Shown: positions 1-64,000 of the stretch, one piece after another
Layout: each line of letters starts with the position of its first letter
How positions within the stretch are numbered: position 1 is the stretch's first letter
From: Rhizobium sp. Leaf306
GTDB lineage: Bacteria > Pseudomonadota > Alphaproteobacteria > Rhizobiales > Rhizobiaceae
Length of the DNA stretch: 64,000 nucleotides
NCBI RefSeq assembly: GCF_001423425.1
Contig: NZ_LMNX01000002.1
Coordinates: forward strand, 682,001-746,000
Reading direction: 5' to 3'
Program-made: the position numbers and the translations under genes
The notes under the pieces: generated by a model
What the model saw: the letters and a program-made list of their open reading frames with translations, nothing else
What the model was told of the DNA's origin: nothing
Database searches by the model: none

Positions 1-685
1 TGCGGGCGCTGTCGGAGCCGAGGTCCTCCATGATGAAGGCGCCATTTTGCGGAATGACGAAAAAGTCGGGATTGGTTTTGCGGGCATGGTCCGTCAGCGC
101 GACGATGAAATCCACCATGCGCTGTGCAGCCTGCTTGGTGTTGGCCGGATCGCCCGGCTGCCTGTCCTTGGCCGAGGCCTCGGCGCCCCAGAAATAATAG
201 GCATCGACGATGTCGAGATAGGCGGCGTCGAAGCCTGCCTTGACGATGGCATCGAAGTCACCGGTCTTCTTGTCGTTGAAGATCAGGTCCTGCCAGTCCT
301 TGTCCCAATAGCGAACCTTGCGCGATTCCGGCCAGTCGGCGTTGACGGGACCGAGCCAGTCGGGGGCATTCGACGTCAGCTTGTCGCGGGCTTCGCCGCC
401 CGATGTCCATGTCGTCTTCCAGTAGTCGCGAAACTCCGCGGCCTCGCCGATCGAGATATAGGACGCGACCACCGAGCGACCGCCCATGCCGTCCTTCATC
501 CGGGTGATCTCGTCGGCGGTAAACCGCTCCGCATTGCTGCCGTCGCGTGTTGAATCGATGACAAGAAAATCATGCGTCGCGGACGCCAGCAGACCGGCAT
601 CGAGCGGATTGCCGTTCGTGCCCTGCAGCTCATAGCCCCAGTTGTCGACTGTGACTTTGCCGGACGACGTTGTGAAACTGACCAA
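1..685 (-). CDS. GH114-like (endo-alpha-1,4-polygalactosaminidase family) protein, 3' end outside window
   Basis: About 228 codons of the N-terminal part are visible on the minus strand and the gene runs off the left edge. The reading frame gives features typical of the TM1410/MJ1477 glycoside hydrolase (GH114-like) family: an early VDNWGYELQG strand, then YISIGEA followed by an FRDYW motif, VRYWDKDWQD, and AAYLDIVDAYYFWG with candidate acidic catalytic residues. Family members are predicted TIM-barrel hydrolases of galactosaminoglycan-type polymers. No ATG fits; the first usable start is TTG at 685, 38 bases after the stop of the upstream histidine kinase on the same strand, so co-transcription is likely. 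I see no signal peptide. The family assignment is by motif memory; the substrate is unknown. Confidence 0.7.
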   Translation of the reverse strand, partial: MVSFTTSSGKVTVDNWGYELQGTNGNPLDAGLLASATHDFLVIDSTRDGSNAERFTADEITRMKDGMGGRSVVASYISIGEAAEFRDYWKTTWTSGGEARDKLTSNAPDWLGPVNADWPESRKVRYWDKDWQDLIFNDKKTGDFDAIVKAGFDAAYLDIVDAYYFWGAEASAKDRQPGDPANTKQAAQRMVDFIVALTDHARKTNPDFFVIPQNGAFIMEDLGSDSAR

Positions 686-723
686 TTGGTGACCTGGCTC
701 GCGACTGAAGTCGCGGAGTAATG

Positions 724-2319
724 TTAAGCGAAGCTTTTGCGGCGGCGCTCGATGGGGGGGGCGTCGGCGATGGCGGGGACGCTCTGGAGGATGCGGGTCG
801 AGGGCAGGATGGCGATGGCTTCGGTGCCTTCACGCAGCTTCGAGCGCAGGATGAACTGGCCGTCGTGCTTGGCAAGGATCGCCTGGACGATCGGCAGGCC
901 GAGGCCCGTTCCCTGTTCGGCGTTCTTGATGGCAATCGATCCTTGACCGAAGGCGGAGAGTACGATCGGGATTTCCTCTTCCGGAATGCCCGGTCCGTTA
1001 TCCTTGATCGCCACATACTGGCCGCCGCCGGCGGTCCAGCCCACCTTGACGGTGATTTCGCCACCCTGGGGCGTGAACTTGACGGCGTTGGAGAGAAGAT
1101 TGAGCATGACCTGACGCATCGACTTCTCGTCGGCCCAGACCTGCGGCATGTGCTTTTCGAACTGGTCACGGATGGTGATGCTTTTCGCCCGGGCCCGCAG
1201 CTGGACCATGCCGATGCAATCTTCCGCCACTTCCAGAAGCGACAGCGAATCCTCCGTCAGATCGTAGCGGCCCGCTTCGATGCGCGACAGGTCGAGGATC
1301 TCGTTGATGAGGTTCAGGAGGTGCTGGCCGGAGCGGTGGATGTCGCCGGAGTATTCCCGGTAGGTCGGGTTGGCGAGCGGGCCCAGGACCTCGGAACTCA
1401 TCACCTCCGAGAAGCCGAGGATAGCGTTGAGCGGGGTGCGAAGCTCGTGCGACATCGAGGCAAGAAAGCGGGATTTTGCCAGATTGGCTTCTTCTGCACG
1501 GCGGCGAGCCTCGTCAGACATGGACTTTGCCACTTCGAGCTCGGCGATCAGATCGTCCTTTTCCGACTGATAGGACATCAGCGTCAGGTTGGAGCGGTAG
1601 AGGCGCTCGGCGACGTAATGGAAAAACACGACAGCCGTCGCGCACATGGCGGTAAGGCCGATATCGAGGACCTGACCCGACAGGATGGCGATGCCGAGAA
1701 GCGCCGCAATCATCGGCACGAAGCCGTAGAGAACGCTCTGGCGCAGCATGAACGTGCTCATGGCGGTGTAGGACACCGCAAACAGAAGCACCGCACCCTT
1801 GTAGAAATAGAAGCTGTCGCCAGCGCAGGTGGAGCAGCCCTGAAGCGCGAAGGCGCCCCAGCCGCAGCCGAGCAGGATATGTCCCGTCAGAAGGCGTCTA
1901 CGCCATTTCCTGGTGTCGGCAGCCGTTATCTCCACCTTGCTCGCACGGCGTGCCAGAAGCACGTTGATCGCGTGCAGGCACAGCATCAGCAGCGCCCAGG
2001 CGAAGATGTGGATATCCGGATTGAGATAGAAGCCGATGGCGGTGACGACAGCAACGACGAGCGGCGTCATCAGTGCCGCCTGCAAACCGGAGCCGATATG
2101 GATGGAGAGCATATCGCGATCAAACGCAAAATTGCCATTGGACGACGACTGCAGCCGATCACGGGTCGCACGGACAGCCTTCGAGACAGCCTTGTTGCGG
2201 TGGCTGCGCGTGCGATCGACGATATTCTTGTCGGTTGATGTGCTGACGCCGCTACTCATAGGCTGTGTACTGGGCCTGTAAACTGATATCCCCGGGGTAC
2301 TTGAGAGGCTAATCCGCAA
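724..2319 (-). CDS. Membrane sensor histidine kinase (DivJ/PdhS-like H-box)
   Basis: A 531-residue protein with about six hydrophobic segments between residues 77 and 237, a short coiled linker (253-285), a HisKA domain with phospho-acceptor His291 in SMSHELRTPLNAILGF, and a HATPase domain with N box (NLLSNAVKF, near 407), G1 box (DNGPGIP, near 440) and G2 box (GTGLGLPIV, near 470). There is no receiver domain, so a separate response regulator must exist. The H-box resembles alphaproteobacterial DivJ/PdhS kinases that act on DivK, but the N-terminus is too generic to name it. An internal ATG at 2259 (residue 21) is an alternative start. The GH114-like gene follows closely on the same strand. 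Confidence 0.85.
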   Translation of the reverse strand: MRISLSSTPGISVYRPSTQPMSSGVSTSTDKNIVDRTRSHRNKAVSKAVRATRDRLQSSSNGNFAFDRDMLSIHIGSGLQAALMTPLVVAVVTAIGFYLNPDIHIFAWALLMLCLHAINVLLARRASKVEITAADTRKWRRRLLTGHILLGCGWGAFALQGCSTCAGDSFYFYKGAVLLFAVSYTAMSTFMLRQSVLYGFVPMIAALLGIAILSGQVLDIGLTAMCATAVVFFHYVAERLYRSNLTLMSYQSEKDDLIAELEVAKSMSDEARRRAEEANLAKSRFLASMSHELRTPLNAILGFSEVMSSEVLGPLANPTYREYSGDIHRSGQHLLNLINEILDLSRIEAGRYDLTEDSLSLLEVAEDCIGMVQLRARAKSITIRDQFEKHMPQVWADEKSMRQVMLNLLSNAVKFTPQGGEITVKVGWTAGGGQYVAIKDNGPGIPEEEIPIVLSAFGQGSIAIKNAEQGTGLGLPIVQAILAKHDGQFILRSKLREGTEAIAILPSTRILQSVPAIADAPPIERRRKSFA

Positions 2320-2395
2320 ACCTTAAGAAGATGCTGCCGGGAAAGGATTTGTTTGCCATTTCCGTGAAGCTTCCGTTTTGTTGTAAGGCTCAAAT

Positions 2396-2980
2396 GTGAC
2401 CCGTATCGTTAAAATAGGCCGCGACGCCGTGTTCCTGGCGGCGTTCATCTTTCTGGGCTCGCTGATCATCGCCAAGTTCGATATCGGGCAGGGAAACGCG
2501 ATCAACGGTCCGTTTTTTGCGATCGATGGCGACACGCTGGCCGCCGGTGCTGAGCGGCTTCGGCTTGTCGATATCGATGCGCCGGAGGCTGGCCAGACCT
2601 GTGGCGATGGCAAGGGCGCAGAGTGGGCCTGCGGCGATGCGGCTCGCGAAGCCTTGTCGAAGCTTGCGGCCAGTTCCATGACCGAGTGCCGCGGCGACGC
2701 GCGCGATCGCTACCGGCGCGTTCTGGTCTCCTGCCGCCGCGGCGACCTCGACATTAACGGCGAGATGGTGCGCCAGGGAATGGCTGTGGCATCCGGTGGT
2801 TACGGACGCGAGGAGGCGGCCGCGAAGGGTGCAGGCGAGGGGATCTGGGCCGGACCGTTCGAGAGGCCGAAAGCGTACCGGGCGGCGAAGGGGGCGATGG
2901 ATGACGACGCGGGTACAACGGCGCTTGTCGATCGCGTAGGCGAGATGTTCGACCGGCTGAAGGCTGCGGTTTCGTGGTGA
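2396..2980 (+). CDS. Membrane-anchored or secreted thermonuclease-family (SNase) nuclease
   Basis: A 194-residue protein starting at GTG 2396, with an AAGG Shine-Dalgarno about 8 bases upstream (the overlapping ATG at 2394 is followed at once by TGA). Residues 11-27 form a hydrophobic signal or anchor segment. The SNase fold follows: AIDGDTLAAG, then RLVDIDAPE, carrying the Arg and Glu equivalent to the staphylococcal nuclease active site, and DRYRRVLVSC with the second catalytic Arg. Four cysteines suggest an exported, disulfide-bonded form. Its stop overlaps the start of the next gene by 7 bases, so the two are translationally coupled. Role (DNA/RNA degradation outside the cytoplasm) is from the family. 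Confidence 0.85.
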   Translation: MTRIVKIGRDAVFLAAFIFLGSLIIAKFDIGQGNAINGPFFAIDGDTLAAGAERLRLVDIDAPEAGQTCGDGKGAEWACGDAAREALSKLAASSMTECRGDARDRYRRVLVSCRRGDLDINGEMVRQGMAVASGGYGREEAAAKGAGEGIWAGPFERPKAYRAAKGAMDDDAGTTALVDRVGEMFDRLKAAVSW

Positions 2981-3627
2981 ATGGCGATCCGGCTGGCATC
3001 GCGTCCCTCGCGGCCTCGATCGCGCAGTGTCGCATCTGTCGCGATCATCCACTGAAAGGTGAAGCGGACCGCCTGCCGCACGAGCCGCGGCCGGTTGCCG
3101 TGCTGTCTGCCACCGCCCGGTTGCTGATCGCCGGGCAGGCGCCGGGCTTGAGGGTTCACGAGAGCGGTCTGCCGTTCAACGATGCCTCGGGCAACCGCCT
3201 GCGGGACTGGATGGACGTGACGCGCGAGGAGTTCTACGATGCGCGGCGCCTTGCGATCGTGCCGATGGGTTTCTGTTTTCCGGGCTATGACGCGAAGGGC
3301 AGCGACCTGCCGCCGCGTAAGGAATGTGCGCCGGCCTGGCGCGCCCAAGTGATGGCGGCAATGCCGCAGATCGACACGATCCTCGTGATCGGGCAGTATG
3401 CGAGTGCATGGCATCTCGGATCGCAGCGCAAGCCGAGCATGACAGAAACGGTCATGAACTGGCGGCAGTATTTCTTTGCCAACGAGGGACCGCGCATTCT
3501 TCCTCTTCCTCATCCGAGCTGGCGCAATACCGGTTGGCTGCGCAAGAATCCGTGGTTCGAGGCAGAGGTTATTCCAGTGCTTCGGCATCATGTGGATAGC
3601 CTGGTGCGGGGAACAAATTTCGCTTAA
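2974..3627 (+). CDS. Uracil-DNA glycosylase family protein
   Basis: A 217-residue protein of the uracil-DNA glycosylase superfamily. The visible signatures are GQAPG (residues 54-58) with HESGLPFNDASG behind it, corresponding to the water-activating and uracil-binding motif I, and LPLPHPSWRN (near 176-185), corresponding to the leucine-loop motif II. Two CxxC-like cysteines near the N-terminus (C19, C22) are present, but there is no clear full four-cysteine iron-sulfur set. GTG start overlapping the nuclease gene by 7 bases. Probably a base-excision repair enzyme; the exact family is unclear, and some members of this group are uncharacterised. Confidence 0.8.
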   Translation: MVNGDPAGIASLAASIAQCRICRDHPLKGEADRLPHEPRPVAVLSATARLLIAGQAPGLRVHESGLPFNDASGNRLRDWMDVTREEFYDARRLAIVPMGFCFPGYDAKGSDLPPRKECAPAWRAQVMAAMPQIDTILVIGQYASAWHLGSQRKPSMTETVMNWRQYFFANEGPRILPLPHPSWRNTGWLRKNPWFEAEVIPVLRHHVDSLVRGTNFA

Positions 3628-3677
3628 CTGTGCGATATTCGGGTATATAACGGAAAATCATTTCGAAAGGACGTTTG

Positions 3678-4169
3678 ATGGACCGCCTGGACCGCAAGAT
3701 TCTGCGCATACTGCAAGAAGACTCCACGCTCGCCGTTGCAGATCTCGCAAAGAAGGTCGGACTGTCGACGACTCCGTGCTGGCGGCGCATCCAGAAGATG
3801 GAAGAGGACGGCGTGATCCGCCGCCGCGTGGCGCTGCTCGATCCGGTCAAGGTCAATACAAAGGTCACGGTGTTTGTCTCCATCCGCACCGCAAGCCACT
3901 CGATCGAATGGCTGAAGCGGTTTTCCGAAGTGGTGGTGGATTTTCCCGAAGTGGTTGAATTCTACCGCATGAGCGGTGACGTCGATTATCTGCTGCGCGT
4001 GGTCGTCCCCGACATTGCTGCCTATGACGCGTTCTACAAGCGCCTCATCGCCAAGATCGAAATCCGGGACGTGTCCTCCGTGTTCGCCATGGAGCAGATC
4101 AAGTACACGACCGAACTGCCGCTCGACTACATGTTGCTCGACAACCAGAAGTCCGGCGACAGCGACTGA
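3678..4169 (+). CDS. Lrp/AsnC family transcriptional regulator
   Basis: A 163-residue regulator. The N-terminal winged HTH (about residues 3-55) contains LAKKVGLSTTPCWRRIQKME, the usual Lrp recognition-helix region, followed by an AsnC ligand-binding/oligomerisation domain (about 66-150) with the typical VVEFYRMSGDVDYLLRVVV strand-helix-strand. ATG 3678 is preferred over TTG 3675 because AAAGGA lies 7 bases upstream. The 50-base leader is AT-rich. The regulated genes are unknown: neither neighbour is an amino-acid catabolic gene, so it may act at a distance or on itself. Confidence 0.93.
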   Translation: MDRLDRKILRILQEDSTLAVADLAKKVGLSTTPCWRRIQKMEEDGVIRRRVALLDPVKVNTKVTVFVSIRTASHSIEWLKRFSEVVVDFPEVVEFYRMSGDVDYLLRVVVPDIAAYDAFYKRLIAKIEIRDVSSVFAMEQIKYTTELPLDYMLLDNQKSGDSD

Positions 4170-4285
4170 TGGTCAAGGCGCTTCACAGGGCTGTTGTTTT
4201 CGATTGCCCTTAATGAGGCCGGACCTACCTTGAGCGTGTGACCCGGTGCATGTCATGTGCCGGGCGCGAGCCTCAAGGAGACCTG

Positions 4286-5341
4286 ATGCCCACGCCATTC
4301 CTACGTTCTATCGTTGTCGTTGCTGCCGCCTTAGCCCTGCCGGGCCTCGGTGCGGCGCAAGGCGTGTCCTCGGAGCACCCGACCTATGGTCCGAGGCTGG
4401 AAGGCTTCGAGTATCCGTTCAAGACCGAAGTCTTCAGCGTGGCGGGGCAGAGGCCGGATGCCGCGGCCGCAGGCGACAGCCAGCCGCTGGAAATGGTTTT
4501 CATGGATATCGCCCCTGAGACGCCGAACGGGCGCACCGTGGTGCTTCTGCACGGCAAGAATTTCTGTGCGGCAACCTGGGAGGCGACGATCGGTCGGCTG
4601 ACCGGCGCCGGTTACAGGGTGATCGCACCCGACCAGATCGGTTTCTGCAAGTCGAGCAAGCCGGCCGCGTATCAATTCAGCTTCCAGCAACTGGCGCAAA
4701 ACACCAAAGCGTTGCTCGACGCGCGCGGTATCGACAAGGCGACGGTGGTTGGTCATTCGATGGGCGGCATGCTGGCGACGCGGTTTGCGCTGATGTATCC
4801 GGACTTTACCGAGCAGCTGGTTCTGGTGAACCCGATCGGTCTCGAAGACTGGAAGGCGAAGGGCGTGCCCTACCAGTCGATCTCGACGGCCTTCGAAGGT
4901 GAGCAGAAGACCAGCTTCGAGAGCATCAAGGCCTACCAGCAGAAGTTCTATTATTCCGGCCAGTGGAAGCCGGACTATGACAAGTGGGTGGAGATGAGCG
5001 CCGGCATGTCTGCGGGCGAGGGAGGAGATCAGGTGGCCTGGAACCAGGCGCTGACCTCCGACATGGTCTTTACCCAGCCTGTTGTCCACGAGTTCGGGCA
5101 GGTGAAAACGCCGACCCTGCTCATCATCGGCACGACGGACAAGACGGCTCCGGGCGCTAACCGCGCCAGCAAGGCGATCGCCGCATCGCTCGGCGATTAT
5201 ACCAAGCTCGGCAAGCAGGCGGCGGAATCGATCCCCGGGGCGAAGCTGGTGGAGTTCGACGATCTCGGCCATTCCCCGCAGATCCAGGATCCGGACCGGT
5301 TCCACAAGGCGCTGCTCGACGGGCTGAATGATCGCTCCTGA
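4286..5341 (+). CDS. Secreted alpha/beta-fold hydrolase
   Basis: A 351-residue hydrolase beginning at ATG 4286 after a good AAGGAGA ribosome-binding site; longer readings from 4238 would disrupt the signal peptide. Residues 1-25 form a Sec signal peptide (hydrophobic VVVAAALAL, then GAAQ). Catalytic triad candidates are Ser158 in GHSMGG, the Asp in IIGTTDKTAPG, and the His in LGHSPQI near the C-terminus; the oxyanion region is LLHGKNF. The family covers esterases, lipases and related hydrolases; substrate unknown. A 12-bp perfect hairpin follows the stop and separates it from the convergent kinase gene. Confidence 0.88.
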   Translation: MPTPFLRSIVVVAAALALPGLGAAQGVSSEHPTYGPRLEGFEYPFKTEVFSVAGQRPDAAAAGDSQPLEMVFMDIAPETPNGRTVVLLHGKNFCAATWEATIGRLTGAGYRVIAPDQIGFCKSSKPAAYQFSFQQLAQNTKALLDARGIDKATVVGHSMGGMLATRFALMYPDFTEQLVLVNPIGLEDWKAKGVPYQSISTAFEGEQKTSFESIKAYQQKFYYSGQWKPDYDKWVEMSAGMSAGEGGDQVAWNQALTSDMVFTQPVVHEFGQVKTPTLLIIGTTDKTAPGANRASKAIAASLGDYTKLGKQAAESIPGAKLVEFDDLGHSPQIQDPDRFHKALLDGLNDRS

Positions 5342-5346
5342 TACTG

Positions 5347-5378
5347 GGAACCGCGTTCGCTTCAGTGAACGCGGTTCC
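5347..5378. terminator. Bidirectional terminator-like hairpin
   Basis: Perfect 12-bp inverted repeat (5347-5358 with 5367-5378, 8-base loop) sitting exactly between the convergent hydrolase and GAF-kinase genes. No strong T-run on either side, so termination is inferred from position and stem strength. Confidence 0.6.
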
Positions 5379-5381
5379 TGA

Positions 5382-6569
5382 TCAGCTTTCCGGCACGATT
5401 GCCGGCATGCGGAAGGTGAACACCGTCTGGGTATCATCAGAGGTGACATCGATATGGCCGCCATGCGCCTTGGCGATCTGCGACGCGATGTAGAGGCCAA
5501 GGCCTAGACCCTGATCATGGGTGCCCGCATCGCTGCGGCTGAAGGGCTGGAACAGTTTTTCGATCGCCTTGCCGGTAATCGCGGTTCCGGCATTGGCGAT
5601 TTCCAATTTCAGTTCGTCCCCTTCGACCGTTCCCAGAATGCGGATCGGATGTTCTGTAGAGCCGTGGGTGATCGCGTTGCCCAGAAGGTTGGAGAACATC
5701 TGCGCAAGGCGGTCATGGTCGACATCGAACAGGCCCGGCAGCTCTATCTCGACGTCAATCTGCCGCTCTGGATGGGCAGAGCAGATTTCCGAGACGACCT
5801 GCATCAGTGTGGGGCCAAGCGGACGATCTGCTTCCCTGCGTAGACCCAGACCGCCACCAAGCCTTCCGCGGGCGAAATCCATGACGTTATCGATCAGGCC
5901 GGACATGCGCAGGATACTGCCGCGCATCATGTTGAGCACCCTGGTAGACCGCTCGCTTTGCGCTTCGCGCTGCAGGATGTTGATGCCGCCGTCGAGCGAC
6001 GCAAGGGGATTTCGAAGATCGTGGCCGAGGACTGCGATGAACTGTTCCCGCAACCGAGCCGTCGCTTCCGCATCGAGCAGACTTGCATTGGCCCGATCGA
6101 GCTTCTCGTCGGCTTCCAGATGGTAGGCAATCAGTTCGGCAAACAGCTTGAATGTTCCAACCACCAGCGGATTGTTGAGCGCTGCCGGCTTGGGATCTAT
6201 GGCGCACAGGGTTCCGAAATAACGGCCATCCGGCAGGATGATAGGCATGGAAATGTAGCTCTTCAATCCGTAGAGCTTCGGGGTTTGATGCTGGAAGTAA
6301 ACAGGGTCTTCGGCGACGTTGTCGATGACGATAACGTCGCGCGATTGCCGGACTTCGTGGCAGAGCGTCGTTTCGACCGGCAGTTCGCCTCCGGCCGGGA
6401 GGCCGAAATGGATGTTGTCGAGAACCTGGCAGGCAACCCACCGATCCTCCGTGACGCGAACCACTGCCGCATATCCCATCCCGGTCGCGCGACAGACAAC
6501 ATCAAGGATCGTTGGTACGGCACCGATACGCTGGACTGCGTCTATGTCGTCCTGAAAGTCATGCGCCAT
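5382..6569 (-). CDS. GAF-domain soluble sensor histidine kinase
   Basis: A 395-residue cytoplasmic kinase with no membrane segment. Residues about 14-150 form a GAF domain (VPVETTLCHEVRQSRD-type core, SYISMPIILPDGRYFGTLC near 104-122). A HisKA helix pair follows with His183 in AVLGHDLRNPLA, then a HATPase domain with LLGNAITHG (N box) and DQGLGLGLYIA (G box). The ATG at 6569 is preferred over the TTG directly before it. It probably senses a small ligand or redox/light cue through the GAF domain. No response regulator is adjacent, so the partner is unknown. Confidence 0.88.
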   Translation of the reverse strand: MAHDFQDDIDAVQRIGAVPTILDVVCRATGMGYAAVVRVTEDRWVACQVLDNIHFGLPAGGELPVETTLCHEVRQSRDVIVIDNVAEDPVYFQHQTPKLYGLKSYISMPIILPDGRYFGTLCAIDPKPAALNNPLVVGTFKLFAELIAYHLEADEKLDRANASLLDAEATARLREQFIAVLGHDLRNPLASLDGGINILQREAQSERSTRVLNMMRGSILRMSGLIDNVMDFARGRLGGGLGLRREADRPLGPTLMQVVSEICSAHPERQIDVEIELPGLFDVDHDRLAQMFSNLLGNAITHGSTEHPIRILGTVEGDELKLEIANAGTAITGKAIEKLFQPFSRSDAGTHDQGLGLGLYIASQIAKAHGGHIDVTSDDTQTVFTFRMPAIVPES

Positions 6570-6737
6570 CAATATTCACCAATCCGGCTGACCTTGGTCC
6601 TCCAAAATACCCTCTACCCGTGGGGCGTCGCAAGGATGTAGCCGCGCGTCCGGGTTTGCACCAGTCTGCTGTAGCTAAGGATAGAGCAACGGCCAATGTC
6701 AACGGGCCGTCGCCACGACTGCTGTCGTATCGATGAA

Positions 6738-7610
6738 TTACTTCCGCTCCAGCCTTGCCAGCAGCGAAGACGTGTCCCAACGCTTGCCGCCCATCGCCTG
6801 CACTTCAGCATAGAACTGGTCGACCAGTGCGGTCATTGGCAGGTTTGCGCCGTTGCGACGGGCTTCGGTGAGGACGATATCGAGATCTTTGCGCATCCAG
6901 TCGACGGCAAAGCCGAAGTCGTATTTGCCCTGGTCCATCGTCTTGTGGCGGTTTTCCATCTGCCAGGATCCGGCCGCGCCCTTGGAGATGACGCCGACGA
7001 CGGTCTCGATGTCGAGGCCTGCCTGCTTGCCGAAATGCACGGCTTCCGCCAGGCCCTGGACGACGCCGGCAATGCAGATCTGGTTCATCATCTTGGTCAG
7101 CTGGCCGCTGCCGACCGGACCCATCAGGCCGACCATGCGGGCATAGGCCTCGATCACAGGCTTTGCCGTGTCGAAGGTTTTCTGATCGCCGCCGCACATG
7201 ACAGTCAGCACGCCGCCTTCGGCGCCCGCCTGGCCGCCGGAAACCGGTGCATCGATAAAGCCGATGCCTTTTTCGCCGGCGGCTGTCTCCAGTTCACGGG
7301 CGACTTCGGCGCTGGCCGTCGTGTTGTCGATCAGGATCGCACCGGATTTCATGCCAGAGAGAACGCCGTTCTCACCTGTGGTCACCTGGCGCAGATCGTC
7401 GTCGTTGCCGACGCAGATGAAGACGAAATCGGCATCTTTTGCCGCTTCGGCTGGCGTTGCACCGGTGGCTCCGCCGAACTTCTTTGCCCACTCGGCAGCT
7501 TTGGACGCGGTGCGGTTATAGACCGTGACGTCGTGGCCGCTCTTTTCCTTCAGGTGGCCTGCCATGGGGAAACCCATAACGCCAAGACCGATGAATGCCA
7601 CTTTCGCCAT
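6738..7610 (-). CDS. 3-hydroxyisobutyrate dehydrogenase-family (beta-hydroxyacid) NAD(P) oxidoreductase
   Basis: A 290-residue enzyme. The N-terminal Rossmann motif is FIGLGVMGFPMAGHL (residues 6-20), the substrate-binding signature is DAPVSGGQAGAEGG (near 119-132), and the catalytic Lys lies in GSGQLTKMMNQ (near 167-177). It belongs to the group with MmsB (valine catabolism), GarR/GlxR (tartronate semialdehyde reductase) and glyoxylate/succinic semialdehyde reductases; the sequence alone does not separate these. It stands alone on the minus strand with a short leader, so pathway context is absent. Confidence 0.88.
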   Translation of the reverse strand: MAKVAFIGLGVMGFPMAGHLKEKSGHDVTVYNRTASKAAEWAKKFGGATGATPAEAAKDADFVFICVGNDDDLRQVTTGENGVLSGMKSGAILIDNTTASAEVARELETAAGEKGIGFIDAPVSGGQAGAEGGVLTVMCGGDQKTFDTAKPVIEAYARMVGLMGPVGSGQLTKMMNQICIAGVVQGLAEAVHFGKQAGLDIETVVGVISKGAAGSWQMENRHKTMDQGKYDFGFAVDWMRKDLDIVLTEARRNGANLPMTALVDQFYAEVQAMGGKRWDTSSLLARLERK

Positions 7611-7786
7611 GCCGGAACTCCCTGAATTGCTGTGATGCGAGGATTAGAACAAAGCAAGGCCGACGGGAAGGGCAAAGCGCTCGCCAGCCTAACTAGCTGA
7701 CCTGTCACGACGCTCCACCCGCCGGCTGCGGCGCGTTGGAAATTGGTTCGGTGATACCGTCGTGCAGAGCAGGGTCTTTCTTCTGA

Positions 7787-8197
7787 TCAGAACGGCTTGA
7801 TCACGGCGAGCGCCACGATCAGCACGAGACAGATCATGATGATTGGCATGCCGAGACGCACGAAGGCGTTCGGATCGCGTTTCGGATCGGCCGCCATCTT
7901 GCGCATGGCCGCCCCCTGCATGCCGTGCAGCGCGGAAAGCAGGATCACCAGCACGAACTTGGCGTGAAGCCAGCCACCCGAAAAGCCGACGTAACCGATC
8001 GCCAGCCAGAGGCCGAAGATCCAGGCGCCGGCAAGGGCTGCGGTCGTGACGGTGCGGTCGTATTTGCGCAGCGACTGGATGACGCCGACCCGGATCGTCG
8101 GGGGCACCATGGAGATGACGAAGGCGTTCACCAGCATGCCGCCGATCAGCAGGAAGTCGGAGATGAGGTGCAGGGTTTTGAGAACGAAATACAGCAT
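7787..8197 (-). CDS. CopD-like small integral membrane protein
   Basis: A 136-residue protein with four hydrophobic helices (about 5-30, 47-73, 79-97 and 115-134). The arrangement of His10 in KTLHLISDFLLIGG, RKYDRTVTTAAL, WLHAKFVL and ALHG resembles the CopD/DUF2269-like membrane family, where paired histidines may bind heme or copper. It does not carry the HemJ hallmark residues I would expect, so I do not call it protoporphyrinogen oxidase. The gene lies 3 bases after the DinB-like gene on the same strand, an evident two-gene operon. Confidence 0.6.
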   Translation of the reverse strand: MLYFVLKTLHLISDFLLIGGMLVNAFVISMVPPTIRVGVIQSLRKYDRTVTTAALAGAWIFGLWLAIGYVGFSGGWLHAKFVLVILLSALHGMQGAAMRKMAADPKRDPNAFVRLGMPIIMICLVLIVALAVIKPF

Positions 8198-8200
8198 GGG

Positions 8201-8776
8201 TCAGTCACTCCAGATCATGGATTCGGTAAAGCCGAGTTCGGCGAAGTCTTTTGCGCGCAATGCCTGTTCCTGCGGGTCCGACGGAAAGAACTCGTCGAGC
8301 TGCGGTGGGGAAACAGGGGTGGAAGACAGCATCGCATGCACCTGGCCGCGATGATGGATCTGGTGCTGGAAGAGGTGCAGCAGAATTCGATCGGCTCGCT
8401 CCACCTGGACATGGCTTTTGCGCGGGATGCGGACTTCACCGGCAAGATCGGCCTCGCTCATGCCACGACAGTGATCGATCAGGCGACGATCGACGGCGCG
8501 CTGTTCCCGGTCGAGATCGGCGAAAGCGGGGAAGGGTATCTGCGGCTCGAAGGCCGAAGCGCCGGGACAGTGCCCTTCGAGCGCACCGACGTAAAGCCAG
8601 TCCACCGTGAGGATGTGGTTGAGCGTGTGGATGATCGACGGGAAGAAGCTTTGCCGCGGCGCGTCAAGATCCGCGGCCGACAGCAGGGCACAGGCTTTGA
8701 GCAGCCGGTGATTGGCCCAGGCATTGTTATAGGCCTGGGTGAGAATATAGCGCTGCGGCCCCATCGCCACCTCCAT
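8201..8776 (-). CDS. DinB-family putative metal-dependent protein
   Basis: A 191-residue four-helix protein of the DinB/YfiT superfamily. The three-histidine metal site is visible: His54 in TLNHILTVDW and the two helix-four histidines in LFQHQIHHRGQVHAML (near 134-148). Relatives include bacillithiol- or mycothiol-dependent transferases and damage-inducible proteins of unknown role; rhizobia make glutathione, so the thiol partner is unclear. Met5 (8764) is an equally good start. It is followed at once by the CopD-like gene. Confidence 0.82.
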   Translation of the reverse strand: MEVAMGPQRYILTQAYNNAWANHRLLKACALLSAADLDAPRQSFFPSIIHTLNHILTVDWLYVGALEGHCPGASAFEPQIPFPAFADLDREQRAVDRRLIDHCRGMSEADLAGEVRIPRKSHVQVERADRILLHLFQHQIHHRGQVHAMLSSTPVSPPQLDEFFPSDPQEQALRAKDFAELGFTESMIWSD

Positions 8777-8888
8777 TTCGAAGTTGGTTTAGCCGTTCGG
8801 CACGGAGATGAGAAGATGGAAGTTGATGTGGCTGCTCCGATGATGAACGGGGGGAGCTCAATGCCTAGACAGTATCCGATGCTGGATC

Positions 8889-10403
8889 TTACGTTTCCTG
8901 CTTTTTGTTCTGGGGATTGCGCTTGGAATCACGGAAGTAGGAGGATCCTGGCTCGAGGCTGTCAGCAATGTCGTTCCACAACCGACGCAGGCGGCGGACG
9001 TGCAGATCGTCCGAAATCCATGTCATCAGATGTTCGGCGGCTTTCGTGATCAGTTTCGGCTCGCTGCTGACCCGCTCCCGGGCCCACTTGGCGTATTCGT
9101 CCACCGAGACCGGGCGGGCATTCGTACCGTCCATGATCATGAAGTTCATTTTCGCGATGTCAGCAAGCCTGCGCAGGTTGCTGGTCGGCGACATGAGGAT
9201 GCTCATGTAGATGTCGTCGAATTCTTCCGGAGAATCGACGCTGTCGATTGCGCGTTCGAGGTCGAAGATCGTCCGGATGTTTAACTCCCGCAAAGCCAGG
9301 AACCGCTCGAGGCCGACGATATGACAGAGCTGCGCCTGGGCGACCCAGTCGATGCACTGATAGATCCCGAACGGCGTTTCGACGTGAAGGAGGATGGGAT
9401 TGTAGGTGGCAAGGTTCTGGATGTCGTAGATGCCGCAGTCTTCAAGCCGGAAGCGGATTTCGTAATCGATGCCGTTGATCACATCGAGCGACACGATCGG
9501 GGTGATGGACACGAAGCGGTCGTCGCTCACCTTGACCCAGGTGAAGATCTGCTGGAGCTTGACGAAGAGGAACTTGGTCGAGCTCTGCGGGAGCAGCCCG
9601 AGCATCGGCGCGAGTGCTATCCATGTGAGCGGCAAGGATTGGCCCGTGGTTTCGGCACCTGAGGTTGCCCCGCCAGTCAGAACACGTCCGATGCCGCCGA
9701 GTGGGTCCGGGAAGGCTGCGAACAATATCGCCGCAAAGAGAACCGATGCCAGGCTTTCGATGGTGATCCTCAGAAATGTGGTCGACGAAAGATCGAACAC
9801 AGCGAGGCGGGCTAGAAGGGTCCGTGCCGAGGAAATGTAGGCGCCGATAAAGGCGAGCGACCCTATCACGATAAGCTTCGAGGAGGTGTCACCGCCGACG
9901 AGACCGGGCACAGGGCACTGAACGGAGATCTGCAGCCCGCAGCAGATCGCGGAAATGAAGATGTGGAAGCCGATATAACTGAGAAGGACAAACCCCAGCG
10001 ACGACAGGAACAGACGATACGCGAATGTCACGCGGCCCTTTGCCGCGAGACTGATAAACTGCCGCAGCTTGTCCGCTTCCGGGAGTGCATCGAATTTGTC
10101 CTTCTCCGGAAAAACCAGATCGGCCGTGTATTTCGAGCGGACGAATTCGAAGGATGGATTGGTCCCGAGCCGCGAAGCTACGGTGTTTGAGGCACTGCCT
10201 TTTTCACTGCTGAAGTTGACGTAGAAATCCTGGATCTGTCGCAGCCGGCGCAAGCGCACTTCGTTTCGAGCTGCGAAGATGAGGAGCGGGCCAAGCAGGG
10301 CGATGACGAGAGCTATCCAGTCAATGCTCGAAAACAAGCCGCTCAAAAACGAAAATTTTGAGAAGGGGCTATCCAGCAGCCCAGTCCAAGACGTGGCATC
10401 CAT
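8889..10403 (-). CDS. Uncharacterised multi-pass membrane protein with helix-hairpin-helix-like C-terminal module
   Basis: A 504-residue protein I cannot name. ATG 10403 is chosen because GGGGGGA lies 5-6 bases upstream. Hydrophobic segments occur near residues 28-46, 125-155, 175-193, 200-235 and 262-280. The soluble C-terminal half contains an acidic region with GIYDIQNLATYNPILLHVE, a segment ending VDWVAQAQLCHIVG, and LRELNIRTIFDLERAI, which read like consecutive short helix-hairpin modules of the kind seen in some bacterial membrane proteins. The C-terminus is basic (RNPQNKKQET). No partner gene is adjacent. The leader contains an inverted repeat that overlaps the ribosome-binding site. 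Confidence 0.75.
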   Translation of the reverse strand: MDATSWTGLLDSPFSKFSFLSGLFSSIDWIALVIALLGPLLIFAARNEVRLRRLRQIQDFYVNFSSEKGSASNTVASRLGTNPSFEFVRSKYTADLVFPEKDKFDALPEADKLRQFISLAAKGRVTFAYRLFLSSLGFVLLSYIGFHIFISAICCGLQISVQCPVPGLVGGDTSSKLIVIGSLAFIGAYISSARTLLARLAVFDLSSTTFLRITIESLASVLFAAILFAAFPDPLGGIGRVLTGGATSGAETTGQSLPLTWIALAPMLGLLPQSSTKFLFVKLQQIFTWVKVSDDRFVSITPIVSLDVINGIDYEIRFRLEDCGIYDIQNLATYNPILLHVETPFGIYQCIDWVAQAQLCHIVGLERFLALRELNIRTIFDLERAIDSVDSPEEFDDIYMSILMSPTSNLRRLADIAKMNFMIMDGTNARPVSVDEYAKWARERVSSEPKLITKAAEHLMTWISDDLHVRRLRRLWNDIADSLEPGSSYFRDSKRNPQNKKQET

Positions 10404-10412
10404 AGCAATCCC

Positions 10413-10448
10413 CCCAATCAATCCGAATGCTATTATCGGTTGATTGGG
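10413..10448 (-). promoter_or_regulatory. Inverted repeat overlapping the ribosome-binding site of the 504-aa membrane protein
   Basis: Left arm 10413-10421 (CCCAATCAA) and right arm 10440-10448 (TTGATTGGG) are perfect 9-bp complements separated by 18 bases. In the mRNA (minus strand) the downstream arm merges with the G-run that serves as Shine-Dalgarno, so folding would hide it. It could instead be an operator. Structure seen, function inferred. Confidence 0.5.
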
Positions 10449-10510
10449 TAAGATTTGCGCAACTTATACGGAATGTCAATATGACTCGACGAACCGTCCA
10501 GTTTAGGGGC

Positions 10511-11320
10511 TCAGCCCATCAACTTCGCAATCACCAGATGTCCCGGGCTCGGGTTGCCGTCCTGCATCCGCACATTGATTTCGGTCATTTCCACGACCGT
10601 AAAGCCGGTCTCTTCAAGCCGCGAGCGGATGTAGGATTCCGAGTGGACAAAGCGCTGGTGGGGGCCGACCCGGTAGGGGGTGGTGTCGGATGCGGGGAGC
10701 GTTTCGGACGAGAAGGCGAACAGGCCGCCTGGCACCATGTTTTCGGCAGCGCCGAAGAACAGGGGCTCAAGCGCGCCGAGATAGGGCAGGACATCGGTTG
10801 CGGTGACGAGGTCGAAAGGCTCGTCGTCGTTGTCGTCAAGGAAGTCCTCGACTTCCGCAACGTAGAGCGTTTCGTAGAGATCCTTCTCATGGGCGATCTC
10901 GACCATGTTTTCGGAAAGATCGATGCCGGTGATGTCGTCCACCATGTCGCGCAGGGTCCCGCCTGTGAGACCGGTGCCGCAGCCGAGATCGAGCATGCGC
11001 TTGAACGGGCCAAGGTTCAGTTCCTGCAGACGCTGGCGCAGGATGACGGGCACGGCGTAGCCGAGCTGTTCGACAAGGATGTCCTCGAAGCTTTCGGCAT
11101 GCTGGTCGAACAGGGTTTCGACATAGGCGTCCGGCGCTCTCGGCGGCGTTTCGCCGCGTCCCATCGAGGCGATGCGGACTGCTGCGCCGCCGTGATCCTC
11201 GGGGTCGATTGCCAGCACGTCTTCGTAGGCTTTTACCGCCGCGTCGATGTCGCCGGCCTTTTCCAGCGCCAATGCGCGGTTGTAGGCCTCGGCCAAAGCT
11301 TCCTCGTCGATCTTCGTCAT
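10511..11320 (-). CDS. TPR-containing class I SAM-dependent methyltransferase
   Basis: About 269 residues. The first 45 look like one TPR-type helical pair (AEAYNRALALEKAGDIDAAV). The Rossmann methyltransferase core follows: motif I LDLGCGTGLTGG, the acidic GIDLSENMVE after strand 2, and FDLVTATDVLPYLG for motif IV. The ATG at 11320 is preferred because AAAGG sits 9 bases upstream, whereas the two earlier in-frame ATGs at 11329 and 11326 overlap or abut it. The acceptor is unknown; similar TPR-methyltransferases are common in rhizobia and are annotated only generically. Confidence 0.82.
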   Translation of the reverse strand: MTKIDEEALAEAYNRALALEKAGDIDAAVKAYEDVLAIDPEDHGGAAVRIASMGRGETPPRAPDAYVETLFDQHAESFEDILVEQLGYAVPVILRQRLQELNLGPFKRMLDLGCGTGLTGGTLRDMVDDITGIDLSENMVEIAHEKDLYETLYVAEVEDFLDDNDDEPFDLVTATDVLPYLGALEPLFFGAAENMVPGGLFAFSSETLPASDTTPYRVGPHQRFVHSESYIRSRLEETGFTVVEMTEINVRMQDGNPSPGHLVIAKLMG

Positions 11321-11381
11321 CGCCATCATCCTTTTCGTTGCGAAGCGCTTTAAGGGGCGGAGCGCCGTTTGGCAATCTGGA

Positions 11382-12212
11382 CTAGCGTTTCAGGTGACGG
11401 GTCAGGCGGGCTTCCATGAATGCCCAGAGGTGCCTCAGCGCTTCGACCATCGTCAGGTAGAAGATCGCCGCCCAGAGATAGGTCTGGTAGTCGAAGGTGC
11501 GCGAGAAGGCATAGCGCGTCTCGCCCATCAGATCAAAAACGGTGACGATGGCGACCACAGCGGAGCCCTTGATCATCAGGATCACTTCGTTGCCGTAAGG
11601 GCGAAGTGCGACGATCAGTGCCTGCGGCAGGATGACCTTGCGCAGCGTGATGCGCTTGGAAATGCCGAGAGCTGCGGCACCCTCGTGCTGGCCGCGCGGC
11701 ACGCTTTCGATGGCACCGCGCAGGATTTCCGCCTGGTAGGCGGCCGTGTTGATCGTCAGCGAAAACAGCCCGCAATACCAGGCTTCGCGGAAGAACCACC
11801 ATAGACCGACGGATTCCAGTTCAGCCCGGAAGCTGCCGAGACCGTAATAGATGAGGAAGAGCTGTGCGAGCAGCGGCGTCGAGCGGAACAGATAGACGTA
11901 GGCGTAGGCGATCGTGTTGAGCACGCGGTTCTTCGACATGCGGGCGAACGCGATCGGCAGCGAAAGCAGCGCGCCGAGAACGATGGAGATGCCGACAATC
12001 GAGATGGTCGTCCACAGGCCGTTGAGGTAGCGCGGCCCATAGCGCTCAAACTTGGCCGTATCCCAGCCGTTGATGACCATCATCACCAACGCTGCTGCGA
12101 GCAGGCCCCAGAGTACAAGAACGACGATGCCCGCAACCTTGGCAGCGGTCAGCGGCCTCGCGACGACGGCGGGCGCAGGGCGTGGCGCTATCAGCTCTTT
12201 CACAAAGCTCAT
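11382..12212 (-). CDS. Polar amino-acid ABC transporter permease (HisM/OccM type)
   Basis: A 276-residue inner-membrane permease with an N-terminal helix near residues 28-50 and four or five further helices. The HisMQ conserved loop LFRSTPLLAQLFLIYYGL and the EAA loop EGAAALGISKRITLRKVILPQAL-type segment (the ATPase contact, residues near 180-200) are clear. Its ATG overlaps the stop of the preceding permease by 4 bases (ATGA), so translation is coupled. It forms the heterodimeric pore with the 12209-12991 product. No ATPase gene follows; the next gene is a methyltransferase. Confidence 0.9.
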   Translation of the reverse strand: MSFVKELIAPRPAPAVVARPLTAAKVAGIVVLVLWGLLAAALVMMVINGWDTAKFERYGPRYLNGLWTTISIVGISIVLGALLSLPIAFARMSKNRVLNTIAYAYVYLFRSTPLLAQLFLIYYGLGSFRAELESVGLWWFFREAWYCGLFSLTINTAAYQAEILRGAIESVPRGQHEGAAALGISKRITLRKVILPQALIVALRPYGNEVILMIKGSAVVAIVTVFDLMGETRYAFSRTFDYQTYLWAAIFYLTMVEALRHLWAFMEARLTRHLKR

Positions 12213-12991
12213 CGCGATACTCCCGAGCGTTTGGCCCAGCGTTCGATGAAGCCCAGTCCGAACGAGGAGATCATCGCAAGCACAAGATAGAGAAGGCAGG
12301 CGATGGTATAGAAGAAGAACGCCTCACGGCTGACGCGCGCGGCAATGCCTGTCTGGCGGATGATATCGGCAAGGCCGATGACCGAGACATAGGACGTATC
12401 CTTCAGCAAGATCAGCCAGAGATTGGTGAGGCCCGGCAGCGCGATGCGGATGAGCTGCGGCAGGACGATCAGGAACATCGTGCGCCAGCGCCGAAGGCCA
12501 AGCGCATCGCCGGCCTCATACTGGCCGCGCGGGATGGCGCGAAAGGCAGAGAGAAGCACTTCCGACGAGTAGGAGGAGAACACGACAGCGAGAGCTACCA
12601 TCCCAGCCACGAAGGCGTTGATCTCGACGCGGCCGTCATAGCCGAAGGTCGACAGCACTGTCTGGAGAAGGATCTGGGCGCCGTAATAGACGATGAACAG
12701 CGTCAGCAATTCAGGAAGGCCACGGAAGATCGTCGTGTAGATGCCGGCGGCCAGCCGCAGCAGCCGTTCCTCAGACTGTGCTGCGAGCGCGATCAGAAAG
12801 CCGATGACGAGGCCGACCGGCAGGGTCGCCAAGGCCAGCGTGATCGTCACCTTGACGCCAAAGGCGATCTCGTCGCCCCATCCGGCGTCGCCGCAGGCAA
12901 TCAGGGAACCTTGGCCGAGCCAGGTAAAGATGCCGGCCGGGCCGCAAAACGGGTCGAGCGTATCGAAGAGGGCGGAGAGCCATCCGCTCAT
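12209..12991 (-). CDS. Polar amino-acid ABC transporter permease (HisQ/OccQ type)
   Basis: A 260-residue permease. The HisMQ signature is seen as FRGLPELLTLFIVYYGAQ and the EAA loop as YEAGDALGLRRWRTMFLIVLP, both at the expected positions before the fourth helix. The N-terminal DPFCGPAG segment is an extra periplasmic stretch often seen in OccQ/HisQ relatives. It is the second gene of the operon, 122 bases after the binding-protein stop with a terminator-like attenuator between, and overlaps the next permease by 4 bases. Likely cargo is a basic amino acid or opine-like compound; not resolvable here. Confidence 0.9.
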   Translation of the reverse strand: MSGWLSALFDTLDPFCGPAGIFTWLGQGSLIACGDAGWGDEIAFGVKVTITLALATLPVGLVIGFLIALAAQSEERLLRLAAGIYTTIFRGLPELLTLFIVYYGAQILLQTVLSTFGYDGRVEINAFVAGMVALAVVFSSYSSEVLLSAFRAIPRGQYEAGDALGLRRWRTMFLIVLPQLIRIALPGLTNLWLILLKDTSYVSVIGLADIIRQTGIAARVSREAFFFYTIACLLYLVLAMISSFGLGFIERWAKRSGVSR

Positions 12992-13063
12992 AGGGTCATT
13001 CCGGTTCGTTCCCCATGCGGCTTTTAAGGCGCCGCTTCAGTCATAGGTGTCATTAAAAAGGAA

Positions 13064-13092
13064 AACGGCGGAAGGGCAAGCCTTCCGCCGTT
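13064..13092 (-). terminator. Intra-operon attenuator between binding protein and permeases
   Basis: Perfect 12-bp stem (13064-13075 with 13081-13092, 5-base loop), followed on the minus strand by a T-rich TTTTCCTTTTT tract. Lies between the binding-protein stop and the first permease. Such partial terminators commonly allow more binding protein than permease to be made. Confidence 0.75.
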
Positions 13093-13113
13093 CATATTCC
13101 GGCGTATAGACGA

Positions 13114-13893
13114 TTACTTGTCGCCGTACACGTCGAAGTCGAAATACTTCTTGTTGATTTCGGCGTATTTGCCGTTGGCGCGGATCGCGGCGATCGCGGC
13201 GGTGAACTTGTCGGCCAGTGCCGTTTCGTCCTTGCGCACGGCAATGCCGGCGCCTTCGCCATTAATTTCAGCATCCACCGGGAGCGGTGCAAGGATCTTG
13301 CAGCAGTTGCCGGCTTCGGACTTCACCCATTCCGACAGGACGACGATGTCGTCCACAACGCCGTCGATGCGGCCGTTGGTGAGGTCGAGCTTGTACTCGT
13401 CAGACGTCGGGTAGAGCTTCAGTTCGGAATCAGGAAAATGCTTTTCGGTGTAGTTCGAGTGGGTGGTCGAACCCTGGGCGCCGAGCGTCTTGCCCTTGAG
13501 CGAGGCCGCGGTCGCATCCTTCAGCGGCGAATCCTTCGGCACGGCGACTGCCGGCGGCGTGTTGTAATATTTCTTCGAGAACGCAACCTGCTGCATGCGC
13601 TCCGGCGTGATCGACATGGAGGCGATGATAGCGTCGAACTTCTTCGACTGCAGCGCCGGGATGATGCCATCCCAGTCGTTGGTGACGAAGGTGCAGGTGA
13701 CCTTCATCTCGTCACACAGCGCCTTGGCGATGTCGATGTCGAAACCGGTCAGATTGCCGTTGGATTCGAGAACGTTGAAGGGCGGGTAAGCGCCCTCGGT
13801 GCCGATCGTGAGCTTTTCCTGGGCAAGCGCGGATCCGGCAAAAAGCGATACAGCCGCGATGGATGCAGCTGCGAAAAGGCGGGACATAGTCAT
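13114..13893 (-). CDS. Periplasmic polar amino-acid-binding protein of ABC transporter (HisJ/ArgT/OccT type)
   Basis: About 259 residues from ATG 13893, preceded by AGAGGAT 5 bases upstream; the longer frame to 13935 would spoil the signal peptide. Residues 1-22 form a Sec signal (FAAASIAAVSLFAGSALAQ). The mature part has the family hallmarks GAYPPFNVLESNGNLTGFDI, the DWDGIIPALQSKKFDAI segment and SMSITPERMQQVAFSKKYY. An extra cysteine pair (AGNCCKIL) is present. Captures a basic or polar amino acid in the periplasm and delivers it to the permease pair downstream. The leader runs divergently from the OmpA-family gene. Confidence 0.92.
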   Translation of the reverse strand: MTMSRLFAAASIAAVSLFAGSALAQEKLTIGTEGAYPPFNVLESNGNLTGFDIDIAKALCDEMKVTCTFVTNDWDGIIPALQSKKFDAIIASMSITPERMQQVAFSKKYYNTPPAVAVPKDSPLKDATAASLKGKTLGAQGSTTHSNYTEKHFPDSELKLYPTSDEYKLDLTNGRIDGVVDDIVVLSEWVKSEAGNCCKILAPLPVDAEINGEGAGIAVRKDETALADKFTAAIAAIRANGKYAEINKKYFDFDVYGDK

Positions 13894-14214
13894 AATGATC
13901 CTCTCTGTTGGCAAGACCGGCGGCGTTGAATTCATACGCCATCCGGGTTGCGGGGCTTAAGGCCAGCTCGCCCCGTCTGACGTTTTATAGATACCGGCCA
14001 ACGGGAAATTGCAACGGCATTTTCCTGCCTGATGACACCTCGCGGGAGGTGAACGCGGCATTCAGTTGTCATTCATGTGGTTGGGAACAGTCTTTGCGGA
14101 ACCATATCGGTTGAATACCCGTTCAGCCGGCGCGTCAGCCCGAGGTCATTCTTTCGAACGATGCATAATACGGGATGCGCCAAGGGAAGAGACGCTTGAG
14201 AAGAGGAAGATTGC
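13894..14214. other. Divergent intergenic region between binding-protein gene and OmpA-family gene
   Basis: 321 bases between divergent starts. It holds the AGAGGAT ribosome site of the minus-strand gene, the EcfG-like promoter at 14098-14123 for the plus-strand gene, and a purine-rich leader (GAGAAGAGGAAGA) before ATG 14215. I see no small gene in it. Confidence 0.6.
14098..14123 (+). promoter_or_regulatory. EcfG (RpoE2)-type general-stress promoter
   Basis: GGAAC at 14098-14102 and CGTT at 14120-14123 are separated by exactly 17 bases, matching the alphaproteobacterial EcfG consensus GGAAC-N16/17-CGTT. It ends 91 bases before the ATG of the OmpA-family gene. Match seen; regulation inferred. 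Confidence 0.6.
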
Positions 14215-16539
14215 ATGTCTAAAAAATTCAGACTGTTTGCCAGCGTGGCTGCGCCGGTGCTGTCGCTGCCGCTGATGCTGCAGCCGGTTGGTGCCATGCC
14301 GCTGAAGGCCGCCATCGAAGTCAACCAGGCTCCGGCCTCGGTACCAGGTTTCATCCAGGTTCAGCAGGAAGTCATCGCGCCTGAAGATGGTGGTGGCGAA
14401 AAGCCGCAGCGTCCGCGCCGCGAAAAGAGCGAAGCAGGCCAGGGCGAAGACAAGCCAGAGCGGCCGCAGCGTCGCCAGGCCGCGGAAGACGGTGGCGGTG
14501 CCAGCGAGCGCCCGCAGCGTCGCCAGCAGGCTGAAGACAACGGCGGCGCAAGCGAGCGTCCAGCACGCCGCGCGCAGGCTGAACAGGGCGAGCCCGAGCA
14601 GAAGAAGCCAGCGCGCCGCGATGCCGAGCGTCAGCAGGATGCTCCTGCAGCAGGCGAACGCCCGCGCCGTGAAGCGCAGGGAAGCGATGCCAAGGAGCGT
14701 CCGCCTGCAGCGGACCGTTCCAATGCCGAAGGCGAGCGCCCGAAGCCATCCCGTGACCGCGCCGATCCGTCCAAGGCCGATGCTGCCGACAGGGCAAAGC
14801 CGGACGATGCAAAGCCGGCCAAGCCTGAAAAGGCACAGGCTGATCGTGCAAAGCCAGACCAGGCCGATCCGGATCAGGCTCGTCCGCAGCGCGAAAAGGC
14901 AGGCGATGAACAGTCGCCTGAGCGTCCGCGCGCGCAGGGCGATCGTAACAAGGTAGATCCGAAGGCCGACCCCAAGGTTGATCCGAAGGCTGCGGAACGC
15001 AATGCTCGCGACACCGACGCTGAGAACGGGGCTACGCCACCGCGCGACGCCAAGGATCGCAACCAGCGCGACCAGACCCGTCCGGATACCGCAACGCAGC
15101 CAGACGCGGCTCGCCCAGACCGTAATCAGGCTGACCGTAACCCAGCCGATCGCGACCAGAACAACCGTCGTCCTGGTGATGCCGATCAGGCCAATCCGAA
15201 CGAGCCCGGCCGTGATCGTCCCGATCGCAACCAGGCCGATCGCAATCAGCCGGAGACCGATCAGCCCGCAAACGGCCGTCCGCGGCCGCCGCAGGTTGCC
15301 GATACGCCTGACAAGGTGGAGCGCGCCAAGGAACTGGCGAAGGATCCGAAGTCTGCGCAGCGCGGCGAACAGCCGACCCTGCCGGTCGAAAACGGTGCAG
15401 CGGTGCTCGACAGCGCCAAGGAAGATGCACGTCCGCGTCGTCCGGACCGCGATGGTGAGCGTCCGCGCCGCGACCGCGACCGCGATGCCCAGCAGGCCGA
15501 TCGTGCACCACCACGTTCCGACGCTGATTCCCAGTCCAACACCCGGGAGACAGCCGACCAGAGGCGCAATTTCCGCGAACTGTCCGAAGAGCGCGGCGAA
15601 CGGCTCGACCGTCGTCCACAGTTCGATCGCCCGCGTGGCTGGGATTATCGGGGTCAGGACGGCCAGGATGTCGGTCGTAACGATCGCGGCAGGGATCGTG
15701 GCCGCGTGATCATCTCGATCGACAACCAGTCGGTCGTGCGCCACGACGACAGCCGCCGCTTCTACGAAGAAGACGGTCGCCAGCCGGAATACGAGCGTCT
15801 GCGCGATGGTCGTGTACGTGAAGTGATCGAGCGCGACGACGGCACCCGGATCGTCACCGTGCGCAACCGTTACGGCGAGATCGTCCAGCGGTCGCGTATC
15901 GTGCGCGGCGGCGAGGAATACGTGCTCTACTATGCGCCGGAACTGTCGGAACAGAACCGCGGTGCGGATTACACCTGGCGCGATCCGGGTGACGACCTGC
16001 CGCCGATGCGTCTCGACGTTCCGCTCGACGACTACATCATCGACACGTCGTCGGAGCCTGACCGGAACTACTACGAGTTCCTCGAACAGCCGCCGGTCGA
16101 ACAGGTCGAGCGCGTCTATTCGCTGGATGAGGTTCGCTACTCGGCCCGTATCCGCGACAAGGTTCGTCGTATCGACTTGGATACGGTCACCTTTGCAACA
16201 GGCAGTGCCGAAATTCCGATGAACCAGGCAAGCTCGCTGCGCAAGGTTGCGGATGCGATCAACCAGGTGCTGAAGAAGGACCCGGCTGAAACCTTCCTGA
16301 TCGAAGGCCATACCGACGCCGTCGGCGCGGATGACGCCAACCTCGTCCTGTCCGACGAGCGTGCGGAAAGCGTTGCCCGCGTTCTGACCGACGCTTACGG
16401 CATCCCGCCGGAAAACCTGGCGACCCAGGGCTACGGCGAACGCTACCTGAAGGTTCGCACCGACGGACCGAACCAGGAAAACCGCCGCGTCACCATCCGC
16501 CGCATCACGGCGCTGGTAAAGCCGGTTGCGTCGAAATAG
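14215..16539 (+). CDS. OmpA-family outer-membrane protein with long charged low-complexity region
   Basis: A 774-residue secreted protein. Residues 1-28 form a signal peptide. Residues about 55-490 are low-complexity and rich in Arg, Asp, Pro, Gln, Ala and Lys, with drifting short repeats such as ERPQRRQ and DRNQADRN. Residues about 490-640 are a less repetitive basic/acidic segment. Residues about 650-774 are an OmpA peptidoglycan-binding domain: IDLDTVTFATGSAEIP, EGHTDAVGADDANLVLSDERA (Asp and Arg for diaminopimelate binding) and GYGERYL. It probably spans or lines the periplasm and binds the wall. A strong terminator follows. The antisense strand is also open for 721 codons, a by-product of codon composition. 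Confidence 0.9.
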   Translation: MSKKFRLFASVAAPVLSLPLMLQPVGAMPLKAAIEVNQAPASVPGFIQVQQEVIAPEDGGGEKPQRPRREKSEAGQGEDKPERPQRRQAAEDGGGASERPQRRQQAEDNGGASERPARRAQAEQGEPEQKKPARRDAERQQDAPAAGERPRREAQGSDAKERPPAADRSNAEGERPKPSRDRADPSKADAADRAKPDDAKPAKPEKAQADRAKPDQADPDQARPQREKAGDEQSPERPRAQGDRNKVDPKADPKVDPKAAERNARDTDAENGATPPRDAKDRNQRDQTRPDTATQPDAARPDRNQADRNPADRDQNNRRPGDADQANPNEPGRDRPDRNQADRNQPETDQPANGRPRPPQVADTPDKVERAKELAKDPKSAQRGEQPTLPVENGAAVLDSAKEDARPRRPDRDGERPRRDRDRDAQQADRAPPRSDADSQSNTRETADQRRNFRELSEERGERLDRRPQFDRPRGWDYRGQDGQDVGRNDRGRDRGRVIISIDNQSVVRHDDSRRFYEEDGRQPEYERLRDGRVREVIERDDGTRIVTVRNRYGEIVQRSRIVRGGEEYVLYYAPELSEQNRGADYTWRDPGDDLPPMRLDVPLDDYIIDTSSEPDRNYYEFLEQPPVEQVERVYSLDEVRYSARIRDKVRRIDLDTVTFATGSAEIPMNQASSLRKVADAINQVLKKDPAETFLIEGHTDAVGADDANLVLSDERAESVARVLTDAYGIPPENLATQGYGERYLKVRTDGPNQENRRVTIRRITALVKPVASK

Positions 16540-16566
16540 TACGGTTCACCAGAGTTGATCAGAGAG

Positions 16567-16589
16567 CGCCCGGTTTATCCGGGCGTTTT
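16567..16589 (+). terminator. Intrinsic terminator of the OmpA-family gene
   Basis: 7-bp GC stem (16567-16573 with 16579-16585), 5-base loop, followed by TTTTCATTTC. Lies 28 bases past the stop and just before the convergent mobB stop. Confidence 0.85.
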
Positions 16590-17107
16590 CATTTCTGCGG
16601 GAGAGAAACGACGTCCGCGATGAAATCCGCGATGGCGACCGTGTCGTCGAGATCGAAGACGGGCAGGGACGTACCCTCCACCGCATGATCTGCAGCGATG
16701 GCAACAATATGCGGATCGGTCGGAGCCAGTGGCTCGCGGCTTTTCGATTCGAGCCTGCGGGCCTCAATCTTGGGCACTGGCTCGCGCTTGTAGCCCTCTA
16801 TCAGCACCAGATCGCAGGGCGCGATACGATCGAGAACGTCCTGCAGACTGGGTTCCGGATCGCCGCGCAGCTCGTGCATGATGGCAAACCGGGTGCCGGA
16901 GACGATCGTCACTTCATGCGCGCCGGCCTGACGGTGCCGGAACGAGTCGGCGCCGACCTTGTCGATGTCGAAATCGTGGTGGGCGTGCTTGATCGTCGAG
17001 ATCTTGTAGCCGCGGCGGGTGAACTCCGTCACCAGTCGCACGGCAAGACCAGTCTTGCCGGAGTTCTTCCAGCCTGCAATTCCAAAGACACGGGGCGGCA
17101 CTGTCAT
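16589..17107 (-). CDS. mobB: Molybdopterin-guanine dinucleotide biosynthesis adaptor protein MobB
   Basis: A 172-residue P-loop GTPase of the MobB family: Walker A IAGWKNSGKTGL at residues 10-21, followed by IKHAHHDFDIDKVGADSFRHRQAGA, the family's histidine-rich segment, and LVLIEGYKREPVPKIEARR. MobB assists MobA in attaching GMP to molybdopterin for bis-MGD enzymes. It overlaps the mobA stop by 4 bases (ATGA), so translation is coupled, and it is the last gene of an EamA-mobA-mobB operon. Confidence 0.94.
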   Translation of the reverse strand: MTVPPRVFGIAGWKNSGKTGLAVRLVTEFTRRGYKISTIKHAHHDFDIDKVGADSFRHRQAGAHEVTIVSGTRFAIMHELRGDPEPSLQDVLDRIAPCDLVLIEGYKREPVPKIEARRLESKSREPLAPTDPHIVAIAADHAVEGTSLPVFDLDDTVAIADFIADVVSLPQK

Positions 17108-17730
17108 CTCAGAGCCTCGGTGAAGCGCTTGGCCAAGGCCAGATCCTCCGGAGTGTTGATATTGAGAAAAGGATCGAGCATTTCGCCGCCGATGTCGAGA
17201 ATTGGGAAATCCACATAGACCGTCGAATGGCGATCCAGAAATGCCCTGAGGCGACGGTTGTCGGGATCGACAAGCCAGTGTTCGAGATCGTCGGCGATCG
17301 ACTTCGGCCAGAGCGCGAAAACGGGATGCGTGCGACCATCCGACGTAGCGACGGCAATGGTTTCAGGGCCAGCGTCGGCTTTGAGACGTGCCACCAGATC
17401 CAGCGGCAGGAACGGACTGTCGCAGGGGACCGTCACCAGATGGGACGCATCGGTGTCCTGCGCCTGCAGGTCGAAAAGACCGGCCAGGACGCCTTCGAGC
17501 GGGCCGGCCTGGCCCGGTCTCAAGTCGGGAACGAGACGTAGCCCGGAGAGATCCTCTGAGGCTTCGGGCGCATTCAGAACGATCGATATCACCTGAGGCG
17601 CGAGCCGATCGACGACATGGCCGAGGATCGTCTTTCCGGCGAGCGGCAGATCAGCCTTGTTTTGCCCCATCCGGCTGGATCGGCCGCCGGCGAGAATGAG
17701 AGCCGGGAGATCGTTTGAGGCAGTTATCAT
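17104..17730 (-). CDS. mobA: Molybdenum cofactor guanylyltransferase MobA
   Basis: A 208-residue nucleotidyltransferase that transfers GMP from GTP to Mo-molybdopterin. Starting at ATG 17730, it opens with LPALILAGGRSSRMGQNKA (nucleotide-binding signature, residues 8-26), followed by DLRPGQAGPLEGVLAGL and VTVPCDSPFLPLDLV, all expected for MobA. The open frame extends upstream to 18186, but that part is antisense-like shadow inside the EamA gene. It overlaps both neighbours by 4 bases, giving a tightly coupled three-gene operon. moaA lies a few kb away on the same strand. Confidence 0.94.
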   Translation of the reverse strand: MITASNDLPALILAGGRSSRMGQNKADLPLAGKTILGHVVDRLAPQVISIVLNAPEASEDLSGLRLVPDLRPGQAGPLEGVLAGLFDLQAQDTDASHLVTVPCDSPFLPLDLVARLKADAGPETIAVATSDGRTHPVFALWPKSIADDLEHWLVDPDNRRLRAFLDRHSTVYVDFPILDIGGEMLDPFLNINTPEDLALAKRFTEALR

Positions 17731-18659
17731 CGGCCCGTTTCTCTCGTCTGCGTGGAGCCGGGCGGGGCGACGTCGGCGGCGGTCGCGACCTGCTGCTTCC
17801 TCTTTTTCTCGCGCGCGAACGTGTAGAGACCGGAGCCGATAACGATTGCCGCTCCCGCAAGCATGCTGCCGCTCGGCTCCTCGCCGAAGAACAGGATCCC
17901 GATCGCCAGAGCCCAGATCAGGCTCGTGTAGCGGAACGGCGTCACAAACGAGACCTCTCCCGTGCGCATCGCCATGATCACGGTCTGATAACCCGCAAAA
18001 ACCAGGAGCGATGTCAGGACGAGAATGGAGAAGGTGCCGGCGCTTACCGGTTGCCAGCCACCCATCGGCATGATCAGGATAATGCCGAGAAGCGTGTTGG
18101 CGAAACTCGTGAAGAAGGTGATGCTGATGGTCGGGATTTCGGCGCTGATCCGCCGGGTCGTCAGGTCGCGGCAGGCGGTGAAGCATAAAGCGATGAGCGG
18201 ATAGATCGCGTCCGCCGAAAAGCCTTCCGCGCCGGGGCGCAGAATGAGAAGGACGCCAACGAGCCCGACCCCGATCGCGCTCCAGCGCCGCCAGCCAACC
18301 GGTTCACGAAAAATGAGTGCTGCGCCGAGCGTGACGACCAGTGGCAGCGACTGCATGATGGAGGCAGCGGTGGCAAATTCGAGCCGGGCGAGCGCGGTGA
18401 AATACGCAAGGGTGGCGCCGAGTTCGCAAAATCCTCGCAAAAGGACGAGGGGATGGCTCAGCGTTTTCAGCGAAATCGACGCGCGAAGGTGGCGCGCGAT
18501 GAAATAGACGAGGGTTGTGGTCATGACCCCGCGCACGGCAATGATCTGTGCAATGCTGAGCTCTGACGTAACGGATTTGACCAAAGCGTCGTTGAAGGTA
18601 AATGCCGCCATGGCGAACGCCATAACCAGGGCGCCGCGTGCGTTTTCGGACAGACTCAT
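17727..18659 (-). CDS. EamA/DMT-superfamily transporter
   Basis: A 310-residue inner-membrane protein with ten predicted helices in two EamA halves (about 10-140 and 150-285), including the half-ending EPVGWRRWSAIGVGLVGVLL and EEPSGSMLAGAAIVIGSGLYTF motifs typical of the family. The basic C-terminus (AREKKRKQQ) is cytoplasmic. Family members export metabolites or amino acids; the substrate is unknown. Because its stop overlaps mobA by 4 bases, it is the first gene of the operon; whether it has any role in molybdenum cofactor metabolism is not shown by the sequence. Confidence 0.88.
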   Translation of the reverse strand: MSLSENARGALVMAFAMAAFTFNDALVKSVTSELSIAQIIAVRGVMTTTLVYFIARHLRASISLKTLSHPLVLLRGFCELGATLAYFTALARLEFATAASIMQSLPLVVTLGAALIFREPVGWRRWSAIGVGLVGVLLILRPGAEGFSADAIYPLIALCFTACRDLTTRRISAEIPTISITFFTSFANTLLGIILIMPMGGWQPVSAGTFSILVLTSLLVFAGYQTVIMAMRTGEVSFVTPFRYTSLIWALAIGILFFGEEPSGSMLAGAAIVIGSGLYTFAREKKRKQQVATAADVAPPGSTQTRETGR

Positions 18660-18887
18660 GATGTCTCCTCGGGACCGCGCCGTCTTAACGCAGCTTCAAA
18701 CGGTCCGCCAGCAGCCACATGTCCCCGTTCTTGCGAAATCGCAACTCGGACGTCCTTGAGTTAACGCTTGTTCAACCGAATTTGCAGATTGTGTGCAGCA
18801 ATGTTACCCGCATGACGTGGGGGCGCTTGCTGGATAACCCGCGAATGAACAGCGGAGCCGGGGGCTACTCAACAACCCGGGGGTTCC

Positions 18888-21449
18888 ATGTCATTCGTCG
18901 ATCGTCTGCTTCAAAGACGCAAAATTGTCACCAAGGTTCTTCTCTTCGTCGTGCCACTGGTGCTTCTGATTGCAGGCGTGGGAATGGCTGGCTTCTATAC
19001 GGCCGAAACGCTGAACGGTCATATGACCGTGACGCGTGCCACGATCGAAAATATCGGCGATTTCGAAGATCTCCAGTCATCGCTTCAGGCATTCACCGAG
19101 GCTCCGTCGGATCAGACCGTCGCGACCCTGCGGTCCAGTATCGCGCGTCAGGCAGACGGCGTCGGCCGGTTGCAAGGGCTGTTGCAGACCGAGGGTGACC
19201 GTAACCGGATAGCCGTTGTCCGCGAGCTTGCGGCTAAGCTCTCGGCCGACACGGATGGGCTGTGGGCGATCGAACAGACGCGCAAGCGCAATGTCGAGGA
19301 GATCAATCAGATCCTCAAAGGCGTGCGCGATGCTTCCAACGGCGTCGACAAGCAGGTCGAGATCATCCAGAAACAGTTTGACGGCAAAGAGAAATTCGCC
19401 AAGCGGCAGCTGTTTGAAGCCTACGCGTATCGATCCGTCGCGCGTCGGCTGGAAAATTTGCGCAATGCCGTGCGGGCCTCCGAAACCGACGAAGCCACCG
19501 TCAAGGGCGCGGAGCTTTACGGCCACACGCTCAAAAAGGAATTCGCGATCGTCGCTCCGATGCTGTCGTCCAACGGCAAGGCGGCCATGGCGCCGATCGA
19601 GCAGTCGGCCGATCAACTTCTGGCCGTCATCGCCAGCGACAAGCCGGTTGCCGACAAGGCCCAGGCTTTGCGCATTGCGACAAGTGCCTTCATGAGACCG
19701 CAGGGGGAACTTGCCGCCGAAGTGACGAAGAAATCCGGTGACGCAGCCGAGCGTTTCGTCGATCTCGAAGGCGAGGTGGAAGTGCTGAAGAGCGTTCTCG
19801 ACCAGATCGACCAGTCGCTCCAGATTTCGAACGCGATGCAGCTGCATGCCGAGCGTTTCATGACGGTGCCGACCGATGAAGCACGTTCGCATATCATTGC
19901 CGACATCGTGGCGCTGAGGGCAACAAGCGCAAAAGTCTCCGAACTCAATTCACGCAATGCCGCCACCCGCGACTTTGGACCGACCCTTGCGACACTGCTG
20001 AGCGCGCTGGACAAGAGCACGGCGACGACGATTGTCAACGCGGGTGAATGGACTGCGGCACGCACGAAGGCGACAGAAACGCTGACGGCAGGCATGGCCG
20101 GCCTCAAGAACTTCGTGGCGCAGGCGCAGGAGGTCGGCAAGGCGGACAGCGAGCGTTCGGCCACCGTATCCGTGATCGCCATGGTGGCGGGCACGCTGCT
20201 TGCCATCGCCGGCGGCCTCATGCTGGTTGAGACGCTGCGCGGACCTTTGCGCCGCGTCACCGAGATCATGAAGCGTCTGGCCGATGGCGATCTCGATGTG
20301 AAGATCGAAGGCCGCGAGCGGGGCGACGAGATCGGCGACATGGTGCGTTCGGTCAGCGTGTTCCGCGATTCGGCGCTGGAAAATATCCGGCTGGAAAAAG
20401 AGGCGACGTCGGCACGGGAGCTTTCGAGCGCCGAATCGGACCGCCGCACAAGCGAACGCGCCCGGATTGCCGCCGAACAGCGTCAGGCGCTGACCGCTCT
20501 CTCGAGCGTTCTCGGCCAGCTTGCCGAAGGCGACCTGGAGCAGACCATGGATGAAAACCTGCCCGAGGATTTCATCGAGATGGCCCGCACATACAACCGC
20601 GCTGTCGAAGAGTTGCGCGGCACGCTTGCCGACGTCCGTTCCACGGCCGACGAGATCGAAGGCGGCACCGGCAATCTTGCGGCATCCGCCGACGACCTTG
20701 CCCGGCGCACCGAGCAGCAGGCGGCAGCACTCGAGCAGAGCTCACGTGCGCTCCGCCATCTCGGCGACATCGTCCGCGCAACAGCGCAAAGCGCTCGCGA
20801 AACCTCGACGTCCGTCAACGAGACTGAAGCTTTTGCGGTGCGTTCGGGCGAGGTCGTGGCACGCGCTGTCGGCGCCATGGGCGAGATCAGCCGGTCGTCG
20901 GAGAAGATTGCAACCATCATCGGCGTCATCGATGAGATCGCCTTCCAGACCAACCTGCTTGCGCTCAATGCCGGTGTCGAAGCCGCACGCGCAGGTGAGG
21001 CGGGTCGCGGTTTTGCCGTGGTCGCGCAGGAAGTCCGCGAACTGGCGCAACGCTGCGCAGGTGCTGCCCGGGAAATCAAGGGGCTGATCTCGGCAAGTTC
21101 CGCCCAGGTGACCAATGGCGTGCACCTGGTTGAAGAGACAGGTGGCGCGCTCTCGCAGATCATCGCCCATGTGACCGACGTGCGCAAACTGGTGACGCAG
21201 ATCTCCGATGCTGCCGAGGAACAGTCGACGGGGATCAGCCAAGTCACCCGCGCGGTTCAGGAAGTGGAACACATCACCCAGCGGAACGCCGCGATGGTGG
21301 AAGAAAACAATGCCGAGATCCACGGCCTGCGCCAACGGGTCGGCGTTCTCTCCGAAAAGATCGAGCGGTTCAAGACCCGCGAACCGCATGCCCAGTTCGG
21401 CATGGGCAGTTATGACCGGCGCGATCAGCAGCGACGCGACGTCGCCTGA
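18888..21449 (+). CDS. Methyl-accepting chemotaxis protein
   Basis: An 853-residue chemoreceptor. TM1 is at about residues 17-38, a large mostly helical periplasmic domain spans about 40-420, TM2 is at about 424-446, a HAMP domain follows, and the signalling tip contains [20 protein letters not shown] (near 680-700), the hairpin that contacts CheA and CheW. The C-terminus ends in an Arg/Asp-rich tail with no CheR-tethering pentapeptide. The periplasmic domain is larger than a simple four-helix bundle, which suggests a bimodular ligand sensor; ligand unknown. GGGGG lies just before the ATG. A strong terminator follows. Confidence 0.93.
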
Positions 21450-21474
21450 GGCGATCGCTGCAGTCCCAAAATGC

Positions 21475-21501
21475 AAAGAGCCGGCTCAAGCCGGCTCTTT
21501 T
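21475..21501 (+). terminator. Intrinsic terminator after the chemoreceptor gene
   Basis: 11-bp perfect stem (21475-21485 with 21490-21500), TCAA loop, followed by T-rich sequence. Also serves as a plausible end for moaA on the opposite strand, whose stop is at 21527. Confidence 0.85.
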
Positions 21502-21526
21502 CACATCTGACTTTGCTTCGTTTACA

Positions 21527-22570
21527 TCACCCGCCGGTGACGCTCATGTGTCGCGACACCGCCGGGCGGTTGTTGCGGTCGATGATGAAGTCGTGGCCTT
21601 TTGGCTTGCGCGAGATCGCCTCGTCGATCGCCGCCGAGAGAACGGCCGGATCGTCCGATGCGCGCAGCGCTGCCCGAAGATCGGCAGCGTCGTTCTGGCC
21701 GAGGCACATGTAGAGCGTGCCGGTGCAGGTCAGGCGGACGCGGTTGCAGCCTTCGCAGAAGTTATGCGTCATCGGCGTGATGAAGCCGACGCGGCCACCG
21801 GTTTCGGCGACCTCGACATAGCGGGCAGGGCCACCGGTCTTGTAGGGGATGTCGGTGAACGTGAACTGCTGTTCGAGATCGGCGCGCAGCTTCGACAGCG
21901 GCAGATAGCGGTCCGTGCGGTCTTCCTCGATCTCGCCCATCGGCATGGTCTCGATGACCGTCAGGTCCATTCCGCGGCCATGCGCAAAGCGCAGCATGTC
22001 GGCGATCTCGAATTCGTTGAAATCCTTGAGCGCGACCGCGTTCAGCTTGATCTTCAAGCCCGCCCTCTGCGCCGCATCGATGCCTTCCATGACCTTGGAG
22101 AAGTCACCCCAGCGCGTGATGGCCTTGAACTTGTCGGGATCGAGCGTATCGAGCGAGACGTTGATGCGGCGCACGCCACAATCGTAGAGTTCCTGTGCAT
22201 GGCGGGCGAGCTGCGAGCCGTTCGTCGTCAGCGTCAGCTCGTCGAGATTGCCCTCTTCGATGTGGCGACCGATCGAGCGGACCAGATACATGATGTTCTT
22301 GCGCACCAAAGGTTCGCCGCCGGTTAGCCGAAGCTTTCGGACGCCCTTTGCGACGAAGGCCGAACAGAGTCTGTCGAGCTCTTCCAGCGTCAGCAGGTCC
22401 TTTTTCGGCAGGAACGTCATGTTTTCCGCCATGCAATAGGTACAGCGAAAGTCGCAGCGATCCGTGACCGAGACACGCAGATAGGTGACCGCGCGACCAA
22501 ACTTGTCGATCATCGGTGCGTTGGTCGCGGCAGGGCCGGCAGTCAGTGGCGGTATGACGAATGAATTCAC
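21527..22570 (-). CDS. moaA: GTP 3',8-cyclase MoaA
   Basis: About 347 residues from GTG 22570, which has CAGGAG 9 bases upstream; the longer frame to 22621 lacks a site. MoaA is the radical-SAM enzyme that starts molybdopterin synthesis. The SAM cluster motif is [13 protein letters not shown] (CxxxCxxC), the SAM-binding LTGGEPL follows, and the C-terminal second cluster appears as [14 protein letters not shown] with a later Cys. The protein ends in Gly-Gly (SVTGG), as MoaA does for its catalytic tail. Solitary gene; moaC and moeA are not nearby, but mobA and mobB are about 4 kb away. Confidence 0.95.
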
Positions 22571-22723
22571 GGGTAAATACTCCTGACGCCAGAACTTGGG
22601 TCCGATCCGGGGCAACGTCAAGGTTTGTACTCCTTAACGTGATGATGGACCGTTCCCGGCGAACGGGCTTGCGAGGCATGAGCGAAGTCCATAATCGTGA
22701 GACATTCAAATTGGAAGAGAAAC

Positions 22724-23110
22724 ATGACCGACGTACCCAACGACAGCTGGCCGACAGAATTGCGGGTTTCGCCGGACAAGAGAACACTGACCGTGCGCTT
22801 TGAAGACGGCGCGTCTTACGCCCTGTCCGCCGAGATGATGCGCGTGCTCTCGCCTTCCGCAGAAGTTCAGGGCCACAGCCCGGACCAGAAGGTGACGGTA
22901 CCGGGAAAGCGCCTTGTGGGCATACGCAACGTGGTCGCGACCGGCAATTATGCGGTCCGCATCGCGTTCGACGACGGCCATGACAGCGGTATCTTTACCT
23001 GGCGCTATCTACGCGAGCTCGGGACCGAGGGCGACGCGCTTTTCCAGGGTTACGAAAATGATCTGGCGGCCAAGGGACTGAGCCGCGATAGTGTCACGCA
23101 GCCGCGCTAA
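22724..23110 (+). CDS. DUF971 (gamma-butyrobetaine hydroxylase-like N-terminal) protein
   Basis: A 128-residue protein from ATG 22724, which follows GGAAGAGAAA; the 27 extra bases upstream are leader. The fold is the GBBH-like N-terminal domain: WPTELRVSPDKRTLTVRFEDG, ALSAEMMRVLSPSAEVQGH and a DSGIFTWRYLRELG segment. Relatives are linked to iron-sulfur cluster carriage and are found near Mrp/ApbC genes. Here it overlaps or abuts a Kef-type antiporter, with divergent moaA upstream. A role in iron-sulfur or molybdopterin protein assembly is only an inference. Confidence 0.88.
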   Translation: MTDVPNDSWPTELRVSPDKRTLTVRFEDGASYALSAEMMRVLSPSAEVQGHSPDQKVTVPGKRLVGIRNVVATGNYAVRIAFDDGHDSGIFTWRYLRELGTEGDALFQGYENDLAAKGLSRDSVTQPR

Positions 23111-23141
23111 AGCGATTGCGAAAACAAAGGGGATTGTCGGG

Positions 23142-24965
23142 GTGGCAGCGGAATCAAATGCGGGCGATCTGGTTCAGGTCGTCGCGCTTCTCGGGGCAGC
23201 GGTTATTGCGGCACCCCTCTTCAAGAAGATCGGTCTCGGATCCGTGCTCGGCTATCTCGCCGCCGGTTTGGCGATCGGGCCTTTTGGACTGAAACTTGTC
23301 TCGGATCCGCAGGCGATCCTGCACATTGCCGAACTCGGCGTCGTCATGTTCCTGTTCGTCATCGGACTGGAAATGCAGCCATCGCGGCTTTGGAGCATGC
23401 GAAAGGATATTTTCGGGCTTGGCGCACTGCAGGTGTGCGCCTGTATTGTTTTGCTGATGGCTGTCGGGATCGGCTTCGGTTATCCGGCGCCTGTCGCCTT
23501 CGTCGCCGGCACCGGCTTCGTCCTGACCTCGACGGCAATCGTCATGCAGATGCTTCAGGAGCGCAACCATCTGCACACGCCGAAGGGCCAGCATATCGTT
23601 GCGATCCTGCTGTTTGAGGATCTCGCCATCGTGCCGCTGCTGGCTATCGTCGCCCTCCTGGCGGCGCAGGGCGAGGCCGTATCCTTGACCGAGCGGCTGC
23701 AATCGGTCGGCATCGGGTTTGCAGCGCTTGCCGCACTCGTTCTTGCCGGGCGATACCTGCTTAACCCGTTCTTCCGGCTGCTTGCCAACTCCGGCGCCCG
23801 GGAGGTGATGACCGCTGCGGCTCTTCTCGTCGTGCTCGGATCGGCGCTGCTGATGCAGTTTGCGGGATTGTCGATGGCGATGGGCGCGTTTCTTGCGGGC
23901 GTTCTCCTGTCCGAATCATCCTTCCGGCATCAGCTCGAGGCCGATATCGAACCGTTTCGCGGCATCCTGCTGGGTCTGTTCTTTCTCGGCGTCGGCATGG
24001 CGGTCGATCTGTCGGTGATTGCCGCCAACTGGCAGCATGTGCTTCTGGCCGTGATCGCCTACATGATCGTCAAGGGGCTGGTGATCTACGGGGTCGCAAG
24101 GCTGCTCGGCACGTCCCACGCCGAAGGTCTCGGACGTGCGATCCTGATGGCACAGGGCGGCGAATTCGCGTTCGTGCTCTACGCGGCGGCGGCCTCCGTC
24201 GGCATCTTGGATTCCGATACGAATGCCGTGCTGACGGCGACGATCGTTATCTCGATGGCAGTGACGCCGCTGGTCGTTGCGATCTACGTGCGCACCGCGC
24301 CGAAGCCGGAAGTGGATACGAGCGGTCTGGCCGAGCCAGAGAATATCGAAAATACGGTGCTGTTGATCGGCTTCGGGCGTTTTGGACAGATCGTCAGCCA
24401 GCCGGTTCTGGCGCGAGGCTATACGCTGTCGATCATCGACAGCAATGCGGAGTTTATCCGCGACATCGGTGATTTCGGCTTCAAGGTCTATTACGGCGAC
24501 GGTGTCCGACCCGAGATCCTGCATGCAGCCGGTGCGGCGACGGCAAGGGCGATCCTGATCTGTGTGGACGACAAGGAAGCGGCGCTGAAGATCGCCGAGA
24601 TCGTCAAGGAAGAGTTCCCGCTCGTTCCGGTTCTCGCCCGCGCCTATGACCGAGGCCATGCAATCGATCTTCTGAAGGCCGGCGTCGATTACCAGATCCG
24701 CGAAACCTACGATTCGGCGCTGAGCTTCGGAGGCGAGGTACTGCGCGCTCTGGGTGAGGCCGACGAGACCGCGCTTCAGATGGTCGAGGAGTTCCGTGAG
24801 ATCGATCGCGAACGGTTTGCGCTGGAACAAGTCGGCGGCATCTATGCCGGCCGGTCGCTGATCAAGGGCAATGCGCAACCGGCAGACATCATCGCCGCCA
24901 AAACGGCGCGCGAACGGGAACGACGGGCGGCCGCACAGGACGCGGCGCAAGGGGCAGCAAGATGA
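23142..24965 (+). CDS. Kef-type monovalent cation/proton antiporter (CPA2) with TrkA-N domain
   Basis: About 607 residues. Twelve or so helices occupy residues 8-400 (GLGSVLGYLAAGLAIGPFG, GTGFVLTSTAIVMQML and LFEDLAIVPLLAIVALLAA are the family's ion-path signatures), followed by a TrkA-N/RCK Rossmann domain (VLLIGFGRFGQIV, near 405-520) and a short charged tail. Glutathione-gated potassium efflux is known for KefB/C, but the regulator KefF/G is not adjacent and ion choice is open. GTG 23142 follows GGGGATTGTCGGG and gives the usual short N-terminus; GTG 23091 is an alternative that overlaps DUF971. The stop overlaps the next gene by 4 bases. Confidence 0.9.
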   Translation: MAAESNAGDLVQVVALLGAAVIAAPLFKKIGLGSVLGYLAAGLAIGPFGLKLVSDPQAILHIAELGVVMFLFVIGLEMQPSRLWSMRKDIFGLGALQVCACIVLLMAVGIGFGYPAPVAFVAGTGFVLTSTAIVMQMLQERNHLHTPKGQHIVAILLFEDLAIVPLLAIVALLAAQGEAVSLTERLQSVGIGFAALAALVLAGRYLLNPFFRLLANSGAREVMTAAALLVVLGSALLMQFAGLSMAMGAFLAGVLLSESSFRHQLEADIEPFRGILLGLFFLGVGMAVDLSVIAANWQHVLLAVIAYMIVKGLVIYGVARLLGTSHAEGLGRAILMAQGGEFAFVLYAAAASVGILDSDTNAVLTATIVISMAVTPLVVAIYVRTAPKPEVDTSGLAEPENIENTVLLIGFGRFGQIVSQPVLARGYTLSIIDSNAEFIRDIGDFGFKVYYGDGVRPEILHAAGAATARAILICVDDKEAALKIAEIVKEEFPLVPVLARAYDRGHAIDLLKAGVDYQIRETYDSALSFGGEVLRALGEADETALQMVEEFREIDRERFALEQVGGIYAGRSLIKGNAQPADIIAAKTARERERRAAAQDAAQGAAR

Positions 24966-25570
24966 CAATCATCACAACGGTCGACGAACTGAAGGCGATC
25001 TATGGCGACAGCAGCGAGGCATCGCTTGCCAAGGTGACCCGCTTCCTGACGGCTGAATATCGGCAGATGATCGAGGCGTCACCGTTCGTGGCGCTGGCAA
25101 CCGTCGGGCCGGAAGGGATCGACTGCTCGCCGCGCGGCGATCTCGGCGGGGTGGTGCGGATCGAGGACGAGCGGACGCTGGCGCTTCCGGACTGGCGTGG
25201 CAATAACCGCATCGATTCGCTGATCAACATCGTTCGAGATCCGCGGGTCGCGCTGATGTTTCTCGTGCCGGGCTCGACGATGACGATGCGGATCAATGGT
25301 CGCGCGGTGGTGTCGGTGGAGCCCGGACTGCTCCAAAGCTTCGAGATGGACGGCAAGCACCCGCGCAGCGTGACGGTGATTGCTATCGACGAGGTCTATT
25401 TCCAATGCGCGCGGGCGCTGATGCGGTCGGAACTGTGGAACCCTGCGCGTTTTGTGGACCCGAGGACCCTTCCGACGCCCGGCACCTTGCTGAAGGCGGC
25501 AAAGGCCGACTTCGACAAGGAGACCTATGACCGCGACTGGGCGGACCGTGCCGCCAAGACGATGTGGTGA
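24962..25570 (+). CDS. Pyridoxamine 5'-phosphate oxidase-family FMN-binding protein
   Basis: A 202-residue split-barrel flavoprotein. The N-terminal half has PFVALATVGPEGIDCSPRGD, then LALPDWRGNNRIDSLINIV and PRVALMFLVPGSTMTMRING, all as in the DR2398-like PPOX family. The C-terminal VYFQCARALMRSELWNP segment is the family's second half. The substrate is unknown; it is probably not the true PdxH. It overlaps the antiporter by 4 bases (ATGA) and so shares its operon. The next gene is convergent, with only 10 bases between stops. Confidence 0.88.
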   Translation: MTIITTVDELKAIYGDSSEASLAKVTRFLTAEYRQMIEASPFVALATVGPEGIDCSPRGDLGGVVRIEDERTLALPDWRGNNRIDSLINIVRDPRVALMFLVPGSTMTMRINGRAVVSVEPGLLQSFEMDGKHPRSVTVIAIDEVYFQCARALMRSELWNPARFVDPRTLPTPGTLLKAAKADFDKETYDRDWADRAAKTMW

Positions 25571-25580
25571 GAGCAGGCGA

Positions 25581-26651
25581 TCACTTCTTGTAGATCAGCC
25601 AGCTCTTGCTGACGTAATCCTTGGTCATGCTGTCTTCGTAGAACACGGTCCGGTTTCGTCCGGAGTTCTTGGCATGATAGAGCGCCGTGTCTGCGCGGGC
25701 GTAGAGATCGCCTGGATCGGCTGCCTGCGAGGCCATCGAGTATCCGAGCGAGATGGTGACTGGCCCATAGTTGATGCCCGAGCGGGAATTGCGGAAGGCG
25801 CGCGTTTCGAGAGCACGACGCACCCGCTCGCAGATGATCATGACCTCGTCGGGTGTGTTGCCCTGAACGATGATCGCAAACTCCTCGCCGCCTGTGCGTG
25901 CGACGAAGACTTCCTTGCGGACGTTCGAACGGATGACCGAGGCGACGGTCGACAGGATCTTGTCGCCGACCGGATGGCCGTAGCTGTCGTTGATCTTCTT
26001 GAAGTTGTCGATGTCGGCGAGGACCAGCGCGGTCACGGGCAGGCTTGGCGCATGGTCGAAGATCGTTGCCAGGCGCTCGTCGAAGGCCCGTCGGTTGGAA
26101 AGCCGCGTCAGGGAATCGGTATTGGCGATCCGCTTGTACTCGTCGAGTTCGCGGCGGACCTGATCCATCTCCTGCGAGCGCTGCTCCATGTCACCGGCGG
26201 TCTTTTCGCCCTGCGCGATCTTGTCACCGGTCGCATCGTTGAGAAGGCTGACGGCGTTGCGGATCAGCTCGCTCGAAAAGCTGCTTTTGGCATTGATACG
26301 GACGGCGGTCTCGCCAAGAAGACGGCTGTAGCTTTCGAGCGACGCCTGTTCCTGACGCAACAGCTTCAAGACAGAGTCCAGCTCCGTCAAGATGCGGTCA
26401 TGCGCCTTCTCGATGACATCGACCTGCCCCGTTCCCAGGTGCCGGGCAGAAAGGTCGTCGAGTTCCTCTTGCGTCGCGCGTGAGCCCAGCGCCGCAAGAT
26501 CCTGTGCCAGCTCGGGGTTGGAGCCGATGTAAGCTTCATAGAATAGCTGATAATTACGCGGTATCGAAGCGACCCCCATCGCCCGAATTGCGTATATGAC
26601 TTGACTGATCAAATCACTGGATTGCGCCTTCGGCGCCACACCCGTCGTCAT
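25581..26651 (-). CDS. Diguanylate cyclase (GGEEF) without I-site
   Basis: A 356-residue cytoplasmic protein. Residues 10-180 are a helical, partly coiled-coil sensory/dimerisation region with no recognised domain; residues 176-340 are a GGDEF domain with DSLTRLSNRRAFDE, ADIDNFKKINDSYGH (metal and GTP ligands) and the catalytic GGEEF at 254-258. The inhibitory I-site position that is normally RxxD reads RKEV (245-248), so allosteric product inhibition is probably lost. It makes cyclic-di-GMP from two GTP and is likely active. No EAL domain. It stands alone on the minus strand. Confidence 0.92.
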   Translation of the reverse strand: MTTGVAPKAQSSDLISQVIYAIRAMGVASIPRNYQLFYEAYIGSNPELAQDLAALGSRATQEELDDLSARHLGTGQVDVIEKAHDRILTELDSVLKLLRQEQASLESYSRLLGETAVRINAKSSFSSELIRNAVSLLNDATGDKIAQGEKTAGDMEQRSQEMDQVRRELDEYKRIANTDSLTRLSNRRAFDERLATIFDHAPSLPVTALVLADIDNFKKINDSYGHPVGDKILSTVASVIRSNVRKEVFVARTGGEEFAIIVQGNTPDEVMIICERVRRALETRAFRNSRSGINYGPVTISLGYSMASQAADPGDLYARADTALYHAKNSGRNRTVFYEDSMTKDYVSKSWLIYKK

Positions 26652-26867
26652 CGACGACCCCCACTAGACCTCATCCACTGTGTGGATAAATTTATATGTG
26701 ACGAATATTGGAAAACAATTAAGAGCAGTTTGTATTTGCGCAATTTTGTACGCGTTATTTTAATTATGATTCTATGTTATATTGCGTGAAAGTGCAAATC
26801 TTGGCTGAGCTTGCGATACAAGCCAAACATATGGTTCGGTCTAGCTCATTCCGGATGTAATCTTGAC
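26652..26867. other. AT-rich intergenic region upstream of the diguanylate cyclase gene
   Basis: About 215 bases, clearly more AT-rich than surrounding coding DNA, between fumC and the diguanylate cyclase, both minus strand. It should carry the cyclase promoter and leader. I see no open frame with coding character and no clear sigma-70 hexamer pair. Confidence 0.4.
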
Positions 26868-26897
26868 GACGGGGCCTATCGGTTGACCGACCCCGTC
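26868..26897 (-). terminator. Hairpin after fumC
   Basis: Two stacked stems: 26868-26874 with 26891-26897, and an inner 5-bp stem with a CCTA bulge. It lies about 19 bases beyond the fumC stop. No T-run follows on the minus strand, so termination strength is uncertain. Confidence 0.45.
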
Positions 26898-26915
26898 ATC
26901 GCTATTGGGACCGAT

Positions 26916-28307
26916 TTACTTGGGCCCGATCATGTTTTCCGGACGGACATACTGATCGAACTCCTCGTTCGTCAGATAGCCACCGCCAACGGCTTCCTCA
27001 CGCAGGGTGGTGCCATTCTTGTGCGCGGTCTTGGCGATCTTGGCGCAGGTGTCGTAGCCGAGCCTGGAATTCAGCGCGGTGACCAGCATCAGGGAGTTTT
27101 CGACGCCCTTGCGGATATTGTCTTCACGCGCTTCGATGCCGACGACACAGTTGTCGGTAAAGGAAACGGCAGCATCACCGAGCAGCTGAACCGACTGAAG
27201 GAAGTTGTAGGCCATCATCGGATTGTAGACGTTCAGCTCGAAATGCCCCTGGCTGCCGGCGAAGGTGAGGGCAGCATGGTTGCCGAAGATGTGGGCGCAG
27301 ACCTGTGTGAGCGCTTCCGACTGCGTGGGGTTGACCTTGCCCGGCATGATCGACGAGCCCGGCTCGTTTTCCGGCAGCGACAGTTCGCCAAGGCCGGCAC
27401 GCGGACCGGAGCCGAGGAAGCGGATGTCGTTGGCGATCTTGAACAGGGCGGCTGCTGCCGCATTGATCGCGCCGTGCGAAAACACCATCGAGTCGTGCGA
27501 GGCAAGTGCTTCGAACTTGTTCGGTGCCGTCACGAAGGGCAGGCCGGTGATCTTCGAGATTTCGTCGGCGACCTTTTCGGCAAAGCCGACCGGGGCGTTG
27601 AGGCCTGTGCCGACGGCAGTGCCGCCCTGAGCAAGCTTGGAGAGTGCCGGGAGCGTCAGCTCGATATTGGCAATCGCGGACGCGACCTGCGCCGCATAGC
27701 CGGAAAATTCCTGGCCGAGCGTCAACGGCGTCGCGTCCTGCGTGTGGGTACGGCCGATCTTGATGATGTGGGCAAACGCCTTCACCTTGGCTTCCAGAGC
27801 CTCATGCAGATGCCTGAGCGCCGGCAGGAGATGGCGGACGATGGTTTCGACGCAGGCAATGTGCATGGCCGTCGGATACGTATCGTTCGACGACTGGCTC
27901 ATGTTGACGTGGTCGTTCGGGTGCACAGGCTTCTTGGAGCCCATGACGCCACCGAGGACTTCGATCGCCCGGTTGGAGATCACTTCGTTGGCGTTCATGT
28001 TCGACTGGGTGCCGGAACCAGTCTGCCAGACCACCAGCGGAAAATGATCGTTGAGTTTGCCGTCGATCACTTCCTGAGCGGCATCGACGATCGCCTTGCC
28101 GACGGTCCGGTCGAGACCCGCAAGTTCCATATTCGCAACGGCTGCGGCCTGCTTGACGATGCCGAGCGCACGGACCACGGCCAGCGGCTGCTTTTCCCAG
28201 CCGATCTTGAAGTTTCCAAGCGAACGTTGCGCCTGAGCGCCCCAGTAGCGGTCTGCGGCCACGTCGATCGGGCCAAAAGTATCGGTTTCGGTGCGCGTTG
28301 TGGTCAT
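26916..28307 (-). CDS. fumC: Class II fumarate hydratase FumC
   Basis: A 463-residue TCA-cycle enzyme converting fumarate to malate. From ATG 28307 the N-terminus is [25 protein letters not shown], as expected; the upstream part of the frame is leader. Active-site loop [16 protein letters not shown] (His general acid/base) and the superfamily signature [13 protein letters not shown] are both complete, and the C-terminal ends [18 protein letters not shown]. Class II enzymes lack iron-sulfur clusters and resist oxidants. Solitary gene with a divergent L,D-transpeptidase upstream. Confidence 0.96.
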
Positions 28308-28682
28308 CGTGTCGCCTCTGTCTCCCATGCCCGCGAACGCGGGCGAACTATCGCGTGCCGGGCACGAAACCGGCGCCGGCATTACTATACCATTACCGGG
28401 TGACTTCAAGCGCAGCCGGGGTCGATTTGTGACCGTGTCCGCGTGCCATTTCGGTCACGCCGCGTGGAATTGTGCCCGATGGAACAATGGTCGGCCAAAT
28501 AAACTAGGTTACCCATTGGTGAAAATTTAACGAATAATTTCTTAATCTTCGCCGGCGTTCGCGTATGCTTTGCCGCTCAGATCCGGCTTTGTGTGTGCTC
28601 GGGCGTTTCTTTCCACAGGCCACGCGATCGGATAGATGGCGGGCTGCATGAATTGATCCCGCAGATTTGCAAGCGGGTGGAA
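28308..28682. other. Divergent promoter region between fumC and L,D-transpeptidase
   Basis: 375 bases between divergent starts. It contains a GC-rich hairpin near 28327-28343, an AT-rich core near 28500-28550 (with TTAA sites 11 bases apart), and a long leader on the plus strand. No coding character seen. Confidence 0.4.
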
Positions 28683-30701
28683 ATGACGGGGACAAAATTG
28701 CCGCAAGATACCAAAAAGACTTCGCTCGCTCTGGCTTTGGTTTCCGGAATTTCGGCCTTTGCCGTCCTGGCCGGCCCCGCCAACGCCCTGACTCTGATGG
28801 ATTTCCTGAAAGGCGGCCCTGGCAAGAGCCGCGCCGCCGACAACGGCGTTCCGGGTGTGACGACTGTTGCTCCTACCGAAAAGGCGCTGGCCGATCCCGA
28901 GCCGCTGCCGAAGGTGTCCGGACCCCGCTACTATACGTATAAAGCCGATGCCAGCCGGGCTGTGCAGACCGCAGGCTTTGCCGCGGCTTCAGCGACCGAT
29001 GCGACCCGCCTGATCGCGCAGGCAAAGGTTTCGGCCCCGTCTGCGATCGCGTCCGCACTCGAAGCCTATTACAGCAAGAACGCAGCTCCGCTCTGGGTCT
29101 CCGGCGGCGATGCCAACGACCATGCGCGGGCGCTGATCAGCGTGCTGGAAAAGGCCGCCGACTTCGGTCTGGATCCCGCCGACTACGCGTTGAAGGTTCC
29201 GAACCTGACGACCGCCAGCGTCGCGCCGGCCGAAGCGCCGGTTGCGTCGGCTGAAGCCGAGGCCAGTGTCGACCCCGCAACCCCCTCCGCCGCGGCGCCG
29301 GAAGCGGCAACCGCCACACCCGTCGCTGCCACGCCGGACACAGCTACCACCACGGCTGAAACGCCTGCCGTAGCATCACCTGCCGCCGGTCCGGCCGAGG
29401 GTCACGACCGCGATCTGATGCAGTTCGAGCTTGCTCTGTCTGCCAAGGCATTGCTGTTTGCGCAGGATATGACGCGCGGGCGTATCGATCCGAACAAGAT
29501 CTCCGGATTCCACGACTTCAAGCTGAAGACCGTCGATCTGAATGGCGTCATGGCTTTCCTGGCGACAGGTCAGGAACCCGGCGCCTATCTTGCAGGCCTT
29601 GCTCCGCAGGATCGGCATTTCACGGCTTTGAAAGCCGAGCTTGTCAGGCTGCGTGCTGAAGCTGCGAGTGAAGCGACCGCCGTGAAGCTCCCGGACAATC
29701 TGCTCCTGAAGCCGGGCAACAGCAGCCCTGATCTGTCAGCTGTTGTGGCGGCGATCCAGCATTCGGGGTCCGATGCGCTGAAGACCAAACACGAAGCGAC
29801 GCTTGCGAGCTACCAGCAGACGCCGGAATACACGCCCGAGCTGGTCGATCTGGTCAAAAGTTTCCAGAGCGAAGCAGGCCTGAAGGCCGATGGCGTCATC
29901 GGTGCGGCGACCGTTCGCAAGATGGTCGGCCATACGTCGCAGGACAAGATCGAAAAGCTTGTGGTCGCCATGGAACAGGCGCGCTGGCTGCCGAGCGATC
30001 TCGGTCAGCGCTACGTGTTCATCAACCAGCCTGCATTCCGCGTTTACTACAACGAGAACGGCGTCGAGCAGTTCTCGATGCGCACAGTTGTGGGATCGAA
30101 GGCGCATCAGACGTTCTTCTTCCAGGACGAGATCGAGACTGTCGAGTTCAACCCATACTGGGGCGTGCCGCAGTCGATCATCGTCAACGAGATGCTGCCG
30201 AAGCTTCGCGCGGACCCGTCCTATCTCGATCGTCTCGGCTATGAAGTCGCGGTCAATGGCAAGGCTGTGCCGTCGCGCAGCGTCAACTGGTACACTTCGA
30301 CCCAGAACGTCTCGGTTCGTCAGCCTCCGTCGAGCGACAATGCTCTCGGCGACCTGAAGATCCTGTTTCCGAACGCCCATGCGATCTACATGCATGACAC
30401 GCCTTCGAAGAGCTTCTTCCAGCGTGACATGCGTGCGCTCAGCCATGGCTGCGTGAGACTTGCAGAGCCGCGCAAGATGGCTGCGGCCGTCCTCGGCATT
30501 TCGGAGCAGGAGGTCGATGCTCGGATCGCCGGTGGTGAAAACGTTGCGGCCAAGGTGACCGCAAAGATCCCGGTCTACGTTTCCTACTTTACCGCATGGC
30601 CGAACAAGGACGGAAAGGTCGAGTATTTCGACGACGTCTACGATCGCGACGCGGCAGTGAGAAAGGCATTCGAGGCAACCACGAAGGCACGTTCGGCTTA
30701 A
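28683..30701 (+). CDS. Murein L,D-transpeptidase (YcbB/LdtD-type)
   Basis: A 672-residue secreted or periplasmic protein. ATG 28683 has GCGGGTGGAA just upstream. Residues 10-30 form a signal/anchor; about 155-235 is Ala/Pro/Thr-rich and repetitive; the middle scaffold includes a peptidoglycan-binding-like region (ELVDLVKSFQSEAGLKADG). The YkuD catalytic domain (about 460-640) has HDTPSKSFFQ, SHGCVRL (Cys near 588) and the His in the same loop. Forms 3-3 cross-links in peptidoglycan, which are abundant at rhizobial growth poles. A bidirectional terminator follows. The low-complexity linker varies in length among relatives. Confidence 0.93.
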   Translation: MTGTKLPQDTKKTSLALALVSGISAFAVLAGPANALTLMDFLKGGPGKSRAADNGVPGVTTVAPTEKALADPEPLPKVSGPRYYTYKADASRAVQTAGFAAASATDATRLIAQAKVSAPSAIASALEAYYSKNAAPLWVSGGDANDHARALISVLEKAADFGLDPADYALKVPNLTTASVAPAEAPVASAEAEASVDPATPSAAAPEAATATPVAATPDTATTTAETPAVASPAAGPAEGHDRDLMQFELALSAKALLFAQDMTRGRIDPNKISGFHDFKLKTVDLNGVMAFLATGQEPGAYLAGLAPQDRHFTALKAELVRLRAEAASEATAVKLPDNLLLKPGNSSPDLSAVVAAIQHSGSDALKTKHEATLASYQQTPEYTPELVDLVKSFQSEAGLKADGVIGAATVRKMVGHTSQDKIEKLVVAMEQARWLPSDLGQRYVFINQPAFRVYYNENGVEQFSMRTVVGSKAHQTFFFQDEIETVEFNPYWGVPQSIIVNEMLPKLRADPSYLDRLGYEVAVNGKAVPSRSVNWYTSTQNVSVRQPPSSDNALGDLKILFPNAHAIYMHDTPSKSFFQRDMRALSHGCVRLAEPRKMAAAVLGISEQEVDARIAGGENVAAKVTAKIPVYVSYFTAWPNKDGKVEYFDDVYDRDAAVRKAFEATTKARSA

Positions 30702-30727
30702 AGCTGAAAATCTTGACGTCCAATTGG

Positions 30728-30754
30728 AAACGGCGGCCTTCGAGCCGCCGTTTT
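30728..30754 (+). terminator. Bidirectional intrinsic terminator
   Basis: 10-bp stem (30728-30737 with 30744-30753), 6-base loop, T-run TTTT on the plus strand. Lies between the L,D-transpeptidase stop and the convergent phosphatase stop at 30769. Confidence 0.8.
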
Positions 30755-30768
30755 CGTTCGGGTTGACC

Positions 30769-31437
30769 TCAGATCATCTGCCGGATGACCTGGACGGTCA
30801 GATCGTCGAAGTGATCAATGACGATGTCGGCGTTGAGGTCCACGACCGGGACGTCGGAATAGCCGAAGCTGACGGCGATCGAACCAATCCTTGCATTTTG
30901 CGCGGCGAGGATGTCGTTGATGCTGTCGCCGATCATGATGCTGCATGCCGGGTCGGCGCCAGCCTTCTCGATCGTGCCGAGAATATGCCCCGCATCGGGT
31001 TTGCGGACCGCAAACGTGTCTCCGCCGGTGATGACGTCGAAACGCGAGGCAAGGCCAAGGCCCTGCATCAGCGGCAGCGCCAGTTCTTCCAGCTTGTTGG
31101 TGCAGACGGCAAGCCGGACGCCTGCACATGCGAGGCGATCAAGACAGTCGATGACACCGGGATAGACCTTGCTCTTGCCCGGCATATTCGCCTTGTAATG
31201 CGCCATGAAGCAATCGAAAAGCCGCGCCGCCAGTTCGTCGTCGAGCGGCGTGTTGCGCAGGTGGAAGGCGCGGGCGATCATCATCCGCACGCCCTGGCCG
31301 ACGAGATGGGTGATGTCCTCATAGGCGACAGGCTGCAGATCGGCCGCGGCAATCGTGTGATTGAGGCTATCGATGAGATCGGGCGCGGTATCAACGAGGG
31401 TACCATCCAGATCGAAGATGACGAGGGGAGTTTTCAC
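30769..31437 (-). CDS. gph: Phosphoglycolate phosphatase (HAD superfamily)
   Basis: A 222-residue HAD phosphatase that removes 2-phosphoglycolate produced by Rubisco oxygenation or DNA repair. From GTG 31437 (AGAGG upstream), motif I is VIFDLDGTLVDTAPDL with Asp9 and Asp11, motif II is VCTNK, and motifs III/IV appear as RKPDAG and MIGDSINDILAA. The cap domain contains YEDITHLVGQGVRMM. The upstream extension to 31527 is unlikely to be coding. HAD enzymes of this type can take other phosphoesters, so the substrate is by family. Diverges from rpiA. Confidence 0.85.
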   Translation of the reverse strand: MKTPLVIFDLDGTLVDTAPDLIDSLNHTIAAADLQPVAYEDITHLVGQGVRMMIARAFHLRNTPLDDELAARLFDCFMAHYKANMPGKSKVYPGVIDCLDRLACAGVRLAVCTNKLEELALPLMQGLGLASRFDVITGGDTFAVRKPDAGHILGTIEKAGADPACSIMIGDSINDILAAQNARIGSIAVSFGYSDVPVVDLNADIVIDHFDDLTVQVIRQMI

Positions 31438-31624
31438 GGGTGCCTCTTGGTTTCGATGAATGCCGGCTGGAATATCAACACAGAAAAAAGCAAGGCAGCG
31501 ACTAACACGGATCCGGCGACGCTGCAAAACCTCAGCAAGCCTGTGTGCAAGACGTTAGGCTCTTTCGTTTGTCAAAAGAGCCGTGTAAACAGCGACCGCA
31601 GGAACATTCTGGAGCTTTTGGCGG

Positions 31625-32320
31625 ATGGACGCCCGAGAAATGAAGGTCAAGGCGGCTGAGGCTGCGCTGGGATATGTCGAAGACGGAATGCGTCTTGGCA
31701 TCGGCACAGGCTCGACTGCCGAAGAGTTCGTTCGTCTCCTGGCCGAAAAGGTGCATGGCGGCCTGAAGGTTCTCGGCGTGCCGACCTCGGAGCGGACCGC
31801 CCGCCTTTGCGTCGAACTCGGCGTTCCCCTCAAATCGCTCGACGAACTGCCGGAGCTCGATCTGACGATCGACGGCACCGACGAGGTGGACGGGAACCTG
31901 ACCCTGATCAAGGGCGGCGGCGGTGCTTTGCTGCGTGAAAAGATCGTTGCGGCGGCGTCTGCTCAGGTGATCGTGATTGCCGACGAAAGCAAGGTCGTGG
32001 AAACCCTCGGCGCGTTTCCGCTGCCGATCGAGATCAATCCGTTCGGGATGGCCTCGACACGCATTGCCATCGAAAAGGCGGCCTCCAGGCTCGGCCTTTC
32101 CGGCGAACTGAAGCTGCGCCGCGGTGGCGAAGATGTGTTCCGCACCGACGGCGGGCACTATATTCTTGACGCATCTTTTGGCCGCATTCCTGATGCAGAG
32201 GCCTTGTCAGCTCAACTTCATCTCATTCCCGGCGTCGTCGAGCACGGGCTGTTCATTCACATCGCGTCCTTTGCGATCATCGCCGGCGAGGCTGGTGCGC
32301 GGACGTTGAAGGCGAAATAA
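31625..32320 (+). CDS. rpiA: Ribose-5-phosphate isomerase A
   Basis: A 231-residue enzyme of the pentose phosphate pathway that interconverts ribose-5-phosphate and ribulose-5-phosphate. The signatures are [12 protein letters not shown] (residues 25-36), [26 protein letters not shown] (catalytic glutamate region) and IADESKVV. Length matches the family. It is followed after 19 bases by a DUF2059 protein, and a terminator lies beyond that, so the two are probably co-transcribed. Confidence 0.96.
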
Positions 32321-32339
32321 CCTTAGGAGCAATCAACCC

Positions 32340-32927
32340 ATGATCAAATTCGCGGTTCTTGGCCGTGCTGCCGCCCTCGCAATTGTGATGTCCGGCGCCG
32401 TTTCCGTTTCTGCTCAGGCCCAGGAAATTCCTGAGGCCCATATGGCGGCTGCGCGCGATGCTATCGCTTCGCTCAACGTCACCGATCGGTTCGACAACAT
32501 TCTGCCCAACATGGCCGAAGCGTTGAAGGGTCAGTTTATCCAGTCTTCGCCGAACTTCCAGGAACAGATCAACGCCATCGTCGACCAAGAGGCGCTGGCG
32601 CTTGCTCCGCGTCGCGCGGATCTCGAAAAGGAAGCCGCGACGATCTACGCCAAAAGCTTTTCCGTCGATGAGCTGAAGACGATCTCGACCTTCTTCACGA
32701 CCGAAGCCGGCAAGAAGCTTTTGAACAACCAGCCGCTGGTTGCCCGCGAACTCGGACGTGCGGCTGAAATCTGGGCCAACGGCATTTCGCGCGACCTGAA
32801 CACCCAGGCGACCGCCAAGCTGCGCGGCGTTATCGATGCCAACCCGATCAAGGCACCTGTCGTCGATACGCCGGCACCTGCGGCGGCTGGCGCCAAGCCG
32901 GCTCCGACGCCTGCTGCCAAGCCCTGA
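32340..32927 (+). CDS. Periplasmic DUF2059-domain protein
   Basis: A 195-residue protein with a 22-residue signal peptide (AIVMSGAVSVSAQA). The DUF2059 core (about 85-155) contains a FSVDELKTISTFFTTEAGKKLL helical pair that is typical of this family. The tail (160-195) is Pro/Ala-rich (APAAAGAKPAPTPAAKP). Function unknown. AGGAG precedes the ATG. It lies 19 bases after rpiA with a strong terminator following, so this is a conserved-looking two-gene unit. Confidence 0.85.
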   Translation: MIKFAVLGRAAALAIVMSGAVSVSAQAQEIPEAHMAAARDAIASLNVTDRFDNILPNMAEALKGQFIQSSPNFQEQINAIVDQEALALAPRRADLEKEAATIYAKSFSVDELKTISTFFTTEAGKKLLNNQPLVARELGRAAEIWANGISRDLNTQATAKLRGVIDANPIKAPVVDTPAPAAAGAKPAPTPAAKP

Positions 32928-32950
32928 TCGACTGATCCACAAGACTTCTG

Positions 32951-32976
32951 AAAAGCCCGGAGAAATCCGGGCTTTT
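32951..32976 (+). terminator. Intrinsic terminator after DUF2059 gene
   Basis: 11-bp stem (32951-32961 with 32966-32976) closed by a GAAA tetraloop, followed by GTTTATGG. Ends the rpiA-DUF2059 unit. Confidence 0.85.
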
Positions 32977-33062
32977 GTTTATGGCGGCTGCAGCATTATA
33001 TGTGGCTGGCACCTATCTATGCCCCAAGCATCCCACCCATGTTCTTTCTTCAGGAGCCTGCC

Positions 33063-34451
33063 ATGACCGCCTATGACTATGACCTGTTCGTGATCGGTGC
33101 AGGCTCCGGTGGCGTCAGGGCAGGGCGCGTGGCCGCATCGCTCGGCAAGAGGGTCGCCGTGGCCGAGGAATATCGCTTCGGCGGTACCTGCGTCATCCGC
33201 GGCTGCGTGCCGAAGAAGCTGCTTGTCTACGCGTCGCAGTTCTCGGAGCATTTCGAAGATGCTGTCGGCTTCGGCTGGACGGTCGGCGAAACCAGCTTCG
33301 ACTGGAAGAAGCTGATCGCGGCCAAGGATGCCGAGATCGCGAGGCTCGAGGCGATCTACAAGCGCAATCTCTCCAATAGCGGCGCCGAGGCGATCGAAGA
33401 CCGGGCCGAGCTTGTCGATGCGCATACGGTGCGCCTCGTGAAATCCGGAAGAACCGTGACGGCGGACAAGATCGTGATTGCCACGGGCGGCACACCCAAC
33501 CCGCATGTGGCCCTTCCCGGCTACGAGCTCTGCATCTCGTCCAACGAGGCTTTCGATCTGCCGGAACTGCCGAAATCGATCCTGATCGCCGGCGGCGGTT
33601 ATATCGCGGTGGAATTCGCCAACATCTTTCATGGCCTCGGCGTCGAGGTGACGCTCATCTATCGCGGTCAGGAGATCCTGTCGCGGTTCGACCAGGACAT
33701 GCGCCACGGACTCCGCAAGGCGATGGAAGACAAGGGGATGCGGGTCATCCTGACGGACGTGATCGCCGAAGTGACGAAATCTCCGGCCGGTCATCTCATC
33801 GCGTCGACCATGGGCGGCGAAACGCTTGCCGTTGATTCGGTGATGCTGGCGCTCGGTCGTGATCCGAACACCGATGGATTGGGGCTTGAGGCTGCCGGTG
33901 TCGAGGTGGATGATCTCGGTGCCATCGTCGTCGACGAGTATTCGCGCACCAATATCGAAAACATCTATGCGCTCGGCGATGTCACCAACCGGGTACAGCT
34001 GACGCCGGTCGCGATCCATGAGGCAATGTGCTTTATCGAGACCGCGTTCAGGAACAACCCGACCAAGCCGGATCACGAGCTGATTGCGACGGCGGTGTTC
34101 TCGCAGCCGGAAATCGGCACGGTCGGTCTTTCGGAAGAGGAAGCGGCCAAGCGCTATGCCGAGCTCGAAGTCTACCGCGCGGAATTCCGGCCGATGAAGG
34201 CAACGCTCTCCGGCCGGCAGGAAAAGACGATCATGAAGCTGATCGTCGATGCCGAGAGCCGCAAGGTGATCGGATCCCACATCCTCGGCCACGAAGCCGG
34301 AGAAATGGCGCAGCTGATCGGCATCTGCCTCAAGGCCGGCGTGACGAAGGACGATTTCGACCGCACGATGGCGGTGCATCCGACGGCTTCGGAGGAACTG
34401 GTGACCATGTACACTCCGAGCTACCGCATCAGGAATGGCGAGCGGGTCTGA
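33063..34451 (+). CDS. gor: Glutathione-disulfide reductase
   Basis: A 462-residue flavoprotein reducing GSSG with NADPH. From ATG 33063 (SD CAGGAG upstream), FAD-binding GAGSGGVRAGR is at residues 12-22, the redox-active GTCVIRGCVPKK carries Cys43 and Cys48, the NADPH site appears as IAGGGYIAVEFANIFHGLG, and the C-terminal HPTASEELV gives the catalytic His. Length and motifs fit Gor rather than dihydrolipoamide or mercuric reductase. Supports redox homeostasis. Solitary gene. Confidence 0.93.
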   Translation: MTAYDYDLFVIGAGSGGVRAGRVAASLGKRVAVAEEYRFGGTCVIRGCVPKKLLVYASQFSEHFEDAVGFGWTVGETSFDWKKLIAAKDAEIARLEAIYKRNLSNSGAEAIEDRAELVDAHTVRLVKSGRTVTADKIVIATGGTPNPHVALPGYELCISSNEAFDLPELPKSILIAGGGYIAVEFANIFHGLGVEVTLIYRGQEILSRFDQDMRHGLRKAMEDKGMRVILTDVIAEVTKSPAGHLIASTMGGETLAVDSVMLALGRDPNTDGLGLEAAGVEVDDLGAIVVDEYSRTNIENIYALGDVTNRVQLTPVAIHEAMCFIETAFRNNPTKPDHELIATAVFSQPEIGTVGLSEEEAAKRYAELEVYRAEFRPMKATLSGRQEKTIMKLIVDAESRKVIGSHILGHEAGEMAQLIGICLKAGVTKDDFDRTMAVHPTASEELVTMYTPSYRIRNGERV

Positions 34452-34638
34452 GATCTGTTTTGACCGGGACGAATATAATTTAGCAATGTGAGATGGTTCG
34501 ACGTCGTTTGTTGCACTGGAGGAAGCCCGGCCGGGCGCTTATCTACCCGCTATGCAAACGAGGCCGTTCGGTCTATAAGCCCCGCAAAATTTGAAGCTTT
34601 GCCCGGCGGGGGAGCCGGGGTGGAAACAGGTGAGTATC

Positions 34639-36012
34639 ATGGCGCAGAACTGGACCCCGAGCACGTGGCGGAACAAGCCCATCCAGCAGGTTCCGGACTA
34701 TCCGAACATGGCTGCATTGGAAGCAACCGAGGCACAGCTTTCCACATTCCCGCCGCTCGTGTTTGCGGGTGAGGCTCGCCGCCTGAAATCCCAGCTTGCC
34801 AAGGTGGCGGAAGGTGATGCCTTCCTTCTGCAGGGCGGCGACTGCGCCGAAAGCTTTGCCGAGCATGGCGCCGACAACATCCGCGACTTCTTCCGCTCGT
34901 TCCTGCAGATGGCCGTCGTGCTGACCTACGGTGCGCAGCTTCCTGTCGTGAAGGTCGGCCGGATCGCCGGCCAGTTCGCCAAGCCGCGCTCGTCCAATAT
35001 CGAGAAGCAGGGCGATATCGAACTGCCGTCCTACCGCGGCGATATCATCAACGGCATCGATTTCACCGAGGCCTCGCGCATTCCGAACCCGGAGCGCCAG
35101 CTGGATGCCTATCGCCAGTCGGCGGCAACGCTGAACCTCCTGCGTGCCTTCGCGATGGGTGGCTATGCCAACCTCGAAAACGTCCACAAGTGGATGCTGG
35201 GCTTCGTGAAGGACAGTCCGCAGGGCGAGCGTTACCGCATGCTGGCCGGCCGGATCAGCGAAACGATGGAGTTCATGCGGGCGATCGGCATCACGGCCGA
35301 CAATCAGCCGAGCCTGCGCGAAACAGATTTCTTCACCAGCCATGAAGCCCTGCTTCTCGGCTATGAGGAAGCTTTCACGCGCGTCGATTCGACATCCGGC
35401 GACTGGTACGCAACGTCGGGCCACATGCTGTGGATCGGCGACCGCACACGCCAGCTCGACCACGCGCATGTGGAATACTTCCGCGGCATCAAGAACCCGA
35501 TCGGTCTGAAATGCGGTCCGTCGCTGCAGCCGGACAATCTGATCCAGCTGATCGACGCTCTGAACCCCGCCAACGAGCCGGGCCGGTTGACGCTGATTGC
35601 GCGCTTCGGCCACGACAAGGTTGCCGATGGCCTGCCGAAGCTGATCCGTGCCGTCGAGCGCGAAGGTCGCAAGGTCGTCTGGTCCTGCGATCCGATGCAT
35701 GGCAACACGATCACGCTCAACAACTACAAGACCCGTCCTTTCGAGCGGATCCTGTCGGAAGTGGAAAGCTTCTTCCAGATCCACCGGTCGGAAGGCACCC
35801 ATCCGGGCGGCATCCATATCGAGATGACCGGCAAGGATGTGACCGAATGCACCGGCGGCGCCCGGGCGGTGACGGCCGGCGATCTGCAAGACCGCTACCA
35901 CACGCACTGCGATCCACGCCTCAATGCCGACCAGGCGCTGGAACTGGCGTTCCTCCTGGCCGAGCGTATGAAAAGCGGTCGCGACGAGAAGCGAATGGTC
36001 GTCAACGGCTGA
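34639..36012 (+). CDS. Class II (plant-type) 3-deoxy-7-phosphoheptulonate synthase
   Basis: A 457-residue class II DAHP synthase, first step of the shikimate pathway (PEP + erythrose-4-phosphate). From ATG 34639 the sequence shows [12 protein letters not shown] (metal Cys), the arginine-rich FAKPRSS stretch, [22 protein letters not shown] and SCDPMHGNT, as in plant and mycobacterial relatives. No regulatory domain is attached. The 187-base leader has a TATAAT-like box at 34474. A 20-bp hairpin terminator follows. Often called aroF or aroG in rhizobia, but the symbol is not consistent, so I leave it blank. Confidence 0.93.
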
Positions 36013-36025
36013 ACCCCGGTTCGAC

Positions 36026-36069
36026 GCAACGCAAAAGGCCGGCGTGACAACGCCGGCCTTTTGCGTTGC
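36026..36069. terminator. Bidirectional terminator with 20-bp perfect stem
   Basis: Arms at 36026-36045 and 36050-36069 are perfect 20-bp complements with a 4-base loop. Contains A4 and T4 within the arms, so it can work in either direction. Sits between the convergent DAHP synthase stop (36012) and the TadG-like stop (36079). Confidence 0.85.
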
Positions 36070-36078
36070 AAGGGCCGC

Positions 36079-37815
36079 CTACTGGACGAGAACGGGGTTG
36101 CGGCAGGACGCGCCACCGACCTGGACATCCGCTTCACCAACGCGCACGCCCAGGGTCAGCAGGACGTTGTAGAGGACGGTGTCGACCGGGCTCATGGCCG
36201 CACCGAGCGTGGCACCGATGGCAGCGATAATGGGTTGCGGCAGTCCAAGCCCAAGGCCGAGAAGGTCTACCCGCACAACGAGCTTGGAAAGCAGGCTCGT
36301 CGTCAGCGACTCAAGCACGTTCTTGACCGACGTCGACTTTACCCTGTTCGCGCTGATATCCGCCGGCGAGAACGTCAATCGCTCTGTCTTGAGATTGGTC
36401 GAGGTGGTGTCCGCCATGGCGGAGACCTTGAGAAGAAGGGTCGAGATGATGTCGGCTCGCGTGACACGCGGATCTTTGCCGAAGTTCGTGAATGCAGTCG
36501 TATCGACGTCGCCCAATGCGATCGACGCGATGCCCGGGACGGCGTCGACATCGACGGAGGCGCTGTTGGCCGCGCCCGTACAGGTGATCCCGGCAAGCCG
36601 TCCTTCGGCATAGGCAACTTCCAGGTAGAGGGGGACGCGGACCTTGAGCCCGAGGATCGCCTGGAGGCCATCAACCACGACCTCGACCGCCACGCGTGTC
36701 TGAGCGGTGCGGACGATCGTGCCCGGCGCTCCAACTGCAAGGTAGGACGACCCGACCGGCGGCTCCCCGATCGCAACGGTCACCTTGGACGATGCGACAC
36801 CGGGAATGGATGTCCCAAGGTCGACAGAGAGCTGCTTGCCGCCGCTGGCAGCGGTTGCGGCCGCCGACAGCAGATCGAAGACGCTGGTGTTGACAGATAG
36901 TCCACTCGATTGGCCGATCAGCTTTTGAGATACGGGTCCCAGCTTCAGCGTATCCTCGAGCTTGACCATGACCTTCGTCTTGTTGAGCGTCTTTTCGAGA
37001 TTGGAGAGGACCGTCGAGACCGAGGGGGTAAGTCCGGTCGTCTTGCCGAGGGCTCCGACGAACTTGCCATAGTTGATGTCGGTTGTGAGAACATCCGCGT
37101 AAGTCCCTGACTGTAGACCAAGATCAAGAGCAAGCTGGTCGATCGTCTTCAAGGCATTGACCTGGGCATCGGCGAGGGCCCGATAATCCATCGCCTTCAG
37201 GGAAATCGTCGTTCCGAGCATCTGGCCAAGCAGGGCATTGAGGACACCCTCGTTGACGCTTGCCAAACGACTTCCGATCGAGAAGGACGCAAGCTTATCC
37301 GTTGCTGCTGTGCCGGATGCGGCAAGCGCCGGCGGGGTGGTGAGACTTGCCCCGAACATCAGGTTGCTCTTGCTGCGGAGCGTCAAGCGGACCGCATCGG
37401 GCGGTGTTGCGCCGGCGACAAAACGGTTCGCGGCAGGCTGCGCGGGATCGGGTACATAGCGGCCCCTGGTGATCTCGGCGTAGCTGCCATAGGCTTCGAG
37501 CGCCGTCTTGGGGTTGAATGGGACAACCCCCTTGGTTGTCAGCAGGCCGCCGGCGCTGACGACGCCAATGCTTTGACCGTTCATCGCGAAAAAGTCGAAA
37601 GCGGATTTTTCCGCAGTCGAAATGTTGGCCGCTGCTGCAATCGCGGCGAGGTCGGCGCTTGCCTGCAACTGCCGCTGCTGCAGCGTCAGGCTGCCATAGT
37701 CGACGCCGAGTGCCAGCGCTCCGATGGCAAGCGGCATGGCAAGTGCTGCAGTAATGGCAATGTTGCCGGCCCGGTCACCGGCGATAGTCTGACGACGCTT
37801 CAGGCGGAAAAGCAT
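36079..37815 (-). CDS. TadG-like pilus-associated protein
   Basis: A 578-residue protein with a TadG/Flp-type N-terminus (GNIAITAALAMPLAIGALALGVDYGSL, membrane helix near 17-43) and a long Ser/Thr/Ala-rich extracytoplasmic body without a clear enzymatic motif. Two cysteines (near the C-terminus) may pair. It follows a TadE gene by 1 base on the same strand. TadG/TadE proteins are pseudopilins of the tight-adherence secretion system. No flp pilin, cpaA-F or tadA lie here, so this is an isolated pair. Function inferred from N-terminal similarity only. Confidence 0.75.
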   Translation of the reverse strand: MLFRLKRRQTIAGDRAGNIAITAALAMPLAIGALALGVDYGSLTLQQRQLQASADLAAIAAAANISTAEKSAFDFFAMNGQSIGVVSAGGLLTTKGVVPFNPKTALEAYGSYAEITRGRYVPDPAQPAANRFVAGATPPDAVRLTLRSKSNLMFGASLTTPPALAASGTAATDKLASFSIGSRLASVNEGVLNALLGQMLGTTISLKAMDYRALADAQVNALKTIDQLALDLGLQSGTYADVLTTDINYGKFVGALGKTTGLTPSVSTVLSNLEKTLNKTKVMVKLEDTLKLGPVSQKLIGQSSGLSVNTSVFDLLSAAATAASGGKQLSVDLGTSIPGVASSKVTVAIGEPPVGSSYLAVGAPGTIVRTAQTRVAVEVVVDGLQAILGLKVRVPLYLEVAYAEGRLAGITCTGAANSASVDVDAVPGIASIALGDVDTTAFTNFGKDPRVTRADIISTLLLKVSAMADTTSTNLKTERLTFSPADISANRVKSTSVKNVLESLTTSLLSKLVVRVDLLGLGLGLPQPIIAAIGATLGAAMSPVDTVLYNVLLTLGVRVGEADVQVGGASCRNPVLVQ

Positions 37816-37816
37816 C

Positions 37817-38236
37817 TCAAATGCCTCCGATCCGCATGGTCGAATAGCGCCTTATGTGCTTGTCCGGCATGGCGTAGCTGTAGAGACTGAAGATCGGCAG
37901 GGTACTTGCGTCGTATTCGATCGAAACGGTGAACTGGTTGGGGTTGCTCGGGTCGCTTTGCACCTTCGTCGTGAAGTTCTTCTTGTCGAGAAGCGCATAG
38001 TCCATCGTCGACTTGGTGAGATACTCCTGCACCAGCTTCTGGCGTTCGCTGGCATCGAGGCCGGCAACAGCCGTGCGTGCCGCATCCGCGGCAATCTGCT
38101 GCACGGCGTGAGCCGCAGCGAGGTAGACGCCATAGCCGATCAGGCTGAAGAGCATCAGAAGCAGGACCGGCGCGATGATCGCGAATTCGACGGCGGAACT
38201 GCCCGAACGGCATCGCAGCAAGGACCGGATTCTCAT
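37817..38236 (-). CDS. TadE-like pseudopilin
   Basis: A 139-residue protein starting at ATG 38236, six bases after GGGAG (TTG and GTG immediately upstream are unlikely). The TadE signature is SSAVEFAIIAPVLLLMLFS (residues 14-32), a processed-pilin-like hydrophobic stretch, followed by a soluble domain with Tyr/Lys-rich segments. The gene is separated from the TadG-like gene by 1 base, and from the divergent TolB-like gene by a 187-base AT-rich region with a 14-bp palindrome at 38259-38272. Confidence 0.85.
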   Translation of the reverse strand: MRIRSLLRCRSGSSAVEFAIIAPVLLLMLFSLIGYGVYLAAAHAVQQIAADAARTAVAGLDASERQKLVQEYLTKSTMDYALLDKKNFTTKVQSDPSNPNQFTVSIEYDASTLPIFSLYSYAMPDKHIRRYSTMRIGGI

Positions 38237-38258
38237 CACCAACTCCCATTGTATGAGT

Positions 38259-38272
38259 ATATTCGAATATAA
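38259..38272. promoter_or_regulatory. 14-bp perfect palindrome upstream of tadE-like gene
   Basis: TATATTCGAATATA is a perfect palindrome 23 bases before the tadE-like ATG and 152 bases before the divergent TolB-like gene. It looks like an operator for a dimeric regulator; could equally be a chance AT-rich symmetry. Confidence 0.35.
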
Positions 38273-38423
38273 TGTTATGCGGTTATAAAGAATCCATGAA
38301 TCGCGTCCGTCAGTTTTTAATGATGTGTTTTTAGAGTTCCGAAGGCTTATCTCGCGTGACTTGCCACCTTGTGTTCAGGCGTCGTAACCTCACGCTGGCA
38401 GCAAATCGCCGGGAGAGGATGCA

Positions 38424-39254
38424 ATGCGCAGTTCGGTCGAAATCTATAATATCCGGACGCGACAGAGCCGGATTGTCTGGCAGACGAGCGCGCTTTTCGA
38501 AGCGCCGAACTGGGCGCCGGACGGACGTTTCCTCATGCTCAACAGCGACGGGCTGATCTATCGGCTGCCCGTGGCCGGCGACACGCCTCCGATCATCGTT
38601 GACACCGAGTTCGCGGTTGCCTGCAACAACGACCATGGCATCTCGCCCGACGGCACGATGATTGCGATTTCCGATAAGGTCGAATTCGGCAAGTCCGCGA
38701 TCTATGTGCTTGCCGCGACCGGGGGCAAGCCAAAGTTGGTGACACCGAAGCTTCCTTCCTACTGGCACGGCTGGTCTCCGGATGGACAGCGCTTCGCCTA
38801 TTGCGGCATCCGCGACGACGTTTTCGATATCTATACGATTGCGGTCGAAGGCGGCGAGGAGATGCGGCTCACCCATGGCGAAGGCCGCAACGACGGGCCT
38901 GACTACTCCCCGGACGGGAACTGGATCTATTTCAATTCGAGCCGTACGGGCACCATGCAGATCTGGCGCGTGCCGGCTTTGGGCGGCTCGGCGGAGCGCA
39001 TCACCGACAGCCCCTATGGCGACTGGTTTCCGCATCCGTCACCGAAGGGAGACAAGATCGTTTTCGTATCCTATGACGGCGACGTGTTCGATCATCCGCG
39101 CGATCTCGATGTCCGGGTTCGGCTGATGGATATGGATGGCAGCAATGTCGAAACGCTGTTCGAACTGTTCGGCGGGCAGGGCACGATGAATTCGCCAAAC
39201 TGGTCACCGGACGGTGACGAATTCGCCTATGTCAGGTATTTTCCTGTTTCGTGA
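38424..39254 (+). CDS. TolB-like PD40 beta-propeller protein
   Basis: A 276-residue protein with several WD40-like beta-propeller (PD40) repeats: [52 protein letters not shown] and [13 protein letters not shown]. No signal peptide, so it is probably cytoplasmic, unlike the true periplasmic TolB. Function unknown; family propellers bind proteins or sugars. It is 81 bases upstream of bluB on the same strand. Confidence 0.85.
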
Positions 39255-39332
39255 TGGGCTTGCGATATCTGGTATGGTCGGGCATAGCCTCGGCAGTTTT
39301 GCTTCAGCCGTCGCAAGCATTGTTGGGGATAG

Positions 39333-40037
<705 letters not shown>

Positions 40038-40727
40038 CTACTGCTGTTGCTGCGGACCATTTTCGCGGGGGTGGCGCAGATCAATACTGGCTTCAGGGAG
40101 AAAAATCGGACCCACCGTGCGGACCTTTGCGGAGGTTTCGTAATTCCGCTCCGGTACCGGCGGCGTGGGATCGATCGCAACCTTCTGGACGGTGGCAGGC
40201 TTGCGGGTCCGCAGGTCGGTGATGCTGCCGGAATAGGCCTCCTCATCCTTCGGTAGCGCGATCCCCTTTACCCGGATCCGTTCCTTTTCCTCCTCCTTCG
40301 CGACATCCTGGAAATCGGACGGAATGCAGGCATTCTGGCGGATGGCAACGATGGTTGCGCCGCGCTCTTCCCCGGTGACGGACAGGTTGCGGGCTTTGTT
40401 GCGCTCGTCAACAAGCACTTCGCGGTTTTCCTCCAGGGCTTGCAGCTGCTTGAGGAGAGGTTCGCACTGGTCGGCCTTGGCCGCGCCAAAGGAAACAATG
40501 CTGCCGCCACCGCATCCGGCGCGCCGCATGTCGACGCGAAGTTTGCGGATGTCGGAGTTTGCCTGGCTGAGGTCCTGCGCATATCGGCGCATCTCAGCGG
40601 TATTGCCGATCACAACGGGTGTGCTGTGAAGCTTGCGGTACAGATCCGCGCAAAGCTGCGCATCCCGCGCCAGGACGGAGGCGGGGACGAAGACGAGCGG
40701 AATGAAGATCAGGCCGCGAAATCGCAT
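40038..40727 (-). CDS. Secreted hypothetical protein
   Basis: A 229-residue protein I do not recognise. Residues 1-20 form a signal peptide (RGLIFIPLVFVPASVLARD). It has four cysteines in the mature part (C26, C72, C87, C133 approximate), a GGGSI turn, a helical region with many charged residues (LQALEENREVLVDERNKA) and a Pro/Gln-rich C-terminus ending ENGPQQQQ. Conserved-looking codon use and a start context without a strong SD. Convergent with bluB, stops adjacent. Confidence 0.7.
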   Translation of the reverse strand: MRFRGLIFIPLVFVPASVLARDAQLCADLYRKLHSTPVVIGNTAEMRRYAQDLSQANSDIRKLRVDMRRAGCGGGSIVSFGAAKADQCEPLLKQLQALEENREVLVDERNKARNLSVTGEERGATIVAIRQNACIPSDFQDVAKEEEKERIRVKGIALPKDEEAYSGSITDLRTRKPATVQKVAIDPTPPVPERNYETSAKVRTVGPIFLPEASIDLRHPRENGPQQQQ

Positions 40728-40765
40728 CGCTTTTCCGGCAATTCGTTAAAACCCATCAAACATAG

Positions 40766-40801
40766 GCCGGGGCGGATGAAGATATCCTAAACCGCCCCGG
40801 C
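40766..40801 (-). terminator. GC-rich hairpin between malic enzyme and hypothetical gene
   Basis: 10-bp stem (40766-40775 with 40792-40801, 16-base loop) 12 bases beyond the malic-enzyme stop on the minus strand, followed by a weak T-tract. Likely the maeB terminator. Confidence 0.6.
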
Positions 40802-40812
40802 TTCTGTGAGAC

Positions 40813-43131
40813 CTAGCCGAACAGCGACTCTGGCTGCGAGGCTTCGACGACGGCCAGAGCCGCCATATTGACGACGCCGCGGGATGTGACGGACTGGCCG
40901 AGAACATGGGCGGGTTTTGCCGTGCCAAGCAGGATCGGGCCGACATGCAGCGCGTCCATCATGGTGCGCACCAGGCCAAGCGAGATGCTGGCCGCATCGA
41001 GGTTCGGGAAGACCAGCAGATTGGCTTCACCGGACAATGTGGTGCTCGGCATGGCGCGCTTGCGCAGTTCCTCGGAAAGCGCCGAGCCACCCTGCATTTC
41101 ACCGTCGACTTCCAGATCCGGCGCCCGTTCGCGAATGATGGCGAGTGCGTCGCGCATCTTCGCGGCGCTTTCGGAATTGCGCGAGCCGAAATTGGAGTGG
41201 CAGATGAGGGCCGCCTTCGGCTTGATGCCGAAGCGGCGCACTTCCTGGGCCGAGAGAATGGTGATCTCGGCAATCTCTTCGGCGGTCGGATTGTAGTTGA
41301 CGAACGTGTCGGTGAAGAAGATCGCACCACGCTGCGAAATCAGGAGGCTGAGGCCGGCGAGCGTCTTCGTGCCTTCGCGTTTTCCGATGATCTGGTTGAC
41401 GTCGCGCAGATGCCGGTCGTAGCGGCCTTCGATGCCGCAGATCAGTGCATCGGCCTCGCCGCGCTGGACCGATAGCGCGCCGATGACCGTGTTGCTGGTG
41501 CGCACGATGGTTCGTGCCGCTTCCGGGTTGACGCCTTGGCGACCGACAAGCGCGAAATAGTCGTCGACATAGCCGCGGTAACGCGGATCGTCTTCCGGGT
41601 TGACGACGGCGAAATCGACATTTGGGCGGATGCGGATGCCGAAACGCTGGAGACGCGCTTCGATGACCGAGGGACGGCCGATCAGGATGGGCCTTGCAAT
41701 CTGCTCTTCGAGCAAGATCTGTGCAGCCCTCAGAACGCGTTCGTCCTCGCCTTCGGCGAAGATGACGCGGTTTCTTTCGGCAGTCTTGGCCGCCGTGAAG
41801 ATCGGCTTCATCACGAAGCCGGAGCGCCAGACGAATCGGCTAAGCTGGTCGAGATAGGCTTCAAAATCCTGGATCGGACGAGCGGCGACGCCGCTTTCGG
41901 CCGCAGCCCTTGCGACGGCCGGCGCGATGCGCAGGATCAGCCGCGGATCAAATGGCGACGGGATCAGGTAGTCGGGGCCGAAGATCGGCGTTTCGCCGGA
42001 ATAGGCTTTCGCGGCGACGTCAGAGACTTCCTCGCGGGCAAGTGCTGCGATCGCCTTGACCGCCGCCATCTTCATTTCTTCGTTGATCGTGCGGGCGCCG
42101 CAATCGAGTGCACCACGGAAAATGTAGGGGAAGCAGAGGACGTTGTTGACCTGGTTGGCGAAGTCCGAGCGGCCGGTGCAGATCATCGCGTCGGGACGCT
42201 CCGCGCGGGCGAGTTCCGGCATGATTTCCGGCGTCGGGTTGGCGAGCGCCATGATCAGCGGCTTTTCGGCCATCTGCACCAGAAGTTCGGGCTTCAACAC
42301 GCCCGCGGCCGACAGGCCGAGGAAGACGTCTGCGCCGGCGATATTGTCGGCCAGAACTCGGTTGTCGCTCTTCTGGGCGTAGATCGCCTTCCACTCGTCC
42401 ATCAGCTCGACGCGGCCCTCATAGACCAGCCCTTCGATATCGTGGACCCAGATGTTTTCCTTCTTCGCGCCAAGCGACACGAGAAGATGCAGGCAGGCAA
42501 GCGCCGCTGCACCGGCGCCCGACGTGACGATCTTGACGTTATCGATCGTCTTGCCGGCCAATTCCAGGCCGTTGAGGATCGCGGCGGCGACGATGATCGC
42601 CGTTCCGTGCTGATCGTCATGGAAGACCGGGATGTTCATCTTTTCGCGAAGACGACGCTCGACTTCGAAACATTCCGGAGACTTGATGTCTTCGAGGTTG
42701 ATGCCGCCGAAGGTCGGCTCGAGTGCCGAGATCGTCGAGACCATGGCTTCGATGCCCGGCGCGTCGATTTCGATGTCGAACACATCGATGCCGGCGAATT
42801 TCTTGAAGAGAACGGCCTTGCCTTCCATCACGGGCTTGGAAGCGAGCGGGCCGATATTGCCGAGGCCGAGCACGGCAGTGCCATTGGAGACCACGGCGAC
42901 CAGATTGGCACGCGCGGTGAATTCCGCGGCCATTTCCGGATTGTCGCGGATCGCAAGGCAAGGGGCGGCCACACCCGGCGAATAGGCAAGTGCCAGGTCG
43001 CGCTGGTTGCCGAGCGGCTTGGTGGCCTGGATTTCCAGTTTGCCGGGGCGGGGATAGCGGTGGAAGAAGAGAGCCTGTTCGTCGAGATCTCCGGTTACCG
43101 GCGATGGTTTCGGATTGTCGTGCCCATCCAT
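40813..43131 (-). CDS. maeB: NADP/NAD-dependent malic enzyme with phosphotransacetylase-like C-terminal domain
   Basis: A 772-residue multi-domain enzyme decarboxylating malate to pyruvate. Residues 15-430 carry the malic enzyme domain ([31 protein letters not shown] with the metal Asp pair, and dinucleotide motif [12 protein letters not shown]); residues 440-772 form a phosphate acetyl/butaryltransferase-like domain ([27 protein letters not shown]) that in this class is regulatory rather than catalytic. Rhizobia have two such enzymes, Dme (NAD) and Tme (NADP); the sequence seen does not decide which. Divergent LpxH-like gene. Confidence 0.93.
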
Positions 43132-43349
43132 GCTCTTATGGCTCCTCGTATCGATTTCCGTCCTGACATGCGAGTCCCCTCCTTACATCAATCGATCCAC
43201 CGAGAAACTACAATATTTGCGATGCTGTCGGATTTTGCCGCCGGTTTCGGGTGGTCGCCGACTGCGGCGATCGCGCCTCTGTCATCATCCTGAAACACGA
43301 GTCTGATTTTCGAAGGGTAGGACAAGGTAGGTAACGAAGGGACGTTTCC

Positions 43350-44165
43350 GTGGCCGATGCAATCGAGACAAGGCATTTCAGAACCCTGTTCATTTCGGAC
43401 GTGCATCTCGGCTCCAAAGCCGCCCGCACGGACTTTCTCCTCGATTTCCTGCGCTACCACGAGGCGGAAACGATCGTGCTGGTCGGCGATATCGTCGACG
43501 GCTGGCGGTTGAAGCGCAGCTGGAACTGGCCGCAGGGCTGTAACGACGTGGTTCAGAAGCTTTTGCGCAAGGCGCGCAAGGGCACGCGGATCGTCTACAT
43601 TCCGGGAAACCACGACGAATTCCTGCGCGATTTCCCCGGCATGCATTTCGGCGGTATCGAGGTCGCAGACCGGATGATCTACGAGATGGCAGACGGGCGG
43701 AAATACCTGGTGCTGCACGGTGACGAGTTCGACGTCGTGGTGCGCAATGCGCGTCTGCTCGCCTATCTCGGTGACTGGGCCTATGATGCGGCAATCGCCA
43801 TCAATGTCGGTCTTGCAGCGGTGCGCCGCCGCATCGGCCTGCCATACTGGTCATTCTCCGCCTGGGCGAAGCTGCAGGTGAAGCACGCCGTGAATTTCAT
43901 CGGCGAGTTCCAGAAGGTTGTCGTCGACGAGGCTCGTCGCAACAATGTCGATGGCATCATCTGCGGCCATATCCATCATGCGGTGATGGAAGACATCGAC
44001 GGGATCCACTACGTCAACACGGGCGACTGGGTCGAAAGCTGCACGGCGATTGCCGAGCATCGCGACGGGACGCTGGAACTGATCTCCTGGCAGAAGATCG
44101 CGAAGACTGCGGAAATCACGACGCTGCCTTCACCGGAGACCATTAGGGGCATGCAGGCTGCGTAA
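43350..44165 (+). CDS. Calcineurin-like metallophosphoesterase (LpxH-type UDP-2,3-diacylglucosamine diphosphatase family)
   Basis: A 271-residue metallophosphoesterase starting at GTG 43350. Metal motifs appear in order: DVHLGS (near 17-22), GDIVDGW, GNHDE, HGDEFD and CGHIHHA. It resembles the LpxH-like family of COG2908 (hydrolysis of UDP-2,3-diacylglucosamine in lipid A synthesis), but many rhizobia use LpxI for that step, so this protein may be a paralogue with another phosphoester substrate. Location near envelope genes is suggestive only. Divergent from maeB with a 218-base promoter region. Confidence 0.82.
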   Translation: MADAIETRHFRTLFISDVHLGSKAARTDFLLDFLRYHEAETIVLVGDIVDGWRLKRSWNWPQGCNDVVQKLLRKARKGTRIVYIPGNHDEFLRDFPGMHFGGIEVADRMIYEMADGRKYLVLHGDEFDVVVRNARLLAYLGDWAYDAAIAINVGLAAVRRRIGLPYWSFSAWAKLQVKHAVNFIGEFQKVVVDEARRNNVDGIICGHIHHAVMEDIDGIHYVNTGDWVESCTAIAEHRDGTLELISWQKIAKTAEITTLPSPETIRGMQAA

Positions 44166-44189
44166 CGGCCTGTCGGTGCAAGGGACTCA

Positions 44190-45170
44190 TTATCCCCAGA
44201 GATTCGTCCGGGGCGGATAGACCAGCGATCCGTCGTATCGCAGCCCGTCCGGGCGGTCTTGCGCCAAGAGTAGCGGACCGTCGAGATCGGCGTAGTCGGC
44301 ATCCTGCGCCAGAAGAACTGCGGGGGCCATGGCAAGCGAGGTTCCGACCATGCAGCCGATCATGACGGCAAAGCCCAGTCGCTGCGCTTCCTCCTTCATG
44401 ATCAGCGCCTCGGTCAGCCCGCCGGTCTTGTCGAGCTTGATGTTGACGGCGTCGTAGCGGTTTCTCAAACTTGCAAGATCGCCGGTTGCGTGCACGCTTT
44501 CGTCAGCGCAGATCATCACCTTGCGGCGAATGGTGGCAAGGATTGCATCCTTGCCGGCTGGCAGCGGTTGCTCGATCAACGAGATACCGAGGGCGTCTGC
44601 GACATCCAGATGTCGGGCCAGATTGTCCTCCGTCCAACCTTCGTTGGCATCGACGATCAGACGCGAATCGGGCGCTGCCTGCCTCACCGCCCGCATTCGG
44701 CTTTCGTCATCGTCTGTGCCGAGCTTGACCTTGAGGAGAGGGCGGGCCGCATTCCTGCGCGCATCCTCTGCCATTGCCTCCGGCTCGCCAAGCGACAGCG
44801 TGAAGGCGGTGATCAGCGGCTTTTCGGCAGCTTCAATCATCGACGCCACCGATCGGCCAAGGCTTTTGGCTTCCAGATCCCACAAGGCGCAGTCCACCGC
44901 GTTGCGGGCGGCTCCCGGTCGCAGGCGCGTCTGCAGTGTGTGGCGATCCATGCCATCGTGCATCATCGAAGCAAGGGAGTTGATCTCGTCGAGGACGCCT
45001 TCGGTTGTTTCACCGTAGCGTTTGTAGGGAACGCATTCGCCCCGGCCGGTCAGGCCGTCGCGGGTGATCGCACAGGTCACCACCTCGGCTTCTGTCTTGG
45101 AACCGCGAGAAATCGTAAACACCCCCGCGATCGGGAATTTCTCGATTGTTGCTTCGAAGTGACGCGTCAT
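44190..45170 (-). CDS. Dipeptide epimerase / N-acetyl-D-glutamate racemase-like enolase-superfamily enzyme
   Basis: A 326-residue enolase-superfamily enzyme of the MLE/epimerase group. ATG 45170 begins MTRHFEATIEKFP. The catalytic Lys pair appears as LLKVKLG, metal ligands as LIVDANEGW, LIEQPLP and ICADESV, and the opposing Lys as VNIKLDKTGG. Dipeptide epimerases convert L-Ala-D-Glu to L-Ala-L-Glu in peptidoglycan recycling; the rhizobial DgcA racemises N-acetyl-D-glutamate, usually beside dgcN, which is not here. The choice between them is open. Diverges from mlaE. Confidence 0.85.
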   Translation of the reverse strand: MTRHFEATIEKFPIAGVFTISRGSKTEAEVVTCAITRDGLTGRGECVPYKRYGETTEGVLDEINSLASMMHDGMDRHTLQTRLRPGAARNAVDCALWDLEAKSLGRSVASMIEAAEKPLITAFTLSLGEPEAMAEDARRNAARPLLKVKLGTDDDESRMRAVRQAAPDSRLIVDANEGWTEDNLARHLDVADALGISLIEQPLPAGKDAILATIRRKVMICADESVHATGDLASLRNRYDAVNIKLDKTGGLTEALIMKEEAQRLGFAVMIGCMVGTSLAMAPAVLLAQDADYADLDGPLLLAQDRPDGLRYDGSLVYPPRTNLWG

Positions 45171-45288
45171 GGTTTTCCACCTGGGCGTTGTGGCAAATCC
45201 GTTCAGGGTCGCTATATTGCCGCTCTCAGTGCTGCGATCAACAGCAGATCGCAGCTGCGTGCTGCTTAACCTAAGCCGAAAGAAACCT

Positions 45289-46434
45289 GTGCCGTCACAA
45301 CCTGCCGAAATCAAAGCCGAAGACCTGCCCGGCGGCGATGGCGAGCGCTACATTCTGGCCGGAGAATGGCGCAATCATTCGATTTCGCCGGTCCTCAAGG
45401 CGTTTGGCGATCTTGAAAAGAGCAGCGGGTCTGGATCCCTCGAGATCGACGTCTCGGGGATCGACGGAATCGATACATCCGGCGCCTGGCTGATTCGCCG
45501 TCTTATGTCGGCAAAAGCCGAGCAGGGTCGCGACGCGAAGTTGGTTGGGGCGGAAGGGACGATCGAGGAACTGGTTGGCGCCCTGCCGGAAAAGACCCCG
45601 GCACCGCCGCCCAACGATCAGGACAAGCGGTCGCTGTTTGATCGCGTGTTCAGCCCGGTCGGCAAGACGATGACGGAATTTGCCGGTGACTTCGTCGCCG
45701 CCATGCACATTCTCGGTTCGGCGGTCCGTGGCGCACAGCTGAAATTCGGCCGCGGATCCGGCGTCTCTCCTGCATCCGTCGTGACGCATATCGACCGGAT
45801 GGGCGTTCGGGCGGTTCCGATCATCCTGCTGATGTCGTTTCTGATCGGCGCGATCATTGCCCAGCAGGGCGCTTTCCAGCTCCGGTATTTCGGGGCAGAA
45901 ATCTTCGTCGTCGACTTGGTCGGCATTCTGCAGCTTCGCGAAATCGGCGTTCTGATCACGGCGATCATGATCGCCGGCCGTTCGGGAAGCGCGATCACCG
46001 CCGAAATCGGCTCCATGAAGATGCGCGAGGAGATCGACGCGCTGACCGTCATCGGCCTTAATCCCGTCGGTGTGCTCGTGTTCCCGCGCCTTGTCGCTCT
46101 GACGATCGCACTGCCGCTCCTGACCATCGTCGCGAACCTGTCGGCCCTCTACGGCGCTGCGGTGATCACGCTGGTCTATTCCGGCATCACATTCGATACG
46201 TTCCTGTCGCGCCTCAAGGAGGCGGTCGACTTCTCGTCGGTGGCCTCAGGCATGATCAAGGCGCCGTTCATGGCGCTGGCAATCGGCATCGTGGCGGCTG
46301 TCGAGGGAATGAAAGTTGGCGGCAGCGCAGAATCGCTCGGCCAGCACGTCACCTCGTCGGTGGTGAAATCGATCTTCGCGGTGATCCTGATCGACGCGAT
46401 GTTTGCGATTTTCTATTCCGCGATCGATTTTTGA
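45289..46434 (+). CDS. MlaE-type phospholipid ABC transporter permease with N-terminal STAS domain
   Basis: About 381 residues from GTG 45289. Residues 15-95 form a STAS (MlaB-like) domain (LAGEWRNHSISPV, then IDVSGIDGIDTSGAWLIRRL), followed by a MlaE permease domain (about 145-381) with MGVRAVPIILLMSFLIGAI, the REIGVLITAIMIAGRSGSA signature and EIDALTVIGLNPV. In E. coli MlaB and MlaE are separate; here they are one polypeptide. The start is weakly supported, as no clear SD exists. First gene of the Mla operon; overlaps mlaF by 1 base. Confidence 0.9.
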   Translation: MPSQPAEIKAEDLPGGDGERYILAGEWRNHSISPVLKAFGDLEKSSGSGSLEIDVSGIDGIDTSGAWLIRRLMSAKAEQGRDAKLVGAEGTIEELVGALPEKTPAPPPNDQDKRSLFDRVFSPVGKTMTEFAGDFVAAMHILGSAVRGAQLKFGRGSGVSPASVVTHIDRMGVRAVPIILLMSFLIGAIIAQQGAFQLRYFGAEIFVVDLVGILQLREIGVLITAIMIAGRSGSAITAEIGSMKMREEIDALTVIGLNPVGVLVFPRLVALTIALPLLTIVANLSALYGAAVITLVYSGITFDTFLSRLKEAVDFSSVASGMIKAPFMALAIGIVAAVEGMKVGGSAESLGQHVTSSVVKSIFAVILIDAMFAIFYSAIDF

Positions 46435-47291
46435 TGGGGACCGGCGTGGAAGACGTTCAAACCTTTGACAATACCAAGCCCGCGGAGACGAAGAGCGACG
46501 AGCGCAAGGTCGTGCTGTCGGTCAAGGATCTGACGGTCGGCTTCGGCTCGAAGCTCGTGCTGGACAATCTGAACCTCGATATCTACCGGGGCGAGATCCT
46601 CGGCTTCGTCGGAGCGTCGGGCACCGGTAAGTCGGTGCTGATGCGCACGGTTCTCAGATTGCTGCCGCAGCGCTCAGGTACGATCGAGATCCTCGGAGTT
46701 GATTATGCCACGGCCGACGAACAGCAGCGCGTGGCGCTCGATACGCGGCTCGGCGTGCTGTTCCAGCACGGTGCGCTGTTTTCGGCGCTGACGGTGAAAG
46801 AAAACATCCAGCTGCCAATGCGCGAGTATCTCGATCTGCCGCAGTCGCTGATGGACGAACTTGCCTATGTGAAGCTCGAGATGGTCGGTCTGCCGCCCGA
46901 TGCGGCCGACAAGTATCCGTCCGAACTGTCCGGCGGCATGATCAAGCGCGCAGCACTTGCACGCGCTCTGGCGCTCGACCCCGATCTTGTTTTCCTCGAC
47001 GAGCCGACATCTGGCCTCGACCCGATCGGAGCTGCCGATTTCGATGCCTTGATTGCAAGGCTGCGCGATACGCTTGGCCTCACCGTGTACATGGTGACCC
47101 ACGACCTCGACAGCCTGTTTTCCGTTTGTGATCGCATTGCCGTGCTTGGGCAGAAACGGGTCTTGGTGGAAGGCACGCTTGAGGATATGTTCGCCTTCGA
47201 CGATCCGTGGGTTCAGTCCTATTTCAAGGGCAAGCGCGCGCGTTCCGTCGTGACCGATGAGACCAGGCCCGACGGCGAATCTGAGAAGTGA
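46434..47291 (+). CDS. MlaF-type phospholipid transport ATPase
   Basis: A 285-residue ABC ATPase. Walker A GASGTGKS at residues 60-67, signature LSGGMIKRAALARALAL near 164, Walker B DLVFLDEPTSGLDP near 183, and switch His in VTHDLDSL. Its partner is the STAS-MlaE permease. ATG 46434 overlaps the mlaE stop by 1 base; GTG 46446 with GGGGA upstream is an alternative. Energises lipid movement between inner and outer membranes; direction in rhizobia not settled by sequence. Confidence 0.94.
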   Translation: MGTGVEDVQTFDNTKPAETKSDERKVVLSVKDLTVGFGSKLVLDNLNLDIYRGEILGFVGASGTGKSVLMRTVLRLLPQRSGTIEILGVDYATADEQQRVALDTRLGVLFQHGALFSALTVKENIQLPMREYLDLPQSLMDELAYVKLEMVGLPPDAADKYPSELSGGMIKRAALARALALDPDLVFLDEPTSGLDPIGAADFDALIARLRDTLGLTVYMVTHDLDSLFSVCDRIAVLGQKRVLVEGTLEDMFAFDDPWVQSYFKGKRARSVVTDETRPDGESEK

Positions 47292-47299
47292 TGTAACCT

Positions 47300-48670
47300 A
47301 TGGAAACTAAAGCAAATTACGCCCTCGTTGGCTTTTTTACCTTGCTGGTAATGGCTGCCGCTTTCGGGTTCGTCTACTGGATGGCTTCGTCCGGCCGGGG
47401 AGGCCCCACGGCTGAGCTGGCGATTCGCATTCCGGGCTCCGCAAACGGTCTTTCCGTTGGTTCGGCGGTGCGCTTCAACGGCATCCCGGTCGGCTCCGTG
47501 CGCAGCCTCAGCATCGACCCGGATGATCCGCGCTACTCGATCGCGTTCACCGAAGTGCGCGCCGACGCACCTGTCTACCAGTCGACCAAGGCCGTTCTGG
47601 AAGTTCAGGGCCTGACGGGCGCTGCCTATGTGGAAATGTCGGGTGGTGCCAAGGGTGAAGAAAACATCCTGCAGAAGGCGATCGAGAGTGGCCGTCCTGC
47701 GGTGCTGATCGCCGACCAGTCGAGCGTGACCAACCTTCTTGCGACGGCCGACAAGATCCTCGACCGGGCAGACCAGGCAATTGGCGACATCCAGGGATTT
47801 GTCGGAGACGCACGCGGTCCGCTGACGCAGACTATCCGCAACGTCGAGACGTTTACGGCTGCGCTCAGCAACAATTCGGACAGCATCGACAAATTCCTGA
47901 ACAGCCTCTCGACGCTGTCGGCGACGGTCGATCGCGTCTCCGGCACTTTGAACTCGACGCTCGAAGCAGCTGACCAGCTGGTACGGGCAATCGATGCGGA
48001 GCGCGTCAATCAGGTTGTCACGAACGCCGAACGGGTGACTCGCAACATTGCCAATGCCTCGGACAACTTCGGCCCTCTGGTGCAGAACGTGACCCAGGCG
48101 GCTGCGAGCTTCCAGCAGGCAGGCGTCGATGCGCAGAGCGCCCTGAAACGCGCCGATACGCTCATGGCGGCCGTCGACGTCAATCAGGTCGGCGCTACGA
48201 TCCGCAACATCTCATCGGCATCCGAAGACGCACGCCAGACGCTCAGCTCGGCGCGCGACGTGATCGACGACGTGTCGCGCCGCCGCGACGACATCAACGG
48301 CGCGATCTCCAACTTCACGGACATGTCGACCAAGCTGAACAACGCATCGAACCGCGTCGACGGCATTCTGGCCAAGGTGGACGGGCTGGTTTCCAGCGAC
48401 GACTCGCAGGGTCTGTTTGCCGAGGCGCGCAAGACGCTCGAATCCTTCCGCACCGTCGCCGACAATATCAATTCGCGCGTTGGACCGATTGCCGACAACC
48501 TGTCGCGCTTTTCGTCCGGTGGCTTGAGAGACATCCAAACGCTGATCAACGACACGCGCGGAACCGTGCAGTCGCTCAATCAGGCAATCAGCAATTTTGA
48601 CCAGAACCCCCAGCGCCTGATCTTCGGCGGCGAAACGGTGAAAGAGTACGATGGCAGGACACGGCGCTAA
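47300..48670 (+). CDS. MlaD-type MCE-family protein
   Basis: A 456-residue substrate-binding subunit of the Mla transporter. It has one N-terminal helix (about 7-28), an MCE domain (about 38-120; SVGSAVRFNGIPVGSV and a VQGLTGAAYVEMSGG-like core), then a long helical extension (about 125-430) rich in Asn/Ser/Asp. The extension is much longer than in E. coli MlaD and resembles the helical tails of larger MCE proteins such as PqiB-like tubes, so it may span more of the periplasm. It starts 8 bases after mlaF. Confidence 0.9.
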   Translation: METKANYALVGFFTLLVMAAAFGFVYWMASSGRGGPTAELAIRIPGSANGLSVGSAVRFNGIPVGSVRSLSIDPDDPRYSIAFTEVRADAPVYQSTKAVLEVQGLTGAAYVEMSGGAKGEENILQKAIESGRPAVLIADQSSVTNLLATADKILDRADQAIGDIQGFVGDARGPLTQTIRNVETFTAALSNNSDSIDKFLNSLSTLSATVDRVSGTLNSTLEAADQLVRAIDAERVNQVVTNAERVTRNIANASDNFGPLVQNVTQAAASFQQAGVDAQSALKRADTLMAAVDVNQVGATIRNISSASEDARQTLSSARDVIDDVSRRRDDINGAISNFTDMSTKLNNASNRVDGILAKVDGLVSSDDSQGLFAEARKTLESFRTVADNINSRVGPIADNLSRFSSGGLRDIQTLINDTRGTVQSLNQAISNFDQNPQRLIFGGETVKEYDGRTRR

Positions 48671-48707
48671 CATGCGGGGAGTTCAGGGTTTCATGCAAGG
48701 ATCTGCG

Positions 48708-49301
48708 ATGCTTCGCGTCATGCGCCATCCGATCATCATCGCAGCCCCTTTGATGGCAGCACTTCTGGCCGGTTGTGGCAGCAAGGCGAACAACGACACG
48801 TTCGACCTGTCGATCACGCCGATGGCGAGTGGAGCAACCGCAAAGAGCCGGCAGATCCTGGTGCCTGAACCGACTGCGGTCAAGATGCTCAACAGCGACC
48901 AGGTCGTTGTGCGTATTTCGCCCTCAGAGGTTCAGTATCTGGCCAATTCCCGCTGGGGCGACAGGCTTCCGGCACTGGTCCAGTCGAAGCTGGTCGAAGC
49001 GTTCGAAAACTCAGGACGGGTTGGCGGCGTCGGCAAGCCGGGGCAGGGTCTGGCGATCGACTATCAGGTCGTAACCGATATCCGCAGCTTCGAGGTGGTG
49101 ACTGAGGGCAACAGGCTTGCCACGGTGGAGATCTCGGCAAAGCTCTTGAACGACCGCAACGGCAGCGTTCGTGCCCAGACCGTCTTCAAGGCAACGGTGC
49201 CGGTCGCCGGAACCGAGAACCGCCGCTTCATCGAAGCGCTGGACAAGGCATTTGCACAGGTCGGCGCGAATATTGTCGACTGGGCTCTCAAGGCCATGTG
49301 A
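48708..49301 (+). CDS. PqiC-like ABC-transport auxiliary lipoprotein
   Basis: About 197 residues from ATG 48708 with AAGGA 7 bases upstream; the longer frame overlapping mlaD lacks a site. Lipobox is LLAGC (Cys near 23), so it is outer-membrane anchored. The body is an ABC-type transport auxiliary (PqiC-like) domain: VLVPEPTAVKMLNSDQVVVR-type start, RWGDRLPALVQSKLVEAFEN and IDYQVVTDIRSFEV. It completes the Mla-type operon in place of the E. coli MlaC, which is absent. Ends before a hairpin at 49308. Confidence 0.88.
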   Translation: MLRVMRHPIIIAAPLMAALLAGCGSKANNDTFDLSITPMASGATAKSRQILVPEPTAVKMLNSDQVVVRISPSEVQYLANSRWGDRLPALVQSKLVEAFENSGRVGGVGKPGQGLAIDYQVVTDIRSFEVVTEGNRLATVEISAKLLNDRNGSVRAQTVFKATVPVAGTENRRFIEALDKAFAQVGANIVDWALKAM

Positions 49302-49307
49302 TCCTTT

Positions 49308-49330
49308 TCGCGCGGGGACGACCCGCGCGA
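49308..49330 (+). terminator. Hairpin after the Mla-type operon
   Basis: 9-bp GC-rich stem (49308-49316 with 49322-49330, 5-base loop) directly after the lipoprotein gene. No T-run follows, so it may act as a 3' stabiliser rather than a terminator. Confidence 0.4.
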
Positions 49331-49667
49331 TATCGGCCTGGCGGAGACTTCTCTGCCGAACAATTCGCGGCAGAGAAGCACTTTCCTGCAGTACGTAATC
49401 TTACCCGAGCGAACGCTACCCAAGGGCGCTGGCGGTGAAGCTTGGCGATGGTCCCAAGCATCGCGTTAGGATGCCCACCCGGCTCCCGGACCCGCTCTGC
49501 CAGCTGAGCGATACGATACTGGTTCCAGCACTGCGATCCTCACGAGATCTGACATGCGTCTGTGACAGCTGGCTTTGCAATCCGAACTAATAGCCTGGCC
49601 GTTATGGAGTTGACCTGCGCTAGAAACAGCGCTCCGATCTCGGTTGCCTCTCATGAGAGCCAAGCGA
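49331..49667. other. Structured intergenic region after Mla operon
   Basis: About 337 bases without a supported gene. Contains a row of small hairpins at 49445-49530: GCGATG/CATCGC, CCGG/CCGG, GCTC/GAGC and CTGG/CCAG. On the minus strand the third (GCTCAGCTGGCAGAGC) looks like a tRNA D-arm, but no anticodon or T-arm can be fitted. Confidence 0.4.
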
Positions 49668-50006
49668 ATGGCCGAACTTCCAATTCCCGTCTATCTTTTC
49701 ACGCAGTCCGGTTTTTCTCCCTCCGGTGACACCGTGGTCAGCGTTGCACCGTTGGAAAGTGTCGTGGCGGTTTATGGCGCAGGCGGCGTGGTGGGCGAAG
49801 GCGGCCTGGCTTCTGCCTTTGGCGGCGCCGTGGTGTTTCGCAACGATGTCTCCGGCGCGTGCTATATCGGCGTCTGGGGCGCCCGGAACGCGTCACGCTT
49901 TCGCAGCGACCTTCGTGCACGGATGGAGATCATTCTCCTCAGGCACGCGCCCGATGCGCGGCTCAGTTTCTGGGGCGCGGCAAAAGAGCGGCCGTTGAGG
50001 AACTGA
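49668..50006 (+). CDS. Possible small hypothetical protein
   Basis: A 112-residue frame from ATG 49668 with a weak GAGAG site upstream. The protein reads as a plausible small soluble or membrane-associated protein, rich in Gly/Val/Ala (VAVYGAGGVVGEGGLASAFG) with a basic, Arg-rich C-terminal half. I recognise no domain. Codon use is compatible with coding, but no operon context exists and there is no terminator immediately after. Could be spurious. Confidence 0.4.
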   Translation: MAELPIPVYLFTQSGFSPSGDTVVSVAPLESVVAVYGAGGVVGEGGLASAFGGAVVFRNDVSGACYIGVWGARNASRFRSDLRARMEIILLRHAPDARLSFWGAAKERPLRN

Positions 50007-50318
50007 AGAGGAATAGGACCAGACGTCAGGTTCGCTCCGATGCAGTGCAGCCCATCGAAAGCCGGCTTGATGGGCGACTGAGCGTTCTGTGAAGTACTGG
50101 CGAAAAACTCCGCAGGTCGCTTTGGAAACTGAGCCTGTCACCAAACTCCTCTAATCCTCGCCCTTGTGGCCGGGATCCAGTCCGTACGTGTCCATGAAGT
50201 GAAGGGGTCTGTGACCCGACAGACCTCGTGCCGCTGGAATTTCGGCACAAGGGCTGGGATGAGAGACGTCGGGGTACCCCTCTCGCCAACAGCTTCTTCA
50301 GGGTTTATCCGCCAACGA
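50007..50318. other. Intergenic region between small ORF and growth-pole gene terminator
   Basis: 312 bases with no supported gene and no clear promoter. The GC content is lower than in the flanks and several short inverted stretches are present; nothing recognisable. Confidence 0.4.
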
Positions 50319-50344
50319 AAAAGCCGCCCTGAAAGGCGGCTTTT
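50319..50344 (-). terminator. Terminator of the growth-pole protein gene
   Basis: 10-bp stem (50319-50328 with 50335-50344), 6-base loop; T-runs on both strands (TTTTC downstream on minus, TTTTCTTGTTTTT on plus). Lies about 34 bases past the stop of the large gene. Confidence 0.85.
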
Positions 50345-50377
50345 CTTGTTTTTGGCATTCCCTGCGGAGTGGCTCGC

Positions 50378-53300
50378 TCAGCTGAAGCGACCAGCCGCGT
50401 GGGCGAGCATGGTGTAGACCTTGCCCGTATCCGAGGTCAGGTAGCTCTGGGTGACCGTCTTGTCGCGGTCGGTGCGGGCGACGTCGGCGAGGAGCTTTTC
50501 GAAATCGGCGATGTAGCGATCGACGGCGGTGCGGAATTCCGGCTCGCGCTCGTATTTGCGCTTGATGTCGTCGAACGTCTGCTGGCCCTTCAGCGTGTAG
50601 AGGCGGCGTGTGAACACGTCGCGCTCGCCGCGCTGGTAACGGCGCCAGAGGTCGACCGAGGCGTCGTGATCGATCGCGCGGGCGATGTCGACCGACAGAG
50701 AGTTGAGTGATTCCACCATGTGACGCGGGTTGCGGTTGTCGCCGTTGGTGCGAACCGGCTGGGCCGGTTCGGCTGCTGCCGGGCGTGCAGGCTGCTGCGG
50801 CTGGCGGGCAACTGTGCCTGATGTATCGTCACGCGATGCACCGCGAAGGAGATCGCTGATCCAGCCGCCTTCACCTGGACGCTGCGTTGCGTCAGGCGCG
50901 CGGGAGACCGGGGCCTGAGGCTGTGCGAGAACCTGCGTTACAGGTGGCGTCTGTGACGGCGCCTGGGCAACCGGCTTGGTGACGCCCTGTGCGATGCTCG
51001 GCGTCGGACGATCGAGTGGCAGACTGTCACGAAGGACAGACGAGCCAAACGGTGCGCTCGTCGCGGCGGCCGGTGCCGTCGGGGCTGCAGGGCGCGGGGC
51101 CGCCGGCTGCGGAGCCGGCTGGGCGACCGGAGCAGGGCGTGACACTGCAACCGGCTCGGACACGTCGAGGCTCTGGGCGGACCGGCCGACTAGCTGCGAG
51201 ATGTCCTGCAGGGCCTTGATCTGTTCAGCCACGGCACGGCGCATGGCGGCTGCGCTTTCCTTGGCTTCTTCGGGCAGATCGAACGCGCCGCGCTTCAGTT
51301 CGGTGCGAGTCGCATCGAGTTCCTGGCGAATGTCCTGGGCCGAGCGGCGGATCTCGTCGGTTGCGCCGGTAAAGCGGCCGATCGCCTCTTCAACCGAAAC
51401 CCGCAGCGTATCGCGCAACTGCTGGGCTGCGCCATCGGTGCGGTTTGCGGCGTCGGCCAGCAGGCGCTCAATGTCGCCCATCGAACCGGTGATGCTGCCG
51501 CGCAGGCGCTCGGAGAGATCACGGGCGCGTGTTTCGGCATCCGACAGTGTCGTCTCGATGGCGCGGCTTGCCTCGTTGCCAGCCTCGCTCAGCGTCTCGC
51601 GCATAGCCTGGGCCGTGAGGTTGGCACGCTGCTGGGTTTCGCCCAGGCCGCGGCCGATATCGGCGAAGGAAGCGTGCAGGCTTTCGCGCAGCGATGCGCC
51701 GATCTGCGAGGTGCGATCTTCGGCGCGGGTAAAGGCGCCATCGACGAGCGAGGTCAGACCATTGAGCGTGCCTTCGATTTCCTCCGAACGCTTGACGAGA
51801 CCGGCAGAGAGGGTGCGGAGCGCGGTCTGGCGTTCGTCGAGCGTGCTTGCAAGGTTCGACTGGGCAGCGCCGAGCAGCTCGGATGCCTGAGCGAGAACCT
51901 TGGAGTGATCGTCGAAGCGACCGACAATGCCGCCGACCTGGCTGAGCGTCTGGCCGGAAATGCTGACCAGGCGATCGATGTTGTTTTCGAGCAGGCGGCT
52001 CGAACCGTGCACGAGGTCGGCCGCGCTGTTGGCCGATTCGGCAAAGCGGTTGGCGGTCGCATCGAGCTTCTGATCGGCGTCGGACAACTGTTCGCTGACA
52101 CGGTCCGCTGCCTGGCCGAGATTGCGGGCGGCCTGCTCGACGAGCGACGCGATGCCGGAATTGCTTTCGGCAAGACGCTCGATCAGGCTGTTGACGTTAG
52201 CCGACAGGCTCTGCTCGACGGCGCGCATGGCACCGGTGGCATTCTCTGTCCGCTGGCTGATGGCAGCGAGCGTCTCGTTGGTGCGGGCGGAAATCGCCTC
52301 CACCAGTGCGTCGTTCTCGTTGCGGATGCGGTCGGTCGTATCGCGGGCGGCCGTGGAAAGGCGCTCGGCGCTATCCTGTGCAGCCTGGCTGATGCGCTCG
52401 GCGGCAGACCGGCCGGTCTCGGCATATTCCTCGACCAGCGGCCGTGCCTTTTCGTCGATCAGCTTGGAGAGTTCGGCCGAACGGCTTGAGAGCATCGAGT
52501 TCAGGTCGCGGGTACGGCTGTCGAGTGACGAGCGGATCGATTCGCCACGGGCAGCGAGTGCCTTGTCGACGGCCGAAAGAGCGCTGTCGAGTTCGCCTGC
52601 GGTTTCGGCAAGGGTGTCGCGCAGAGACGTGCCGCGGGCATCGAGCGCCTTTTCGGCATCGCCAAGCGCTTCCGAAATCGCATTGACCTGCTTCTTCACC
52701 AGGCTGTCTGCTTCTGCGACCTTGTGGACGATCGCGTTGCCGGCTTCCGAGAAGGCCTGCGCCACGGTTGCCGCCTGACCGGCAAGCCGGTTCTGGGTTT
52801 CCGAAATGCGGTCGACGATATCGTTGGAGCGCTGTTCGATCGAGCGGGCAAACTCATCGTTGCGGGTGCTGAGTTCTTCCGTGAAGTCTGCGCCGGCGCG
52901 GGCAAGAAGCTCTGCCGAACGGCTGGCTTCGCTATCCATGCCCTGCGCTGCGGCGCTGACGGCGTCGCGCAGGCTGGAGGCGAGGCCGACAGCCTTGCCT
53001 TCGATGGTGCGCGACACGGCGTCTAGGCCGACGGTGAGCGCCCGGTCCATGGTACCGAGGCGTTCCTCGATGCGGGCGGTGCGTGTATCCAGCGTTTCGG
53101 CGATCCGATCCGAGGTTTCGGATCCGATGCGCTCAAATTCCTGCGTGCGGGATGCGAGCGCCTGATTGATGCGGTCTGCAGTTTCTCCCGACAAGCGCTC
53201 CAGTTCGGCCGTGCGATCACTCATCACGGTAGAAACGCGATCGGTCGCAAGGCTGGTAACGCGCTCCAGTTCCGCGGTGCGGGCGCCGAGTGCATCGGCG

Positions 53301-56300
53301 ATACTGTTGCCGGCCGTGTCGACCAGGCTGGTCGCATTGCCCAGTTCCGAGCGGATGCGTTCTTCCAGACCACCGAAGGTCGTCTCGATCCGGGTGCCGG
53401 CGCCATCGAGGGCGGTAGAAACGCCGCCGACAGTTTCTTCGACGCGGCTCGAGAATCCCTCTGCGGAGGCTGTGATTTCGCGGGCGGCTTCGTTGAGCTG
53501 GCCTGCAATCGCGCCGACGTTTTCGCGCAGACGCGTTTCCAGGTTTTCACCGGCGCCGTCGATCGTGGCGCGCAGCGATTCCTGCTGGGCTTCGAGGGAC
53601 ATTTCCAGCATGCCGGCGCTGGTTGCGATGGTGGCGCCGATCGATGTTGCCTGATCCAGCATCAGGTCGGCCAGATGGTTTTGCGCATTGGTGAGCGTGC
53701 TGGCAATCAGGCCGCCGCGATCGTCGAGTGTCGAGCGAATGCGCTCGTAGCCGCCATCGAGTGTAGACGAGAGCTGGCGGTTTGCGGTGTCGAGCGTCTC
53801 GGCCATCTGACCGTGTGCCGTCGTGACCTTTTCGGATATGTCGCGGCTTGCGGTATCGACGACGCCTGAGATCTGTACGGCAGCGGTGCCGACCGTGTCG
53901 CTGATGGTGCGGGTTGCTCCATCCAAGGTCGAGGCGATGTTGCGCGTTGCGTCGCCGACGGACTGGGAGATGTTCTGGGCGCCCGAACCGACCGTCGAGG
54001 AAATCTCGTAGTTGGCGGCGCCGAGCGTCTGCGCGATGTCCTGTCCGGCTGTGGCAAGCGTATCGGCGAGCTGCTGGTGACCGAGGCCGATCGTTGCAGC
54101 AATCCGCTGCTGGGTGGCGTCGAAGGTTTCGTCCATCCGCTGCAGGCCATCGGCCATGCCGGTTTCGAAGCGGCTGGTGCCATCGGTGAGGGCGGATTCA
54201 ATACGTGTGGCTGCGCCACCGACCGAGTTTTCGAGACGAGCGCTGCCACCGTCGAGGATGCGGGACAGTTCCGCAGCCTGGGTTTCGAGCGTGATGTCGA
54301 GGCCGAGCTGGCCGTCCTGGTAGGCACTGCGGATTGCATCCGTGCGATCTGCAAACGCGCTTTCGATGCGTTCCGCTGCACCGCCGACGGATGTCTCAAG
54401 CTGCGCGCTGCCGGACTGGATGATGCGCGACAGTTCCGAGGCGTGGGTCTCGAGCGTGATGTCGAGGCCGAGCTGGCCTTCCTGATAGGCGCTGCGGATG
54501 GCATCGGTACGATCGGCAAAGGCGCTTTCGATGCGCTGGGCTGCACCGCCGACGGACGTCTCAAGCTTCTCGCTACCGCCCTGGATGATGCGGGTGAGTT
54601 CCGAAGCGTGCGTTTCGAGTGTGATGTCGAGGCCGAGCTGGCCTTCCTGATAGGCGGTGCGGATCGCATCGGTACGATCGGCAAAGGCGCTTTCGATACG
54701 CTGGGCTGCGCCGCCGACGGATGTCTCAAGCTTCTCGCTGCCGCCTTCGATGATGCGGGTAAGTTCCGAAGCGTGCGTTTCGAGTGTGATGTCGAGGCCG
54801 AGCTGACCTTCCTGATAGGCAGTGCGGATTGCGTCGGTACGATCTGCGAACGCCGTTTCGATACGCTGGGCTGCGCCGCCGACGGATGTCTCAAGCTTCT
54901 CGCTGCCGCCTTCGATGATGCGGGTGAGTTCCGAGGCATGCGTTTCGAGCGAGATGTCGAGACCGAGCTGACCTTCCTGATAGGCGTTGCGGATCGCTTC
55001 GGTACGATCGGCGAAGGCGCTCTCGATGCGCTGGGCTGCGCCGCCGACGGATGTCTCAAGCTTCTCGCTGCCGCCTTCGATGATGCGGGTGAGTTCCGAG
55101 GCATGCGTTTCGAGTGTAATGTCGAGACCGAGCTGACCTTCCTGATAGGCGTTGCGGATCGCGTCGGTGCGATCGGCAAAGGCAGCTTCAATGCGGCCGG
55201 CAACCCCTTCTACGGAATTCTCGAGGCGTTCGCTGCCGCCGTCGAGAATGCGCGCCAGTTCCGAGGTCTGGGTCGCAAGCGTGATGTCGAGACCAATCTG
55301 GCCGTCCTGATAGACGCTGCGGATCGCTTCGGTGCGTTCGGCCAACGTGGCTTCGATCCGTTCGGCTGCACCGCCGACAGACTTATCGAGCCGTTCGCTG
55401 CCGCTGTCGATGATGCGGGAAAGCTCGGAGACGTGGCTTTCGAGCGAGAGATCGAGACCGAGCTGGCCGTCCGTATAGGCCGTGCGGATTGCTTCGGCGC
55501 GAGCGGCGAACGTGTGTTCGATACGGCTGTCTGCATCCGATACGGCGCCGATCAGAGCTGCCGTCTTTTCTTCGAGTGCGCCTGTGAGGCGATCTTCGTG
55601 CAGGGCAAGCGAAGTCGCGATGTCCATCGATCGGTCATCGAAGATCTCAGCGAGGCGGTCGCGGTTGGCGGCAAGCGTCGTGTCGAGGCTCGTCACCTTG
55701 CGCTCCAGTTCGCTGCCGAGCCGGATCTCGCTGTCGGACAGCGCCTTCGACAGGACTTCAGTCTTGTCGTCGAACATTGAAGAGAGGCGCTCGGGTGTTC
55801 CCGACATCAGCTCGCTGATTGCCGAGGTGCGGCTGTCGAGGACTTCTGCAAGACGATCGTGGCTGCCGGTGACCGCATCGATGAGGGCGTCCGCGCGCGA
55901 ACCGACGGCGCCCTCGAAACGGGCCTGGCTATCGGAGAGTGCGGCGGCGAGTGCCGTGCCGCGTTCGACCATGACGGCGTCGACCTTGTTGTGGGCGTCG
56001 CCGAAGCTGTGGCTGATTTCGTTGCTGCGAGCAGCAAGCGCATCGGAAAATTCGCGGGCGCGGTTTTCGAGCATGGAGTCCAGCACTTCCTGGCCGGTTC
56101 CAAGCGTCGTTGCGAGCGCCAGCGACTGGTCGGTCAGTGCATTGCCGATCCGGTCGATGCTGGACGACAGGATGCCTTCGATCGCATCCGAACCGCCTGC
56201 GACGGTTTCGTTGATGCGGGCGAGGCTGTCCATCAGCTTGCTATCAAGCGTGCCGGCGCGCTGGTCGAATGCCGTGGTAAAATGCGACAGGCCGTCGTCG

Positions 56301-57733
56301 AAGGTTGCCGAAAGCTGGCCAACGGTTGCCTGGAGACGGTCTTCGAACAGGCCGGAGCGGAGGTCGAGATCCATGATTGCGTCGTCGGACGCGGTCTGGA
56401 GGCTCTGGCGGAATGTGGCGCTCTTCTGGTCGAGCGAGCGGTTGAGCGCGGCGATTGCCGTGTCCAGCGTGCCGCCGAGCGTCTTCTCGCTGTCGTTTAG
56501 GCCCTCGGTGATTTCGCGGGTGCGGGCGAGCAGCGTCTCGTTGAGCTGACGGGTACGGTCGGCGAGGGCGGCGTTCAGCTTTTCGGTGTTGGCATCGATG
56601 GTCGACGCACGGGTTTCGAACTGGCCGAGCAATTCCTGACCGCGTTCGGACATGGTCGATGTGAGCGTGTCGAGGCGGATATCGAACTCGGTGGCCAGAG
56701 CGATACCGGACGATGCCAGGCTCGAGACAAGGTTTTCGGCACGGGCGGCCATCAGGGAGCTGAGCGCTTCACCGGCAGCCTCGGATTTTGCGATGAGAGA
56801 CGCGGCGCGGGTGTCGATCATCGAGGCAAAGGCCTCGCCTGACGTGGCAAGGCGAACGGAGATCTCCTCTGTCGACAGCGACAGGTCTTCCTTCAGCTGC
56901 TCGTGCACGCCGACGATCGACGAGCGGATACGTTCTGCGTGGTTGACGATCGCGTCGCGCTCGGCGCCGAGTTCGTGAACCAGGCCGCGGACGCGCAGCT
57001 CGTTGTCTGTATAGCTGCGTTCCAGCGCGTTGACTTCGGAATGAACCAGCGTTTCCAGCTCGGAGGCACGCGCAATGGTGCGCTCGATGCCTTCGTTCAT
57101 CGCAGACACTTCGCGGCGGACAGCCTGGCCGACCGACATGATGCGCTCGGAGGCAATGGTTTCCGGTTCGGAGAGACGCAGGGCCACTTCCGCCATCGAG
57201 CGGGCCGCATTGCGCAGATCAGCAGCTCTCGCCATCATGATCGCGAAGGCGAAGAAAAGCATGATCGGCAGCAGGATGCCGACGACGAGGGCGACGATTC
57301 CCGGTGCAGCGAGGACGCCGGCGACCGAGGTGAATTCCCACAGCTGGCTGCCGTAGATCAGCTGGCCGAGACCGATACCCGCAACAACCCAGAAGAACGA
57401 GATAATGGCGGCATTGCGGACGGCGCTCTTGATCGAGCCGCCTTCGAGCGAACGAAGAATCGCATTCGGGGTGCGGCGACCGGCATCATTGGCCGGCTCG
57501 AAAGCGGGCTGTCGGGCTGTCGTTTCGGGACCGGCCTGACGAGGCGGAGCGGATTGCGGATTTTGTGAGGACGATGGGGAGCGCTGCCTTGGCGTATCCG
57601 ACACTCTGGTCTCCGAAGCGGTCTGAGTTGGTCGGGCGCGAGGCTGCTCGCCGTTGAAGTCGATCTTCAGCGCTTCTTCCAGTGCCTGGAAAGCCGTCTC
57701 ATCGACCGACTCGCTGCTCGTTTTCTTCGCCAT
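50378..57733 (-). CDS. rgsE: GPR/RgsE-like polar growth ring protein (giant coiled-coil membrane protein)
   Basis: A 2451-residue protein from ATG 57733 (the frame extends 8 residues upstream to 57757). Order of parts: basic/acidic N-terminal tail (1-95), two membrane helices (about 105-127 and 137-167), a vast alpha-helical body (170-2190) of apolipoprotein-like 11-residue-phased repeats, with eight near-identical 55-residue repeats at about 736-1175, a Pro/Ala/Gln-rich linker (about 2190-2325) and a conserved C-terminal region (2325-2451). This layout matches the Agrobacterium GROWTH POLE RING protein and Sinorhizobium RgsE, which form a ring at the growing pole and work with Rgs and Tol-Pal proteins. 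A role in unipolar growth is inferred. Followed by a strong terminator. Confidence 0.85.
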   Translation of the reverse strand: MAKKTSSESVDETAFQALEEALKIDFNGEQPRARPTQTASETRVSDTPRQRSPSSSQNPQSAPPRQAGPETTARQPAFEPANDAGRRTPNAILRSLEGGSIKSAVRNAAIISFFWVVAGIGLGQLIYGSQLWEFTSVAGVLAAPGIVALVVGILLPIMLFFAFAIMMARAADLRNAARSMAEVALRLSEPETIASERIMSVGQAVRREVSAMNEGIERTIARASELETLVHSEVNALERSYTDNELRVRGLVHELGAERDAIVNHAERIRSSIVGVHEQLKEDLSLSTEEISVRLATSGEAFASMIDTRAASLIAKSEAAGEALSSLMAARAENLVSSLASSGIALATEFDIRLDTLTSTMSERGQELLGQFETRASTIDANTEKLNAALADRTRQLNETLLARTREITEGLNDSEKTLGGTLDTAIAALNRSLDQKSATFRQSLQTASDDAIMDLDLRSGLFEDRLQATVGQLSATFDDGLSHFTTAFDQRAGTLDSKLMDSLARINETVAGGSDAIEGILSSSIDRIGNALTDQSLALATTLGTGQEVLDSMLENRAREFSDALAARSNEISHSFGDAHNKVDAVMVERGTALAAALSDSQARFEGAVGSRADALIDAVTGSHDRLAEVLDSRTSAISELMSGTPERLSSMFDDKTEVLSKALSDSEIRLGSELERKVTSLDTTLAANRDRLAEIFDDRSMDIATSLALHEDRLTGALEEKTAALIGAVSDADSRIEHTFAARAEAIRTAYTDGQLGLDLSLESHVSELSRIIDSGSERLDKSVGGAAERIEATLAERTEAIRSVYQDGQIGLDITLATQTSELARILDGGSERLENSVEGVAGRIEAAFADRTDAIRNAYQEGQLGLDITLETHASELTRIIEGGSEKLETSVGGAAQRIESAFADRTEAIRNAYQEGQLGLDISLETHASELTRIIEGGSEKLETSVGGAAQRIETAFADRTDAIRTAYQEGQLGLDITLETHASELTRIIEGGSEKLETSVGGAAQRIESAFADRTDAIRTAYQEGQLGLDITLETHASELTRIIQGGSEKLETSVGGAAQRIESAFADRTDAIRSAYQEGQLGLDITLETHASELSRIIQSGSAQLETSVGGAAERIESAFADRTDAIRSAYQDGQLGLDITLETQAAELSRILDGGSARLENSVGGAATRIESALTDGTSRFETGMADGLQRMDETFDATQQRIAATIGLGHQQLADTLATAGQDIAQTLGAANYEISSTVGSGAQNISQSVGDATRNIASTLDGATRTISDTVGTAAVQISGVVDTASRDISEKVTTAHGQMAETLDTANRQLSSTLDGGYERIRSTLDDRGGLIASTLTNAQNHLADLMLDQATSIGATIATSAGMLEMSLEAQQESLRATIDGAGENLETRLRENVGAIAGQLNEAAREITASAEGFSSRVEETVGGVSTALDGAGTRIETTFGGLEERIRSELGNATSLVDTAGNSIADALGARTAELERVTSLATDRVSTVMSDRTAELERLSGETADRINQALASRTQEFERIGSETSDRIAETLDTRTARIEERLGTMDRALTVGLDAVSRTIEGKAVGLASSLRDAVSAAAQGMDSEASRSAELLARAGADFTEELSTRNDEFARSIEQRSNDIVDRISETQNRLAGQAATVAQAFSEAGNAIVHKVAEADSLVKKQVNAISEALGDAEKALDARGTSLRDTLAETAGELDSALSAVDKALAARGESIRSSLDSRTRDLNSMLSSRSAELSKLIDEKARPLVEEYAETGRSAAERISQAAQDSAERLSTAARDTTDRIRNENDALVEAISARTNETLAAISQRTENATGAMRAVEQSLSANVNSLIERLAESNSGIASLVEQAARNLGQAADRVSEQLSDADQKLDATANRFAESANSAADLVHGSSRLLENNIDRLVSISGQTLSQVGGIVGRFDDHSKVLAQASELLGAAQSNLASTLDERQTALRTLSAGLVKRSEEIEGTLNGLTSLVDGAFTRAEDRTSQIGASLRESLHASFADIGRGLGETQQRANLTAQAMRETLSEAGNEASRAIETTLSDAETRARDLSERLRGSITGSMGDIERLLADAANRTDGAAQQLRDTLRVSVEEAIGRFTGATDEIRRSAQDIRQELDATRTELKRGAFDLPEEAKESAAAMRRAVAEQIKALQDISQLVGRSAQSLDVSEPVAVSRPAPVAQPAPQPAAPRPAAPTAPAAATSAPFGSSVLRDSLPLDRPTPSIAQGVTKPVAQAPSQTPPVTQVLAQPQAPVSRAPDATQRPGEGGWISDLLRGASRDDTSGTVARQPQQPARPAAAEPAQPVRTNGDNRNPRHMVESLNSLSVDIARAIDHDASVDLWRRYQRGERDVFTRRLYTLKGQQTFDDIKRKYEREPEFRTAVDRYIADFEKLLADVARTDRDKTVTQSYLTSDTGKVYTMLAHAAGRFS
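54207..55526 (-). repeat. Eight tandem 165-bp repeats inside the growth-pole gene
   Basis: The stretch encodes eight consecutive 55-residue units (consensus start RIESAFADRTDAIR, then AYQEGQLGLDITLETHASEL, then GGSEKLETSVGGAA). Period of exactly 165 bp is seen by comparing the ATGTCTCAAG landmark at 54721, 54886 and 55051. Middle units (3-7) are almost identical at DNA level; outer units have diverged. Boundaries approximate to a few bases. Confidence 0.9.
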
Positions 57734-58199
57734 GCGGTTACGCCTCGTTACACTCACCCGGCGCTTTCGTTCCAGCTCTGCCGCCTGCAGGCTGGAAGTC
57801 GGGTCGCCGACCGGAACCCGGCCCGTGCGTCATGCTGGCCGCAATTCCACTTTACTCACAATTCGAACGGCCGTTGTTGCAAACGGATGATAATGAAAGC
57901 TTACCACCGTTCCGCCGCCAGACGCAGGATGGTTTACACACCCATCTCAACCGTCCTGTAGTGACACATTCGTGTCTTTCACACAATTGCTCGGCCGGGA
58001 TCGGCCCGGAAAGCAGATTTGTTGTTAACAGAATTTAAACCACGAAAAATGTCGAAACCCCTGACATTTCGTGAGGTTGATGGAAATTAACCATGTCCCG
58101 AAATTTGCGCCGTGATTGTGCCGGAATTTAACGGGATAGGCAGCCGCTGTCCCGCATCACTGGGACGCATGATTGAGCCCCAAAGAGGAACAGAGTTTC
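57734..58199. other. Divergent promoter region between the growth-pole gene and the Hpt gene
   Basis: 466 bases between divergent starts, more AT-rich than coding DNA. Contains TTAA-N6-TTAA at 58025-58038, similar to but one base shorter than a CtrA box, and an imperfect inverted repeat (ATGTC-N8-GACAT) near 58050. No small gene seen. Confidence 0.5.
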
Positions 58200-58568
58200 A
58201 TGTCAGCGGCGAATACTGCTTTTTCAACGCCCACTAGCCCGCGCGGGGCATGTCCTTCGCAGTCGCGCCCGATCGATCTCGTGCATCTTGCCCGCCAGAC
58301 GATGGGCGACAAGACACTGGAAAACGAAGTGCTGATGATGTTTGCCCGCAACGCCCGCCGGGCGCTGCAGGACATGACGGGCGCAGACGCTGCCGGGGTT
58401 GCGATGACGGCGCATCGCCTGAGGGGGGCTGCATCTGCGGTCGGCGCGTTCGGCGTTTCCAAAGCGGCAGAGAAACTGGAAGCAGACGGTGCCGACGCCG
58501 CGCATTTGGCCGCGCTTGCCGCGTGTGTCGTGGAAGCCGAGAACTTCATCCTGAAACTCTGCCGCTGA
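58200..58568 (+). CDS. Hpt-domain histidine phosphotransfer protein
   Basis: A 122-residue single-domain phosphotransfer protein from ATG 58200, with AAAGAGGAA upstream. The Hpt H-box is [15 protein letters not shown] with His72 as the phospho-acceptor, in a four-helix arrangement (residues about 35-120). It lacks the kinase core, so it is a relay between a sensor kinase and a response regulator. Which ones is unknown; two histidine kinases lie in the window but neither is hybrid. Divergent from the growth-pole gene. Confidence 0.88.
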
Positions 58569-58687
58569 TCCGTGACAGTTGGAGGGCGCCGCAAGACAAC
58601 GGCGCGTCGTCCGTTCGTGTTGACTGGACCGGTGATTTATCGGAAGACAACCGGCCAAGACTGCCACTCAATGCGGATTTCCTGATT

Positions 58688-59008
58688 ATGACGAAACTGA
58701 CCCTCGTTGCCTTCGACGGTACGCGCTTCGATATCGAAGCTGACAACGGCTCCACAGTGATGGAGAACGCCGTGCGCAATTCCGTGCCAGGCATAGAGGC
58801 CGAATGCGGCGGCGCCTGTGCCTGTGCCACCTGTCATGTCTATGTCGACGATGGCTGGACCGAAAAGGTCGGTCCTCCGGCAGCGATGGAAGAAGACATG
58901 CTCGACTTCGCCTTTGAGGTGAAGCCGACCTCGCGGCTGTCCTGTCAGATCAAGATCAAGGCCGATCTCGACGGTCTGATCGTGCACGTTCCAGAACGTC
59001 AGGCCTGA
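58688..59008 (+). CDS. Adrenodoxin-type 2Fe-2S ferredoxin
   Basis: A 106-residue ferredoxin from ATG 58688. Cluster ligands are Cys40, Cys46, Cys49 and Cys86 (CX5CX2C plus distal Cys), with an extra Cys44 within [12 protein letters not shown]. Length and spacing fit the adrenodoxin/Fdx class that serves cytochrome P450s or the ISC pathway. No iscS or P450 gene is adjacent, so the redox partner is unknown. Separated from the Hpt gene by about 120 bases. Confidence 0.93.
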
Positions 59009-59456
59009 ACCAAACCAGACGACCCTCTTCCAAAAAAATGCCTCGCTGCGCAGTTAGCGCAAGCGAGGCAAGGCAGGCGCATAGCCGCAAGGCGAGGGAG
59101 GAAAACGCCTGCGGCCGCAATTGCGCCGGGGAGACCTGTGAAGCTTGTACAAGGCAACAACGCGGGACCTCTCTCGGTCCAAGTGCCTGATCGCGGCCGC
59201 GAACATCTGCGGCGCCTGAACGGGTGGATCCGGGCACCGTGGCCGGGATCGCGGGCGGCTGGATGACCCTTGATATGGGTCGTTGGCAGCGCCGTTCTGT
59301 TGCTACGGTTTTAGCCCAGACACACACATTAGTATATTGTTATAAGTCACCGATGAATGACAGGGTGGTGCGAAAGCTCCGCGCAAGTCTTGGGAAAGGT
59401 CGGGCTACGGGTCGGTTGATTGGCTGTGCCGATCGATGTCGTCTTTCGTTGCCCGA
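59009..59456. other. Intergenic region with a minus-strand terminator; possible small RNA
   Basis: 448 bases without a gene I can support. It holds an intrinsic terminator for the minus strand at 59032-59070 and an AT-rich stretch (ATATACTAAT on the minus strand) near 59325-59345 that could be a promoter, which would give a transcript of about 290 bases. Sequence does not match SRP RNA, tmRNA, 6S or RNase P motifs that I know. Confidence 0.4.
59032..59070 (-). terminator. Minus-strand intrinsic terminator
   Basis: 13-bp stem with one bulge (59039-59051 with 59057-59070); on the minus strand it is followed by seven T (59038-59032). It is about 390 bases past the DUF922-like stop, so it could end that transcript or an independent small RNA. 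Confidence 0.7.
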
Positions 59457-60071
59457 TCAGTCGCGCTTCATCCGGTATTTCAGAAGACGGGTCATCCGCT
59501 CGTCGAAGTTCTTCGACTCGACCTGGTCGAACCGCATCTGTTCCCGGTCGTGTGCTTCCAGAAGATCGCGAGTCGCATCGGCGACCTTCTTTTCGAGGCT
59601 ATCACAACTGCTGGGCGTCGATAGGTCCAGAAGCTGTCTCTCGAGAATGCGGGCATGGGTGCGGGCAATCTCGGCATGGCGTTCTTCGTGGCGCTTGATG
59701 TCTGCCGAAAGCGTGTCCCATATCATGCCAAGATCCGCGTCTGCACGACGTCGATTGATCCAGCGTGGCAGAACGATATGGGTACGCAGTGTGACCCTTG
59801 CGGCGCCGACCGTGCATCGATTGGCGCGCTCGACATAGGTCACTTCCCCGCCGAATTTGATTTCGGTTGCACCGGGATGACGGTGGCCGGTCGTGCGGGT
59901 CAGCGGACCGCGTTTTTCCAGCTCCTTGTCGAGGTCTTCGGCAGTTTTGCCGCCGATCTGAAAATACGAGTAAGTCTTGGTGATGATCGGTGCGGCCGAT
60001 GCGGGAGAGGCGAAGACGCCTGCAAGAAGTACGGTACCGATGAGACGGCGAACCGCGCGCATTGAAAACAT
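59457..60071 (-). CDS. Secreted DUF922-family putative metalloprotease-like protein
   Basis: About 204 residues from ATG 60071 (ATG 60062 is possible). Residues 1-25 form a signal peptide (IGTVLLAGVFASPASA). The C-terminal part has RHEERHAEIA, an HxxxH-type zinc site in the position used by DUF922 domains, and further histidine/cysteine residues (GHRHPG, NRCTVG, SSCDSLEKK). DUF922 proteins are predicted Zn-dependent proteases of unknown target. Divergent from folP; shares a short leader. Confidence 0.75.
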   Translation of the reverse strand: MFSMRAVRRLIGTVLLAGVFASPASAAPIITKTYSYFQIGGKTAEDLDKELEKRGPLTRTTGHRHPGATEIKFGGEVTYVERANRCTVGAARVTLRTHIVLPRWINRRRADADLGMIWDTLSADIKRHEERHAEIARTHARILERQLLDLSTPSSCDSLEKKVADATRDLLEAHDREQMRFDQVESKNFDERMTRLLKYRMKRD

Positions 60072-60147
60072 TCTGTGGCCTGCAACGTTGAACTTTAAAA
60101 GAGCTTGGGGCATAGCGAGACCAAGCGCAACACGAGGTCCCTGAATT

Positions 60148-61044
60148 TTGCGTCAACTCTCCGAAGATGATTGGCCGGTGATATCGCGGCGCAACACGCA
60201 CTGGCAATTGGCGCGCGGACGCGTGCTGGAACTCGGCGCGCAAGGCCATATCATGGCGATCGTCAACGTGACCCCAGACTCGTTTTCCGACGGCGGTCGG
60301 CATGCGCAAACGGATGGCGCCGTGCGGCATGCGCTGAGCTGCGTCGCCGAAGGTGCTGCCATCCTCGATATCGGTGGCGAATCGACACGGCCCGGCGCGG
60401 CGGCGGTGACGCCTGCCGAAGAACAGGATCGCATCCTGCCGGTGATCGAGAAGCTTGTCGGCGAAACCGACGCTATCATCTCGGTCGATACCTATCGTGC
60501 GGTAACGGCGCGGCTGGCGATGGCTGCCGGCGCCCACGTCATCAATGACGTACATGGACTTCAGCGCGAACCCGATATGGCTGACGTCGCGGCCGAGACA
60601 GGTGCCGGTATCTGCATCATGCATACGGGACGCGACCGGACGGATCGACGTGCGGACATGATCGAAGACCAGCAGTATTTCCTCACGCGGTCTCTCAAGA
60701 TCGCGCATGCTGCCGGGATCAAGGATGCGGCGATCGTGCTCGATCCCGGGTTCGGATTTGCCAAGAACCGGGACGACGACATGGAACTGATCGCCCGCTT
60801 TCGCGAGTTGCAGTCACTCGGATTTCCCTTGCTCGCCGGGACGTCGCGGAAGCGGTTTGTCGGTTCAGTCACGATGCGGGATCCGGCCGATCAGCGGGAT
60901 ATCGGCACGGCTGCAACGACTGCGATCCTCCGACTCGCTGGTGCGGCGATCTTCCGGGTTCATAATGTCGCGGCCAACCGCGATGCCCTGCTGATGGCAG
61001 ATGCGGTTCTGGCGTCCCGTGCGGCGCAACGGGAGGAGAGCTGA
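60148..61044 (+). CDS. folP: Dihydropteroate synthase
   Basis: A 298-residue enzyme joining p-aminobenzoate to dihydropterin pyrophosphate in folate synthesis; target of sulfonamides. Signatures: MAIVNVTPDSFSDGG (near 36-50), DIGGESTRPGA, VDTYRA, ILDPGFGFAKN and GTSRKRFVG. TTG 60148 is the only workable start; no strong SD is seen. The first ~30 residues are longer than in E. coli FolP. Its stop overlaps the folB ATG by 1 base. Confidence 0.95.
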   Translation: MRQLSEDDWPVISRRNTHWQLARGRVLELGAQGHIMAIVNVTPDSFSDGGRHAQTDGAVRHALSCVAEGAAILDIGGESTRPGAAAVTPAEEQDRILPVIEKLVGETDAIISVDTYRAVTARLAMAAGAHVINDVHGLQREPDMADVAAETGAGICIMHTGRDRTDRRADMIEDQQYFLTRSLKIAHAAGIKDAAIVLDPGFGFAKNRDDDMELIARFRELQSLGFPLLAGTSRKRFVGSVTMRDPADQRDIGTAATTAILRLAGAAIFRVHNVAANRDALLMADAVLASRAAQREES

Positions 61045-61409
61045 TGGGGACCTACAGCATCGCCTTGAAAAACTGCGCCTTCTTCGCTCGTCATGGAGCC
61101 TTTGCGGAAGAAGAGAGGCTCGGTCAGCGATTCTATGTCGATCTCGTCATGCATGTGGATGCCGAAGAAGCGCTGGAGGACGACAACGTCGAGAGCACCG
61201 TGCACTATGGCAAAGCCTATGAAATCGTCGAGAGGATCGTGACCGGCACGCGCCGCAACCTGATCGAGACGCTGGCCAAGGACATTGCTAGGGCGCTTTG
61301 CGCCTGGTCGTCGCAGATCCGAAGGGTCGAGGTGACGGTGCGTAAGCCGAGCGTGCCGATCCCGGGAATTCTTGATCATGCCGAAGTGAGGATCGAGCAT
61401 GTCGCGTGA
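61044..61409 (+). CDS. folB: Dihydroneopterin aldolase
   Basis: A 121-residue enzyme converting dihydroneopterin to hydroxymethyldihydropterin and glycolaldehyde. The opening IALKNCAFFARHGAF and the Glu in EEERLGQRFYVDL are the family active-site region, with a later Lys in TVRKPSVPIPG. Overlaps folP by 1 base and folK by 11 bases, as expected for a coupled folate operon. Confidence 0.94.
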   Translation: MGTYSIALKNCAFFARHGAFAEEERLGQRFYVDLVMHVDAEEALEDDNVESTVHYGKAYEIVERIVTGTRRNLIETLAKDIARALCAWSSQIRRVEVTVRKPSVPIPGILDHAEVRIEHVA

Positions 61410-61920
61410 CGGCTCGATGAAATTGGTAGCCCTTGGGCTCGGCGGTAACGTCGGTGATCCGCGGGCTGCGATGGCAGATGCGTTGAGGGAACTCGATGCC
61501 CGATCGGACTGTCGGGTGCTCGCCGTATCCCGGCTTTATGCCACGCCGCCATGGGGAAAGACGGATCAGGCCGAGTTCCTGAACTGCTGCGCCCTGATCG
61601 AGACCTCGCTTCATCCCGAGTCGCTTCTCGATGTCTGTCTTGATATGGAAAGGCGGCGCAAGCGTGAGCGCGTCGAGCGCTGGGGCCCGAGAACCATCGA
61701 TATCGACATCCTGACCTACGGCGACAGCGCGTATCACTCCGAGACGCTGGAGCTTCCCCATCCGCGCATGACGGCGAGGGGCTTTGTGATGATGCCGCTT
61801 GCCGATGTCGCGCCCGAAATGGTCCTCGGACAGAAAAATGTCCGCGACTGGCTGGCAGAGGCGGACATCGAAGGCATTAGGATCGCTGACGCAGACAGGG
61901 ATTGGTGGATTAGGGCTTGA
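61399..61920 (+). CDS. folK: 6-hydroxymethyl-7,8-dihydropterin pyrophosphokinase
   Basis: A 173-residue kinase, the step before FolP. ALGLGGNVGDPRAA opens the protein, RVLAVSRLYATPPWG contains the pterin-binding segment, and RWGPRTIDIDILTY is the family signature with its Asp pair. ATG 61399 follows GAGGATCGAG; ATG 61417 is an alternative. The last 11 bases overlap, in opposite orientation, the 3' end of the next gene. Confidence 0.95.
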   Translation: MSRDGSMKLVALGLGGNVGDPRAAMADALRELDARSDCRVLAVSRLYATPPWGKTDQAEFLNCCALIETSLHPESLLDVCLDMERRRKRERVERWGPRTIDIDILTYGDSAYHSETLELPHPRMTARGFVMMPLADVAPEMVLGQKNVRDWLAEADIEGIRIADADRDWWIRA

Positions 61921-62464
61921 TCGAACCGACGGCGATCGAATCCAGATCGCGATCCAGCGACAGGCCGATCACGGGCACCATCTGGTCTTCGACCTTCACC
62001 GAAATGGTGATGTTCATCTTGTTCTCGCCGCGCAGGCTGGCGACCATGGCGCCGTTCAGCTGGGCACGGTTGATGCCCATCACGACCTTGTCGCCATTGA
62101 CGGAGCCGGAGACGATGTCGAGGCCCTTGCCCTGGGCGCCGTCCAGGAACTTGCCGGAATAGCCGGTGCTGCTCTGGCTGATGACCGCGGACATCGGCTG
62201 CTGGAAAACGCCGACGCGGCAGGTGCCATCGAGCTTGATGCCGACAGTGCCATCCGGCTGTGCAGCGCCAATCAGGTTGCAGCTGAACTTCGTACCCTTG
62301 TACTTGCCCGCGACGATTTCGCCCGGACCCTTCCAGACGCCACCGACCTGCTGGAAAAAGGATTTGTCACGCGAAGCCGCGGAGGCCTCCGGTGCCAGGG
62401 CGGGAGCAGTTGCGATGGTCAGTGCAACGATGCCACCGAAAAGCGAAAAGAAGCGCGAATACAT
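61910..62464 (-). CDS. Secreted hypothetical protein, conserved-looking in rhizobia
   Basis: About 184 residues from ATG 62464 (ATG 62494 is longer). A signal peptide (FGGIVALTIATAPALAPEASA) is followed by a beta-rich domain with VWKGPGEIVAGKYKGTKFSC, one disulfide pair candidate (the Cys in FSCN and in GTCRVG) and repeated Gly. I recognise no named domain. Its 3' end overlaps folK by 11 bases in convergent orientation. Periplasmic role unknown. Confidence 0.75.
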   Translation of the reverse strand: MYSRFFSLFGGIVALTIATAPALAPEASAASRDKSFFQQVGGVWKGPGEIVAGKYKGTKFSCNLIGAAQPDGTVGIKLDGTCRVGVFQQPMSAVISQSSTGYSGKFLDGAQGKGLDIVSGSVNGDKVVMGINRAQLNGAMVASLRGENKMNITISVKVEDQMVPVIGLSLDRDLDSIAVGSIKP

Positions 62465-62567
62465 GTGCTTTCCCTTGGAAACCAGAAACTTCAAGTGCCT
62501 CGCAAATTAGCTTGGAATGGTTAATGACTGGTATCTTTTCGGGTCATTAAGGGTCACAGAGGCGCGA

Positions 62568-63641
62568 TCAATCGGTCTTGCGCGGGCCGACGGGAGAGAT
62601 GTCGGACATGAAATCGCCGATCCCCGGGCGCTTCACAGCGTGGAAGGGAAGAGGGCGGCAAAGATCCATCGCGGCAATGCCGATACGCGCCGTCAGCAGG
62701 CCGTTGATGACGCCTTCGCCGAGTTTGCTTGAAAGCCTCGATGCCAAACCATGGCCCAGAACCTGCTGAGCGATTCCGTCTCCAACTGCGATCGAACCTG
62801 TCACCGCCAGATGCGCCATCACGTCCCGCATGAGCTTCAACAGTCCGAGCGTGCCTGGGCGCCCGCCGTAGAGGTCCGCCATCGCGCGGATCAGTCGTGT
62901 CACCTCGAACAGGACATAGACGAGATCAACGACCGCGCGGGGGCTGACAGCGGTGACGACCGAGACCCGTTTCGAGGCGCCAAGAATGAGGACGCGTGCC
63001 TGCCGGTCGAGCGGCGACAGGAGTTCTCGCTCGGCGAGATCGATGAGTTGTGGCCCGTCGATGATGTCGTCTTTCGTCGCATCGAGCGCGGCACGTCCGC
63101 GGGCGGTCTCCGCCCGGTGACCTGTCAGTTTCGTGAGCGCGGCGACGACGGTTCTGGCTGCCGTCGGCCTTGGTGATTTCAGGGCGTCTTCCGCTTGCGT
63201 CTTCAGCGTCTGGACCGCAGCAAGCCGCATCATCCCGATGATTTCGCGACCGACCATGACCAGAAGCGCGACGATGCCGACGCCCAGCGCTGCCGCTGCG
63301 GCGTAACCGAGCCAGTCGGACCGTGCAAAGAGATCCCGGATGATCCGATCCGCCCAGAGGCCGAACGCAAGCGACAGGAACGTGCCGAAGGCCGCGGCCG
63401 CGAGGTTGGCGAAGGAGAAACGCTTCCGCTTCACCGGCACGGCGACGGCCAGCGCGTCTGGTGAAAGTTCCTGCGGGCTGATGAACGGATCGAGCTCGTC
63501 CGGCGTGATGGCGATGCCATCGTCAAACCGGCGGGGTGCGCGGTTCGGGTGGGTCTGTGGCTCTTCTTTCGTCGGAATGTCGTCGTCTACGACGAAGGAA
63601 GTTGGGCGGCGGCGGTCATCGGTGATCTTGCGGTCGGTCAT
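62568..63641 (-). CDS. YcjF-like TIGR01620/DUF697 inner-membrane protein
   Basis: A 357-residue protein with two adjacent helices (about 75-93 and 108-131), a helical region and DUF697-type C-terminal part (ARVLILGASKRVSVVTAVSP, then GDGIAQQVLGHGLASRLSSKLGEGVINGLLTARIG). Family partner of the YcjX GTPase-like protein. Overlaps the next gene by 4 bases (ATGA), supporting a YcjX-YcjF unit. Function unknown; linked to stress and envelope genes in other bacteria. Confidence 0.85.
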   Translation of the reverse strand: MTDRKITDDRRRPTSFVVDDDIPTKEEPQTHPNRAPRRFDDGIAITPDELDPFISPQELSPDALAVAVPVKRKRFSFANLAAAAFGTFLSLAFGLWADRIIRDLFARSDWLGYAAAAALGVGIVALLVMVGREIIGMMRLAAVQTLKTQAEDALKSPRPTAARTVVAALTKLTGHRAETARGRAALDATKDDIIDGPQLIDLAERELLSPLDRQARVLILGASKRVSVVTAVSPRAVVDLVYVLFEVTRLIRAMADLYGGRPGTLGLLKLMRDVMAHLAVTGSIAVGDGIAQQVLGHGLASRLSSKLGEGVINGLLTARIGIAAMDLCRPLPFHAVKRPGIGDFMSDISPVGPRKTD

Positions 63642-64000
63642 GCGAGGCGATCTCCCAGCAGGAACTGCATGGCGCGGTCTAGCCTGATATGCGGGACCGA
63701 TAGGGTAATGCCGCCCTTTTCGTCGAGGGCTGGGGGTCGGAAACGAACCACGTTGACATCAGGAAGCTCGGAACCCGGCTGACCGAGCTGGCGAAACAAG
63801 GCCTCCGGGTCGGCCGGTAGGTCTCCCGGGAAGATCGCCGTCTGGCGCGTGCCGTCAAAGACTTCGCCATTGATGGTTTCGCCCGCCATCGGGGTGCCGA
63901 CGATGACCGGCAGCTGATGGCTGCCGTCCTTGACCGAGGCCTCGCGCGTGGCGCGCACGGAGGCGATTGCCATCACGTCGATGCCGGCGCCGGCCATGCC
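63638..64000 (-). CDS. YcjX-like (DUF463) protein, C-terminal part; 5' end outside window
   Basis: The last roughly 120 codons of a COG3106 YcjX-family protein are visible. Segments such as VMAIASVRATREAS, VIVGTPMAGETINGE, FPGDLPADPEALF and VVRFRPPALDEKGGI fit the C-terminal domain of the family, which has an N-terminal P-loop not visible here. The frame is open to the right edge, so it continues past 64000. ATGA overlap with the YcjF-like gene. Confidence 0.8.
   Translation of the reverse strand, partial: GMAGAGIDVMAIASVRATREASVKDGSHQLPVIVGTPMAGETINGEVFDGTRQTAIFPGDLPADPEALFRQLGQPGSELPDVNVVRFRPPALDEKGGITLSVPHIRLDRAMQFLLGDRLA

Follow-up and report, generated by a model that had tools for sequence, protein, structure and literature searches.

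The closest known proteins to the one described here are the polar-growth proteins GPR of Agrobacterium tumefaciens (Atu1348, 2115 aa) and RgsE of Sinorhizobium meliloti (2089 aa). According to the sections of PMC8262873 used here, GPR has two N-terminal TM segments, forms a ring of six foci at the growing pole of Agrobacterium, and has a body that was proposed to lie on the membrane or bind lipid. RgsE is called a large, repeat-containing protein in the excerpted text of PMC7327166, in which the length filter was widened to +/-50%; according to the same text, S. meliloti tolerates loss of RgsE but then grows slowly. We analyzed a gene of this kind in a 64,000-bp stretch of DNA from Rhizobium sp. 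Leaf306 (the window), in which an earlier note, made from the sequence alone, had pointed to an array of 165-bp repeats.

The gene starts with a GTG codon, with an ATG 8 codons further in, and its product runs from a membrane-anchored head through a body of ~1900 residues to a Pro-rich tail (Table 1); the borders of head, body and tail are approximate in all region comparisons reported below. The membrane segments were judged by eye in alignment A1 of the head, which comprises 14 sequences. Within the genus, 56 of 57 genomes matched the 307-aa head, the main matches being 64-83% identical, and the head was present in 293 of the 297 family genomes and 144 of the 150 order genomes searched, the named relatives including Neorhizobium, Rhizobium, Pseudorhizobium and Ciceribacter. 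The body was scored as apolipoprotein PF01442 with 204.7 bits, against a curated cut-off of 90 (Pfam). The conserved head, the PF01442 body and the Rhizobiales-wide spread fit the growth-pole ring gene named in the earlier note, and by these features we assign the window gene to the GPR/RgsE type of polar-growth protein, a label taken from the architecture and distribution described in the consulted parts of PMC8262873 and PMC7327166 and not from alignment with Atu1348 or SMc00190.

Table 1 Features of the putative growth-pole gene and its repeat array in the window
Feature	Position	Strand	Basis
GPR/RgsE-type growth-pole protein gene (assigned)	50378..57757	(-)	single intact ORF, 2459 aa
Two likely membrane-spanning segments, conserved head, about aa 118-176	57230..57406	(-)	by eye, alignment A1
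Array of eight 55-aa (165-bp) units, aa 754-1193	54179..55498	(-)	Tandem Repeats Finder (TRF) and translation
Unit 1, diverged	55334..55498	(-)	
Unit 2, diverged	55169..55333	(-)	
Unit 3, inner; 86-bp identical tract in common with unit 4	55004..55168	(-)	
Unit 4, inner; 70-bp identical tract in common with unit 5	54839..55003	(-)	
Unit 5, inner	54674..54838	(-)	
Unit 6, inner	54509..54673	(-)	
Unit 7, 82-89% protein identity to units 3-6	54344..54508	(-)	
Unit 8, diverged; predicted as one uninterrupted helix together with the sequence after it	54179..54343	(-)	
Pro-rich tail and C-terminal end	50381..51229	(-)	border approximate, set by proline content

Identity as the anti-phage motor protein ZorA was rejected, as the NF033914 profile scored 63.2 bits against a cut-off of 190 and its best stretch (aa 385-707) lies in the body. 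A profile of the head gave no match to solved structures at E up to 1, and a 933-residue piece of the C-terminal half gave none at E 0.001. Genes for MlaD and an ABC auxiliary lipoprotein adjoin on one side (window 47300-49301), and Hpt domain, 2Fe-2S ferredoxin, DUF922 and DUF697 genes lie on the other (window 58173-63641). In one genome of the same genus, rated 99% complete (G049), neither the head nor the C-terminal end was matched, which may be a loss or an assembly gap. Several strongly reduced family genomes, of 1.0-1.6 Mb (e.g. G062, G146, G148, G236), retain the head match, which was only weak in G131 (E 4e-7); no head match was found in G437 and G470, two order genomes of 1.3-1.4 Mb from another family.

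TRF placed the array at 54241-55497 with a period of 165, 7.6 copies, 0% indels and a score of 1481, and eight 55-residue units were read from the translation, in agreement with the earlier note. The unit borders are arbitrary: the interval given earlier, 54207-55526, spans 1320 bp (8 x 165), and the register used here is that of Table 1. The description of all eight repeats as near-identical was overstated, and the inner five that had been singled out come down to four. Units 3-6 shared 91-98% protein identity and 88-94% DNA identity with each other, unit 7 was only 82-89% and 83-87% identical to them, respectively, and units 1, 2 and 8 shared 60-78% protein identity and 72-78% DNA identity with all other units. 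The 55-residue unit equals five hendecads, with large hydrophobic residues at two positions per 11 (read from units 3-6); the earlier note missed this, together with the whole-turn rule for the gene described below. Two long ORFs lie over the array in other frames, at 54077-55780 (+, 567 aa) and 53707-55203 (-, 498 aa), and are most likely shadows of biased, repeated coding sequence. Elsewhere in the window, 60 bases of a chemotaxis-receptor gene (20655-20714, within 18888-21449) shared 77% identity with a piece of the array region, probably by chance between helical coding sequences, and a 48-bp tandem repeat with 2.1 copies was found at 14458-14558, within the OmpA-domain ORF 14215-16539.

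Pairwise comparison of units 3-6 gave dS values of 0.18-0.44 and dN values of 0.01-0.05 (dN/dS about 0.03-0.17), although dS from 165-bp units is noisy. Because these units differ at 16-33% of their synonymous sites, their near-identity is largely the work of purifying selection on the protein, with recent exchange only local, and a fresh duplication with all units identical by recent descent was rejected on the same figure. The comparison of synonymous with nonsynonymous change that had been proposed as a check thus marks the units as constrained but not brand new. The recent exchange or gene conversion that had been held responsible for the near-identity was traced only in part of the array, with identical tracts of 86 bp between units 3 and 4, 70 bp between units 4 and 5, and 62 bp between units 3 and 5. 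Local exchange among units 3-5 probably happened, since the runs of matching polymorphic sites in these three pairs exceeded the shuffled expectation (permutation, p = 0.0012 for 3/4, 0 of 5000 shuffles for 4/5 and p = 0.011 for 3/5); the remaining seven of the ten unit pairs showed no excess of such runs (p 0.17 or more). In pairs with unit 1, 2 or 8, dS reached 0.5-1.1, and the window gene differed from two relatives by dS of 0.91 and 1.05. Judged by unit dS against these two gene values, the center of the array is younger than the split from those relatives and its edges are perhaps as old.

The variation in copy number was followed in a set of 152 distinct genes, of which 96 came from the window, the genus and the 80 named loci; another 60 loci of the family supplied the other 56, after removal of 4 duplicates. 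Both flanks of the array were matched in 130 of the 152; 43 failed the end criterion, and 86 relatives were left. Among the 39 best-scoring of these 86, the flank-to-flank distance was 60 residues in 16 and 126 in another 16, the remaining distances being 71 (2), 115 (2), 104, 258 and 280. In all 39, the distance is 60 or departs from it by a multiple of 11; the distance of 445 in the window equals 60 + 7 x 55. The 47 lower-scoring relatives were dropped, 29 of them having negative distances, as their flanks had ceased to match at orthologous positions; even so, 34 of these 47 distances are offset from 60 by a multiple of 11. In the pairwise alignment with locus L120, the array appeared as one 385-residue gap. 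Judged from these alignments, the array is specific to its lineage and was amplified from one copy to eight. Unit number differs strongly among relatives, in support of the copy-number idea of the earlier note, with one unit in many of them and eight here, and in place of a single number common to all, distances of 60, 126 and other values stand against 445.

Arrays with a TRF score of 150 or more numbered 159, in 119 of the 152 genes, and all were in frame. Their unit lengths were 11, 18, 22, 29, 33, 36, 40, 44, 51, 55, 58, 62, 66, 69, 73, 80, 88, 108, 110 and 116 aa. A tree built from the conserved ends (FastTree) held 135 of the 152 genes, the other 17 being without a usable head or end, and 56 of its 129 inner branches were weakly supported. 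For the 66 genes whose arrays score 400 or more, this tree requires no fewer than 28 switches of main unit length. Within the group L183, L223, L224 and L225, sister species differed by whole units, in steps of 66 or 132 residues exactly, and the bodies of R. daejeonense and R. cremeum differed by 132 residues, with one genome per species in the collections compared. The longest frames fetched were L222, L183 and L223-L225, with L195 (2896-3392 aa), and their 66-residue arrays had 4.4 to 9 copies. Family frames ran from roughly 1350 to 3392 aa among the matches listed, leaving out a few shorter and probably cut ones. At the level of the order, open frames of about 400 to 2940 aa were seen, and contig ends may have truncated the short ones. 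Draft frames or contigs break in or near the array in L122/L077 (G031), L152/L080 (G032) and L135, and unit counts from draft assemblies may be unreliable.

Outside the arrays, the body showed a single sharp hydrophobic period of 3.656 residues (power 14.0, next local maximum 1.0; 1479 segments), which is close to the 11 residues per 3 helical turns of a hendecad. The unit lengths of 157 of the 159 arrays fell within 0.16 turn of a whole number of 3.656-residue turns. The phase R was 0.919 over all 159 arrays. Counting each of the 20 distinct lengths once gave 0.768 (Rayleigh p about 7e-6), which is the fairer figure because arrays share ancestry, and restricting these to the 14 of at least 40 aa gave 0.704. 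The exceptions were the periods of 108 and 116 aa, which are 0.46 and 0.27 turn off at 3.656 and fit 3.6 and 3.625. The analysis was replicated on 40 genes from other families of the order, selected for long frames and congeneric pairs, in which 69 arrays in 34 genes gave R = 0.981 with unit lengths of 11, 18, 22, 29, 33, 40, 44, 62, 66 or 88 only. By this measure the GPR/RgsE-type gene follows the whole-turn rule throughout the examined portion of the order. The net summed body changes, unfiltered, gave R = 0.56 at the fixed period of 3.656, which we count against the reading preferred below, with the qualification that even a slight misfit of the period weighs on large sums (385 residues equal 105 turns at 11/3 and 105.3 at 3.656).

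Indels in the body were compared with those in the head and tail of the same proteins, using nearest relatives picked by their conserved ends with no repeat finder. Of 109 pairs, 87 were kept (>=55% identity) and 22 were under this cut; 9 of the 152 genes were too short, and 28 of the other 143 were without a head anchor and were given a default border. None of the 141 filtered body indels was of 1, 2, 3, 5 or 6 aa; the sizes seen were 4, 7, 11, 15, 18, 22, 29, 33, 36, 44, 48, 55, 58, 66 and more. Indels of 1-3 aa made up 94 of 122 in the Pro-rich tail and 38 of 45 in the head. The flank filter removed 120 body, 95 head and 208 tail gaps; unfiltered, 3 of 261 body gaps were of 1, 2, 3, 5 or 6 aa (those three being of 1-2 aa), and several further gaps were off-phase, at 10, 12, 14, 19, 25, 26, 32 aa and others. 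Five alignment and filter settings gave 0, 0, 0, 1 and 0 body indels of 1-3 aa, and the rate of such indels was 4.3 per 1000 aligned residues in the tail versus 0 in 133,821 body residues. When each gene was used only once (53 disjoint pairs, 43 over the identity cut), indels of 1-3 aa accounted for 0 of 76 in the body versus 39 of 52 in the tail (Fisher p = 5.5e-22). The other-family genes gave 0 of 18 body indels of 1-3 aa versus 18 of 24 tail indels, from 16 of 22 pairs, the other 6 being under 50% identity. A built-in control is thus provided within one gene, as the body takes hundreds of extra residues but almost never 1-3, and the tail takes mainly 1-3. Selection for phase is the simplest cause of the missing 1-3 residue body indels; repeat-driven recombination fails to explain their absence because such indels need no repeats and arise in the tail.

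The 200-aa piece modeled with AlphaFold as a single chain, which extends from the end of unit 7 through unit 8 and 136 residues beyond, was predicted from a 28-row alignment as one 198-residue helix (residues 2-199, pLDDT 87.4). A single-sequence model of the whole array had a pLDDT of 39.5 with strands present and was discarded. The hydrophobic stripe was narrow, with 89% large hydrophobic residues at its center and 15-19% at 60 degrees on either side, and the body was acidic, with an average net charge of -5.9 per 100 residues. In a count over the bodies of 143 proteins longer than 1500 aa, basic residues were concentrated to one side of the stripe (18-22% at 60-120 degrees vs 7-9% at 270-300), with acidic residues opposite, and this handed charge pattern may reflect in-register salt bridges. 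A broad hydrophobic face is a feature of lipid-binding helices, for which the Heliquest scale has thresholds of 1.34 and 0.68. By its narrow stripe and acidic character, the body resembles a coiled-coil core more than a lipid-binding face, a comparison made without an apolipoprotein control.

The explanation that we prefer, and consider probable, is that the body forms a continuous hendecad helix, most likely a coiled-coil tail of the parallel homo-oligomeric kind, whose length is free and whose phase is fixed, with the array as a length module. A 55-residue segment (five hendecads, 15 turns) would have been multiplied from one to eight by unequal exchange. Many duplication lengths presumably arise, and the survivors would be those that add or remove near-whole turns and keep the stripe continuous. 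The stripe would form the core of a homo-oligomeric coiled coil with parallel, in-register chains, in which any extra length could be tolerated if phase is kept, because all subunits would lengthen together. The array would then act as a length module that separates the membrane ring from whatever is bound by the C-terminal end, and with a helix rise of 0.15 nm per residue, each unit would add ~8 nm. The two halves of the body showed no compensating length changes (Spearman 0.18, p = 0.24, 43 pairs; 13 of the same sign, 7 opposite), on which weak evidence a fixed hairpin fold was rejected; the gain of hundreds of residues without half-to-half compensation would fit a parallel in-register bundle better. 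The GPR foci of 50 nm, taken by the authors as folded protein in the portion of PMC8262873 used here, count against our explanation. In the constructs described there, GFP sits at the N terminus, and for this reason the foci may mark the anchored end only. The contrast between body and tail indels within one gene is evidence from natural variation that the giant helix acts as a single phase-coherent unit, which speaks against a loosely folded lipid carrier, and the species provide a ready-made natural length series for asking how GPR length affects polar growth. Whether GPR is an evolvable molecular ruler, in which whole-turn blocks copied species by species set the bundle length and the distance from the ring to a cytoplasmic partner, and hence the geometry of pole and cell, is a more speculative matter, which we regard as doubtful.

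The body could also be an apolipoprotein-like amphipathic helix lying on membrane or lipid, with phase keeping the lipid-facing side continuous and more units giving more lipid surface. The PF01442 score far over the cut-off agrees with this, as does the finding that the only solved-structure matches of the array at E 0.01 were to apolipoprotein A-IV (2.3e-4 and 1.7e-3); moreover, apolipoproteins are described with an 11/22-residue periodicity in the excerpts of PMC7431520, and deletion of the A-IV-like regions disturbed GPR function in the part of PMC8262873 consulted. We nevertheless consider it unlikely, given the narrow hydrophobic side and the negative charge of the body, and given that of 37,924 18-mers only 0.2% reached a Heliquest D of 1.34 and 4.6% one of 0.68 (no apolipoprotein control). 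A surface helix is also flexible and can break and restart, so the strict rejection of 1-3 residue indels would be less expected of it. Still harder to maintain, and quite improbable in our judgment, is a purely mutational origin of the whole-turn rule, in which duplications are seeded by the 33-bp-step similarity of ancestral 11-residue repeats whatever the protein needs. Exact multiples of 11 account for 105 of the 141 filtered body indels and 106 of the 159 array periods, and there are exchange tracts within the array, as such an origin would predict; a recombination bias to 11-residue similarity could partly explain this preference, and we count that against the phase-fixed coiled coil. 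A purely mutational origin leaves unexplained why the body is free of 1-3 residue indels, which need no repeats and occur in the tail at the rate given above, and likewise those whole-turn lengths that 11 does not divide (7, 18, 29, 36, 40, 51, 58, 62, 69, 73, 80).

That unit number is neutral is a serious possibility, if somewhat less than an even one: phase alone would matter, the array would represent drift in a tolerant spacer, and ring geometry would be unaffected. This is compatible with the phase-fixed coiled coil except for its last step. Body length varies readily, differing in 37 of the 43 disjoint pairs and by the 66- and 132-aa steps between sister species; the third and fourth tenths of the body take over half of the residues gained or lost, and the range of frame lengths in the order is wide even if the shortest are perhaps contig-cut. 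The purifying selection on each unit seen in the dN/dS of units 3-6 argues against neutrality, though phase and stripe alone might demand it. An assembly artefact, with the unit count or the near-identity made by the assembler, we regard as highly improbable. Arrays can break assemblies, as in the L135 contig that ends inside its array and the split frames of G031 and G032, but the units in the window differ at 6-28% of bases, which is enough for single placement, the 7.4-kb frame is unbroken and lies on a 1.18-Mb contig in an assembly of 9 contigs, and the same kind of array occurs elsewhere, including the one-contig genomes G119 and G159 (L215, L217).

Like GPR and RgsE as presented in the consulted parts of PMC8262873 and PMC7327166, the window protein has a head with two membrane segments, a very long apolipoprotein-like helical body and a Rhizobiales-wide distribution; it differs from them, as described there, in the lineage-specific tandem amplification and the whole-turn rule. 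No description of GPR/RgsE tandem arrays or of a whole-turn indel rule was found in the literature searched, which did not include the 2019 paper naming GPR, and the search is not proof that either is new in print. With apolipoproteins A-I, A-IV and E (PF01442) the protein shares the 11/22-residue helical periodicity and internal repeats reported in the extracts of PMC7431520, together with its Pfam and PDB sequence matches. Unlike them, it is narrow-striped, acidic, thousands of residues long and membrane-anchored, and the composition of its body does not look lipid-binding-like by a simple index, applied without an apolipoprotein control. In phytochrome-linked diguanylate cyclases and photoreceptor histidine kinases, natural differences in linker length are largely multiples of the coiled-coil period; 54% of the cyclases fall on period multiples and 38% at -4, and off-register lengths alter function (PMC9587094, PMC6798134, both in part). 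Those quantized linkers are short heptad segments that pass signals, whereas the body described here is built of hendecads over ~1900 residues and changes by up to hundreds of residues. Its hydrophobic period near 11/3 is that of hendecad coiled coils. A control with the SMC coils of the genus of the window was uninformative on quantization, with no filtered coil indel in 20 nearest or 294 total pairs (28 of 30 fetched loci were long enough, many were cut at one end, and the coil limits are approximate). In synaptonemal-complex proteins, coil indels are depleted according to the sections of PMC8598163 used here. Synaptonemal-complex and SMC coils keep length itself, whereas the length of the body in the window protein is plastic and phase alone appears to be kept.
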